From the NCBI RefSeq assembly GCF_045679555.1, contig NC_092091.1, positions 79,624,144 to 79,688,143 of the forward strand: DNA of 64,000 nucleotides. The letters are read 5' to 3'. This stretch comes from Salvelinus alpinus (taxonomy: Eukaryota; Chordata; Actinopteri; Salmoniformes; Salmonidae). Shown one piece after another: positions 1 to 64,000 of the stretch. The notes under the pieces are model-generated. The model saw only the letters and a program-made list of their open reading frames with translations, did no database searches and was not told the DNA's origin. Positions within the stretch are counted from its first letter, which is position 1, and every line of letters begins with the position of its first letter. A program made the translations under genes and the position numbers.

Positions 1-808
1 TTCACCTAATGTTGCCTTTTTGTTGTTCTACTGTTGTTATAATGTTGTTCTGACATTGTTCTAACGTTGTTCTGACATTTTTCTAACGTCCTGACCTTGT
101 TTTAATGTTCTGACATTGTTCTAACGTTGTCCTGACCTTGTTTTAATGTTCTGACATTGTTCTAACGTTGTCCTGACCTTGTTTTAATGTTCTGACATTG
201 TTCTAACGTTGTCCTTACCTTGTTTTAATGTTCTGACATTGTTCTAACGTTGTTCTGACCTTGTTTTAATGTTCTGACATTGTTCTAACGTTGTCCTGAC
301 CTTGTTTTAGTGTTCTGACATTGTTCTAACGTTGTCCTGACCTTGTTTTAATGTTCTGACATTGTTCTAACGTTGTCCTGACCTTGTTTTAATGTTCTGA
401 CATTGTTCTAACGTTGTCCTGACCTTGTTTTAATGTTCTGACATTGTTCTAATGTTGTCCTGACCTTGTTTTAGTGTTCTGACATTGTTCTAACGTTGTC
501 CTGACCTTGTTTTAATGTTCTAACGTTGTCCTGACATTGTTCTAACGTTGTCCTTACCTTGTTTTAATGTTCTGACATTGTTCTAACGTTGTCCTGACCT
601 TGTTTTAATGTTCTGACATTGTTCTAACGTTGTCCTGACCTTGTTTTAATGTTCTGACATTGTTCTAACGTTGTTCTGACCTTGTTTTAATGTTTTGACA
701 TTGTTCTAACGTTGTCCTGACCTTGTTTTAATGTTCTGACATTGTTCTAACGTTGTCCTGACCTTGTTTTAGTGTTCTGACATTGTTCTAACGTTGTCCT
801 GACCATGT
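1..808. repeat. 41-bp minisatellite in the last tmem192 intron
   Basis: About 19 tandem copies of a 41-bp unit containing TTCTGACATTGTTCTAACG and GTCCTGACCTTG. The first ~100 bases are more degenerate. The array runs to within about 18 bases of the splice acceptor at 826. The consensus unit has no AG on the + strand; only three copies (near 309, 473 and 771) carry a TTTTAG variant. It contains branch-point-like CTAAC and CTGAC motifs. Confidence 0.95.
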
Positions 809-826
809 TATCCTGTTCCTCTCCAG

Positions 827-1124
827 GGAGAGCTCCAGTCTGGAAGAGGTGGTGGAGAAACAAGCTGATCTCATCGACTACCTGAAGCAACACAACACCT
901 TACTGAGCAAGAGACTGCTCATCATGACTGTACAGCACAATGACCACAATACAACCACAATACAACCACAACACCTTACTGAGCAAGAGACTGCTCAACA
1001 TGACTGTACAGCACTGACCACAATACAACCACAATACAACCACAATACAACCATAATTCAACCACAACCACAAGACAACCATAATACAATCACAACCACA
1101 ACCATAATACAACCACAACCATAA
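827..1124 (+). CDS. tmem192: TMEM192 terminal coding exon (partial gene, 3' end)
   Basis: A good acceptor (TGTTCCTCTCCAG, ending at 826) opens a frame that reads [19 protein letters not shown] and then [12 protein letters not shown] recognise this as the C-terminal coiled coil of TMEM192, a four-span late-endosome/lysosome membrane protein that dimerises. In human TMEM192 the same place reads SSLEEIVEKQ...LLSKRLL, followed by only a short tail. The first base of the exon (827) finishes a split codon, so the transmembrane exons lie upstream outside the window. After SKRLL the frame does not stop but runs on for about 65 residues of low-complexity N/T/I/Q/P/H sequence encoded by the CAA/ACC-rich repeat, ending at a TAA at 1122-1124. 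Part of the coiled-coil coding sequence (about 898-940) is duplicated at 969-1013, where it is read in another frame. Convergent with apela, as in the human locus. Identity of the coiled coil is fairly sure; whether the repeat tail is translated or spliced away is not known. Confidence 0.8.
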
Positions 1125-1160
1125 TACAACCACACCATAATACAACCACAACACAACCAT
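945..1160 (+). repeat. ACAACCACAAT-type low-complexity repeat
   Basis: Irregular tandem ACAATACAACCACA units that supply the C-terminal tail of the tmem192 frame and continue past its stop. A 40-45-base segment of the coiled-coil coding sequence is embedded as a second copy at 969-1013, suggesting slippage or unequal exchange inside the exon. Confidence 0.85.
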
Positions 1161-1460
1161 AAGGGACAGAGAGAGGAGGATGGAAGAAGAGAAGAGGGTC
1201 ACAGATTAGAGGCCTGGAGTTTTATTTCTGTGTGACCACCCCAAGCGACCTCTGGGTAGTGTGTCTGTGAAGAGAAAGGTAGTATTAGTCTAGAGGTATG
1301 TGAGAAAGAGGGAGAAGAAGGGAGGAGAGAGAGATCGGGGAGGGGGAGGGGGAGAGAAAGATCGAGGAGGGAGAGAGAGAGGGAGGGAACCATGTTATCA
1401 GGGCCTGGTGTGTGTGTGTTCCACATAAATGTTTTACCTGTGTGTTCTCCCTGCAGTGTG
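1161..1460. other. Probable tmem192 3'UTR, GA-rich
   Basis: Purine-rich stretch (GGGA/GAGA tracts at 1300-1390) followed by a short unique piece. No gene seen. It lies between the tmem192 stop and the Tc1 insertion, so it is probably 3'UTR or immediate downstream sequence. The first AATAAA I noticed downstream is at 3290-3295, beyond the Tc1 copy and the 34-bp array. Confidence 0.45.
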
Positions 1461-1468
1461 TTTTTATA

Positions 1469-2953
1469 TAAACTCAGCTAAAAAGAAACGTCCTCTCTGT
1501 CAATTGTGTTTATTTTCAGCAAACTTAACATATGTAAATATTTGTATGAACATAACAAGATTCGACAACTGAGACATAAACTGAACAAGTTTCACAGACA
1601 TGTAACTAACAGAAATGGAATAATGTGTCCCTGAACAAAGGGGGAGTCAACATCAAAAGTAACAGTCAGTATCTGGTGTGGCCACCAGCTGCATTAAGTA
1701 CTGCAGTGCATCTCCTCCTCATGGACTGCACCAGATTTGCCAGTTCTTGCTGTGAGATGTTACCCTACTCTTCCACCAAGGCACCTGCAAGTTCCCAGAC
1801 ATTTCTGAGGGGAATGGCCCTAGCCCTCACCCTCCGATCCAACAGGTCCCAGATGTGCTCAATGGGATTGAGATCCGGGCTCTTCGCTGGCCATGGCAGA
1901 ACACTGACATTCCTGTCTTGCAGGAAATCACGCACAGAACGAGCAGTATGGCTGGTGGCATTGTCATGTTGGAGGGTCATGTCAGGATGAGCCTGCAGGA
2001 AGGGTACCACATGAGGGAGGAGGATGTCTTCCCTGTAACGCACAGCATTGAGATTGCCTGCAATGACAACAAGCTCAGTCCGATGATGCTGTGACACACC
2101 GCCCCAGACCATGACGGACCCTCCAACTCGATCCCGCTCCAGATTACAGGCCTCGGTGTAACGCTCATTCCTTCGACGATAAACGTGAATCCGACCATCA
2201 CCACTGGTGAGACAAAACCGAGACTCGTCAGTGAAGAGCACTTTTTGCCAGTCCTGTCTGGTCCAGCGACGATGAGTTTGTGCCCATAGGCGATGTTGTT
2301 GCCGGTGATGTCTGGTGAGGACCTGCCTTACAACAGGCCTACAAGCCCTCAGTCCAGCCTCTCTCAGCCTATTGCAGACAGTCTGAGCACTGATGGAGGG
2401 ATTGTGCGTTCCTGGTGTAACTCGGGCAGTTGTTGTTGCCATCCTGTACCTGTCCCGCAGGTGTGATGTTCGGATGTACCGATCCTGTGCAGGTGTTACA
2501 CGTGGTCTGCCACTGAGGACAATCAGCTGTCCGTCCTGTCTCCCTGTAGCGCAGTCTTAGGCGTCTCACAGTACGGATATTGCAATTTATTGCCCTGGCC
2601 ACATCTGCAGTCCTCATGCCTCCTTGCAGCATGCCTAAGGCACATTCCCACAGATGAACAGGGACCCTGGGCATCTTTCTTTTGGTGTTTTTCAGAGTCA
2701 GTAGAAAGGCCTCTTTGGTGTCCTAAGTTTTCATAACTGTGACCTTAATTGCCAACCGTCTGTAAGCTGTTAGTGTCTTAATGACCGTTCCACAGGTGCA
2801 TGTTCATTAATTGTTTATGGTTCATTGAACAAGCATGGGAAACAGTGTATAAACCTTTTACAATGAAGATCTGTGAAGTTATTTGGATTTTTACATATTA
2901 CCTTTGAACGCCACGGTCCTGAAAAAGGGGCGTTTCTTTGTTTGCTGAGTTTA
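1469..2953 (-). mobile_element. Tc1/mariner transposon, near full length, inactive
   Basis: Imperfect terminal inverted repeats are visible: AACTCAGCTAAAAAGAAACG from 1471 and its complement ending GCTGAGTT at 2951, each flanked by TA, the Tc1/mariner target duplication. The interior carries a DD34E transposase remnant on the - strand. The length of about 1.48 kb is normal for fish Tc1 elements. The 3' border sits directly beside the 34-bp array starting near 2958. Confidence 0.93.
1666..2674 (-). pseudogene. Tc1-family transposase, broken by a frameshift and a nonsense codon
   Basis: The start (ATG at 2674) gives MPRVPVHLWE and an N-terminal paired-type helix-turn-helix region (ADVARAINCNIRTVRRL). 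The frame is then lost between about 2500 and 2530, and the downstream reading continues in another frame from about 2442 to 1765. The catalytic triad is preserved: D in FTDES, D in LQHDNATSHTA and E in SPDLNPIEHIWD, with 34 residues between the last two (DD34E). The C-terminal part stops early at a TAG at 1765-1767 after LVEE; the same frame continues beyond it to a natural TGA at 1666-1668 with recognisable transposase C-terminus (ISQQELANLVQSM). One frameshift plus one stop means no active enzyme is made. The acting protein would cut and paste DNA at TA sites. Confidence 0.92.
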
Positions 2954-2954
2954 G

Positions 2955-3290
2955 TCGTCGTGACTTAATGTGTAAATGAGGAAGGAAGAGGAAGTGACTT
3001 AATGTGTAAATGAGGAAGGAAGAGGAAGTGACTTAATGTGTAAATGAGGAAGGAAGAGGAAGTGACTTAATGTGTAAATGAGGAAGGAAGAGGAAGTGAC
3101 TTAATGTGTAAATGAGGAAGGAAGAGGAAGTGACTTAATGTCTAAATGAGGAAGGAAGAGGAAGTGACTTAATGTGTAAATGAGGAAGGAAGAGGAAGTG
3201 ACTTAATGTGTAAATGAAGAAGGAAGAGGAAGTGACTTAATGTGTAAATGAGGAAGGAAGAGGAAGTGACTTAATGTGTAAATGAGGTGA
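2955..3290. repeat. 34-bp minisatellite
   Basis: About 10 copies of a 34-bp unit with GTGACTTAATGTGTAAATGA followed by GGAAGGAAGAG. The first copy touches the Tc1 3' border. An AATAAA at 3290-3295 at the array's right edge is a candidate polyadenylation signal for tmem192. Confidence 0.95.
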
Positions 3291-3356
3291 ATAAATGGAA
3301 GTGGAAAGGACAACAGATGTGTTGTGTAGTTACCTAGACAACATGATATCTCTACC

Positions 3357-6300
3357 TGTAACGCCCACTGAGACTCCTACCATGTTGTAACGCCCACTGA
3401 GACTCCTACCATGTTGTAACGCCCACTGAGGCTCCTACCATGTTGTACCGCCCACTGAGACTCCTACCATGTTGTAACGCCCACTGAGACTCCTACCATG
3501 TTGTAACGCCCACTGAGGCTCCTACCATGTTGTACCGCCCACTGAGACTCCTACCATGTTGTAACGCCCACTGAGACTCCTACCATGTTGTAACGCCCAC
3601 TGAGGCTCCTACCATGTTGTAACGCCCACTGAGGCTCCTACCATGTTGTAACGCCCACTGAGGCTCCTACCATGTTGTACCGCCCACTGAGACTCCTACC
3701 ATGTTGTAACGCCCACTGAGACTCCTACCATGTTGTACCGCCCACTGAGACTCCTACCATGTTGTACCACCCACTGAGACTCCTACCATGTTGTAACGCC
3801 CACTGAGACTCCTACCATGTTGTACCACCCACTGAGACTCCTACCATGTTGTAACACCCACTGTTGTACCACCCACTGAGACTCCTACCATGTTGTAACG
3901 CCCACTGAGACTCCTACCATGTTGTAACGCCCACTGAGACTCCTACCATGTTGTAACGCCCACTGAGACTCCTACCATGTTGTACCGCCCACTGAGACTC
4001 CTACCATGTTGTACCGCCCACTGAGACTCCTACCATGTTGTAACGCCCACTGAGACTCCTACCATGTTGTAACGCCCACTGAGACTCCTACCATGTTGTA
4101 ACGCCCACTGAGACTCCTACCATGTTGTATCGTCCAATGAGACTCCTACCATGTTGTACCGCCCACTGAGACTCCTACCATGTTGTACCACCCACTGAGA
4201 CTCCTACCATGTTGTAACGCCCACTGAGACTCCTACCATGTTGTAACGCCCACTGATACTCCTACCATGTTGTAACGCCCACTGAGACTCCTACCATGTT
4301 GTACCGCCCACTGAGACTCCTACCATGTTGTACCGCCCACTGAGACTCCTACCATGTTGTACCGCCCACTGAGACTCCTACCATGTTGTAACGCCCACTA
4401 AGACTCCTACCATGTTGTACCGCCCACTGAGACTCCTACCATGTTGTACCGCCCACTGAGACTCCTACCATGTTGTAACGCCCACTGAGACTCCTACCGT
4501 GTTGTACCGCCCACTGAGACTCCTACCGTGTTGTAACGCCCACTGAGACTCCTACCGTGTTGTAACGCCCACTGAGACTCCTACCGTGTTGTACCGCCCA
4601 CTAAGACTCCTACCATGTTGTACCACCCACTGAGACTCCTACCATGTTGTACCGCCCACTGAGACTCCTACCATGTTGTAACGCCCACTGAGACTTCTAC
4701 CATGTTGTACCGCCCACTGAGACTCCTACCATGTTGTACCGCCCACTGAGACTCCTACCATGTTGTACCGCCCACGGAGACTCCTACCATGTTGTACCGC
4801 CCACTGAGACTCCTACCATGTTGTAACGCCCACTGAGACTCCTACCATGTTGTACCGCCCACTGAGATTCCTACCATGTTGTAACGCCCACTGAGTCTCC
4901 TACCATGTTGTAACGCCCACTGAGACTCCTACCATGTTGTACCGCCCACTAAGACTCCTACCATGTTGTACCACCCACTGAGACTCCTACCATGTTGTAA
5001 CGCCCACTGAGACTCCTACCATGTTGTACCGCCCACTGAGACTCCTACCATGTTGTAACGCCCACTGAGACTCCTACCATGTTGTACCGCCCACTGAGAC
5101 TCCTACCATGTTGTACCGCCCACTGAGACTCCTACCATGTTGTACCGCCCACTGAGAATCCTACCATGTTGTACCGCCCACTGAGACTCCTACCATGTTG
5201 TAACGCCCACTGAGACTCCTACCATGTTGTACCGCCCACTGAGACTCCTACCATGTTGTAACGCCCACTGAGACTCCTACCATGTTGTACCGCCCACTGA
5301 GACTCCTACCATGTTGTACCGCCCACTGAGACTCCTACCATGTTGTAGCGCCCACTGAGACTCCTACCATGTTGTACCGCCCACTGAGACTCCTACCATG
5401 TTGTACCGCCCACTGAGACTCCTACCATGTTGTAACGCCCACTGAGACTCCTACCATGTTGTAACGCCCACTGAGACTCCTACCATGTTGTAACGCCCAC
5501 TGAGACTCCTACCATGTTGTACCGCCCACTGAGACTCCTACCATGTTGTAACGCCCACTGAGACTCCTACCATGTTGTACCGCCCACTGAGACTCCTACC
5601 ATGTTGTAACGCCCACTGAGACTCCTACCATGTTGTACCGCCCACTGAGACTCCTACCATGTTGTAACGCCCACTGAGACTCCTACCATGTTGTAACGCC
5701 CACTGAGACTCCTACCATGTTGTACCGCCCACTGAGACTCCTACCATGTTGTACCGCCCACTGAGACTCCTACCATGTTGTACCGCCCACTAAGACTCCT
5801 ACCATGTTGTACCGCCCACTGAGACTCCTACCATGTTGTACCGCCCACTGAGAATCCTACCATGTTGTAACGCCCACTGAGACTCCTACCATGTTGTAAC
5901 GCCCACTGAGACTCCTACCATGTTGTAACGTCCACTGAGACTCCTACCATGTTGTAACACCCACTGAGACTCCTACCATGTTGTACCGCCCACTGAGACT
6001 CCTACCATGTTGTAACACCCACTGAGACTCCTACCATGTTGTAACGCCCACTGAGACTCCACTGAGACTCCTACCATGTTGTAACGCCCACTGAGTCTCC
6101 TACCATGTTGTACCGCCCACTGAGACTCCTACCATGTTGTACCGCCCACTGAGACTCCTACCATGTTGTAACGCCCACTGAGACTCCTACCATGTTGTAC
6201 CGCCCACTGAGACTCCTACCATGTTGTAACGCCCACTGAGACTCCTACCGTGTTGTAACGCCCACTGTGACTCCTACCGTGTTGTAACGCCCACTGAGAC

Positions 6301-9300
6301 TCCTACCGTGTTGTACCGCCCACTGAGAATCCTACCATGTTGTAACACCCACTGAGAATCCTACCATGTTGTAACGCCCACTGAGACTCCTACCATGTTG
6401 TAACGCCCACTGAGACTCCTACCATGTTGTACCACCCACTGAGACTCCTACCATGTTGGCCCACCCACTGAGACTCCTACCATGTTGTACCGCCCACTGA
6501 GAGTCCCACCATGTTGTAATGCCCACTGAGACTCCTACCATGTTGTAATGCCCACTGAGACTCCTACCATGTTGTACCACCCACTGAGACTCCTACCATG
6601 TTGTACCACCCACTGAGACTCCTACCATGTTGTACCACCCACTGAGACTCCTACCATGTTGTCCCGCCCACTGAGAGTCCCACCATGTTGTAACGTCCAC
6701 TGAAACTCCTACCGTGTTGTAACGCCCACTGAGACTCCTACCATGTTGTACCACCCACTGAGATTCCTACCATGTTGTACCGCCCACTGAGACTCCTACC
6801 ATGTTGTAACGCCCACTGAGACTCCTACCATGTTGTACCACCCACTGAGACTCCTACCATGTTGTAACACCCACTGTTGTACCACCCACTGAGACTCCTA
6901 CCATGTTGTAACGCCCACTGAGACTCCTACCATGTTGTAACGCCCACTGAGACTCCTACCATGTTGTACCGCCCACTGAGACTCCTACCATGTTGTAACG
7001 CCCACTGAGACTCCTACCATGTTGTACCGCCCACTGAGACTCCTACCATGTTGTAACGCCCACTGAGACTCCTACCATGTTGTACCGCCCACTGAGACTC
7101 CTACCATGTTGTAACGCCCACTGAGACTCCTACCATGTTGTAACGCCCACTGAGACTCCTACCATGTTGTACCGCCCACTGAGACTCCTACCATGTTGTA
7201 CCGCCCACTGAGACTCCTACCATGTTGTACCGCCCACTAAGACTCCTACCATGTTGTACCGCCCACTGAGACTCCTACCATGTTGTACCGCCCACTGAGA
7301 ATCCTACCATGTTGTAACGCCCACTGAGACTCCTACCATGTTGTAACGCCCACTGAGACTCCTACCATGTTGTAACGTCCACTGAGACTCCTACCATGTT
7401 GTAACACCCACTGAGACTCCTACCATGTTGTACCGCCCACTGAGACTCCTACCATGTTGTAACACCCACTGAGACTCCTACCATGTTGTAACGCCCACTG
7501 AGACTCCACTGAGACTCCTACCATGTTGTAACGCCCACTGAGTCTCCTACCATGTTGTACCGCCCACTGAGACTCCTACCATGTTGTACCGCCCACTGAG
7601 ACTCCTACCATGTTGTAACGCCCACTGAGACTCCTACCATGTTGTACCGCCCACTGAGACTCCTACCATGTTGTAACGCCCACTGAGACTCCTACCGTGT
7701 TGTAACGCCCACTGTGACTCCTACCGTGTTGTAACGCCCACTGAGACTCCTACCGTGTTGTACCGCCCACTGAGAATCCTACCATGTTGTAACACCCACT
7801 GAGAATCCTACCATGTTGTAACGCCCACTGAGACTCCTACCATGTTGTAACGCCCACTGAGACTCCTACCATGTTGTACCACCCACTGAGACTCCTACCA
7901 TGTTGGCCCACCCACTGAGACTCCTACCATGTTGTACCGCCCACTGAGAGTCCCACCATGTTGTAATGCCCACTGAGACTCCTACCATGTTGTAATGCCC
8001 ACTGAGACTCCTACCATGTTGTACCACCCACTGAGACTCCTACCATGTTGTACCACCCACTGAGACTCCTACCATGTTGTACCACCCACTGAGACTCCTA
8101 CCATGTTGTACCGCCCACTGAGAGTCCCACCATGTTGTAACGTCCACTGAAACTCCTACCGTGTTGTAACGCCCACTGAGACTCCTACCATGTTGTACCA
8201 CCCACTGAGATTCCTACCATGTTGTACCGCCCACTGAGACTCCTACCATGTTGTAACGCCCACTGAGACTCCTACCATGTTGTACCACCCACTGAGACTC
8301 CTACCATGTTGTAACACCCACTGTTGTACCACCCACTGAGACTCCTACCATGTTGTAATGCCCACTGAGACTCCTACCATGTTGTAACGCCCACTGAGAC
8401 TCCTACCATGTTGTAACGCCCACTGAGACTCCTACCATGTTGTACCGCCCACTGAGACTCCTACCATGTTGTACCGCCCACTGAGACTCCTACCATGTTG
8501 TAACGCCCACTGAGACTCCTACCATGTTGTAATGCCCACTGAGACTCCTACCATGTTGTAACGCCCACTGAGACTCCTACCATGTTGTAACGCCCACTGA
8601 GACTCCTACCATGTTGTACCGCCCACTGAGACTCCTACCATGTTGTACCGCCCACTGAGACTCCTACCATGTTGTAACGCCCACTGAGACTCCTACCATG
8701 TTGTAACGCCCACTGAGACTCCTACCATGTTGTACCGCCCACTGAGACTCCTACCATGTTGTACCACCCACTGAGACTCCTACCATGTTGTAACGCCCAC
8801 TGAGACTCCTACCATGTTGTAACGCCCACTGAGACTCCTACCATGTTGTAACGCCCACTGATACTCCTACCATGTTGTAACGCCCACTGTGACTCCTACC
8901 ATGTTGTACCGCCCACTGAGACTCCTACCATGTTGTACCGCCCACTGAGACTCCTACCATGTTGTACCGCCCACTGAGACTCCTACCATGTTGTAACGCC
9001 CACTGAGACTCCTACCATGTTGTACCGCCCACTAAGACTCCTACCATGTTGTACCGCCCACTGAGACTCCTACCATGTTGTAACGCCCACTGAGACTCCT
9101 ACCATGTTGTACCACCCACTGAGACTCCTACCATGTTGTAACACCCACTGTTGTACCACCCACTGAGTCTCCTACCATGTTGTAATGCCCACTGAGACTC
9201 CTACCATGTTGTAACGCCCACTGAGACTCCTACCATGTTGTAACGCCCACTGAGACTCCTACCATGTTGTACCGCCCACTGAGACTCCTACCATGTTGTA

Positions 9301-12300
9301 ACGCCCACTGAGACTTCTACCATGTTGTACCGCCCACTGAGACTCCTACCATGTTGTACCGCCCACTGAGACTCCTACCATGATGTACCGCCCACTGAGA
9401 CTCCTACCATGTTGTACCGCCCACTGAGACTCCTACCATGTTGTAACGCCCACTGAGACTCCTACCATGTTGTACCGCCCACTGAGATTCCTACCATGTT
9501 GTAACGCCCACTGAGACTCCTACCATGTTGTACCGCCCACTGAGAGTCCTACCATGTTGTACCGCCCACTGAGACTCCTACCATGTTGTAACGCCCACTG
9601 AGACTCCTACCATGTTGTAACGCCCACTGAGACTCCTACCATGTTGTACCGCCCACTGAGACTCCTACCATGTTGTACCGCCCACTGAGACTCCTACCAT
9701 GTTGTACCGCCCACTGAGAGTCCTACCATGTTGTACCGCCCACTGAGACTCCTACCATGTTGTAACGCCCACTGAGACTCCTACCATGTTGTACCGCCCA
9801 CTGAGACTCCTACCATGTTGTAACGCCCACTGAGACTCCTACCATGTTGTAACGCCCACTGAGACTCCTACCATGTTGTACCGCCCACTGAGACTCCTAC
9901 CATGTTGTACCGCCCACTGAGACTCCTACCATGTTGTACCGCCCACTGAGACTCCTACCATGTTGTACCGCCCACTGAGACTCCTACCATGTTGTAACGC
10001 CCACTGAGACTCCTACCATGTTGTAACGCCCACTGAGACTCCTACCATGTTGTACCGCCCACTGAGACTCCTACCTTGTTGTACCGCCCACTGAGACTCC
10101 TACCATGTTGTACCGCCCACTGAGACTCCTACCATGTTGTACCGCCCACTGAGACTCCTACCATGTTGTAACGCCCACTGAGACTCCTACCATGTTGTAC
10201 CGCCCACTAAGACTCCTACCATGTTGTACCGCCCACTGAGACTCCTACCATGTTGTAACGCCCACTGAGACTCCTACCATGTTGTACCGCCCACTAAGAC
10301 TCCTACCGTGTTGTACCGCCCACTGAGACTCCTACCGTGTTGTACCGCCCACTGAGACTCCTACCGTGTTGTAACGCCCACTGAGACTCCTACCGTGTTG
10401 TAACGCCCACTGAGACTCCTACCATGTTGTACCGCCCACTAAGACTCCTACCATGTTGTACCACCCACTGAGACTCCTACCATGTTGTACCGCCCACTGA
10501 GACTCCTACCATGTTGTAACGCCCACTGAGACTCCTACCATGTTGTACCGCCCACTGAGACTCCTACCATGTTGTACCGCCCACTGAGACTCCTACCATG
10601 TTGTACCGCCCACTGAGACTCCTACCATGTTGTACCGCCCACTGAGACTCCTACCATGTTGTAACGCCCACTGAGACTCCTACCATGTTGTACCGCCCAC
10701 TGAGACTCCTACCATGTTGTAACGCCCACTGAGACTCCTACCATGTTGTACCGCCCACTGAGACTCCTACCATGTTGTAACGCCCACTGAGACTCCTACC
10801 ATGTTGTAACGCCCACTGAGACTCCTACCATGTTGTACCGCCCACTGAGACTCCTACCATGTTGTACCGCCCACTGAGACTCCTACCATGTTGTACCGCC
10901 CACTGAGACTCCTACCATGTTGTACCGCCCACTGAGACTCCTACCATGTTGTACCGCCCACGGAGACTCCTACCATGTTGTACCGCCCACTGAGACTCCT
11001 ACCATGTTGTAACGCCCACTGAGACTCCTACCATGTTGTACCGCCCACTGAGATTCCTACCATGTTGTAACGCCCACTGAGTCTCCTACCATGTTGTAAC
11101 GCCCACTGAGACTCCTACCATGTTGTACCGCCCACTAAGACTCCTACCATGTTGTACCACCCACTGAGACTCCTACCATGTTGTAACGCCCACTGAGACT
11201 CCTACCATGTTGTACCGCCCACTGAGACTCCTACCATGTTGTAACGCCCACTGAGACTCCTACCATGTTGTACCGCCCACTGAGACTCCTACCATGTTGT
11301 ACCGCCCACTGAGACTCCTACCATGTTGTAGCGCCCACTGAGACTCCTACCATGTTGTACCGCCCACTGAGACTCCTACCATGTTGTACCGCCCACTGAG
11401 ACTCCTACCATGTTGTAACGCCCACTGAGACTCCTACCATGTTGTAACGCCCACTGAGACTCCTACCATGTTGTAACGCCCACTGAGACTCCTACCATGT
11501 TGTACCGCCCACTGAGACTCCTACCATGTTGTAACGCCCACTGAGACTCCTACCATGTTGTACCGCCCACTGAGACTCCTACCATGTTGTAACGCCCACT
11601 GAGACTCCTACCATGTTGTACCGCCCACTGAGACTCCTACCATGTTGTAACGCCCACTGAGACTCCTACCATGTTGTAACGCCCACTGAGACTCCTACCA
11701 TGTTGTACCGCCCACTGAGACTCCTACCATGTTGTACCGCCCACTGAGACTCCTACCATGTTGTACCGCCCACTAAGACTCCTACCATGTTGTACCGCCC
11801 ACTGAGACTCCTACCATGTTGTACCGCCCACTGAGAATCCTACCATGTTGTAACGCCCACTGAGACTCCTACCATGTTGTAACGCCCACTGAGACTCCTA
11901 CCATGTTGTAACGTCCACTGAGACTCCTACCATGTTGTAACACCCACTGAGACTCCTACCATGTTGTACCGCCCACTGAGACTCCTACCATGTTGTAACG
12001 CCCACTGAGACTCCTACCGTGTTGTAACGCCCACTGTGACTCCTACCGTGTTGTAACGCCCACTGAGACTCCTACCGTGTTGTACCGCCCACTGAGAATC
12101 CTACCATGTTGTAACACCCACTGAGAATCCTACCATGTTGTAACGCCCACTGAGACTCCTACCATGTTGTAACGCCCACTGAGACTCCTACCATGTTGTA
12201 CCACCCACTGAGACTCCTACCATGTTGGCCCACCCACTGAGACTCCTACCATGTTGTACCGCCCACTGAGAGTCCCACCATGTTGTAATGCCCACTGAGA

Positions 12301-13674
12301 CTCCTACCATGTTGTAATGCCCACTGAGACTCCTACCATGTTGTACCACCCACTGAGACTCCTACCATGTTGTACCACCCACTGAGACTCCTACCATGTT
12401 GTACCACCCACTGAGACTCCTACCATGTTGTACCGCCCACTGAGAGTCCCACCATGTTGTAACGTCCACTGAAACTCCTACCGTGTTGTAACGCCCACTG
12501 AGACTCCTACCATGTTGTACCACCCACTGAGATTCCTACCATGTTGTACCGCCCACTGAGACTCCTACCATGTTGTAACGCCCACTGAGACTCCTACCAT
12601 GTTGTACCACCCACTGAGACTCCTACCATGTTGTAACACCCACTGTTGTACCGCCCACTGAGACTCCTACCATGTTGTAATGCCCACTGAGACTCCTACC
12701 ATGTTGTAACGCCCACTGAGACTCCTACCATGTTGTAACGCCCACTGAGACTCCTACCATGTTGTACCGCCCACTGAGACTCCTACCATGTTGTACCGCC
12801 CACTGAGACTCCTACCATGTTGTAACGCCCACTGAGACTCCTACCATGTTGTAACGCCCACTGAGACTCCTACCATGTTGTACCGCCCACTGAGACTCCT
12901 ACCATGTTGTACCACCCACTGAGACTCCTACCATGTTGTAACGCCCACTGAGACTCCTACCATGTTGTAACGCCCACTGAGACTCCTACCATGTTGTAAC
13001 GCCCACTGATACTCCTACCATGTTGTAACGCCCACTGTGACTCCTACCATGTTGTACCGCCCACTGAGACTCCTACCATGTTGTACCGCCCACTGAGACT
13101 CCTACCATGTTGTACCGCCCACTGAGACTCCTACCATGTTGTAACGCCCACTGAGACTCCTACCATGTTGTACCGCCCACTAAGACTCCTACCATGTTGT
13201 ACCGCCCACTGAGACTCCTACCATGTTGTAACGCCCACTGAGACTCCTACCATGTTGTACCACCCACTGAGACTCCTACCATGTTGTAACACCCACTGTT
13301 GTACCACCCACTGAGTCTCCTACCATGTTGTAATGCCCACTGAGACTCCTACCATGTTGTAACGCCCACTGAGACTCCTACCATGTTGTAACGCCCACTG
13401 AGACTCCTACCATGTTGTACCGCCCACTGAGACTCCTACCATGTTGTAACGCCCACTGAGACTTCTACCATGTTGTACCGCCCACTGAGACTCCTACCAT
13501 GTTGTACCGCCCACTGAGACTCCTACCATGATGTACCGCCCACTGAGACTCCTACCATGTTGTACCGCCCACTGAGACTCCTACCATGTTGTAACGCCCA
13601 CTGAGACTCCTACCATGTTGTACCGCCCACTGAGATTCCTACCATGTTGTAACGCCCACTGAGACTCCTACCAT
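3357..13674. repeat. 29-bp satellite, left half (about 355 copies)
   Basis: A head-to-tail array of a 29-bp unit (core CTCCTACCATGTTGTAACGC, then CCACTGAGA). The main variable site is TAACGCC versus TACCGCC versus TACCACC. Rare variants recur at long spacing: a TTGGCCCAC variant at 6454, 7901 and 12223; a deletion junction CTGAGACTCCACTGAGACTCC at 6051 and 7498; the ACACCCACTGTTGTACC junction several times. These show duplications of 1.4 kb and 4.1-4.3 kb blocks. No coding sequence. Confidence 0.98.
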
Positions 13675-14469
13675 ACCTTAAGGGACATCTGGTACGGGAG
13701 CCGTATGATCGGTGAGGATTCTCCCATTGGAAATGTACGGTCCCTTACCTGACGTCCGACTTCGTCCGGGAAAATCGCGGACGGCGTCGGGCCGAGGGCG
13801 CGGGGGAGCTCTTTCGGGAAGTCATGTCGGAAATCGTTTCGGACTTTCGGTCACCGTTTTATAAAAATAACAAATTTTTGACTTGCTCCCCGCATTCTCG
13901 AAAATTCCCACAAGGCGGAAAATAAATCATATTGCAGGCGCACGAACACGGGGCAAACGAGCGCGGCCTTTTCTCCTAAACGGAAAATATTTCGAAGACG
14001 AAACTCGGCGAGCGTAGGTTTGGAGTAAAGGGAAGTTGGCCCCGAACAAGATGGCGTCGAGGCTTCGGCGCTTTTTGAGTTATGGCCATTTTTCTGGGAT
14101 CAAAGGTCAAAAACGAAAAGTAGGGTGCGATTTGACCGCTTCACGTCAAAGTACATAAGCGTACGGTGTCAGGGAAAAAAAAAACTGCCGTTTATCTATC
14201 GTAATTTAAGAGAAATAGTACATTGTCCATTTGGTGATGTTCACGAAGAGGAATTTTTTTTTCAAAAAAATCACAGATCCAGTTGCAGTTTGTTCACACG
14301 AACATTTTTAAAGTGGGTCTCGAAGCTCTGCGAGAATTCTGTGATTTTATGTGATTTTATGAAGTAACACACACTCATTTAACCCTCTGTTAATAAGTCA
14401 GTTCTTAACATAAAGACTTAAAGCTCAATATTATATAAGAGCCTACCCCAAGGAGGGTATGTGTTCACG

Positions 14470-15470
14470 TTCAGCTTCCTATGTCAACTGGAAGTACCTT
14501 AAAATGGTGCATAGGGTCAGGTTTGAAGGGTAATAAAGGTCAGATCTTTTCAAAACTTCACTTGTGTGATTAGACAACCCTCATGAACTGTAATCAGTCA
14601 TTTTTCCCAACAGATGTCAAAGAAAAGCTCTCTCACACAAACACACACACACAAAAAGGAAGGATGGAGTGAAAAAGTACGGTGCTTAAAGACACACAAA
14701 GCCTGCAACGGTATTACTATTATCTCCAGGCCGTGCCGAGTTCAACGAGATGCCCCGCTTGACCGTAGCTTGTTCGGTCTGAGCGCAGCGACCGTTACAA
14801 GAAGACGGACCCAAATGACCTATTGACCTCATGTCAATTTTATTTGCTTTTGGGAGACAGAGAGAGAACCGTTAAGGTTAGAAGCACAATTTCACCTCAG
14901 GAATGTTCTTTAGGTCCTCCCGATCTGTGCAAGCCTAACCTTGACCTTGTGGCATTAACCCTTACCAGTTAAAAGCTGGTGTTTACATCAAACAATTTAC
15001 AATGACATGTTGCCCCATAGGAATACATTGACTACACCTCTCAATTCAACCTGAAGCCTATGTGGGTTCTGAATGTCTTATGAACCTGTCTTTGATGTCA
15101 GTCCATCAGGCCACCATGAGGTCTACCTGTGTCGATTCTAAGCTTCCTGGAGCAACCGGAAGTGGTTAAATCACCCTAAAAGTGTTTGCCATAGCCAACC
15201 TGCAGTTTGAGAGAAATAGTGTCTCAGCCCTATGTAAATCAGTCAATTTTTAACGTACAGACTTAAAACTCAGGATTCTGTAAAAGCCTACTCCAGTGAT
15301 GATATGTGTTTATTTATAGCTTCCTGTGACAACCGGAAGTGCCATAACTGGTGTCTAATGGGCTGTTTCGAAGGGTTAAAAATGTCAAATCTTTCCAAAA
15401 CTTCATATATGTGAATAGACAACCCTCATGAACTGTAAATCAGTCCTTCATCCCATCAGATGTCAAAAAA
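14470..15470. repeat. Internal module copy 1 of the 8.7-kb element
   Basis: Contains three landmarks that recur through the element: a CCGTGCCGAGTTCAACGAGA block (about 14730), an AACCGGAAGTGG block (about 15153), and a GACAACCGGAAGTGCC block (about 15330). The same landmarks recur near 16832/17256/17437, 17671/18094/18275 and 19536/19967/20141, with an extra pair at 19100/19280. Copies are diverged by scattered substitutions, so the duplications are older than those in the flanking satellite. Confidence 0.8.
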
Positions 15471-15529
15471 AAAAAAAACACACTGACACAGAAATGATGG
15501 AGGGACACACTGAGGGGCTAAGAGGCAGA

Positions 15530-15860
15530 CAGTGCCTGCAGTAGTTACTTTTGTTCCAACTTTTAAAGAACCGTCAGACCTAGAGTTCTGAAAATTTACA
15601 AACCTGTTCTAGACCTCAAGTCGATTGTGCACAGTGAATTATGTGGCTCTAGAAGGTTCTCGGATCGATAAAAAGCCTCGTGTATTTGCCATGTTTTCAA
15701 GTCATTTTGACCTCAACGAAACGGACGACCTTTAGAAACGTCCCAGAGTTTCAAGACTAGGTGCATTGAAACCGGCTCGGCCCATAGAGACAGAACCCAA
15801 CAAGCCTGTTTGATTGCTCATTCAAGGACCCCGTAGCAAGGCAATGAAAAAAGTGGAATT
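15530..15860. repeat. Internal module C, copy 1 of 2
   Basis: A block of about 290 bp with CTAGAGTTCTGAAAATTTAC and CATTGAAACCGGCTCGGCCC that recurs near 18450-18750. Both copies sit shortly upstream of a palindrome (16018 and 18786), so module C and a palindrome were apparently duplicated together. Confidence 0.75.
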
Positions 15861-16017
15861 TCAGCACCAATTAGGGTTTTGCTCGGGCACCGAATGACCT
15901 ATCGAGCCGAAACTTGGGATTCGAGGTCGCCTCACATAGGGCTAAACATAATGTGTGAACTGGACCCGCAGCTAGAACATAACTACGTATTATTTGTTTT
16001 ATTATGGTTTAAATAGA

Positions 16018-16767
16018 AAGCGCTGTGAATTTTGGGCCTGCTCTGAACTATGTTATAGTTGGCATCTAAAGGAGTTGGAAAAAGTGAGTTTGGAGTCAGA
16101 TGGTATCAGTTTGGTGTCTGAAAATATCTATTTGACTGATGGACACTGACTTGCTCGTTGACTTTTGTACATTTGCAATATGTTTCAACGGGGAGGTACC
16201 ATGAGGAAAAAGCGACACGATGAAATTTCACGAAACGACCGATGGAGAGGAACCACTATCACTGCCCGACCATCCTGAGGTCATCAGACCGTTGACTTTT
16301 GCATTTGTAAAGTATTTAAAGAATGCCCGTTAGATTTGCAATATGATTCAACATCACATCATATTGCAAATGCCCGTTATATTTGCAATATGATGTGATG
16401 TTGAATCATATTGCAAATATAACGGGCATTCTTTAAATACTTTATAAATGCAAAAGTCAACGGTCTGATGACCTCAGGATGGCCGGGCAGTGATAGTGGT
16501 TCCTCTCCATCGCTCGTTTTGTTAAATTTCATCATGTCGCTTTTGCCTCATGGTCCCTCCCCGTTGAAACATGTTGCAAATGGACAAAAGTCAACTAGCA
16601 AGTCAACTAGCAAGTGTCAACAAAAGTTAGCTAGCAAGTGTCCATCAGTCAATTACATCTTTTCAGACACCAAACTGATACCATCTGACTCCAAACTCAC
16701 TTTTTCCAACTCCTTTAGAAGCCAACTATCAAATATTTCAGAGCAGGCCCAAAATTCACAGCGCCTT
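16018..16767. repeat. Large foldback palindrome (arms about 360-380 bp, spacer 9 bp)
   Basis: The left arm (16018-16371) and right arm (16381-16767) are inverted copies around GCCCGTTAT (16372-16380). The outer ends read GCGCTGTGAATTTTGGGCC and its complement. Arms are near-identical at the centre and diverge outward, with a small tandem duplication (CAAGTCAACTAG) in the right arm. Each inner arm contains the smaller hairpin TTTGCAATATGAT...ATCATATTGCAAA. If transcribed it would form a very long hairpin. Confidence 0.9.
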
Positions 16768-18785
16768 CCATGAATGCAGCAAAATAGCATTCTGAAATCA
16801 CCACTAAAATGACATCACCATAATCTCCAGGCCGTGCCGAGTTCAACGAGATGCCCCGCTTGGCCGTAGCTCGCTCGGTCTGAGCGCAGCGACCGTTACA
16901 GGAAGACAGAGCAAAATGACCTTTTGACCTCCATGTCAATTTTATTTGCTTTTGGGAGACAGCGAGAGAACCGTTAGGGTTAGAAACACAATTTCACCTC
17001 AGGAATGTTCTTAAGGTCCCCCCGATCTGTGCAAGCCTAACATTGACCCTGTGGCATTAACCCTTAATAGTTAAATGAAGGTGTTTAGATCAAACAGTTT
17101 ACAATGACATTTCGCCCCATAGGAATACATTGACTGCACCTCCAAATTCAACCTGAAGCCTATGTGGGTTATGAAGGTCTTATGAACCTGTCTTTGATAA
17201 CAATCCATCAGGACACTATGAGGTCTACCTGTGTTGATTTTAAGCTACCTGGACCAACCGGAAGTGGTTAAAACCACCCTAAAAGGTGTCCTGATATACA
17301 TGACTTGCAATTTTGAAAATCACTGCATTCAACCCTATGTAGATCAGTCAATTCTAAACGTATAGACTTAAAATTCAGGATTCTGTAACAGCATACCCCT
17401 ATCAAGATATGTGTTTACCTATAGCTTCCTGTGCCAACCGGAAGTGCCTTAAAATGGGGTCATGGGTGCTGTTTGGAAGGGTTAAAAAAGTCAGATCTTT
17501 CCAAAACGTTAAGTGTGTGATTAGGCAACCTTCATGAACTGTAAATCAGTCATTTCTCTAAACAGATGTCAAAGAAAAGCTCTCACACACACACACAGCA
17601 GGGATGGAGTGAAAAAGTACGGTGCTTAAAGACAAACAAAGCCGACAATGGCATGACCATTATCTCTAGGCCGTGCCGAGTTCAACGAGATGCCCCGCTT
17701 GACCGTAGCTCATTCGGTCTGGCCACAGCGACAGTGACAAGAAGACAGAGCAAAATGACCTTTTGACCTCAATGTCAATTTCATTTGCTTTTGGGAGACA
17801 GAGAGAGAACCGTTAGGGTTAGAAACACAATTTCACCTCAGGAATGTTCTTTAGGTCCTCCCGATCTGTGCAAGCCTAACCTTGACCTTGTGGCATTAAC
17901 CCTTAACAGTGAAAACAGGTTTTTACATCTCACAGTTTACATTGACATCTCTCTCCATAGGAATACATTGACTGCACCTCCAAATTCAACCTGAAGCCTA
18001 TGTGGGTTATGAAGGTCTTAGGAACCTGTCTTTGATGTCAGTCCATCAAGCCATCATAAGGTCTACCTGTGTCAATTCTAAGCTTCCTGGAGAAACCGGA
18101 AGTGGTTAAAACCACCCTAAAAGTGTTTGCAATACCCAACCTGCAGTTTGAGAGAAATAGTGCATTCAGCCCTATGTAAATCACTGAGTTCTTAATGTAT
18201 AGACTTAAAACTCAGGATTCTGTAAAAGCCTACTCCAATGAGGATATGTGTTTACTGTCAGCTTCCTGTGCAAACCGGAAGTGCCATAATTGGTGTCAAA
18301 AGAGCTGTTTCGAAGGGTTAAAAAAGTTAAATCTTTCCAAAACTTCATATTTGTGATTAGGCAACCTTCCTGAACTGTAAATCAGTCATTAGTCCCATCA
18401 GATTTCAAAGAAAAATTTACACACCCTAACAGAAATGATGGAGGGACACACTGAGGGGCTAAGAGGCAGACAGTGCCTGTGGTAGTTACTTTTGTTCCAA
18501 CTTTTAAAGAACCGTTAGACCTAGAGTTCTGAAAATTTACAAACCTGTTCTAGACCTCAGGTCGATTGTGCACAGTGAATTATGTGGCTCTAGAAGGTTC
18601 TCGGATCGATAAAAAGCCTCGTGTATTTGCCATGTTTTCAATTCATTTTGACCTCAACGAAACTGGCGACGTTTAGAAAAGTCCCAGAGTCTCAAGACTA
18701 GGTGCATTGAAACCGGCTCGGCCCATAGAGACAAACCCCAACAAGCCTGTTCGATTTTGTATTTCTAAAGTATTTAAAGTATTTA

Positions 18786-19006
18786 AAGAATGCACGTTAA
18801 ATTTGCAATATGATTCAACACATCATATTGCAAAAGTAACAGTGTGTGTTATGTTTGCAATATGATTCAACACATCATATTGCAAACGTAACAGTGTGTG
18901 TTACTTTTGCAATATGATGTGTTGAATCATATTGCAAACATAACAGTGTGTGTTACTTTTGCAATATGATGTGTTGAATCATATTGCAAATTTAACGTGC
19001 ATTCTT
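18786..19006. repeat. Second foldback palindrome, related to the first
   Basis: Inverted arms of about 100 bp starting GAATGCACGTTAAATTTGC and ending with its complement. Four tandem copies of the hairpin TTTGCAATATGAT-TCAACAC-ATCATATTGCAAA (18802, 18854, 18906, 18958) are separated by AGTGTGTGTTA spacers. The same hairpin core appears twice at the centre of the 16018-16767 palindrome. Confidence 0.92.
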
Positions 19007-20319
19007 AAAAATAAACCCTATGTGGGTTATGAATGTCTTATGAACCTGTCTTTGATAACAATCCATCAAGCCACTATGAGGTCTACCTGTGTTGATTCTA
19101 AGCTTCCTGGAGCAACCGGCAGTGGTTAAATCACCCTAAAAGTGTTTTGCCATACCCAACCAGCAGTTTGTGATATATAGTGCATGCAACCCTGTGTAAA
19201 TCAGTCAGTTCTTAACGTATAGACTTAAAACTCAGGATTCTCTAAGAGCATACCCCGATCAGGATATCTCTTTACTTATAGCTTCCTGTGACAACCAGAA
19301 GGGCCTTAAGATGGTGTCATAGATGCTGTTTTGAAGGGTTAAAAGGTCAGAACTTTTCAAAACTTCATATATGTGATTAGACAACCCTCATGAACTGTAA
19401 TCAGTCATTTCTCCCAACAGATGTCAAAGAAAAGCTCTCTCACACAAACATACACACACAAAAAGCAAGGATGGAGTGAAAAAGTACGGTGCTTAAAGAC
19501 ACACAAAGCCTGCAATGGCATTACTATTATCTCCAGGCCGTGCCGAGTTCAACGAGATGCCCTGCTTAACCGTAGCTTGCTCGGTCTGAGCGCAGCGACC
19601 GTTACAAGAAAACGGACACAAATGACCTATTGACCTCCATGTCAATTTGATTTGCTTTTGGGAGACAGAGAGAGAACCGTTCAGGTTAGAAGCACAATTT
19701 TACCTCAGGAACACTCCTAAGGTCCTCCCGATCTGTGCAAGCCTAACCTTGACTCTGTGGCATTAACCCTTCACAGTTAAAAGAAGGTGTTTACATCAAA
19801 CAGTATACAATGAAATGTAGCCCCATAGGAATACATTGAGTGCACCTCTAAATTCAACCTGAAGCCTATGTGGGTTATGAATGTCTTATGAACCTGTCTT
19901 TGATAACAATCCATCAGGCCACTATGAGGTCTACCTGTGTTGATTCTAAGCTTCCTGGAGCAACCGGAAGTGGTTAAAAAACCCTAAAAGTGTTTTGCCA
20001 TAGCCAACCAGCAGTTTGTGATTTATAGTGCATTCAACCCTGTGTAAATCAGTCAGTTCTTAACGTATAGACTTAAAACTCAGGATTCTCTAAGAGCATA
20101 CCCAGATCAGCATATGTCTTTACCTATAGCTTCCTGTGCCAACCGGAAGTGCCTTAAAATGGGGTCATAGGTGCTGTTTAAAAGGGTTAAAAAAGTCAGA
20201 TCTTTCCAAAACTTTAAGTGTGTGATTAGGCAACCTTCATGAACTGTAAATCAGTCATTTCTCGAAACAGATGTCAAAGAAAAGCTCACACACACACAAA
20301 CAAGTCCAAACTGTTTGTA

Positions 20320-21275
20320 CACCTGGCATTATTTTTAGGTTACCAGATGCCCTGGTTGAAACTGCGTTTAGGGGGCATCCAGACTTCCAACCCGCTCTGG
20401 GAGCACTGTTCGACGGACAAAAATCAGTGGGTGTTGGCCTGAGTGATTTATGGAGGTTTTCCAAAAAAGTCAGAAAATATTCTATGTTTTTTTTCTGAAA
20501 AATATTTTTTGTTTTTTATTCTCGAGTCAATGGCCTGAGTGATTTATGGAGTTTTTCCAAAAAACTCGAAAAATATTCTAAGTCCAAACTTTTCGTGCAC
20601 CTGGTATTTTTTTTAGGTTACCAGATGCCTGGATGAAATTGCGTTTAGGGGGCATCCGGACTTCCATACCCGCTCTGGGAGCACTATTCGACGGACGAAA
20701 ATCAATGGGTGTTGGCCTGAGTGATTTATGGAGGTTTTCCAAAAAAGTCAGAAGATATTCTATGTTTTTTTTCTGAAAAATATTTTTAGTTTTTTATTCT
20801 CGACTCAATGGCCTGAGTGATTTATGGAGTTTTTCCAAAAAACTCGAAAAATATTCTAAGTCCAAACTTTTCGTGCACCTGGTATTTTTTTTAGGTTACC
20901 AGATGCCTGGATGAAATTGCGTTTAGGGGGCATCCGGACTTCCATACCCGCTCTGGGAGCACTATTCGACGGACGAAAATCAATGGGTGTTGGCCTGAGT
21001 GATTTATGGAGGTTTTCCAAAAAAGTCAGAAAATATTCTGTTTTTATTTCTGAAAAATATTTTATGTTTTTTATTCTCGAGTCAATGGGGTCTGGCCTGA
21101 GTGATTTAAGGAGGTTTCCCAAAAAAGTAAAAAAAAAATATTTTTCATTTTTTCATGTCATTTTTCAAAACGGTTTTAAATGCTTTTAGGTGTCATCCAG
21201 ACGTCCATGGGAGCACTATACTACGGCCCCAAATCAATGGGTGCTGGCCTGAGTGATTTATGGAGGTTTGGGGGG
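20320..21275. repeat. About 276-bp tandem repeat in the 8.7-kb element
   Basis: Three copies beginning near 20330, 20610 and 20885 with TTAGGTTACCAGATGCC and GGGGGCATCCGGACTTCC, plus a partial fourth. Each copy ends in T-rich sequence (AAATATTTTTTGTTTTTTATTC). The small open frames here are shadows of the repeat. Confidence 0.85.
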
Positions 21276-22140
21276 TGATAAGTACAAGTAAACATTTATA
21301 AAAAATGATGATAGTAAAATGTGACTAAAGTATTTTCATACACTTCTTATTCATGTGTAATTGACGTACAAATCGAAAGAATTTCAAAAAACGGTCCAGA
21401 AAGCACTTTTTTAAATGGAATATATGTTTTTTCCACATTTTTAACATTTTTGACTTTTAACTTTTGACTTTTGACTTCCTATGAAATCACATTCCAAATG
21501 CACAAAACATATTCCTTAAGTACAAGTAAACATTTATAAAAAATTATGACAGTAAAATGTGACTAAAGTATTTTCATACAGTTCTTATACATGTGTAATT
21601 GACATAAAAATCGAAAGAATTTCGAAAAACGATCCAGAAAGTACTTTTTTAAAGGGGGTGATACATTTTTTCCAAATTTTTGACATTTTTGACTTTTGAC
21701 TTTTGACTTCCTATGAAATCACATTCCAAATGCACAAAACATATTCCTTAAGTCCAAATAAATATGTCAAAAATATTATGTTAATAGAATTTGACAAAAG
21801 TATTTTCATACAGTTCTTACACATGTGTAATTGACATAAAAATCGAAAGAATTTCGAAAAACGGTCCAGAAAGCACTTTTTTAAAGGGGGTGATACATTT
21901 TTTCCAAATTTTTGACATTTTTGACTTTTGACTTTTGACTTCCTATGAAATCACATTCCAAATGCACAAAACATATTGCTTAAGGCAAAATAAAAATGTC
22001 AAAAAAATTATGTTAATAAAATTTGACAAAAGTATTTTCATACAGTTCTTACACATGTGTAATTGACATAAAAATCAAAAGAATTTCGAAAAACGGTCCA
22101 GAAAGCACTTTTTTAAGGGGGTGATAAGTTTTTGCCAAAA
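21276..22140. repeat. About 238-bp AT-rich tandem repeat in the 8.7-kb element
   Basis: Four copies starting near 21279, 21517, 21752 and 21990, with ACGGTCCAGAAAGCACTTTT and GACTTTTGACTTCCTATGAA as landmarks. The final copy breaks off near 22140 and is followed by about 260 bp of apparently unique terminal sequence ending in a G-run and TTCCCTTA. Confidence 0.88.
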
Positions 22141-22403
22141 TTGTCAAAATCTCAAAATTTGACTCTTGGGTCTTGACTTGCGTTACAGTAAGCCTATGAA
22201 AAAATAAGATGGAACTCACACGCCCACTATAGGAATTTTGGGGTGTTACACAGCTCATTTACAATATGGCATTTGCCACCAACTTTGCACGAAACAGCGC
22301 CGGTTGTAATATGAAATCCCACACAATCCCATCGTGTGTATGGTTCGCTCTCTGCCAATAAGTTGCCATGTTATTTTGTACAATTGGGGGGGGAGTTCCC
22401 TTA

Positions 22404-25400
22404 CATGTTGTACCGCCCACTGAGAGTCCTACCATGTTGTACCGCCCACTGAGACTCCTACCATGTTGTAACGCCCACTGAGACTCCTACCATGTTGTAA
22501 CGCCCACTGAGACTCCTACCATGTTGTAACGCCCACTGAGACTCCTACCATGTTGTACCGCCCACTGAGACTCCTACCATGTTGTACCGCCCACTGAGAC
22601 TCCTACCATGTTGTACCGCCCACTGAGAGTCCTACCATGTTGTACCGCCCACTGAGACTCCTACCATGTTGTAACGCCCACTGAGACTCCTACCATGTTG
22701 TACCGCCCACTGAGACTCCTACCATGTTGTAACGCCCACTGAGACTCCTACCATGTTGTAACGCCCACTGAGACTCCTACCATGTTGTACCGCCCACTGA
22801 GACTCCTACCATGTTGTACCGCCCACTGAGACTCCTACCATGTTGTACCGCCCACTGAGACTCCTACCATGTTGTACCGCCCACTGAGACTCCTACCATG
22901 TTGTAACGCCCACTGAGACTCCTACCATGTTGTAACGCCCACTGAGACTCCTACCATGTTGTACCGCCCACTGAGACTCCTACCTTGTTGTACCGCCCAC
23001 TGAGACTCCTACCATGTTGTACCGCCCACTGAGACTCCTACCATGTTGTACCGCCCACTGAGACTCCTACCATGTTGTAACGCCCACTGAGACTCCTACC
23101 ATGTTGTACCGCCCACTAAGACTCCTACCATGTTGTACCGCCCACTGAGACTCCTACCATGTTGTAACGCCCACTGAGGCTCCTACCATGTTGTACCGCC
23201 CACTAAGACTCCTACCGTGTTGTACCGCCCACTGAGACTCCTACCGTGTTGTACCGCCCACTGAGACTCCTACCGTGTTGTAACGCCCACTGAGACTCCT
23301 ACCGTGTTGTAACGCCCACTGAGACTCCTACCATGTTGTACCGCCCACTAAGACTCCTACCATGTTGTACCACCCACTGAGACTCCTACCATGTTGTACC
23401 GCCCACTGAGACTCCTACCATGTTGTAACGCCCACTGAGACTCCTACCATGTTGTAACGCCCACTGAGACTCCTACCATGTTGTACCGCCCACTGAGACT
23501 CCTACCATGTTGTAACGCCCACTGAGACTCCTACCATGTTGTACCGCCCACTGAGACTCCTACCATGTTGTAACGCCCACTGAGACTCCTACCATGTTGT
23601 AACGCCCACTGAGACTCCTACCATGTTGTACCGCCCACTAAGACTCCTACCATGTTGTACCGCCCACTGAGACTCCTACCATGTTGTACCGCCCACTGAG
23701 ACTCCTACCATGTTGTAACGCCCACTGAGACTCCTACCATGTTGTACCGCCCACTGAGACTCCTACCATGTTGTACCGCCCACTGAGACTCCTACCATGT
23801 TGTAACGCCCACTGAGACTCCTACCATGTTGTACCGCCCACTAAGACTCCTACCATGTTGTACCGCCCACTGAGTCTCCTACCATGTTGTAACGCCCACT
23901 GAGACTCCTACCATGTTGTACCGCCCACTAAGACTCCTACCATGTTGTACCGCCCACTGAGACTCCTACCGTGTTGTAACGCCCACTGAGACTCCTACCG
24001 TGTTGTAACGCCCACTGAGACTCCTACCATGTTGTACCGCCCACTAAGACTCCTACCATGTTGTACCACCCACTGAGACTCCTACCATGTTGTACCGCCC
24101 ACTGAGACTCCTACCATGTTGTAACGCCCACTGAGACTCCTACCATGTTGTACCGCCCACTGAGACTCCTACCATGTTGTACCGCCCACTGAGATTCCTA
24201 CCATGTTGTACCGCCCACTGAGACTCCTACCATGTTGTACCGCCCACTGAGACTCCTACCATGTTGTACCGCCCACTGAGACTCCTACCATGTTGTAACA
24301 CCCACTGAGACTCCTACCATGTTGTAACGCCCACTGAGACTCCTACCATGTTGTACCGCCCACTGAGACTCCTACCATGTTGTAACGCCCACTGAGACTC
24401 CTACCATGTTGTACCGCCCACTGAGACTCCTACCATGTTGTAACGCCCACTGAGACTCCTACCATGTTGTAACGCCCACTGAGACTCCTACCATGTTGTA
24501 CCGCCCACTAAGACTCCTACCATGTTGTACCGCCCACTGAGACTCCTACCATGTTGTACCGCCCACTGAGTCTCCTACCATGTTGTAACGCCCACTGAGA
24601 CTCCTACCATGTTGTAACGCCCACTGAGACTCCTACCATGTTGTAACGTCCACTGAGACTCCTACCATGTTGTAACACCCACTGAGACTCCTACCATGTT
24701 GTACCGCCCACTGAGACTCCTACCATGTTGTAACACCCACTGAGACTCCTACCATGTTGTAACGCCCACTGAGACTCCACTGAGACTCCTACCATGTTGT
24801 AACGCCCACTGAGTCTCCTACCATGTTGTACCGCCCACTGAGACTCCTACCATGTTGTACCGCCCACTGAGACTCCTACCATGTTGTAACGCCCACTGAG
24901 ACTCCTACCATGTTGTACCGCCCACTGAGACTCCTACCATGTTGTAACGCCCACTGAGACTCCTACCGTGTTGTAACGCCCACTGTGACTCCTACCGTGT
25001 TGTAACGCCCACTGTGACTCCTACCGTGTTGTAACGCCCACTGAGACTCCTACCATGTTGTACCGCCCACTGAGACTCCTACCATGTTGTAACACCCACT
25101 GAGATTCCTACCATGTTGTAACGCCCACTGAGACTCCTACCATGTTGTAACGCCCACTGAGACTCCTACCATGTTGTACCACCCACTGAGACTCCTACCA
25201 TGTTGTACCACCCACTGAGACTCCTACCAGGTTGTACCGCCCACTGAGAGTCCCACCATGTTGTAATGCCCACTGAGACTCCTACCATGTTGTAATGCCC
25301 ACTGAGACTCCTACCATGTTGTACCACCCACTGAGACTCCTACCATGTTGTACCACCCACTGAGACTCCTACCATGTTGTACCACCCACTGAGACTCCTA

Positions 25401-28400
25401 CCATGTTGTACCACCCACTGAGACTCCTACCATGTTGTAACGTCCACTGAAACTCCTACCGTGTTGTAACGCCCACTGAGACTCCTACCATGTTGTACCG
25501 CCCACTGAGATTCCTACCATGTTGTACCGCCCACTGAGACTCCTACCATGTTGTACCGCCCACTGAGACTCCTACCATGTTGTAACGCCCACTGAGACTT
25601 CTACCATGTTGTACCGCCCACTGAGACTCCTACCATGTTGTACCGCCCACTGAGACTCCTACCATGTTGTACCGCCCACTGAGACTCCTACCATGTTGTA
25701 CCGCCCACTGAGACTTCTACCATGTTGTACCGCCCACTGAGACTCCTACCATGTTGTACCGCCCACTGAGACTCCTACCATGTTGTACCGCCCACTGAGA
25801 CTCCTACCATGTTGTACCGCCCACTGAGACTCCTACCATGTTGTAACGCCCACTGAGACTCCTACCATGTTGTACCGCCCACTGAGATTCCTACCATGTT
25901 GTAACGCCCACTGAGACTCCTACCATGTTGTACCGCCCACTGAGAGTCCTACCATGTTGTACCGCCCACTGAGACTCCTACCATGTTGTAACGCCCACTG
26001 AGACTCCTACCATGTTGTAACGCCCACTGAGACTCCTACCATGTTGTACCGCCCACTGAGACTCCTACCATGTTGTACCGCCCACTGAGACTCCTACCAT
26101 GTTGTACCGCCCACTGAGAGTCCTACCATGTTGTACCGCCCACTGAGACTCCTACCATGTTGTAACGCCCACTGAGACTCCTACCATGTTGTACCGCCCA
26201 CTGAGACTCCTACCATGTTGTAACGCCCACTGAGACTCCTACCATGTTGTAACGCCCACTGAGACTCCTACCATGTTGTACCGCCCACTGAGACTCCTAC
26301 CATGTTGTACCGCCCACTGAGACTCCTACCATGTTGTACCGCCCACTGAGACTCCTACCATGTTGTACCGCCCACTGAGACTCCTACCATGTTGTAACGC
26401 CCACTGAGACTCCTACCATGTTGTAACGCCCACTGAGACTCCTACCATGTTGTACCGCCCACTGAGACTCCTACCATGTTGTACCGCCCACTGAGACTCC
26501 TACCATGTTGTACCGCCCACTGAGACTCCTACCATGTTGTACCGCCCACTGAGACTCCTACCATGTTGTAACGCCCACTGAGACTCCTACCATGTTGTAC
26601 CGCCCACTAAGACTCCTACCATGTTGTACCGCCCACTGAGACTCCTACCATGTTGTAACGCCCACTGAGACTCCTACCATGTTGTACCGCCCACTAAGAC
26701 TCCTACCATGTTGTACCGCCCACTGAGACTCCTACCGTGTTGTAACGCCCACTGAGACTCCTACCGTGTTGTAACGCCCACTGAGACTCCTACCGTGTTG
26801 TACCGCCCACTAAGACTCCTACCATGTTGTACCACCCACTGAGACTCCTACCATGTTGTACCACCCACTGAGACTCCTACCATGTTGTAACGCCCACTGA
26901 GACTCCTACCATGTTGTACCGCCCACTGAGACTCCTACCATGTTGTACCGCCCACTGAGACTCCTACCATGTTGTACCGCCCACTGAGACTCCTACCATG
27001 TTGTACCGCCCACTGAGACTCCTACCATGTTGTACCGCCCACTGAGACTCCTACCATGTTGTAACGCCCACTGAGACTCCTACCATGTTGTACCGCCCAC
27101 TGAGACTCCTACCATGTTGTAACGCCCACTGAGACTCCTACCATGTTGTACCGCCCACTGAGACTCCTACCATGTTGTAACGCCCACTGAGACTCCTACC
27201 ATGTTGTAACGCCCACTGAGACTCCTACCATGTTGTACCGCCCACTAAGACTCCTACCATGTTGTACCGCCCACTGAGACTCCTACCATGTTGTACCGCC
27301 CACTGAGACTCCTACCATGTTGTAACGCCCACTGAGACTCCTACCATGTTGTAACGCCCACTGAGACTCCTACCATGTTGTAACGTCCACTGAGACTCCT
27401 ACCATGTTGTAACACCCACTGAGACTCCTACCATGTTGTACCGCCCACTGAGACTCCTACCATGTTGTAACACCCACTGAGACTCCTACCATGTTGTAAC
27501 GCCCACTGAGACTCCACTGAGACTCCTACCATGTTGTAACGCCCACTGAGTCTCCTACCATGTTGTACCGCCCACTGAGACTCCTACCATGTTGTACCGC
27601 CCACTGAGACTCCTACCATGTTGTAACGCCCACTGAGACTCCTACCATGTTGTACCGCCCACTGAGACTCCTACCATGTTGTAACGCCCACTGAGACTCC
27701 TACCGTGTTGTAACGCCCACTGTGACTCCTACCGTGTTGTAACGCCCACTGTGACTCCTACCGTGTTGTAACGCCCACTGAGACTCCTACCATGTTGTAC
27801 CGCCCACTGAGACTCCTACCATGTTGTAACACCCACTGAGATTCCTACCATGTTGTAACGCCCACTGAGACTCCTACCATGTTGTAACGCCCACTGAGAC
27901 TCCTACCATGTTGTACCACCCACTGAGACTCCTACCATGTTGTACCACCCACTGAGACTCCTACCAGGTTGTACCGCCCACTGAGAGTCCCACCATGTTG
28001 TAATGCCCACTGAGACTCCTACCATGTTGTAATGCCCACTGAGACTCCTACCATGTTGTACCACCCACTGAGACTCCTACCATGTTGTACCACCCACTGA
28101 GACTCCTACCATGTTGTACCACCCACTGAGACTCCTACCATGTTGTAACGTCCACTGAAACTCCTACCGTGTTGTAACGCCCACTGAGACTCCTACCATG
28201 TTGTACCGCCCACTGAGATTCCTACCATGTTGTACCGCCCACTGAGACTCCTACCATGTTGTACCGCCCACTGAGACTCCTACCATGTTGTTCCGCCCAC
28301 TGAGACTCCTACCATGTTGTACCGCCCACTGAGGCTCCTACCATGTTGTACCACCCACTGAAACTCCTACCATGTTGTACCGCCCACTGAGACTCCTACC

Positions 28401-31400
28401 ATGTTGTACCGCCCACTGAGACTCCTACCATGTTGTACCGCCCACTGAGACTCCTACCGTGTTGTAACGTCCACCGAGACTCCTACCATGTTGTAATGCC
28501 CACAGACTCCTACCATGTTGTAATGCCCACAGAATCCTACCATGTTGTACCACCCACTGAGACTCCTACCATGTTGTAACGTCCACTGAAACTCCTACCA
28601 TGTTGTACCACCCACTGAGACTCCTACCATGTTGTACCACCCACTGAGACTCCTACCAGGTTGTACCGCCCACTGAGAGTCCCACCATGTTGTAATGCCC
28701 ACTGAGACTCCTACCATGTTGTAATGCCCACTGAGACTCCTACCATGTTGTACCACCCACTGAGACTCCTACCATGTTGTACCACCCACTGAGACTCCTA
28801 CCATGTTGTACCACCCACTGAGACTCCTACCATGTTGTAACGTCCACTGAAACTCCTACCGTGTTGTAACGCCCACTGATACTCCTACCATGTTGTACCG
28901 CCCACTGAGATTCCTACCATGTTGTACCGCCCACTGAGACTCCTACCATGTTGTACCGCCCACTGAGACTCCTACCATGTTGTTCCGCCCACTGAGACTT
29001 CTACCATGTTGTACCGCCCACTGAGGCTCCTACCATGTTGTACCACCCACTGAAACTCCTACCATGTTGTACCGCCCACTGAGACTCCTACCATGTTGTA
29101 CCGCCCACTGAGACTCCTACCATGTTGTACCGCCCACTGAGACTCCTACCGTGTTGTAACGTCCACCGAGACTCCTACCATGTTGTAATGCCCACAGACT
29201 CCTACCATGTTGTAATGCCCACAGAATCCTACCATGTTGTACCACCCACTGAGACTCCTACCATGTTGTAATGCCCACTGAGACTCCTACCATGTTGTAA
29301 CGCCCACTGAGACTCCTACCATGTTGTACCGCCCACTGAGACTCCTACCATGTTGTACCGCCCACTGAGACTCCTACCATGTTGTACCGCCCACTGAGAC
29401 TCCTACCATGTTGTACCGCCCACTGAGACTCCTACCATGTTGTAACGCCCACTGAGACTCCTACCATGTTGTAACGCCCACTGAGACTCCTACCATGTTG
29501 TACCACCCACTGAGACTCCTACCATGTTGTACCGCCCACTGAGACTCCTACCATGTTGTAACGCCCACTGAGACTCCTACCATGTTGTACCGCCCACTGA
29601 GACTCCTACCATGTTGTACCGCCCACTGAGACTCCTACCATGTTGTACCGCGCACTGAGACTCCTACCATGTTGTACCGCCCACTGAGACTCCTACCATG
29701 TTGTACCGCCCACTGAGACTTCTACCATGTTGTAACGCCCACTGAGACTCCTACCATGTTGTAACGCCCACTGAGACTCCTACCATGTTGTACCGCCCAC
29801 TGAGACTCCTACCATGTTGTAACGCCCACTGAGACTCCTACCATGTTGTACCGCCCACTGAGACTCCTACCATGTTGTAACGTCCACTGAAACTCCTACC
29901 GTGTTGTAACGCCCACTGAGACTCCTACCATGTTGTACCGCCCACTGAGACTCCTACCATGTTGTAACGCCCACTGAGACTCCTACCATGTTGTACCGCC
30001 CACTGAGATTCCTACCATGTTGTACCGCCCACTGAGACTCCTACCATGTTGTACCGCCCACTGAGACTCCTACCATGTTGTTCCGCCCACTGAGACTCCT
30101 ACCATGTTGTACCGCCCACTGAGGCTCCTACCATGTTGTACCACCCACTGAAACTCCTACCATGTTGTACCGCCCACTGAGACTCCTACCATGTTGTACC
30201 GCCCACTGAGACTCCTACCATGTTGTACCGCCCACTGAGACTCCTACCGTGTTGTAACGTCCACCGAGACTCCTACCATGTTGTAATGCCCACAGACTCC
30301 TACCATGTTGTAATGCCCACAGAATCCTACCATGTTGTACCACCCACTGAGATTCCTACCATGTTGTAATTCCCACTGAGACTCCTACCATGTTGTAATT
30401 CCCACTGAGACTCCTACCATGTTGTAACGCCCACTGAGACTCCTACCATGTTGTAATGCCCACTGTGACTCCTACCATGTTGTAATGCCCACAGAATCCT
30501 ACCATGTTGTACCACCCACTGAGATTCCTACCATGTTGTAATTCCCACTGAGACTCCTACCATGTTGTAACGTCCACTGAGACTCTTACCGTGTTGTAAC
30601 GCCCACTGAGACTCCTACCATGTTGTACCGCCCACTGAGACTCCTACCGTGTTGTAACGCCCACTGAGACTCCTACCGTGTTGTAACACCCACTGAGACT
30701 CCTACCATGTTGTAACGCCCACTGAGACTCCTACCGTGTTGTAACACCCACTGAGACTCCTACCATGTTGTAACACCCACTGAGACTCCTACCATGTTGT
30801 AACGCCCACTGAGACTCCTACCATGTTGTACCGCCCACTGAGACTCCTACCATGTTGTACCGCCCACTGAGACTCCTACCATGTTGTAACGCCCACTGAG
30901 ACTCCTACCATGTTGTAACGCCCACTGAGACTCCTACCATGTTGTACCACCCACTGAGACTCCTACCATGTTGTAACGCCCACTGAGACTCCTACCATGT
31001 TGTACCGCCCACTGAGACTCCTACCATGTTGTACCGCCCACTGAGACTCCTACCATGTTGTAACGCCCACTGAGACTCCTACCATGTTGTAACGCCCACT
31101 GAGACTCCTACCATGTTGTACCACCCACTGAGACTCCTACCGTGTTGTAACGCCCACTGAGACTCCTACCGTGTTGTACCGCCCACTGAGACTCCTACCA
31201 TGTTGTAACACCCACTGAGAGTCCTACCATGTTGTACCAGCCACTGAGACTCCTACCGTGTTGTAACGCCCACTGATACTCCTACCGTGTTGTAACGCCC
31301 ACTGAGACTCCTACCATGTTGTACCGCCCACTGAGACTCCTACCATGTTGTACCGCCCACTGAGATTCCTACCATGTTGTACCGCCCACTGAGACTCCTA

Positions 31401-32347
31401 CCATGTTGTAACGCCCACTGAGACTCCTACCATGTTGTACCGCCCACTGAGACTCCTACCGTGCTGTACCGCCCACTGAGACTCCTACCATGTTGTAACG
31501 CCCACTGAGACTCCTACCATGTTGTAACACCCACTGAGACTCCTACCATGTTGTAACGCCCACTGAGACTCCTACCATGTTGTAACGCCCACTGAGACTC
31601 CTACCATGTTGTAACACCCACTGAGACTCCTACCATGTTGTAACGCCCACTGAGACTCCTACCATGTTGTAACGCCCACTGAGACTCCTACCATGTTGTA
31701 ACACCCACTGAGACTCCTACCATGTTGTAACGCCCACTGAGACTCCTACCGTGCTGTACCGCCCACTGAGACTCCTACCATGTTGTAACACCCACTGAGA
31801 CTCCTACCATGTTGTACCACCCACTGAGATTCCTACCATGTTGTACCGCCCACTGAGACTCCTACCATGTTGTAACGCCCACTGAGACTCCTACCATGTT
31901 GTACCACCCACTGAGACTCCTACCATGTTGTAACACCCACTGTTGTACCACCCACTGAGACTCCTACCATGTTGTAACACCCACTGAGACTCCTACCATG
32001 TTGTAACGCCCACTGAGACTCCTACCATGTTGTAACGCCCACTGAGACTCCTACCATGTTGTAACACCCACTGAGACTCCTACCATGTTGTAACGCCCAC
32101 TGAGACTCCTACCATGTTGTAACGCCCACTGAGACTCCTACCATGTTGTAACACCCACTGAGACTCCTACCATGTTGTAACGCCCACTGAGACTCCTACC
32201 GTGCTGTACCGCCCACTGAGACTCCTACCATGTTGTAACACCCACTGAGACTCCTACCATGTTGTAACGCCCACTGAGACTCCTACCATGTTGTAACGCC
32301 CACTGAGACTCCTACCATGTTGTAACGCCCACTGAGACTCCTACCAT
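22404..32347. repeat. 29-bp satellite, right half (about 343 copies)
   Basis: Same unit, orientation and register as the left half. The rare CTACCTTG variant at 22981 matches one at 10071, and the CTGAGACTCCACTGAG junction recurs at 24769 and 27506. Around 28471, 29163 and 30261 a distinctive cluster (CCACCGAGACTCC, then two CCCACAGA deletions) repeats three times. The array ends at CTACCATTCCTAACGGGG. Confidence 0.98.
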
Positions 32348-32519
32348 TCCTAACGGGGAGGACTGAGTCAAGCATTACACCAGAGTGAAAAGAGTATAAA
32401 CAGATTGTTTTATTATTAGAAGGTCATTAATTGAAACATACTGTACATTTGAAGTGTATTACTCCCATATAAACACGTATTCTGTATATTGTATAACTCT
32501 GTAGTTTTTATGGTACCCA
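32348..32519. other. Unique spacer with a minus-strand polyadenylation signal
   Basis: Short non-repetitive AT-rich piece between two arrays. On the - strand it contains AATAAA (complement of 32409-32414). This is the first such hexamer I found downstream of the apela terminal exon acceptor, so it may end the apela transcript. No coding sequence seen. Confidence 0.45.
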
Positions 32520-35500
32520 GATAGTACTGTGGTATATAGTATAAATGTCTTGGTACTGTGGTATATAGTATACATGTCTTGGTACTGTGATTATATAGTA
32601 TAAATGTCTTGGTACTGTGGTATATAGTATAAATGTCTTGGTACTGTGGTATATAGTATACATGTCTTGGTACTGTGATTATATAGTATAAATGTCTTGG
32701 TACTGTGGTATATAGTATAAATGTCTTGGTACTGTGGTATATAGTATACATGTCTTGGTACTGTGATTATATAGTATAAATGTCTTGGTACTGTGGTATA
32801 TAGTATAAATGTCTTGGTACTGTGGTATATAGTATAAATGTCTTGGTACTGTGGTATATAGTATAAATGTCTTGGTACTGTGGTTTATAGTATAAATGTC
32901 TTGGTACTGTGTTATATAGTATAAATGTCTTGGTACTGTGTTATATAGTATAAATGTATTGGTACTGTGGTTTATAGTATAAATGTCTTGGTACTGTGGT
33001 ATATAGTATAAATGTCTTGGTACTGTGGTATATAGTATAAATGTCTTGGTACTGTGATTATATAGTATAAATGTCTTGGTACTGTGTTATATAGTATAAA
33101 TGTCTTGGTACTGTGATATATAGTATAAATGTCCTGGTACTGTGGTTTATAGTATAAATGTCTTGGTACTGTGGTTTATAGTATAAATGTCTTGGTACTG
33201 TGATTATATAGTATAAATGTCTTGGTACTGTGGTTTATAGTATAAATGTCTTGGTACTGTGATTATATAGTATAAATGTCTTGGTACTGTGGTTTATAGT
33301 ATAAATGTCTTGGTACTGTGGTATATAGTATAAATGTCTTGGTACTGTGGTATATAGTATAAATGTCTTGGTACTGTGATTATATAGTATAAATGTCTTG
33401 GTACTGTGGTTTATAGTATAAATGTCTTGGTACTGTGGTTTATAGTATAAATGTCTTGGTACTGTGGTATATAGTATAAATGTCTTGGTACTGTGGTATA
33501 TAGTATAAATGTCTTGGTACTGTGATTATATAGTATAAATGTCTTGGTACTGTGTTATATAGTATAAATGTCTTGGTACTGTGATATATAGTATAAATGT
33601 CCTGGTACTGTGATATATAGTATAAATGTCCTGGTACTGTGGTATATAGTATAAATGTCTTGGTACTGTGATTATATAGTATAAATGTCTTGGTACTGTG
33701 ATTATATAGTATAAATGTCTTGGTACTGTGATATATAGTATAAATGTCCAAGTACTGTGGTTTATAGTATAAATGTCTTGGTACTGTGGTTATATAGTAT
33801 AATGTCTTGGTACTGTGGTATATAGTATAAATGTCTTGGTACTGTGGTATATAGTATAAATGTCTTGGTACTGTGGTATATAGTATAAATGTCTTGCTAC
33901 TGTGGTTTATAGTATAAATGTCTTGGTACTGTGATTATATAGTATAAATGTCTTGGTACTGTGGTATATAGTATAAATGTCCTGGTACTGTCGTATATAG
34001 TATAAATGTCTTGGTACTGTGGTTTATAGTATAAATGTCTTGGTACTGTGATATATAGTATAAATGTCCTGGTACTGTGGTATATAGTATAAATGTCTTG
34101 GTACTGTGGTATATAGTATAAATGTCTTGGTACTGTGATTATATAGTATAAATGTCTTGGTACTGTGGTATATAGTATAAATGTCCTGGTACTGTGGTAT
34201 ATAGTATAAATGTCTTGGTACTGTGATTATATAGTATAAATGTCTTGGTACTGTGATTATATAGTATAAATGTCTTGGTACTGTGATTATATAGTATAAA
34301 TGTCTTGGTACTGTGGTATATAGTATAAATGTCCTGGTACTGTGGTATATAGTATAAATGTCTTGGTACTGTGGTTTATAGTATAAATGTCTTGGTACTG
34401 TGATATATAGTATAAATGTCTTGGTACTGTGATTATATAGTATAAATGTCTTGGTACTGTGATATATAGTATAAATGTCCAAGTACTGTGGTTTATAGTA
34501 TAAATGTCTTGGTACTGTGGTTATATAGTATAATGTCTTGGTACTGTGGTATATAGTATAAATGTCTTGGTACTGTGGTATATAGTATAAATGTCTTGGT
34601 ACTGTGGTATATAGTATAAATGTCTTGCTACTGTGGTTTATAGTATAAATGTCTTGGTACTGTGATTATATAGTATAAATGTCTTGGTACTGTGGTATAT
34701 AGTATAAATGTCCTGGTACTGTCGTATATAGTATAAATGTCTTGGTACTGTGGTTTATAGTATAAATGTCTTGGTACTGTGATATATAGTATAAATGTCC
34801 TGGTACTGTGGTATATAGTATAAATGTCTTGGTACTGTGGTATATAGTATAAATGTCTTGGTACTGTGATTATATAGTATAAATGTCTTGGTACTGTGGT
34901 ATATAGTATAAATGTCCTGGTACTGTGGTATATAGTATAAATGTCTTGGTACTGTGATTATATAGTATAAATGTCTTGGTACTGTGATTATATAGTATAA
35001 ATGTCTTGGTACTGTGATTATATAGTATAAATGTCTTGGTACTGTGGTATATAGTATAAATGTCCTGGTACTGTGGTATATAGTATAAATGTCTTGGTAC
35101 TGTGGTTTATAGTATAAATGTCTTGGTACTGTGATATATAGTATAAATGTCCTGGTACTGTGGTATATAGTGTAAATGTCTTGGTACTGTGGTAGATAGT
35201 ATACATGTCTTGGTACTGTGGTATATAGTATAAATGTCTTGGTACTGTGGTATATAGTATAAATGTCTTGGTACTGTGGTATATAGTATAAATGTCTTGG
35301 TACTGTGGTATATAGTATAAATGTCTTGGTACTGTGGTATATAGTGTAAATGTCTTGGTACTGTGGTATATAGTATACATGTCTTGGTACTGTGGTATAT
35401 AGTATAAATGTCTTGGTACTGTGGTATATAGTATAAATGTCTTGGTACTGTGGTTTATAGTATAAATGTCTTGGTACTGTGGTATATAGTATAAATGTCT

Positions 35501-35560
35501 TGGTACTGTGGTATATAGTATAAATGTCCTGGTACCGTGATTATAAAGTATATATGTATT
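32520..35560. repeat. Second, unrelated 29-bp minisatellite (about 104 copies)
   Basis: Unit GGTACTGTGGTATATAGTAT then AAATGTCTT, with 28-, 29- and 30-bp variants (GGTTTATAG, GATTATATAG). A higher-order duplication of 731 bp is visible: rare variants GTCCAAGTACTG (33747 and 34478) and TGTCGTATA (33990 and 34721) recur at that spacing. The minus-strand ORFs here are repeat translations. It may be transcribed within the apela 3'UTR. Confidence 0.97.
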
Positions 35561-35568
35561 GGTACCCA

Positions 35569-35851
35569 GATAGATAGCGGTGGTATGTACATGAAGTAAT
35601 GTGATGTGAGCAGGCAGGCAGGTAGCCCAGTGACTCCAGTCCAGGTCTATTCAACAGCAGCAGCAGTAGTCCTCTCTCTCCTCTCTACCCAAACGCCCGG
35701 TCTCAGTGTTCAGTCCTTCAGCGCTGTGTCTCTTGTCCACAGGTGTGTCCCCACAGGTGTGTGTGGTGTCCTGTGGGGGAAGAGGAGGGTGAGGATGTCA
35801 CAGAGCTTCTCCTCTTCTCTCTCTTGACCTCCATGTTCAGTCTGTTACCTC
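35569..35851 (-). other. apela: Probable apela 3'UTR exon
   Basis: On the - strand, TTCTCTCTGTTTAG ending at 35852 is a convincing splice acceptor directly downstream of a long AG-free tract, followed by non-repetitive sequence beginning GAGGTAACAGACTG. The apela stop codon is already in the previous exon, one base before its donor, so this exon would be entirely untranslated; vertebrate apela genes are known for a long 3'UTR in the last exon. An open frame of about 40 codons exists (NMEVKREKRRSSVTS...) but would need a different upstream exon. The 3' end is unknown; the next AATAAA on this strand is near 32409. Confidence 0.55.
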
Positions 35852-35857
35852 CTAAAC

Positions 35858-38800
35858 AGAGAGAACACAGTGTCATGGGTCAGGCAGAGAGAACGTAGTG
35901 TTATGGGTCAGGCAGAGAGAACGTAGACAGTGTTATGGGTCAGGCAGAGAGAACGTAGACAGTGTTATGGGTCAGGCAGAGAGAACGTAGACAGTGTTAT
36001 GGGTCAGGCAGAGAGAACGTAGACAGTGTTATGGGTCAGGCAGAGAGAACGTAGACAGTGTTATGGGTCAGGCAGAGAGAACGTAGTGTTATGGGTCAGG
36101 CAGAGAGAACGTAGTGTTATGGGTCAGGCAGAGAGAACGTAGACAGTGTTATGGGTCAGGCAGAGAGAACGTAGACAGTGTCATGGGTCAGGCAGAGAGA
36201 ACGTAGACAGTGTTATGGGTCAGGCAGAGAGAACGTAGACAGTGTTATGGGTCAGGCAGAGAGAACGTAGACAGTGTTATGGGTCAGGCAGAGAGAACGT
36301 AGACAGTGTTATGGGTCAGGCAGAGAGAACGTAGACAGTGTTATGGGTCAGGCAGAGAGAACGTAGACAGTGTTATGGGTCAGGCAGAGAGAACGTAGAC
36401 AGTGTTATGGGTCAGGCAGAGAGAACGTAGACAGTGTTATGGGTCAGGCAGAGAGAACGTAGACAGTGTTATGGGTCAGGCAGAGAGAACGTAGACAGTG
36501 TTATGGGTCAGGCAGAGAGAACGTAGACAGTGTTATGGGTCAGGCAGAGAGAACGTAGACAGTGTCATGGGTCAGGCAGAGAGAACGTAGACAGTGTTAT
36601 GGGTCAGGCAGAGAGAACGTAGACAGTGTTATGGGTCAGGCAGAGAGAACGTAGACAGTGTTATGGGTCAGGCAGAGAGAACGTAGACAGTGTTATGGGT
36701 CAGGCAGAGAGAACGTAGACAGTGTTATGGGTCAGGCAGAGAGAACGTAGACAGTGTTATGGGTCAGGCAGAGAGAACGCAGTGTCATGGGTCAGGCAGA
36801 GAGAACGTAGTGTTATGGGTCAGGCAGAGAGAACGCAGTGTCATGGGTCAGGCAGAGAGAACGTAGACAGTGTTATGGGTCAGGCAGAGAGAACGTAGAC
36901 AGTGTCATGGGTCAGGCAGAGAGAACGTAGTGTTATGGGTCAGGCAGAGAGAACGTAGTGTCATGGGTCAGGCAGAGAGAACGTAGTGTTATGGGTCAGG
37001 CAGAGAGAACGTAGACAGTGTTATGGGTCAGGCAGAGAGAACGTAGTGTTATGGGTCAGGCAGAGAGAACGTAGACAGTGTTATGGATCAGGCAGAGAGA
37101 ACGTAGACAGTGTTATGGGTCAGGCAGAGAGAACGTAGTGTTATGGGTCAGGCAGAGAGAACGTAGTGTTATGGGTCAGGCAGAGAGAACGTAGACAGTG
37201 TCATGGGTCAGGCAGAGAGAACGTAGACAGTGTTATGGGTCAGGCAGAGAGAACGTAGACAGTGTTATGGATCAGGCAGAGAGAACGTATACAGTGTCAT
37301 GGGTCAGGCAGAGAGAACGTAGACAGTGTTATGGGTCAGGCAGAGAGAACGTAGTGTTATGGGTCAGACAGAGAGAACGTAGACAGTGTTATGGGTCAGG
37401 CAGAGAGAACGTGGTGTTATGGGTCAGGCAGAGAGAACGTAGACAGTGTTATGGGTCAGGCAGAGAGAACGTAGACAGTGTTATGGGTCAGACAGAGAGA
37501 ACGTAGACAGTGTTATGGGTCAGGCAGAGAGAACGTAGACAGTGTTATGGGTCAGACAGAGAGAACGTAGACAGTGTTATGGGTCAGGCAGAGAGAACGT
37601 AGACAGTGTTATGGGTCAGGCAGAGAGAACGTAGACAGTGTTATGGGTCAGACAGAGAGAACGTAGACAGTGTTATGGGTCAGGCAGAGAGAACGTAGAC
37701 AGTGTTATGGGTCAGGCAGAGAGAACGTAGACAGTGTTATGGGTCAGGCAGAGAGAACGTAGACAGTGTCATGGGTCAGGCAGAGAGAACGTAGACAGTG
37801 TCATGGGTCAGGCAGAGAGAACGTAGACAGTGTTATGGGTCAGGCAGAGAGAACGTAGACAGTGTTATGGGTCAGGCAGAGAGAACGTAGACAGTGTTAT
37901 GGGTCAGGCAGAGAGAACGTAGACAGTGTCATGGGTCAGGCAGAGAGAACGTAGACAGTGTTATGGGTCAGGCAGAGAGAACGTAGACAGTGTTATGGGT
38001 CAGACAGAGAGAACGTAGACAGTGTTATGGGTCAGGCAGAGAGAACGTAGACAGTGTTATGGGTCAGGCAGAGAGAACGTAGACAGTGTCATGGGTCAGG
38101 CAGAGAGAACGTAGACAGTGTTATGGGTCAGGCAGAGAGAACGTAGACAGTGTTATGGGTCAGGCAGAGAGAACGTAGACAGTGTTATGGGTCAGGCAGA
38201 GAGAACGTAGACAGTGTCATGGGTCAGGCAGAGAGAACGTAGACAGTGTTATGGGTCAGGCAGAGAGAACGTAGACAGTGTTATGGGTCAGGCAGAGAGA
38301 ACACAGTGTTATGGGTCAGGCAGAGAGAACGTAGACAGTGTTATGGGTCAGGCAGAGAGAACGTAGACAGTGTCATGGGTCAGGCAGAGAGAACGTAGAC
38401 AGTGTCATGGGTCAGGCAGAGAGAACGTAGACAGTGTTATGGGTCAGGCAGAGAGAACGTAGACCGTGTTATGGGTCAGGCAGAGAGAACACAGTGTTAT
38501 GGGTCAGGCAGAGAGAACACAGTGTCGTGGGTCAGGCAGAGAGAACGTGGTGTTATGGGTCAGGCAGAGAGAACGTAGACAGTGTTATGGGTCAGGCAGA
38601 GAGAACGTAGACAGTGTTATGGGTCAGGCAGAGAGAACGTAGACAGTGTTATGGGTCAGGCAGAGAGATCGTAGACAGTGTTATGGGTCAGGCAGAGAGA
38701 ACGTAGACAGTGTTATGGGTCAGGCAGAGAGAACGTAGACAGTGTTATGGGTCAGGCAGAGAGAACGTAGTGTTATGGGTCAGGCAGAGAGAACGTAGAC

Positions 38801-40472
38801 AGTGTTATGGGTCAGGCAGAGAGAACGTAGACAGTGTTATGGGTCAGGCAGAGAGAACGTAGACAGTGTCATGGGTCAGGCAGAGAGAACGTAGACAGTG
38901 TTATGGGTCAGGCAGAGAGAACGTAGACAGTGTTATGGGTCAGGCAGAGAGAACGTAGACAGTGTTATGGGTCAGGCAGAGAGAACGTAGACAGTGTTAT
39001 GGGTCAGGCAGAGAGAACGTAGACAGTGTTATGGGTCAGGCAGAGAGAACGTAGACAGTGTCATGGGTCAGGCAGAGAGAACGTGGTGTTATGGGTCAGG
39101 CAGAGAGAACGTAGACAGTGTTATGGGTCAGGCAGAGAGAACGTAGACAGTGTCATGGGTCAGGCAGAGAGAACGTAGACAGTGTCATGGGTCAGGCAGA
39201 GAGAACGTAGACAGTGTTATGGGTCAGACAGAGAGAACGTAGACAGTGTTATGGGTCAGGCAGAGAGAACGTAGACAGTGTTATGGGTCAGGCAGAGAGA
39301 ACGTAGACAGTGTTATGGGTCAGACAGAGAGAACGTAGACAGTGTTATGGGTCAGGCAGAGAGAACGTAGACAGTGTTATGGGTCAGGCAGAGAGAACGT
39401 AGACAGTGTTATGGGTCAGGCAGAGAGAACGTAGACAGTGTTATGGGTCAGGCAGAGAGAACGTAGACAGTGTCATGGGTCAGGCAGAGAGAACGTAGTG
39501 TCATGGGTCAGGCAGAGAGAACGTAGACAGTGTTATGGGTCAGGCAGAGAGAACGTAGACAGTGTTATGGGTCAGGCAGAGAGAACGTAGACAGTGTTAT
39601 GGGTCAGGCAGAGAGAACGTAGACAGTGTTATGGGTCAGGCAGAGAGAACGTAGACAGTGTCATGGGTCAGGCAGAGAGAACGTAGACAGTGTCATGGGT
39701 CAGGCAGAGAGAACGTAGACAGTGTTATGGGTCAGGCAGAGAGAACGTAGACAGTGTTATGGGTCAGGCAGAGAGAACGTAGACAGTGTTATGGGTCAGG
39801 CAGAGAGAACGTAGACAGTGTTATGGGTCAGGCAGAGAGAACGTAGACAGTGTCATGGGTCAGGCAGAGAGAACGTAGACAGTGTTATGGGTCAGGCAGA
39901 GAGAACACAGTGTTATGGGTCAGGCAGAGAGAACACAGTGTTATGGGTCAGGCAGAGAGAACGTATACAGTGTCATGGGTCAGGCAGAGAGAACGTAGAC
40001 AGTGTTATGGGTCAGGCAGAGAGAACGTAGACAGTGTCATGGGTCAGGCAGAGAGAACGTAGACCGTGTTATGGGTCAGGCAGAGAGAACACAGTGTTAT
40101 GGGTCAGGCAGAGAGAACGTAGACAGTGTTATGGGTCAGGCAGAGAGAACGTAGACAGTGTCATGGGTCAGGCAGAGAGAACGTAGACCGTGTTATGGGT
40201 CAGGCAGAGAGAACACAGTGTTATGGGTCAGGCAGAGAGAACACAGTGTCGTGGGTCAGGCAGAGAGAACGTAGACAGTGTCATGGGTCAGGCAGAGAGA
40301 ACGTAGACAGTGTTATGGGTCAGGCAGAGAGAACGTAGACAGTGTCATGGGTCAGGCAGAGAGAACGTAGACAGTGTTATGGGTCAGGCAGAGAGAACGT
40401 AGACAGTGTTATGGGTCAGGCAGAGAGAACGTAGACAGTGTCATGGGTCAGGCAGAGAGAACGTAGACAATG
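35858..40472. repeat. 32-bp minisatellite filling apela intron 2 (about 145 copies)
   Basis: Unit CAGTGTTATGGGTCAGGCAG then AGAGAACGTAGA; shorter 27-28-bp forms lack GACA or GTAGA. By eye there is no CT on the + strand, hence no AG on the apela strand, between about 35854 and 40487. On that strand each unit reads CCTGACCCAT...GTTCTCTCTG, a branch-point-like CTGAC plus pyrimidine tract, resembling the real acceptor at the array's end. Confidence 0.97.
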
Positions 40473-40598
40473 GGAACAGTGGGTTTAACTTCCTTGTTCA
40501 GGGGCAGAACAACAGATTTTTACCAGCTGGGGGATTCGATCCAGCAACCTTTCGGTTACTGACCCAACGCTCTAACCACTAGGTTTACCTGCCACCCC
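40473..40598 (-). mobile_element. tRNA-derived SINE, salmonid type, truncated
   Basis: Read on the - strand: GGTAAACCTAGTGGTTAGAG (tRNA-like A-box region), AACCGAAAGGTTGC, then GGATCGAATCCCC (B-box region), and the non-tRNA body ATCTGTTGTTCTGCCCCTGA. It breaks off at CACTGTTCCCATTG, where it joins the 32-bp array. Confidence 0.85.
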
Positions 40599-40752
40599 AT
40601 CTTCTACAGGACTGTGTGAACACAAACCTCTGGTATTAATCACACACTCCAGCCGCAGCAGGTGTCTCACCCTTTGAACCCTGACATCCCTGGACATGCC
40701 TACGCACACACCTTCCCACAGGTGGCGTTGGTGAGTCTACGTGTGCCTTACC
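40599..40752. other. Start of apela intron 2
   Basis: Non-repetitive sequence containing the donor of apela exon 2 (CTGAG|GTAAGG on the - strand, GT at 40751-40750). The open frame running through here on the + strand is antisense to the apela exon and is not a gene. Confidence 0.7.
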
Positions 40753-40841
40753 TCAGGGGAAGGGGACTCTGGAGTGCAGTGGCAGACAGCGGCGGTGGGG
40801 GCAGTGATGTCTGTGATACCTTCTCCGTATGTTCAAGATGT
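40753..40841 (-). CDS. apela: apela coding exon 2 (mature Elabela/Toddler peptide)
   Basis: The acceptor CTCTCTCTCCAG ends at 40842 and the exon begins ACATCTTGAAC. Taking the last G of exon 1, the first codon is GAC (D26), then ILNIRRRYHRHHCPHRRC, then LPLHSRVPFP and TGA at 40755-40753. The C-terminal CxPLHSRVPFP is the near-invariant signature of APELA (Elabela, Toddler), a secreted ligand of the apelin receptor that guides mesendoderm movement and early heart and vessel development. Predicted total length is 54 residues, equal to the human precursor, with the two cysteines at 39 and 44 as in human. Basic sites RRR (31-33) and RR (42-43) fit the known processing to shorter peptides. The stop lies just before the donor (exon end 40752), so a downstream non-coding exon is expected. 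No frame damage seen. Confidence 0.95.
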
Positions 40842-40924
40842 CTGGAGAGAGAGAGATTAAAGGGTCAGTTTGAAATAGGACTGGCGGTCAGAAATACCAT
40901 GTAGTCGCTGCATGGCCTGCACTC

Positions 40925-41047
40925 TTAGTTACCTTCTGTAGTTGATTTGCTTCTACACCTGCATTGCTTGCTGTTTGGGGTTTTAGGCTGGCTTTGAGAT
41001 ATTAGCTGATGTACGAAGGGCTATATAAATACATTTGATTTGATTTG
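40925..41047 (+). mobile_element. Retroposon 3' tail fragment
   Basis: Contains CTGATGTACGAAGGGCTATA followed by TAAATACATTTGATTTGATTTGA. This tail, ending in repeated TTTGA units, is a common 3' end of dispersed fish retroposons. Only the tail is recognised. Confidence 0.55.
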
Positions 41048-41159
41048 AGCATGTCAACATATTGATGGTTAAGGCTAGAGACAGGTTGTACACTGAGCTG
41101 TTGTACGTTCTCCTGTTATAGCTAGGCTACTAAAACTGGTCTTAGTTTATCACTCTACC
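41048..41159. other. Unique intronic sequence
   Basis: About 110 bp in apela intron 1 between a retroposon tail and an 18-bp array. Nothing recognised. Confidence 0.5.
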
Positions 41160-41520
41160 TGTCTGTTTCTGTTTATCAGGCTGTTTCTGTTTATCAGCCT
41201 GTTTCAGTTTATCAGCCTGTTTCAGTTTATCAGCCTGTTTCAGTTTATCAGCCTGTTTCAGTTTATCAGCCTGTTTCAGTTTATCAGCCTGTTTCAGTTT
41301 ATCAGCCTGTTTCAGTTTATCAGCCTGTTTCAGTTTATCAGCCTGTTTCAGTTTATCAGCCTGTTTTAGTTTATCAGCCTGTTTCAGTTTATCAGCCTGT
41401 TTCAGTTTATCAGGCTGTTTCAGTTTATCAGCCTGTTTCGGTTTATCAGCCTGTTTCAGATTATCAGCCTGTTTCAGATTATCAGGCTGTTTCAGTTTAT
41501 CAGGCTGTTTCAGTTTAACA
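41160..41520. repeat. 18-bp minisatellite
   Basis: About 19 copies of TTTCAGTTTATCAGCCTG. It shares TTTATCAGCC with the 37-bp array starting at 41795 on the other side of a retroposon, so both probably grew from one seed. Confidence 0.95.
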
Positions 41521-41534
41521 GTTTTTTTTTGTTA

Positions 41535-41790
41535 AAATTATATATATATATATTTAACCTTTATTTAACCAGGTAGACTAGTTCAGAACAAGTTCTCATT
41601 TACAACTGCGACCTGGCCAAGATAAAGCAAAGCAGTTCGACACATACAACAACACAGAGTTACACATGGCATAAACAAACATACAGTCAATAATACAGTA
41701 GGGAAAAAATGAGGTGCAAATGAGGTAAAATAAGGGAGTTAAGGCAATAAATAGGCCATGGTGGCGAAGTAATTACAATATAGCAATTAA
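41535..41790 (-). mobile_element. Non-LTR retroposon 3' end inserted in the repeat
   Basis: Begins after a TA run with TTTAACCTTTATTTAACCAGG, which on the - strand is the AAATAAAGGTTAAA tail seen on many salmonid retroposons, and continues with CAACTGCGACCTGGCCAAGA and AGGCAATAAATAGGCC. It separates two related tandem arrays, suggesting insertion into one ancestral array. Confidence 0.7.
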
Positions 41791-41794
41791 ACAG

Positions 41795-43320
41795 TCTACC
41801 AGTCTACCTGCCTGTTGTTAATTTATCAGCTAGTTTCAGTCAACCTGCCTGTTGTTGATTTATCAGTCAGTTTCAGTCTACCTGTCTGTTGTTAATTTAT
41901 CAGCCAGTTTTATTCTACCTGCCTGTTGTTAATTTATCAGCCAGTATCAGTCGACCTGCCTGTTAATTTATCAGCCAGTTTTATTCTACCTGCGTGTTGT
42001 TAATTTATCAGCTAGTTTCAGTCTACCTGCCTGTTGTTAATTTATCAGCCAGTTTCAGTCTACCTGCCTGTTGTTAATTTATCAGCCAGTTTCAGTCGAC
42101 CTGCCTGTTAATTTATCAGCTAGTTTCAGTCTACCTGCCTGTTGTTAATTTATCAGCTAGTTTCAGTCAACCTGCCTGTTGTTAATTTATCAGCCAGTTT
42201 CAGTCTACCTGCCTGTTGTTAATTTATCAGCCAGTTTCAGTCTACCTGCCTGTTGTTAATTTATCAGACAGTATCAGTCTACCTGCCTGTTGTTAATTTA
42301 TCAGCCAGTATCAGTCTACCTGCCTGTTGTTAATTTACCAGCCAGTATCAGTCTACCTGCCTGTTGTTAATTTATCAGCTAGTATCAGTCTACCTGCCTG
42401 TTGTTAATTTATCAGCTAGTATCAGTCTACCTGCCTGTTGTTAATTTACCAGCCAGTATCAGTCTACCTGCCTGTTGTTAATTTATCAGCTAGTATCAGT
42501 CTACCTGCCTGTTGTTAATTTATCAGCCAGTATCAGTCTACCTGCCTGTTGTTAATTTACCAGCCAGTATCAGTCTACCTGCCTGTTGTTAATTTACCAG
42601 CCAGTATCAGTCTACCTGCCTGTTGTTAATTTACCAGCCAGTATCAGTCTACCTGCCTGTTGTTAATTTATCAGCTAGTATCAGTCTACCTGCCTGTTGT
42701 TAATTTATCAGCTAGTATCAGTCTACCTGCCTGTTGTTAATTTACCAGCCAGTATCAGTCTACCTGCCTGTTGTTAATTTATCAGCTAGTATCAGTCTAC
42801 CTGCCTGTTGTTAATTTACCAGCCAGTATCAGTCTACCTGCCTGTTGTTAATTTACCAGCCAGTTTCAGTCTACCTGCCTGTTGTTAATTTATCAGCTAG
42901 TATCAGTCTACCTGCCTGTTGTTAATTTATCAGCTAGTATCAGTCTACTTGCCTGTTGTTAATTTACCAGACAGTATCAGTCTACCTGCCTGTTGTTAAT
43001 TTATCAGCTAGTATCAGTCTACCTGCCTGTTGTTAATTTACCAGCCAGTATCAGTCTACCTGCCTGTTGTTAATTTACCAGCCAGTATCAGTCTACCTGC
43101 CTGTTGTTAATTTATCAGCCAGTTTCAGTCTACCTGCCTGTTGTTAATTTATCAGCCAGTTTCAGTCTACCTGCCTGTTGTTAATTTATCAGCCAGTATC
43201 AGTCTACCTGCCTGTTGTTAATTTATCAGCCAGTTTCAGTCTACCTGCCTGTTGTTAATTTATCAGCCAGTATCAGTCTACCTGCCTGTTGTTAATTTAT
43301 CAGCCAGTATCAGTCTACCT
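41795..43320. repeat. 37-bp minisatellite in apela intron 1 (about 41 copies)
   Basis: Unit CAGTCTACCTGCCTGTTGTT then AATTTATCAGCCAGTAT. Variants include TTACCAGCC, CAGCTAG and a shorter form lacking GTTG. No coding sequence. Confidence 0.96.
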
Positions 43321-44312
43321 GACCATAAACCTCTTAGCTCCTTTGAATCCATCCTTCCACATCCTGCCTCACCTGCAGGGAACCTCTGTAGGGTAATAGT
43401 GTCTGCCCGGTGGACCACCTGTATTCCCCTATTAGGATATAGCTACTATAGTGGAGGCTATAAGCTCATTGACCTTTGAAGATAACCAGCGGTCTCTTTC
43501 TCTAATAAACCACCGTTTTAATGATGCCTTTAAACCTGCCATAAAGCGCCTTTCTACCGCCTGTTCCGAGGACAGACCGGCAGGAAGAGATAAATACTCA
43601 CCGATGATTTTATGACCGAGTGACCCCCCTCCCCTCCCCTCCCCTCCCCTGATTATTCTCCTTTCCAGGCGCTCCGTGTTAATCAGGCTCGTGCATTAGC
43701 ATTCAGTTAAACACGTTAAACACGGTGATTAACAGTATCGCAGCGCGCGGGAACACCGCCGACCAGACAATAGACCGGTGGACCTGCGGCTGAGCCCCGG
43801 TCTCTCACCCACACCCACCCAGTCATAGAGGCCCTGAAAAGTATCGGGCCTCAGAGTGTTCTGGTGAATTAACGCGCTTCAGCCAAATCTCGACTCATTA
43901 CTGCAGTGACTGCAGGCACTAAATCACCCGACGTCGTAAAACCCGTGACCGTACGCTGCAGCTGTGTTTCCATCACTCGGCCCTAATTCTATAGGCCTAT
44001 CCTACAATTATTGTTGTGTTATGGTAACTTTCGATATAAATCCATCCAGTCAGAAGACCAGATGCTGTTGTAAAGGCTAGTCGATGATCAACACTATGAT
44101 CTGAGCAGAAGATGAAAGGCTGCATATGGCTGTTACAGAATTCACATGCATTTTATCACGGACTGTTTCAAGGTAGACCAACTACAAAGTATGTTTCACC
44201 ACTGAGCGTTATGCCGTTATACAACATGGAAACATTCAGTAGACGGATGGTGTTCAGCAGTAGCCTATGGGCTAGATAGAAAAGCATAAATATGGGGAAT
44301 GAGGGGCCGTCC
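43321..44312. other. Non-repetitive block in apela intron 1, candidate regulatory element
   Basis: The longest repeat-free stretch inside apela. It has mixed base composition and several transcription-factor-like words: TGACCTTTGA at 43470, AGATAACC at 43481, GCCATAAAG (CDX-like) near 43538, and repeated TTAA/GATTAA homeodomain-type sites at 43680-43735. It holds a short (CCCCT)n run at 43627-43650. No exon with good signals seen. Its survival among arrays suggests constraint, which is inference. Confidence 0.45.
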
Positions 44313-44795
44313 TCAATAGCAGTGTAATATAGTTCTATAGTGTAATATAGTTCTATAGTGTAATATAGTTCTATAGTGTGATGTAATATAGTTCTATAGT
44401 GTGATGTAATATAGTTCTACAGTGTGATGTAATATAGTTCTACAGTGTGATGTAATATAGTTCTACAGTGTGATGTAATATAGTTCTACAGTGTGATGTA
44501 ATATAGTTCTACAGTGTGATGTAATATAGTTCTATAGTGTGATGTAATATAGTTCTACAGTGTGATGTAATATAGTTCTACAGTGTGATGTAATATAGTT
44601 CTACAGTGTGATGTAATATAGTTCTACAGTGTGATGTAATATAGTCCTACAGTGTGATGTAATATAGTTCTACAGTGTGATGTAATATAGTTCTACAGTG
44701 TGATGTAATATAGTTCTACAGTGTAATATAGTTCTATAGTGTAATGTAATATAGTTCTACAGTGTAATATAGGTCTATAGTGTAATATAGTGTGT
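44313..44795. repeat. 23-bp minisatellite beside the apela exon 1 donor
   Basis: About 20 copies of TATAGTTCTACAGTGTGATG plus TAA, with shorter 15-18-bp forms at both ends. It ends about 13 bases from the exon 1 donor, so it occupies the start of intron 1. Confidence 0.95.
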
Positions 44796-44809
44796 TCTTG
44801 TTGTCCTAC

Positions 44810-44885
44810 CTGGTCTCACAGCAGAAACGGATCCTAGAACAGTTACTAGCAGCAGCAGCACGGACAGCAGGTTGAAGATCCTCAT
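44810..44885 (-). CDS. apela: apela coding exon 1 (signal peptide)
   Basis: ATG at 44885-44883 in a good context (GCCATGA) opens MRIFNLLSVLLLLVTVLG, then SVSAVRP, followed by CCAG|GTAGGA, with the donor GT at 44809-44808. The first 22 residues form a classic signal peptide (short basic start, leucine-rich core, small residues at SVSA), so the mature peptide should start at V23 and be 32 residues, matching ELA-32. The exon ends after one base of codon 26, and exon 2 supplies the other two, so phases agree. The first exon of human and zebrafish apela likewise starts MRF and carries only the signal peptide. Intron 1 is about 4.0 kb and intron 2 about 4.9 kb, both filled mostly by minisatellites. 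Confidence 0.93.
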
Positions 44886-45320
44886 GGCTGGATAGGAAGG
44901 GTTTGGAGCTCCTCTCTCTACCCAGGAATCAGTCTCTCTCTCTGGGCAGGATGCTGTGGTGCTGTGAGTCCCTCTCAAGTTAGGAAAGGGCTGGAGCTCC
45001 TCTCTCTACCCAGGAATCAGTCTCTCTCTCTGGGCAGGATGCTGTGGTGCTGTGAGTCCCTCTCAGGATCTCTTCTCAGTTAACGATCAGACTGACCAGC
45101 ATCCAAGTCCTCCAACTCTCTCTCTCAGTAAGTTCCGGTCAGCAGGATAATCAGAGACACACCAGTCTTCTCTTGTAGACAACAGTGTGCTGGTGGAATG
45201 TCTCTTCAGTGTGTCTTCAGTGTGTGTGTCCGTCGTGGGTGTTTGTCCAGAGAGTGATTGTCTCGTGGGTGTTTGTCCAGAGAGTGATTGTCTCATGGGT
45301 GTTTGTAAAGCAAAGTGACA
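44886..45320 (-). other. apela: apela 5' leader with internal duplications and an upstream ORF
   Basis: Sequence between the predicted start of transcription and the apela ATG. An 88-bp direct duplication (about 44890-44978 and 44979-45066, core GGAGCTCCTCTCTCTACCC) lies just before the coding exon. Farther up, a 28-bp unit (GTTTGTCCAGAGAGTGATTG) is repeated two and a half times at 45238-45305. An ATG at 45296 starts a 69-codon upstream ORF that closes at 45087, about 200 bases before the main start. Such an ORF could reduce apela translation; this is inference. Whether the leader is itself spliced is not known. Confidence 0.5.
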
Positions 45321-45535
45321 AAGCTCCCTCCACCCCTCTGCCTCTTATACTGCCATCAGCCTGCCCTGCCCCCTACACCCTCCACCCCTCTGCCTCTTAT
45401 ACTGCCATCAGCCTGCCCTGCCCCCTACACCCTCCACCCCTCTGCCTCTTATACTGCCATCAGCCTGCCCTGCCCCCTACACCCTCCACCCCTCTGCCTC
45501 TTATACTGCCATCAGCCTGCCCTGCCCCCGACACA
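45307..45535. repeat. 52-bp tandem repeat carrying the apela TATA box (4 copies)
   Basis: Four near-identical copies of a 52-bp unit containing CCTCTGCCTCTTATACTGCC and ATCAGCCTGCCCTGCCCCC. On the apela strand each copy has TATAAGAGG preceded by GC-rich sequence, so the core promoter itself has been amplified. Confidence 0.95.
45341..45505 (-). promoter_or_regulatory. apela: Four tandem TATA boxes upstream of apela
   Basis: On the - strand TATAAGAGG occurs at 45349-45341, 45401-45393, 45453-45445 and 45505-45497, exactly 52 bp apart, each in the context CTGATGGCAGTATAAGAGGC. TATAAGAG is a good TATA-box match. The proximal box would place transcription start near 45315-45320, giving a 5' leader of about 430 bases. 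All four have identical surroundings, so up to four start sites are possible. Confidence 0.65.
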
Positions 45536-45590
45536 CAGCCCCCCCCCCGACACACACACACACACACACACACCCCCCCACTCCTCCTTC
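45536..45590. repeat. (AC)n and C-run
   Basis: C10 run, then about 13 CA units, then another C-run, between the TATA repeat and the 60-bp array. Confidence 0.9.
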
Positions 45591-47100
45591 TATTAACACC
45601 ACATGTAGTAGGTGATGCTGACAGGAAGCCCCCACTCCTCCTTCTATTAACACCACATGTAGTAGGTGATGCTGACAGGAAGCCCCCCCCCCCCCCCACT
45701 CCTCCTTCTATTAACACCACATGTAGTAGGTGATGCTGACAGGAAGCCCCCCCCCCCCACTCCTCCTTCTATTAACACCACATGTAGTAGGTGATGCTGA
45801 CAGGAAGCCCCCCCCCCCCACTCCTCCTTCTATTAACACCACATGTAGTAGGTGATGCTGACAGGAAGCCCCCCCCCCCCACTCCTCCTTCTATTAACAC
45901 CACATGTAGTAGGTGATGCTGACAGGAAGCCCCCCCCCCCCCACTCCTCCTTCTATTAACACCACATGTAGTAGGTGATGCTGACAGGAAGCCCCCCCCC
46001 CCCCACTCCTCCTTCTATTAACACCACATGTAGTAGGTGATGCTGACAGGAAGCCCCCCCCCCCCCCACTCCTCCTTCTATTAACACCACATGTAGTAGG
46101 TGATGCTGACAGGAAGCCCCCCCCACTCCTCCTTCTATTAACACCACATGTAGTAGGTGATGCTGACAGGAAGCCCCCCCCCCCACTCCTCCTTCTATTA
46201 ACACCACATGTAGTAGGTGATGCTGACAGGACCCCCCCCCCCCCCACTCCTCCTTCTATTAACACCACATGTAGTAGGTGATGCTGACAGGAAGCCCCCC
46301 CCCCACTCCTCCTTCTATTAACACCACATGTAGTAGGTGATGCTGACAGGAAGCCCACCCCCCCCCCCACTCCTCCTTCTATTAACACCACATGTAGTAG
46401 GTGATGCTGACAGGAAGCCCCCCCCCCCCCCACTCCTCCTTCTATTAACACCACATGTAGTAGGTGATGCTGACAGGAAGCCCCCCCCCCCCCACTCCTC
46501 CTTCTATTAACACCACATGTAGTAGGTGATGCTGACAGGAAGGGCCCCCCCCCACTCCTCCTTCTATTAACACCACATGTAGTAGGTGATGCTGACAGGA
46601 AGCCCCCCCCCCCCCCCACTCCTACTTCTATTAACACCACATGTAGTAGGTGATGCTGACAGGAAGCCCCCCCCCCCACTCCTCCTTCTATTAACACCAC
46701 ATGTAGTAGGTGATGCTGACAGGAAGCCCCCCCCCCCACTCCTCCTTCTATTAACACCACATGTAGTAGGTGATGCTGACAGGAAGCCCCCCCCCCACTC
46801 CTCCTTCTATTAACACCACATGTAGTAGGTGATGCTGACAGGAAGCCCCCCCCCCCCCCCCCCACTCCTCCTTCTATTAACACCACATGTAGTAGGTGAT
46901 GCTGACAGGAAGCCCCCCCCCCACTCCTCCTTCTATTAACACCACATGTAGTAGGTGATGCTGACAGGAAGCCCCCCCCCACTCCTCCTTCTATTAACAC
47001 CACATGTAGTAGGTGATGCTGACAGGAAGCCCCCCCCCCCCTTGCCCCCCCCCTTGACAGGAAGCCCCCCCCCCTTGACAGGAAGTCGTCCCCCCCCCCA
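45582..47100. repeat. About 60-bp minisatellite with long C-runs (24 copies)
   Basis: Each unit has a constant 50-bp part (ACTCCTCCTTCTATTAACAC, ACATGTAGTAGGTGATGCTG) followed by a C-run of 5 to 18 bases. The array degenerates at 47031-47100 into C-runs with TTGACAGGAAG. Length differences between copies are almost all in the C-run. The long open frames on both strands (up to 369 codons) are products of the repeat. On the - strand the G-runs lie upstream of the apela TATA boxes. Confidence 0.97.
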
Positions 47101-47180
47101 CATGTGCCTTCAGAAGGTTTTCACACCCCTTTTCCACATTCTGTGGTGTTGCAGCCTAGTGCCAGCCATTTTAATACCTA
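47101..47180. mobile_element. Fragment of a Tc1-like element end
   Basis: GCCTTCAGAAGGTTTTCACAC, then TTTTCCACATTCTGTGGTGTTGCAGCCT, resembles the terminal repeat of a fish Tc1-like family (GCCTTCAGAAAGTATTCA-type ends). Only about 70-80 bp remain and no partner end is visible. Confidence 0.45.
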
Positions 47181-47385
47181 TGCAAAGTGAGGATTCATTA
47201 GCGTGTGTGCTAACGGCCGGCTCTGCAGTTTGTGGCTGTCCATTCTCATGCTATCTGCGCCATTACATGTGAATGAGGATTAGAGAAACCGCAGGACACT
47301 AATGGATCTCAGACACAAGATGGCCGGCAAGACTTTGAACAAACACCTGGAACCATCAGCCCGCTCTACATCATCAATACACCCT
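47181..47385. other. Unique intergenic sequence
   Basis: About 200 bp of non-repetitive sequence between two arrays. It includes TCATTAGCGTGTGTGCTAA and GGATTAGAGAAACC. No gene signals seen. Confidence 0.4.
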
Positions 47386-47765
47386 TAACCATGTACTATC
47401 AATACACCCTTAACCCTGTACTATCAATACACCCTTAACCCTGTACTGTCAATACTCCCTTAACCCTGTACTATCAATACACCCTTAACCCTGTACTATC
47501 AATACACCCTTAACCCTGTACTATCAATACACCCTTAACCCTGTACTGTCAATACACCCTTAACCCTGTACTATCAATACACCCTTAACCCTGTACTGTC
47601 AATAATCCCTTAACCCTGTACTATCAATACACCCTTAACCCTGTACTGTCAATACTCCCTTAATCCTGTACTATCAATACACCCTTAACCCTGTACTATC
47701 AATACACCCTTAACCCTGTACTATCAATACACCCTTAACCCTGTACTGTCAATACACCCTCAACC
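47386..47765. repeat. 25-bp minisatellite
   Basis: About 15 copies of CTATCAATACACCCTTAACC plus CTGTA, with CTGTC and ACTCC variants. Confidence 0.95.
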
Positions 47766-48008
47766 TATAGAGGGAGGGAGGGAGGGAGTCACCTATGGTA
47801 GATCACCTAGAGGGATGGAGGGAGGGAGGGGGAGAGAGGGAGGGAGGGAGGGAGGGAGTCACCTATGGTAGATCACCTAGAGGGAGGGAGGGAGGGAGGG
47901 AGGGAGTCACCTATGGTAGATCACCTAGAGGGAGGGAGGGAGGGGGGGAGGGAGGGAGTCACCTATGGTAGATCACCTAGAGGGAGGGAGGGAGGGAGGG
48001 AGGGAGGG
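47766..48008. repeat. (GGGA)n runs alternating with a 30-bp unique word
   Basis: Blocks of GGGAGGGA separated four times by GTCACCTATGGTAGATCACC plus TAGAG. A compound microsatellite/minisatellite. Confidence 0.93.
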
Positions 48009-48090
48009 TTTCCAAGGAGATTGGCATTTTTATTACTTTATGATGTTTGCAAAAATGTTGCTCTGACTGACCACACATTCCTCATGGAAC
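48009..48090. other. Short unique spacer
   Basis: About 80 bp without repeats; nothing recognised. Confidence 0.4.
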
Positions 48091-48092
48091 TG

Positions 48093-48227
<135 letters not shown>

Positions 48228-48351
48228 ACTGCTGAGGCTGTGCTATAGAGAAGCTTTTGTCTTGATAACGTTTATATTCCTAATTTGCATATGTTAATGA
48301 GACATCTTTGTTATTCAGAACCACCTGGTATCAACGAGGACCTCACTGGTA

Positions 48352-48486
48352 ATCTCTTTCTCTCTCTCTCCTTCCCTCCCCTTTTCTCTCTCTGTCTCTT
48401 TCTCTCTCTCTCCTTCCCTCCCCTTTTCTCTCTCTGTCTCTTTCTCTCTCTCCTTCCCTCCCCCTTTCTCTCTCTCTCTCTCTCAA
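48352..48486. repeat. CT-rich microsatellite abutting an L1-like 3' end
   Basis: TCTC tracts interspersed with CCTTCCCTCCCC, three related copies. It joins CAATTCAATTCAAGG, the 3' end of the retrotransposon on the - strand, so it may have grown from the element's tail. Confidence 0.85.
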
Positions 48487-49830
48487 TTCAATTCAAGGGG
48501 CTTTATTAGGAAACATATGTTAACATCGCCAAAGCAAGTGAAATAGATAGTAAACAAAGGTGAAATAAACTATAAAAAATGAATAGTCAACACTACATTC
48601 ACAGAAGTTCCACAAGAATAAAGACATTTTTTTAAATGTCATATTATGTTTATATACAGTGTTGTAACAATGTGCAAATAGTTAAAGTACAAAAGGTAAA
48701 ATAAATCAACATAAATATGGGTTGTATTTACAATGGTGTTTGTTCTTCACTGGTTGACCTTTTCTTGTGGCAACAGGTCACAAATCAAGCTACTGTGATT
48801 TGGCAGGAGGTTAGGAAGTACAGCTCAGTCTCCACCTCATTTTGTGGGCAGTGAGCACATAGCCTGTCTTTTCTTGAGAGCCATGTCTGCCTACGGCGGC
48901 CTTTCTCAATAGCAAGGCTATGCTCACTGAGTCTGTACATAGTCAAAGCTTTCCTTGAGTTTGGGTCAGTCTGTGGTCAGGTATACTGCCACTGTGTACT
49001 CTCTGTTTAGGGCCAAATAGCATTCTAGTTTGCTCAGTTTTTTTGTTAATTACTTGACACATTGGAAATAATTATATTTTTGTTTTCTCATGATTTGGTT
49101 GGGTCTAATTGTGCTGTTGTCCTGGGGCTCTGTGGGGTGTGTTTGTGAACAGAGCCCCAGGACCAGCTTGCTTAGGGGACTCTTCTCCTGGTTCATCTCT
49201 CTGTAGGTGATGGCTTTGTTATGAAAGGTTTGGGAATCCAGACCTCACAACCATAAAGGGCAATGGGTTCTACAACTGATTCAAGTATTTTTAGCCAGAT
49301 CCTAATTGGGATGTCAAATTGTATGTTCCTTTTGATGGCATAGAAAGCCCTTCTTGCCTTGTCTCTCAGCTGGTTCACAGGAAGTTACCTGTGTGTGTAG
49401 CTCAGTCAAGGTGATTGGAGAATCCAGTGGGTTCTGGTCGTCTTTAATAGTTGATTCTTAGATTTGTATTTGATCATGTATATGTTTTTGCTGTTTGTTC
49501 TTCGTTATAGGGCCAAATAGATTGGAGAAGTGGTTTACCTATAAATCTCCATTTTGGATAGATAATTCTTCGTGTTGTTGTTTGTTTAGTGTTTTCCAAT
49601 TTTCCCAGAAGTGGTTAGTCTATGGATTCTTCAATTACATTGAGCTGATTTCTGAAGTGCTGTTCCTTCTTTTTCTGTAGTGTATTTCTGTATTGTTTTA
49701 GTGATTCACCATAGTGAAGGCAAAGACTCAGGTTTTCTGGGTCTCTGTGTTTTTGGTTGGATTTGGTTTCTCAATTTCTTTCTTAGGTTTTTGCATTCTT
49801 CATCAAACCGTTTGTCATTGTTGTTCATCT
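48487..49830 (-). mobile_element. L1-like (non-LTR) retrotransposon fragment, 3' part
   Basis: On the - strand the sequence ends in AAAGCCCCTTGAATTGAATT, followed outside by GA repeats. Going 5' there is a 3'UTR, a reading frame YRLSEHSLAIEKGRRRQTWL with CAHCPQNEVETEL (around 48930-48800), and then RRAFYAIKRNIQFDIPIRIW with ALYGCEVW (49378-49193). These belong to the C-terminal end of the reverse-transcriptase protein of a fish L1/Tx1-like family. Farther 5' (49800-49500), DKRFDEECKNLRKKL-like sequence appears out of continuity, so the copy is internally deleted. Confidence 0.8.
48780..49830 (-). pseudogene. Reverse-transcriptase ORF2 remnant
   Basis: Three separated pieces of one decayed polyprotein: an N-proximal piece near 49830-49500, a 61-codon piece at 49378-49193, and the C-terminal zinc-knuckle-like piece (C-x2-C with QNEVETELYFLTSC) near 48930-48780. 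Frames differ and stops intervene, for example a TGA-type break after CQITVA. The catalytic RT core (the FADD-type box) is missing. Confidence 0.7.
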
Positions 49831-49976
49831 CTCTCCCTCCCTCCCTCTCTTTCCTTTCTCTCTCTCTTCCCTTCCCTTCCCTTCTCCTTCCTTTCGCTCT
49901 CTCTTCCCTTCCCTTCCCTTCTCCTTCCTTTCGCTCTCTCTTCCCTTCCCTTCCCTTCTCCTTCCTTTCTCTCTCC

Positions 49977-50008
<32 letters not shown>

Positions 50009-50525
50009 TCCCTTCCCTTCTCCTTCCTCTCTCTCTCTCTCTCTTCCCTTGTCCTCCCTCTCCTGCTCTTCCCTTCTCCTCCCTCTCCCTCTCTCTCTTC
50101 CCTTCCCTTCTCCTCCCTCTCCCTCTCTCTCTTCCCTTCCATTCTCCTCCCTTTCTCATTCTCCCTCTCCCATTAGGTTTAGATCTTTCTCTCTCCCTCC
50201 CTCCCTTTCTCATTCTCCCTCTCCCATTAGGTATAGATATTTCTCTCTCCCTCCCTTTCTCATTCTCCCTCTCCCGTTAGGTCTAGATCTTTCTCTCTCC
50301 CTCCCTCCCCTTCTCCTCCCTTTCTCATTCTCCCTCTCCCATTAGGTTTAGATCTTTCTCTCTCCCTCCCTCCCTTTCTCATTCTCCCTCTCCCATTAGG
50401 TATAGATATTTCTCTCTCCCTCCCTCCCTTTCTCATTCTCCCTCTCCCGTTAGGTCTAGATCTTTCTCTCTCCCTCCCTCCCCTTCTCCTCCCTTTCTCA
50501 TTCTCCCTCTCCCGTTAGGTCTAGA
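49831..50525. repeat. CT-rich low complexity and 50-75-bp CT minisatellite
   Basis: Up to about 50150 it is (CTCTCTTCCCTTCCCTT)n. From 50150 to 50525, seven copies of a longer unit: TCTCCCTCCCTTTCTCATTC, then CCTCTCCCATTAGG and TTTAGATCTTT. CCCATTAGG and CCCGTTAGG alternate among copies. The long open frames on both strands are compositional. Confidence 0.92.
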
Positions 50526-51236
50526 TCGTAGATACACGTATAGAGATTGTGTGTGTGTTGTAATGTTTGCTCTCCTAAGGGATTAGACATCCTTACAGGG
50601 ATTACTCTGACTTCTCAAACACTCCCCACGGCTGCAGAACACACACACACACAGCTCTGACCCCCACACCTGCCCTTTGACCCCTCTTTAGTTTCTAACC
50701 TACTCAGCCCATCAGATTGTGTGTGAGCTTTAGAGAACGTCGTCTGTCAGCTAACTCCTGTGTGTGTTGATTGTGGTCAGATGGGCCAGTCCGATTCCCC
50801 ATCATTAGGCTCGGAGTGCTGCTGTTGTCCTGCCAACAAGGGTGTCAGTCCTAACTATTGTCAAGGGGCCTAGTCAGGCTAATGAGTCTTAAGACCCTTC
50901 ATCTCTGATTGGCCAATACAGAAACCAATAGACGCACATTCAATACATACAGACACACGCACACACATACATACAGACTCGATACACACAGTCTGAGATT
51001 TCATACCGACTACCATCATATTAATGTCACATTATTTACACCTGAATGTTATCTAAACGTTATATCACTGTACCACAAGACACAAGGATCAATAATTAGT
51101 TGTAAAAAGTCAAGTGGATACTTGGTAAATAATTATTTTTAATCGTAACAGACATTGTTGATTGTACATTAAAAGTTGTTGTTGATTCTTAACATTGACA
51201 ACCGTTTTTATTTTGAAAAAAGCTGCCTTTTGTGAT
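50526..51236. other. Non-repetitive intergenic sequence
   Basis: About 700 bp between smim31 and apela arrays. It holds a short (CA)n at 50640-50655 and (ACAC/ATAC)n at 50950-50990. I looked for a second smim31 exon (acidic/lysine-rich tail) on the - strand and found none. The 77-codon + strand ORF has no recognisable features. Confidence 0.45.
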
Positions 51237-51940
51237 TAGGAGATACAGGGTGTTGGCACCACCTAGTGGTCAGCAACAGTATTACAGCCTCAGAGAGATA
51301 CAGGGTATTGGCACCACCTAGTGGTCATCAACAGTATTACAGCCCCCTCAGAGAGATACAGGGTATTGGTACCACCTAGTGGTCATCAACAGTACTACAG
51401 CCTCAGAGAGATACAGGGTATTGGCACCACCTAGTGGTCATCAACAGTATTACAGCCTCAGAGAGATACAGGGTATTGGCACCACCTAGTGGTCATCAAC
51501 AGTATCACAGCCTCAGAGAGATACAGGGTATTGGCACCACCTAGTGGTCAGCAACAGTATTACAGCCTCAGAGAGATACAGGGTATTGGCACCACCTGGT
51601 GGTCATTAACAGTATTACAGCCTCGGAGAGATACAGGGTATTGGTACCACCTAGTGGTCATCAACAGTATTACAGCCTCAGAGAGATACAGGGTATTGGT
51701 ACCACCTAGTGGTCATCAACAGTGTTACAGCCTCAGAGAGATACAGGGTATTGGCACCACCTAGTGGTCATCAACAGTATTACAGCCTCAGAGAGATACA
51801 GGGTATTGGTACCACCTAGTGGTCATCAACAGTATCACAGCCTCAGAGAGATACAGGGTATTGGCACCACCTAGTGGTCATCAACAGTATTACGTACCAA
51901 TACTCAGTATCACGAAGAGTATTGGTACCACCTAGTGGGA
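51237..51940. repeat. 55-bp minisatellite with a CTCF-like motif (13 copies)
   Basis: Unit TCAGAGAGATACAGGGTATT, GGCACCACCTAGTGGTCATC, AACAGTATTACAGCC. On the - strand each unit reads TGACCACTAGGTGGTGCC, one mismatch from the published CTCF core YGRCCASYAGRKGGCRSY. The motif occurs at about 55-bp steps from 51258 to 51929; one copy is altered (CACCTGGTGGTC at 51592). Confidence 0.9.
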
Positions 51941-53935
51941 AACAGTCACTACATTGTCCTTCAGGAAACAGACACTACATTATCCATCGGGAAACACACT
52001 ACATTATCCATCGGGAAACAGACACTACATTATCCATCAGGAAACAGACACTACATTATCCATCGGGAAACATACACTACATTATCCATCAGGAAACAGA
52101 CACTACATTATCCATCGGGAAACAGACACTACATTATCCATCAGGAAACAAACAGATAGACACTACATTATCCATCAGGAAACAGACACTACATTATCCA
52201 TCAGGAAACAGACCCTACATTATCCATCGGGAAACAGACACTACATTATCCATCAGGAAACAAACAGACATACATTACATTATCCATCAGGAAACAGACA
52301 CTACATTATCCATCGGGAAACAGACACTACATTATCCATCAGGAAACAAACAGACATACATTACATTATCCATCAGGAAACAGACACTACATTATCCATC
52401 GGGAAACAGACACTACATTATCCATCGGGAAACAGACACTACATTATCCATCAGGAAACAGACACTACATTATCCATCGGGAAACAGACACTACATTATC
52501 CATCAGGAAACAAACAGATAGACACTACATTATCCATCAGGAAACAGACACTACATTATCCATCGGGAAACAGACACTACATTATCCATCAGGAAACAAA
52601 CAGACATACATTACATTATCCATCAGGAAACAGACACTACATTATCCATCGGGAAACAGACACTACATTATCCATCGGGAAACAGACACTACATTATCCA
52701 TCAGGAAACAAACAGACATACATTACATTATCCATCAGGAAACAGACACTACATTAACCATCAGGAAACAGACAATACATTATCCATCAGGAAACAAACA
52801 GATACTACATTATCCATCAGGAAACAAACAGATAGACATTACATTATCCATCAGGAAACAGACACTACATTATCCATCAGGAAACCAACAGATAGACATT
52901 ACATTATCCATCAGGAAACAAACAGATAGACACTACATTATCCATCAGGAAACAGACACTACATTATCCATCAGGAAACAAACAGATACTACATTATCCA
53001 TCAGGAAACAAACAGATACTACATTATCCATCAGGAAACAAACAGATAGACATTACATTATCCATCAGGAAACAGACACTACATTATCCATCAGGAAACC
53101 AACAGATAAACACTACATTATCCATCAGGAAACAGACGCTACATTATCCACCAGGAAACAAACAGATAGACACTACATTACCCATCAGGAAACAAACAGA
53201 CATACATTACATTATCCATCAGGACACAAACCCTACTCTACATTATCCATCAAGAAACAAACAGATAGACATTACATTATCCATCAGGAAACAGACACTA
53301 CATTATCCATCAAGAAACAGACACTACATTATCCATCAGGAAACAAACAGATAGACATTACATTATCCATCAGGAAACAGACACTACATTATCCATCAGG
53401 AAACAGACACTACATTATCCATCAGGAAACAGACTCTACATTATCCATCAGGAAACCAACAGACAGACCTTACATTATCCATCAGGAAACAGACTCTACA
53501 TTATCCATCAGGAAACCAACAGATAAACACTACATTATCCATCAGGGAACCAACAGACAGACATTACATTATCCATCAGGAAACAGACATTACATTATCC
53601 ATCAGGAAACCAACAGATAAACACTACATTATCCATCAGGAAACCAACAGACAGACATTACATTATCCATCAGGAAACCAACAGATAAACACTACATTAT
53701 CCATCAGGAAACAGACACTACATTATCCATCAGGAAACAAACACTACATTATCCATCAGGAAACAGACACTACATTATCCATCAGGAAACAGACACTACA
53801 TTATCCATCAGGAAACAGACACTACATTATCCATCAGGAAACAGACACTACATTATCCATCAGGAAACAGACACTACATTATCCATCAAGAAACAAACAT
53901 ATACAGACACTACTTTACATTATCCATCAGGAAGT
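51941..53935. repeat. 26-bp minisatellite (about 70 copies)
   Basis: Unit GACACTACATTATCCATCAG plus GAAACA, with CATCGGG variants mainly on the left and longer forms with AAACAGATA insertions. The CAT-to-CGGG variants cluster before 52700, and CCAACAGATA forms after 53000, so left and right parts amplified separately. Confidence 0.96.
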
Positions 53936-54150
53936 TGTGGCCTATGTAGGGAATAGGGTGCCGTTTGGGACACTTGACAGTGTTTGGGTTCTTTCTGAGA
54001 GGCCAGTTTGGGACAGTGTTTAGGGTTCTTTCTGAGGGGACAGTTTGGGACAGTGTTTAGGGTTCTTTCTGAGGGGCCAGTTTGGGACAGTGTTTAGGGT
54101 TCTTTCTGAGAGGCCAGTTTGGGACAGTGTTTAGGGTTCTTTCTGATAGG
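53936..54150. repeat. 37-bp tandem repeat (5 copies)
   Basis: CAGTTTGGGACAGTGTTTAG plus GGTTCTTTCTGAGAGGC; the first copy is degenerate. Confidence 0.9.
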
Positions 54151-54407
<257 letters not shown>

Positions 54408-54439
54408 CTACACAAATACACGTATTAATTTGACATCAA

Positions 54440-54532
54440 CTATAATGGTGGATAGTGTTGGAGCTCGGAGCACAAGCATTTCACTACTCCCACAATAACA
54501 TCTGCTAAATATGTGTATGTGACCAGTTTGAT
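54440..54532 (-). mobile_element. Retroposon fragment (dispersed fish repeat)
   Basis: On the - strand GGTCACATACACATATTTAG, then CAGATGTTATTGTGGGAGTA and GTGAAATGCTTGTGCTCC. The same family occurs at 61943-62008 on the + strand. It is a very common salmonid interspersed sequence, probably a LINE/SINE 3' piece, and lies just upstream of the smim31 exon. Confidence 0.6.
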
Positions 54533-54575
54533 TTTGTATTATTAACCTCTCGATGTTACAATACCACCAGTTGTT

Positions 54576-54705
54576 GCTGGGCAGCAGGTAGCCTGCCCGA
54601 GTAGGAGCATTGGGACAGTAACCGAAAGGTTGCTGGATTGAATCCCAGAGCCGACAAGGTAAAAATCTGTCGTTCTGTCCCTCAGCAAGGCAGTTAAGGC
54701 CCCTC
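54576..54705 (+). mobile_element. tRNA-derived SINE, diverged
   Basis: GGCAGCAGGTAGCCTG, then AACCGAAAGGTTGCTGG and ATTGAATCCC (B-box region), then AAAATCTGTCGTTCTGTCCC and AAGGCAGTTAAGGCCCC. Same family as the one at 40473-40598, opposite orientation. The 3' half is replaced by a LINE fragment from about 54706. Confidence 0.85.
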
Positions 54706-55168
54706 TGGGGCCCCCGTGTTGAGGATCAGCGTGGCGCATGTGTTGTTGCCTACCCTCACCACCTGGGGGAGGCCCGTCAGGAAGTCCAGGATCCAGTTGC
54801 AGAGGGAGGTGTTTAGTTCCAGGGTCCTTAGATTAGTGATGAGCTTCGTTGCCACTATGGTGTTGAACGCTGAACTGTAGTCAATCAGAGCCGGTGTAGT
54901 AGGATTCGATCTTAGTCCTGTATTGACGCTTTGCCTGTTTGATGGTTCGTCTGAGAGCATAAGCGTCCGGGTTAAAGTCCCGCAGTTCTAGCCTTTAGCT
55001 CAGTGCGAATGTTGCCTGTAATTCATGGCTTCTGGTTGGGATATGTACATACGGTCACTGTGGGGATGACGTCGTCGATGCACTTATTGATAAAGCCAGT
55101 CTGTGATAGCAAAACTGTCCTGTAGCTTAGCATCTGCGTCATCTGATTATTTCTGTATTGAGCGAGTC
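54700..55168 (-). mobile_element. Non-LTR retrotransposon fragment (reverse-transcriptase region)
   Basis: On the - strand a frame (54960-54694) contains [39 protein letters not shown] and [16 protein letters not shown] and GAPQG are conserved blocks of non-LTR reverse transcriptases; Q-to-E in the second block marks decay. The adjoining 54960-55168 is another common part of the same family (GCTCAGTGCGAATGTTGCC). The active-site box is not present. Confidence 0.75.
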
Positions 55169-56822
55169 AAGATACCCGCTGTACGGGTATCTAACCGCCG
55201 AGCGGGTATCTAACCGCCGTACGGGTATCTAACGGATATCTAACCGCCGAGCGGCTTTCTAACCGCCGAACGGGTATCTAACCGCCGAGCGGCTTTCTAA
55301 CCGCTGAACGGGTATCTAACCGCCGAGCGGCTTTCTAACCGCCGAGCGGGTATCTAACCGCCGAGCGGCTTTCTAACCGCTGAACGGGTATCTAACCGCC
55401 GAGCGGCTTTCTAACCGCCGAACGGGTATCTAACCGCCGAGCGGCTTTCTAACCGCCGAACGGGTATCTAACCGCCGAGCGGCTTTCTAACCGCCGAACG
55501 GGTATCTAACCGCCGAGCGGCTTTCTAACCGCCGAACGGGTATCTAACCGCCGAGCGGCTTTCTAACCGCTGAACGGGTATCTAACCGCCGAGCGGCTTT
55601 CTAACCGCCGAACGGGTATCTAACCGCCGAGCGACTTTCTAACCGCCGAACGGGTATCTAACCGCCGAGCGGCTTTCTAACCGCCGAACGGATATCTAAC
55701 CGCCGAGCGACTTTCTAACCGCAGAACGGGTATCTAACCGCCGAGCAACTATCTAACCGCCGAGCGGGTATCTAACCGCCGAACGGGTATCTAACCGCCG
55801 AGCGGCTTTCTAACCGCCGAACGGGTATCTAACCGCCGAGCGACTTTCTAACCGTTGAACGGGTATCTAACCGCTGAACGGGTATCTAACGGGTATCTAA
55901 CCGCCGAGCGGGTATCTAACCGCCGAACGGGTATCTAACGGGTATCTAACCGCCGAGCGGGTTTCTAACCGCTGAACGGGTATCTAACCGCCGAACGGGT
56001 ATCTAACCGCCGAGCGGCTTTCTAACCGCCGAACGGGTATCTAACCGCCGAACGGGTATCTAACCGCCGAGCGGCTTTCTAACCGCCGAGCGGGTATCTA
56101 ACCGCCGAACGGGTATCTAACCGCCGAGCGGCTTTCTAACCGCCGAACGGGTATCTAACCGCCGAGCGGCTTTCTAACCGCCGAGCGGGTATCTAACCGC
56201 CGAACGGGTATCTAACCGCCGAGCGGCTTTCTAACCGCCGAACGGATATCTAACCGCCGAGCGACTTTCTAACCGCCGAACGGGTATCTAACCGCCGAGC
56301 GGCTTTCTAACCGCCGAACGGGTATCTAACCGCTGAACGGGTATCTAACGGGTATCTAACCGCCGAGCGGGTATCTAACCGCCGAGCGGGTATCTAACGG
56401 GTATCTAACCGCCGAGCGGGTTTCTAACCGCTGAACGGGTATCTAACCGCTGAACGGGTATCTAACGGGTATCTAACCGCCGAGCGGGTATCTAACCGCC
56501 GAGCGGGTATCTAACGGGTATCTGACCGCCGAGCTGGTATCTAACCGCCGAGCGGGTATCTAACGGGTATCTAACCGCCGAGCGGGTATCTAACGGGTAT
56601 CTAACGGGTATCTAACGGGTATCTAACGGGTATCTGACCGCCGAGCTGGTATCTAACCGCCGAGCGGGTATCTAACGGGTATCTAACGGGTATCTAACGG
56701 GTATCTAACCGCCGAGCGGGTATCTAACGGGTATCTAACGGGTATCTAACCGCCGAGCGGGTATCTAACGGGTATCTAACGGGTATCTAACGGGTATCTA
56801 ACCGCCGAGCGGGTGTCTAACG
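55169..56822. repeat. 19-bp GC-rich minisatellite with an 11-bp derivative
   Basis: About 80-90 units. The left and middle parts alternate CGGGTATCTAACCGCCGAG and CGGCTTTCTAACCGCCGAA, that is, a 38-bp dimer. To the right of about 56390 a shortened 11-bp CGGGTATCTAA unit takes over. The unit is CpG-rich and contains the near-palindrome CCGCCGAGCGG. Confidence 0.95.
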
Positions 56823-57105
56823 TCAATATTTTCCCTATCTTCATTTTCAGATGGTTTTATTTGAATAGAGTAGGGCAGATACAAATGAACAGTTGTAACA
56901 GTTATTCAATGCATCGTAGTTTAAACCAATTTTCAAACGCTATTTGTGATATAATTTGCTGATTTCCAGTGAATGGTTGTTGGTCCCCCCTTGGCCCCCC
57001 TAATAAACCAGGTGGATTTAAGACTGACTTTATCTAAGACTGCTCTTATCTGTTGGTCACCTGGATAGTCCTATTCCATTGTGTGTGAGACACAGAGATA
57101 GAGGT
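56823..57105. other. Unique sequence between arrays
   Basis: AT-rich then mixed sequence. No coding or splice signals worth calling. Confidence 0.4.
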
Positions 57106-57166
57106 TACTTCACTGGCTTTGGCAATGTTTACATATGTTTCCCATAACAATAAAGCCCTTATATTG
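57106..57166 (+). mobile_element. Short L1-like 3' tail
   Basis: TTACTTCACTGGCTTTGGCA, then ATGTTTACATATGTTTCCC and AATAAAGCCCTT, is the reverse complement of the 3' end seen at 48490-48550, so it is the same L1-like family, 5'-truncated to about 60 bp. It abuts the 16-bp array. Confidence 0.75.
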
Positions 57167-57868
57167 AGTAGAAGTAGAGGGAGACAGAGGTAGAGGGACA
57201 GAGGGACAGAGAGACAGAGGTAGAGGGACAGAGAGACAGAGGTAGAGGGACAGAGGTAGAGAGGTACAGAGGTAGAGAGAGACAGAGGTAGAGAGGTAGA
57301 GAGAGACAGAGGTAGAGAGAGACAGAGGTAGAGAGAGACAGAGGTAGAGAGAGACAGAGGTAGAGAGAGACAGAGGTAGAGAGAGACAGAGGTAGAGAGA
57401 GACAGAGGTAGAGAGAGACAGAGGTAGAGAGGGACAGAGGTAGAGAGGTAGAGAGAGACAGAGGTAGAGAGAGACAGAGGTAGAGAGGGACAGAGGTAGA
57501 GAGGGACAGAGGTAGAGGGAGAGGGACAGAGGTAGAGAGACAGAGGTAGAGGGACAGAGGTAGAGAGAGACAGAGGTAGAGAGAGACAGAGGTAGAGGGA
57601 CAGAGGGACAGAGAGACAGAGGTAGGGGGACAGAGGGACAGAGAGACAGAGGTAGAGAGAGACAGAGGTAGAGAGAGACAGAGGTAGAGAGAGACAGAGG
57701 TAGAGAGAGACATAGGTAGAGAGAGACAGAGGTAGAGAGGGAGAGAGGTAGAGAGAGACAGAGGGACAGAGGTAGAGAGACAGAGGTAGAGAGAGACAGA
57801 GGGACAGAGGGACAGAGGTAGAGAGAGACAGAGGTAGAGGGACAGAGGGACAGAGAGATAGTTAATTA
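57167..57868. repeat. 16-bp GA-rich minisatellite
   Basis: About 45 units of GACAGAGGTAGAGAGA with GGGACAGA variants. The 184-codon leucine/serine frame on the - strand is a repeat product. Confidence 0.95.
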
Positions 57869-59357
57869 TAATCTTACTTATTGTGGAAATGAGTCTGATC
57901 CAGTAGTTAGTAGAGTAGTCTGATCCAGGTGTGTTTTACACCAGTAGTTAGTAGAGTAGTCTGATCCAGGTGTGTGTTAGACCAGTAGTTAGTAGAGTAG
58001 TCTGATCCAGGTGTGTTTTAGACCAGTAGTTAGTAGAGTAGTCTGATCCAGGTGTGTTTTAGTCCAGTAGTTAGTAGAGTAGTCTGATCCAGGTGTGTTT
58101 TAGACCAGTAGTTAGTAGAGTAGTCTGATCCAGGTGTGTTTTAGTCCAGTAGTTAGTAGAGTAGTCTGATCCAGGTGTGTTTTAGTCCAGTAGTTAGTAG
58201 AGTAGTCTGATCCAGTAGTTAGTAGAGTAGTCTGATCCAGGTGTGTTTTAGTCCAGTAGTTAGTAGAGTAGTCTGATCCAGGTGTGTTTTAGTCCAGTAG
58301 TTAGTAGAGTAGTCTGATCCAGTAGTTAGTAGAGTAGTCTGATCCAGGTGTGTTTTAGTCCAGTAGTTAGTAGAGTAGTCTGATCCAGTAGTTAGTAGAG
58401 TAGTCTGATCCAGGTGTGTTTTAGACCAGTAGATAGCAGAGTAGTCTGATCCAGGTGTGTTTTAGTCCAGTAGTTAGTAGAGTAGTCTGATCCAGTAGTT
58501 AGTAGAGTAGTCTGATTCAGGTGTGTTTTAGACCAGTAGTTAGTAGAGTAGTCTGATCCAGGTGTGTTTTAGACCAGTAGATAGTAGAGTAGTCTGATCC
58601 AGGTGTGTGTTAGACCAGTAGTTAATAGAGTAGTCTGATCCAGGTGTGTGTTAGACCAGTAGTTAGTAGAGTAGTCTGATCCAGGTGTGTGTTAGACCAG
58701 TAGTTAGTAGAGTAGTCTGATCCAGGTGTGTTTTAGACCAGTAGTTAGTAGAGTAGTCTGATCCAGGTGTGTTTTAGTCCAGTAGTTAGTAGAGTAGTCT
58801 GATCCAGGTGTGTGTTAGACCAGTAGTTAGTAGAGTAGTCTGATCCAGGTGTGTGTTAGACCAGTAGTTAGTAGAGTAGTCTGATCCAGGTGTGTTTTAG
58901 ACCAGTAGTTAGTAGAGTAGTCTGATCCAGGTGTGTTTTAGTCCAGTAGTTAGTAGAGTAGTCTGATCTAGGTGTGTTTTAGTCCAGTAGTTAGTAGAGT
59001 AGTCTGATCCAGGTGTGTTTTAGTCCAGTAGTTAGTAGAGTAGTCTGATCCAGGTGTGTTTTAGACCAGTAGTTAGTAGAGTAGTCTGATCCAGGTGTGT
59101 TTTAGTCCAGTAGTTAGTAGAGTAGTCTGATCTAGGTGTGTTTTAGTCCAGTAGTTAGTAGAGTAGTCTGATCCAGGTGTGTTTTAGTCCAGTAGTTAGT
59201 AGAGTAGTCTGATCCAGGTGTGTTTTAGACTAGTAGTTAGTAGAGTAGTCTGATCCAATAGTTAGGAGAGTAGTCTGATCCAGGTGTGTTTCAGACCGGT
59301 AGTTAGTAGAGTAGTCTGATCCAGGTGTGTTTCAGACCAGTAGTTAGTAGAGTAGTC
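57869..59357. repeat. 41-bp minisatellite (about 36 copies)
   Basis: Unit CCAGTAGTTAGTAGAGTAGT then CTGATCCAGGTGTGTTTTAGA. Some units are 25-26 bp, lacking GGTGTGTTTTAGTCCA, and recur in pairs between 58200 and 58510. The frame over 59262-59882 on the - strand is an artefact of this and the next array. Confidence 0.96.
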
Positions 59358-59468
59358 TGTGTTAAGACCAGAACATACATGTGTGTGTTGACGCTGTGAG
59401 AGGGAGAGAACAGCCACTCCTCCAGGCTGGATCCTGGAGCCTCCACTACATCCTGAAGCAAAGTACAC
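59358..59468. other. Unique spacer
   Basis: About 110 bp of non-repetitive sequence; nothing recognised. Confidence 0.4.
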
Positions 59469-59860
59469 ACCTCCACTGACACAGACTGACCACACCCCTC
59501 CCCCACTTATACAGACTGAACACACCCCTCCTCCACTTATACAGACTGACCACACCCCTCCTCCACTTATACTGACTGACCACACCCCTCCCCCACGTAT
59601 ACAGACTGAACACACCCCTCCCCCACTTATACAGACTGAACACACCTCTCCTCCACTTATACAGACTGAACACACCCCTCCTCCACTTATACAGACTGAA
59701 CACACCCCTCCCCCACTTATACAGACTGAACACACCCCTCCCCCACTTATACAGACTGAACACACCCCTCCTCCACTTATACAGACTGAACACACCCCTC
59801 CTCCACTTATACAGACTGAACACACCCCTCCTCCACTTATACAGACTGACCACACCCCTC
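59469..59860. repeat. 30-bp minisatellite (13 copies)
   Basis: Unit CACACCCCTCCCCCACTTAT plus ACAGACTGAA, with CTCCTCC/CTCCCCC variants. Confidence 0.95.
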
Positions 59861-60200
59861 TTGTGGTTTCTAGATGCACCAATCAGAGCAGTGCTTGTGG
59901 TGTCTAGCTGCACCAATCAGAGCAGTGCTTGTGGTGTCTAGCTGCACCAATCAGAGCAGTGCTTGTGGTTTTTAGCTGCACCAATCAGAGCAGTGCTTGT
60001 GGTTTCTAGCTGCACCAATCAGAGCAGTGCTTGTGGTTTCTAGCTGCACCAATCAGAGCAGTGCTTGTGGTGTCTAGCTGCACCAATCAGAGCAGTGCTT
60101 GTGGTGTCTAGCTGCACCAATCAGAGCAGTGCTTGTGGTTTCTAGCTGCACCAATCAGAGCAGTGCTTGTAGTGTCTAGCTGCACCAATCAGAGCAGTGA
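59861..60200. repeat. 34-bp minisatellite with a CCAAT box per unit (10 copies)
   Basis: Unit GCACCAATCAGAGCAGTGCT plus TGTGGTGTCTAGCT. CACCAATCAG is a strong match to the NF-Y CCAAT motif and is invariant in all copies, whereas GTGTCT/GTTTCT/GTTTTT vary. Confidence 0.93.
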
Positions 60201-60408
60201 AGCATGTAGTAAAGCAAGACTTTAGTGGTCTAACCAATCGTCTTGAGGCGACGAGGGGAGCAGGGTTGAAAAATGCAATCACATCTTTCCATTATACCAT
60301 GTGTAAAATGTCATATCTTTTAATACAGACTAACTCAAAAATAAATTAAAACGGACAAATTATCCAATGGATTATGTCTGGTACAAAAGTAGAGATGCAA
60401 GAGCATAA
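60201..60408. other. Unique intergenic sequence
   Basis: About 200 bp with AT-rich sequence and one further CCAATCG at 60233. No gene signals seen. Confidence 0.4.
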
Positions 60409-61622
60409 ATTCTCATCTCATAGCCCCAGGAAGTAGTTTGGGGTTGTAATTTTCCCGTCATTTCATAGCCCCAGGAAGTAGTTTGGTGGTTGTAATTTTC
60501 CTGTCATCTCATAGTCCCAGGAAGTAGTTCGGGGGTAGTAATTTTCCCGTCATCTCATAGTCCCAGGAAGTAGTTTGGGGGTAGTAATTTTCCCATCATC
60601 TCATAGTCCCAGGAAGGAGTTTGGGGGTAGTCATTTTCCCATCATCTCATAGTCCCAGGAAGTAGTTTGGTGGTAGTAATTTTCCCGTCATTTCATAGTC
60701 CCAGGAAGTAGTTCGGGGGTAGTAATTTTCCCGTCATCTCATAGTCCCAGGAAGTAGTTTGGTGGTAGTAATTTCCCCGTCATCTCATAGTCCCAGGAAG
60801 TAGTTTGGGGGTAGTAATTTTCCCATCATCTCATAGTCCCAGGAAGTAGTTCGGGGGTAGTAATTTTCCCGTCATCTCATAGTCCCAGGAAGTAGTTTGG
60901 GGGTAGTAATTTTCCCATCATCTCATAGTCCCAGGAAGTAGTTTGGGATTGTAATTTTCCCGTCATCTCATAGTCCCATGAAGTAGTTTGGGGTTGTAAT
61001 TTTCCCGTCATCTCATAGTCCCAGGAAGTAGTTTGGGGTTGTAATTTTCCCGTCATCTCATAGCCCCAGGAAGTAGTTTGGGGGTTGTAATTTCCCCATA
61101 ATCTCATAGTCCCAGGAAGTAGTTTGGGTTTGTAATTTTCCCGTCATTTCATAGCCCCAGGAAGTAGTTTGGTGGTTGTAATTTTCCTGTCATCTCATAG
61201 TCCCAGGAAGTAGTTCGGGGGTAGTAATTTTCCCGTCATCTCATAGTCCCAGGAAGTAGTTTGGGGGTAGTAATTTTCCCATCATCTCATAGTCCCAGGA
61301 AGGAGTTTGGGGGTAGTAATTTTCCCATCATCTCATAGTCCCAGGAAGTAGTTCGGGGGTAGTAATTTTCCCGTCATCTCATAGTCCCAGGAAGTAGTTT
61401 GGTGGTAGTAATTTTCCCGTCATTTCATAGTCCCAGGAAGTAGTTCGGGGGTAGTAATTTTCCCGTCATCTCATAGTCCCAGGAAGTAGTTTGGTGGTAG
61501 TAATTTCCCCGTCATCTCATAGTCCCAGGAAGTAGTTTGGGGGTAGTAATTTTCCCATCATCTCATAGCCCCAGGAAGTAGTTTGGTGGTAGTAATTTTC
61601 CCGTCATCTCAATTCCCCAGGA
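60409..61622. repeat. 46-bp minisatellite with an ETS-like core (about 26 copies)
   Basis: Unit TCATAGTCCCAGGAAGTAGT, TTGGGGGTAGTAATTTTCCC, GTCATC. CAGGAAGT fits the ETS family motif. A higher-order duplication of about 690 bp is visible: the GGTGGTTGTAATTTTCCTGTC copy at about 60484 recurs at 61170 with the same succession of variants after it. Confidence 0.93.
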
Positions 61623-61850
61623 AGTAGTTTGGTGGTGGGGGTGCTGTTTTTTATATATATTTTTTTAGAATTGTATTTCCGAGGGAGTGGGGGTGCTGAA
61701 AAAATATCTTTGCTACAGACGCTATATCGGTCCGCTAATACAGTACTATTAAAGGCCCAGTGCACTACTTTTGTGAAGAAAGTAATTTTTCAGGGGGTAC
61801 TGTAGATCCCTCAGCACCCCTACTTCCCGCGGCTACGCGTCATCTCATAG
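61623..61850. mobile_element. Probable short DNA-element relic
   Basis: GGGGGTGCTG near 61637 and 61690, and CAGCACCCCTACTTCCCGCG near 61812, form an inverted pair around about 150 bp. The GGGGTGCT/AGCACCCC motif is common in dispersed fish repeats. Family not identified. Confidence 0.35.
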
Positions 61851-61916
61851 GAAAAGAAGAATCATTGACACGGATTCTCCCAAAGTGAACCGTTCGGGTT
61901 CGTATATATATATATA

Positions 61917-62375
61917 CACAGTACCTGGCAAAAGTTTGGACACATAAATCAAATCAAATTGTATAGGTCACATACACGTGTTTAGCAGATGTTATTGCGG
62001 GTGTAGCGGAAAAAAAAAATATCTGGGTTTTATTTAAAAATATATATTTTCTACATTGTAGAATAATAGTGAAGACATCAAAACTATTAAATAACACATA
62101 TTGAATCATGTAGCAACCAAAAAAGTGTTAAACAAATCGTCTTAAAAGTAGCCAGCCTTTGCCTTGATGACAGCTTTGCACACTCTTGGCATTCTCTCAA
62201 CCAGCTTCACAAGTCATCAAGGCAAAGGGTGGCTACTTTGAAGAATCTCACATATAAAATATATTTTGATTTGTTTTACACTTTTTTGGTTACTGCATGG
62301 TTCCATATGTGTTTTATTTTAAGTTTTGAAGTCTTCACTATTATTCTACAATGTAGAAAATAGTAAAAATAAAAA
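61917..62375. mobile_element. Internally deleted Tc1-like element with a nested retroposon piece
   Basis: The left end starts CAGTACCTGGCAAAAGTTTG GACACA. The inner arms TTCTACATTGTAGAATAATA (62050) and TATTATTCTACAATGTAGAA (62339-62358) are inverted, as are CTTTGCCTTGATGACAGC (62157) and CATCAAGGCAAAGGG (62216). The two halves meet near 62210, so the transposase gene is gone (MITE-like). A retroposon fragment (GGTCACATACACGTGTTTAG, 61943-62008) lies within the left arm. The right end runs into the 21-bp array. Confidence 0.85.
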
Positions 62376-62383
62376 AATCACGC

Positions 62384-62735
62384 TTGAATCATCGGATTGT
62401 CATTCTAGATCATCGGAATGTCATTCTAGATCATCGGATTGTCATTCTAGATCATCGGAATGTCATTCTAGATCATCGGAATGTCATTCTAGATCATCGG
62501 ATTGTCATTCTAGATCATCGGAATGTCATTCTAGATCATCGGAATGTCATTCTAGATCATCTGATTGTCATTCTAGATCATCGGATTGTCATTCTAGATC
62601 ATCGGATTGTCATTCTAGATCATCGGATTGTCATTCTAGATCATCGGAATGTCATTCTAGATCATCGAAATGTCATTCTAGATCATCGAATTGTCATTCT
62701 AGATCATCTGATTGTTATTCTAGATTCTAGAATGT
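62384..62735. repeat. 21-bp minisatellite at the Tc1 right border (16 copies)
   Basis: Unit ATCATCGGATTGTCATTCTAG with a G-A-A/G-A-T two-state variant (CGGATTG or CGGAATG). Both + strand ORFs here are repeat products. Confidence 0.95.
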
Positions 62736-63262
62736 GTAGAATAGAAGTAATTTAGGGTTAGGGCCCACCCGCCAGCAGATTTCTGGCTACGCTGCTGGTT
62801 TGGGTGAGTTCGTTTTGGACTAGACTGAGCATCAAACTGGAAGGACTGAGGTTGTTTTAAGGGCTAGGTAACCAGTGTGTGTAAGCTGATTATCAGTAGC
62901 CAGGCTAATTTGAGCGTTAAGCCTGATGGGCCATATGCTAATCAGCACCCTGAGTCTCCTCCCCCCTCAGCCAGACACTCACCTGTTCCTCCCCAGTTAC
63001 CATCACAGCTGATCTGTTTCAGATTAATCTATTATCTCTCTCTCTCTCGCTCTCTGAGGGGGGAGGGGTGTTGTTGAGTTCTGAGTTGGCATGACGATCT
63101 GACACCCTGCCGTCCAGAGCCTTCTGTCTGTTTCCACGGTGACCTGATCCCATTCCGCTATTCTGTTCTCCGAGTTCCGGACCTGTGGAACACCGACTGG
63201 ATTACCGTTGTACACACACGGAGTGTGTTCAGAGAGAGGAGAGATCTGGGAACGCAGTGAGG
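62736..63262 (+). promoter_or_regulatory. 5' flank and 5'UTR of the MARCH gene
   Basis: Non-repetitive and increasingly GC-rich sequence before the ATG at 63263, with (CT)n at 63035-63058 and CCACGGTGACC at 63135. No clear TATA box. The transcription start is not determined. Confidence 0.4.
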
Positions 63263-63349
63263 ATGCCGGTGCAGCAGATCTCCGTGGTCCCCGCTCGGGA
63301 GATGGCCAATAACGGCCGGAGCGCCCCTCGCTCCAAAGACAAGACCGAG
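63263..63349 (+). CDS. marchf1: First coding exon of a MARCH1/8-type membrane E3 ubiquitin ligase
   Basis: ATG in GTGAGGATGC context opens MPVQQISVVPAREMANNGRS, then APRSKDKTE, and ends ACCGAG|GTAAGC, a strong donor (GT 63350-63351), after exactly 29 codons. The start M-P-x-x-Q-I-S-x-x-P followed by a basic RSK-K stretch resembles the N-terminus of MARCHF8 and of the long MARCHF1 isoforms, cytosolic sequence before the RING-CH domain. These ligases ubiquitinate immune receptors such as MHC class II in endosomes. The RING-CH and membrane spans must be in later exons beyond the window. The choice of marchf1 over marchf8 rests on the neighbours: MARCHF1 flanks SMIM31 and APELA on human 4q32.3 and points away from them, as here. 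Confidence 0.72.
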
Positions 63350-63474
63350 GTAAGCCCCTGACCTATAACCTCTGACCCCCTAGCCCTGACCTTAACCTGA
63401 ACACAGACCCTGTGGAGGTCTCTGAATTAACTGTGGGTCCTTTCTGGTGTGTGTGAGTGTGGAGGGGTTAAACA
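63350..63474 (+). other. marchf1 intron start
   Basis: Sequence immediately after the donor; includes repeated CTGACC words. No other exon seen. Confidence 0.5.
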
Positions 63475-64000
63475 GCAGGTTGATCTGGGTGAGGAGAGGA
63501 GGAGGGGAGGTGAGGAGGAGGGAGGGGAGGGGGAGGAGAGGAGAAGATGAGAGGGAAAGATAGGGAGGGGAGAGGAGGAGCAGGAGGTGGAGGAGAGGGA
63601 AGGAGAAGAGGAGAGATGAGGGGGGAGGAGGGGGAGGAGAGGAGGGGGAGGTGAGGATAGAGGGAGGTGAGATGAGGAGGAGGAGGGAGGAGAGGAGGAG
63701 GAGGGAGGTAGGGAGGTGAGGAGGAGGGAGGGGAGGGGGAGGAGAGGAGGAGATGAGAGGGAAAGATAGGGAGGGGAGAGGAGGAGCAGGAGGTGGAGGA
63801 GAGGAGGGGGAGGAGAGGCGAGAGGGAGGAGAGGAGAGAGGGAGGTGAGGGAAGGAGAAGAGGAGAGATAAGGAGAGGAGGAGGGAGGAGAGGAGGGGGA
63901 GGTGAGGATAGAGGGAGGTGAGAAGGAGAGGAGGAGGGAGGGGAGTAGGAGGGAGGAAGGAGGTGGAGGAGAGGAGAGAGGGAGGTGAGGATAGGGAAGG
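63475..64000. repeat. GA-rich minisatellite in the marchf1 intron
   Basis: GGAGGAGGGGAGGTGAGGAG-type sequence with a higher-order duplication of about 232 bp: GATGAGAGGGAAAGATAGGG at about 63546 recurs at about 63753. It continues beyond the window edge. The G-rich strand is the coding strand. Confidence 0.9.

Follow-up and report, generated by a model that had tools for sequence, protein, structure and literature searches.

The window (the whole stretch of DNA that was analysed, 64,000 nucleotides from Salvelinus alpinus) carries a 29-bp satellite that is broken by an 8.7 kb non-coding insert and stands uninterrupted at 9524 and 25924 (table 1). The satellite is itself duplicated in higher-order blocks. 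After joining, the flanks of the insert matched the window at 9526 exactly for 1023 bp to the left and 122 bp to the right (594/600 overall), and at 25926 exactly for 143 bp to the left and 122 bp to the right (591/600 overall), in agreement with the proposal of an earlier note, made from the sequence alone, that the satellite is interrupted by an insert with discrete borders.

That note had also described an insert with no long open reading frame, two fold-backs, repeated modules and two tandem families. The largest stop-to-stop frame inside the insert was found to be 116 aa, fold-backs were present at 16013-16771 and 18782-19010, a unit of ~0.84 kb was present in several copies, and the tandem families had periods of 278 and 232. 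A Pfam scan of 10 of the 16 insert frames of at least 70 aa gave only sub-threshold matches, nothing in the window matched Rfam at gathering scores, one 26-base module motif was without an exact match in bacterial/archaeal and viral collections, and the repeats listed for the window element included no long terminal repeat pair.

Table 1. Positions in the window of the element, its parts and its empty sites.
Feature	Position	Strand	Basis
Paralogous empty site (the junction falls between these bases)	9524..9525	.	flank match
Second paralogous empty site	25924..25925	.	flank match
Target C preceding the left end, single base common to target and element end	13672	+	C before ATAC in 39/40 left ends
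Whole non-autonomous element, 8732 bp, ATACCTTAAGGGAC ... GTTCCCTTAC	13673..22404	+	shared ends and empty site 9524/9525
ATACCT; with the C, 7-bp spacer of the putative recombination core	13673..13678	+	left-end counts
Unique left segment A	13675..14371	+	97-100% identity in 20 other mapped copies
Left arm TAAGGGA of the putative core site	13679..13685	+	7-bp inverted match to right arm; older subfamily 9 of 10
Array of ~0.84 kb modules, twice interrupted by segment X plus palindrome	14372..20301	+	
Fold-back 1	16013..16771	.	arms 16147-16371/16381-16605 95% complementary; 16013-16155/16629-16771 92%
Module stretch flanking the recombinase gene left and right in the autonomous copy; candidate point of deletion	17423..17724	+	
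Fold-back 2	18782..19010	.	arms 112 nt, 94% complementary
Tandem family 1, period 278	20302..21088	+	
Tandem family 2, period 232	21279..22139	+	
Unique right segment Z	22168..22404	+	40 scored matches at 97-100%
Right arm TCCCTTA plus terminal C	22397..22404	+	7-bp inverted match to left arm

Borders, related copies and target sites

Left ends read C/ATAC, with the AT borne by the element, in 39/40 copies from the Salvelinus alpinus genome (exception L018), as counted by a search that requires the C. The left-end spacer was ATACCT in 30/40, ATACA in 8/40, ATACCTACCT in 1/40 and aberrant in 1/40. At the right end, C follows in 42/42 copies, as TTA/C in 41 and as TAA/C in one (L012). In tandem-array copies inspected by eye, placing ATAC...TTAC directly after the target C restores the array, and the same restoration was obtained for the autonomous copy C20:81978-94736; L018 departs from this zero-duplication arrangement and L027 is ambiguous. 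To the right of the C, the target is variable among other copies. Because the AT of CAT is element-borne in other copies and the C is the only base in common with the target, the element occupies 13673-22404 with zero (or one-base) target duplication, and the 3-bp CAT duplication proposed earlier was given up, its AT belonging to the element in 39 of 40 left ends. With only the C common to target and element end (39/40 left, 42/42 right), no longer duplication is present, as is required of Cryptons.

Pairing of two sets of matches gave 62 scored loci on 30 contigs, with ends alike and, in those inspected, flanks largely unrelated; the copies measured were about 5.5-12.8 kb in size. Nearly all other copies whose ends were aligned share the same ends rather than different ones, in keeping with the earlier reading of a giant mobile element that is non-autonomous and has discrete borders. 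The family is young; the window copy differs from 12 other copies by 0.5-2.1%.

Of 61 sampled copies, 31 adjoin minisatellites, whereas this held for 1-2 of 20 control points. After deduplication, the target consensus was TTAC(N7)A, with T(-3) in 27/31 and A(-1), A(+1) and A(+8) in 21/31 each. When joined, the element ends read TCCCTTA-CATACCT-TAAGGGA and resemble the core of a tyrosine recombinase (YR). Targets were like these joined ends at a mean of 8.24 of 20 positions, compared with 5.22 for the remaining C sites of those flanks, and 0/20000 resamplings were as high (L021 and L028 were left out as duplicates, which leaves 17 of 19 sites with flanks on both sides). Taken singly, many targets did not stand out, as 2-58% of the other C positions of their flanks scored equally well. 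A head-to-tail junction was seen once (L048/L090), and since two subfamilies meet there, it can be explained equally well by insertion next to an older end. The right junction always has the target base order and the left junction always the element spacer; YR heteroduplex repair might give both.

The autonomous relative and its recombinase

The autonomous relative is C20:81978-94736, which has the same ends and a gene whose family profile matches YRs. Against the window element, its left 936 bp were 99.5% and its right 1856 bp 99.2% identical; the middle was only 90-95% alike, and it was therefore regarded as a relative and not as the parent. Seven predicted exons, called by eye and separated by GT-AG introns, give the recombinase gene an uninterrupted reading frame. 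The gene is internal (L091:3300-6245, with the element start upstream of L091), and the matches of the window element to L091:2341-2965 (90.0%) and L091:6829-8219 (94.6%) overlap at 17423..17724. The gene is presumably spliced and expressed, and its product may be active.

A four-sequence family profile was compared with a reference profile of bacterial and phage YRs (six members only, two pairs of which are closely related) and matched with a probability of 91.4%, E 9.1e-7 and a score of 53.8, the maximum of 80 column shuffles being 19.3. The three homologues added to the recombinase for this alignment are close to one another; homologues are ~30% identical and span residues 8-169 of 171. The R, K, R, H and Y of the four-sequence family are in register with lambda Int, and Box II has T instead of the usual H in all four aligned sequences. 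One homologue matched Phage_int_SAM_1 at E 8.5e-4 and 20 bits, just under the curated cut-off of 22.3.

As a single sequence, the recombinase scored 18.1 against the YR profile, no better than shuffles (maximum of 60, 20.6), and had no recombinase match in Pfam, PHROGs or NCBIfam; the spliced protein matched no Pfam family at E <= 1 and is thus without a DUF3504 match. Among solved structures one chance-level match was obtained (E 0.037), and the viral collection gave no relative of the recombinase, with three pattern matches of which none was confirmed. Motif spacing by itself was not relied on, because the catalytic motif also arose in shuffles (loose form 346/2000, strict form 44/20000).

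Proposed origin and alternatives

We consider it highly probable (about 0.85) that the element arose by deletion from a Crypton-like YR DNA transposon and is non-autonomous, with recombinase supplied by a rare full-length relative and integration by way of a core site, because the relative with the same ends has a gene whose family profile matches YRs. The relative would supply its recombinase in trans, and this would join both ends, placing a 6-7 bp spacer (CATACCT) between the arms TCCCTTA and TAAGGGA, and would probably excise the element as a circle, with strand exchange in the spacer. The joined site would then recombine with a chromosomal look-alike (consensus TTAC, with A at +8), so that integration would occur directly after the C and without target duplication. 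The gene may have been lost by recombination between the modules that flank it.

A single-strand (HUH) element, Helitron-like or IS608-like, inserting directly 3' of TTAC would equally leave no target duplication and lie straight after a short motif, and the motif here resembles TTAC, at which IS608 inserts. It is nevertheless very unlikely, given that the ends of the window copy fold no better than shuffles (z -0.82 and +0.35), that a spacer between inverted arms, and targets like the joined ends, suit a YR, and that the relative with the same ends encodes one. Helitrons have a terminal hairpin and insert between A and T; no such hairpin was found in the window copy, in which alone it was sought, and insertion follows C. 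DIRS and Ngaro elements carry a reverse transcriptase beside their YR, whereas the coding segment of one autonomous copy (four frames; spliced protein) gave no reverse-transcriptase match and the window element has no long terminal repeat pair. Although such YR users occur in vertebrates according to the portion of the source consulted (PMC3212892), derivation from a YR retrotransposon instead of a DNA transposon is very improbable.

The CAT on both sides of the window copy would suit a DDE transposon with a 3-bp duplication, and the TTAAGG at its left end recalls the TTAA target and AGGRR motif of Kolobok elements in the part of PMC6004289 consulted. Either origin is hardly credible, as in other copies the AT of CAT is element-borne and the target right of the C variable, the consensus of the targets differs from TTAA, and the relative with a gene matches YRs; the Kolobok candidate was dropped on the other copies, which are without a TTAA target. 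Segmental duplication or an assembly join instead of transposition would be in line with a satellite duplicated in higher-order blocks, and has next to no probability against the 62 loci on 30 contigs whose ends agree and whose flanks, where inspected, are largely unrelated. The earlier worry about an assembly join is answered because many independent insertion sites carry the same ends.

Comparison with known systems

With a Crypton-like YR transposon as the probable source, the reading of the earlier note is partly supported: its giant non-autonomous element stands, but its 'undescribed class' is too strong, because a tyrosine recombinase is encoded in a relative whose ends are the same. Functionally this groups the element with Crypton-like YR transposons, provisionally as a variant and not as a new class. 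A vertebrate YR lineage that falls beyond the Crypton groups known so far and has a zinc-finger recombinase spliced from seven exons, an att-like core, a Starship target motif, a preference for minisatellites and chromosome ends and large gene-less derivatives, is conceivable and on balance doubtful. In a literature search no paper was recognised as describing the element family. Many copies are near-identical and some lie in tandem arrays that keep the empty site, so that core, spacer and target preference can be read to the base and the mechanism can be put to a direct test. Should the recombinase prove active, it would represent a site-specific integrase native to animals, with relaxed targets.

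The element shares with Cryptons its probable origin as a YR-encoding DNA transposon, a likeness carried for the autonomous member by the four-sequence profile and not by the single sequence. In the portion of PMC3212892 consulted, animal Cryptons were found to lack terminal repeats and to have more non-autonomous derivatives than autonomous copies, integration by a circle is proposed by analogy, and CryptonA YRs match DUF3504 at E <= 8e-12, whereas the recombinase here has no DUF3504 match. Non-autonomous Cryptons of two families are on record from salmon, as stated in an excerpt of PMC5753468. The present element differs from Cryptons in its 8.7 kb with modules and palindromes and in its short inverted arms. 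Xenopus T2/Kolobok non-autonomous elements likewise have amplified internal repeats and an AGG-type terminus, and Kolobok transposases have a DDE domain (PMC6004289, in the sections consulted), whereas the present family has a target consensus other than TTAA and a partner with a YR gene.

Fungal Starships (Hephaestus family) are likewise mobilised by a YR, and their target motif TTAC(N7)A is the same as the deduplicated consensus here. The gene is internal here and at the 5' end in Starships, as far as the part of the source consulted describes them; no cargo gene was seen in the present element, whose measured copies are about 5.5-12.8 kb. The Pfam name of the Starship captain is DUF3435, and the recombinase here is without a Pfam match at E <= 1. 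The agreement with the Hephaestus motif poses the question of shared ancestry versus convergence.

Copies and composition of the insert

An earlier sequence-only note placed a mobile element in an otherwise uninterrupted 29-bp satellite, and this was borne out: the joined flanks of the insert (13673-22404) match intact satellite at 9526 (exact over 1023 bp left and 122 bp right) and at 25926 (exact over 143 bp left and 122 bp right). Its content was likewise as described, with two fold-backs, repeated modules of ~0.84 kb, two tandem families (278 bp and 232 bp), and no long reading frame. The satellite (3357-13672 and 22405-32347) is organised as higher-order blocks, and the 1023 bp adjoining the insert on the left has an exact second copy 4148 bp upstream. 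Throughout the window (1-64000), which is ~21 Mb away from the closest contig end, minisatellites with many different periods are packed very densely (126 tandem-repeat rows, overlapping), and a Tc1/mariner-type frame is also present (see table).

Copies were sought with DNA queries in the 2.37 Gb genome of the window, the best 40 candidates being scored per query, so that the counts are lower bounds. At least 40 full-length matches were obtained with a 1 kb left query (96-100%; best 40 of 880 first-look candidates), at least 40 with a right-end query (97-100%; best 40 of 144) and at least 40 with a left-terminal query (96-100%; best 40 of 344); left and right matches, by our own pairing, define at least 62 separate loci. 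Twenty copies were read whole or nearly so; short stretches supplied 19 more left ends and 19 more right ends, and three right ends were added to these. All 20 copies follow one order, A - modules - X/palindrome - modules - T1 - T2 - Z, running from the left segment (A) through modules and segment X with its palindrome to both tandem families (T1, T2) and the right segment (Z), and they differ in tandem copy number; module blocks or a palindrome are missing in L011, L016, L024, L025 and L026, and the right end is absent from the stretch fetched for L025. The window copy diverges by 0.53-2.05% from the 12 of these 20 that were compared end to end.

Junctions, target sites and insertion preference

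Left ends read C-ATACCT-TAAGGGAC in 30/40 copies, C-ATACA-TAAGGGAC in eight and C-ATACCTACCT-TAAGGGAC in one. The remaining end, in L018, is aberrant: ~17 bp of target occurs twice and the terminal TAAGGG is missing, perhaps as a result of repair. A C directly follows the right end in 42/42 cases, preceded by TTA in 41 and by TAA in L012. In copies within tandem arrays, excising ATAC...TTAC after the target C gives back the uninterrupted array, as read by eye. Because of these junctions and the restored arrays, the 3-bp CAT duplication proposed earlier must be replaced by one shared C plus an AT borne by the element itself.

After copies in like flanks were collapsed to 31 left and 31 right groups, the target consensus was TTAC(N7)A, with T(-3) in 27/31, T(-2) in 16/31, A(-1) in 21/31, C(0), A(+1) in 21/31, T(+2) in 18/31 and A(+8) in 21/31; on the left side C(0) is set by the cutting of the flanks, and its support is the 39/40 left ends, counted separately. 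Across 17 reconstructed empty sites, a mean of 8.24 positions out of 20 agreed with the element's joined ends; for the remaining C positions of these flanks the mean was 5.22, and none of 20000 resamplings scored as high. Single sites are unremarkable (2%-58% of other C positions score equally well); as a set, the targets are as expected if a site-specific recombinase recognised them as degenerate versions of the ends that it joins.

An older subfamily is represented by a diverged relative at L090:6238-9957 (segment identities of 72-94%), with ends ATACATGAAGGGAAC...GTTCCCTTAC and arms agreeing at 9/10 bases; it lies directly upstream of the copy in L048 and is joined to it head to tail. Because the right end of an element, TTAC, itself makes an ideal target, the favoured reading of this junction is that a copy inserted next to an older one; it does not prove a circle.

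Tandem arrays (period at least 7) touch 20/38 left flanks and 23/42 right flanks, against 2/20 and 1/20 arbitrarily chosen genome points, a few of the flanks falling short of the 400 bp used for controls; per copy the figures are 31/61 and 2/20 (Fisher p 0.001). One 19-bp satellite is common to eight left flanks, and after collapsing 13/31 left groups touch arrays. Ten of the 57 copies on large contigs are no more than 0.5 Mb from a contig end, where 0.85 would be expected. The copies sampled were the best-matching, so both rates hold for young copies only, and the two preferences are not independent, since minisatellites may be commoner near chromosome ends.

The recombinase gene

A longer copy with the same ends (C20:81978-94736; 99.5% over the left 936 bp and 99.2% over the right 1856 bp) sits in a 37-bp array with a zero-duplication empty site, read by eye, and carries a predicted recombinase gene, so that it is taken as an autonomous relative.

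Predicted coding features of the window and of the gene-bearing copy
Feature	Location	Strand	Description
Recombinase gene, between module copies	L091:3300-6245		seven predicted exons, GT-AG introns, 744 codons open
Tc1/mariner-type transposase frame	1768-2556	-	263 aa; DDE_3 E 8.6e-18, HTH_Tnp_Tc3_2 E 6.1e-8

The predicted protein comprises an N-terminal C2H2-like zinc-finger region, recognised by eye (best Pfam match zf-C2H2_aberr, E 0.021, below cut-off), a recombinase domain and a basic C-terminus. A TAG found by six-frame search within the exon-5 match falls, by our own reading, inside a predicted intron.

The single protein matched no recombinase family in Pfam, PHROGs or NCBIfam, and the single sequence scored no better than shuffles against a profile of six reference tyrosine recombinases (YRs). 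A protein search of the genome returned homologues at ~30% identity (residues 8-169 of 171), three of which were chosen and combined with the predicted recombinase; this four-sequence profile matched that of the reference YRs with 91.4% probability (E 9.1e-7) and a score of 53.8, against 19.3 for the best of 80 column-shuffled controls. R, K, R, H and Y, their letters checked, align to R212, K235, R311, H333 and Y342 of lambda Int, and box II begins with T instead of H in 4/4 sequences. In Pfam, one homologue matched Phage_int_SAM_1 (E 8.5e-4, just under cut-off) and the other two gave no match. At family level, we regard the YR identity of the gene as shown.

The distant YR genes (~30% identity) form a second group, found in L102 (contig C3), L103 (C10), L104 (C24) and other places, with long open frames, reported at up to 2095 aa, a length that may be inflated. 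Several lie near contig ends, and a short tandem repeat follows the L102 frame.

With exons 4-5 as DNA query, 20 candidates, all scored, gave 22 matches including fragments. Exons 3-6 were compared among four copies, of which a single one is open; the remaining three show stops, gaps or loss of an exon. For the open copy and its nearest decayed counterpart (on C17), dN/dS was 0.27 (12 non-synonymous and 12 synonymous changes). Three gene copies on C17 (240788, 263031 and 285274; the one read is decayed) are spaced by exactly 22243 bp and are probably a tandem segmental duplication, and seven related matches (89-90%) cluster within 0.46 Mb at C9:57.85-58.31 Mb. The match between the window element and the gene-bearing copy passes from the gene's left side to its right in a module of ~300 bp (17423-17724) found on both sides, which suggests that gene-less forms would arise through recombination between modules.

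Relation to known transposons

With its YR, absence of target duplication and many gene-less derivatives, the family works like a Crypton; salmon Crypton families are recorded in Repbase, according to PMC5753468. It differs from CryptonA, whose YRs are marked by a DUF3504 match according to PMC3212892, in that Pfam gave no such match for the predicted recombinase. The fungal Starship Hephaestus, as published, has a target motif equal to that of this family, TTAC(N7)A; the position of its captain gene and its cargo are both lacking here.
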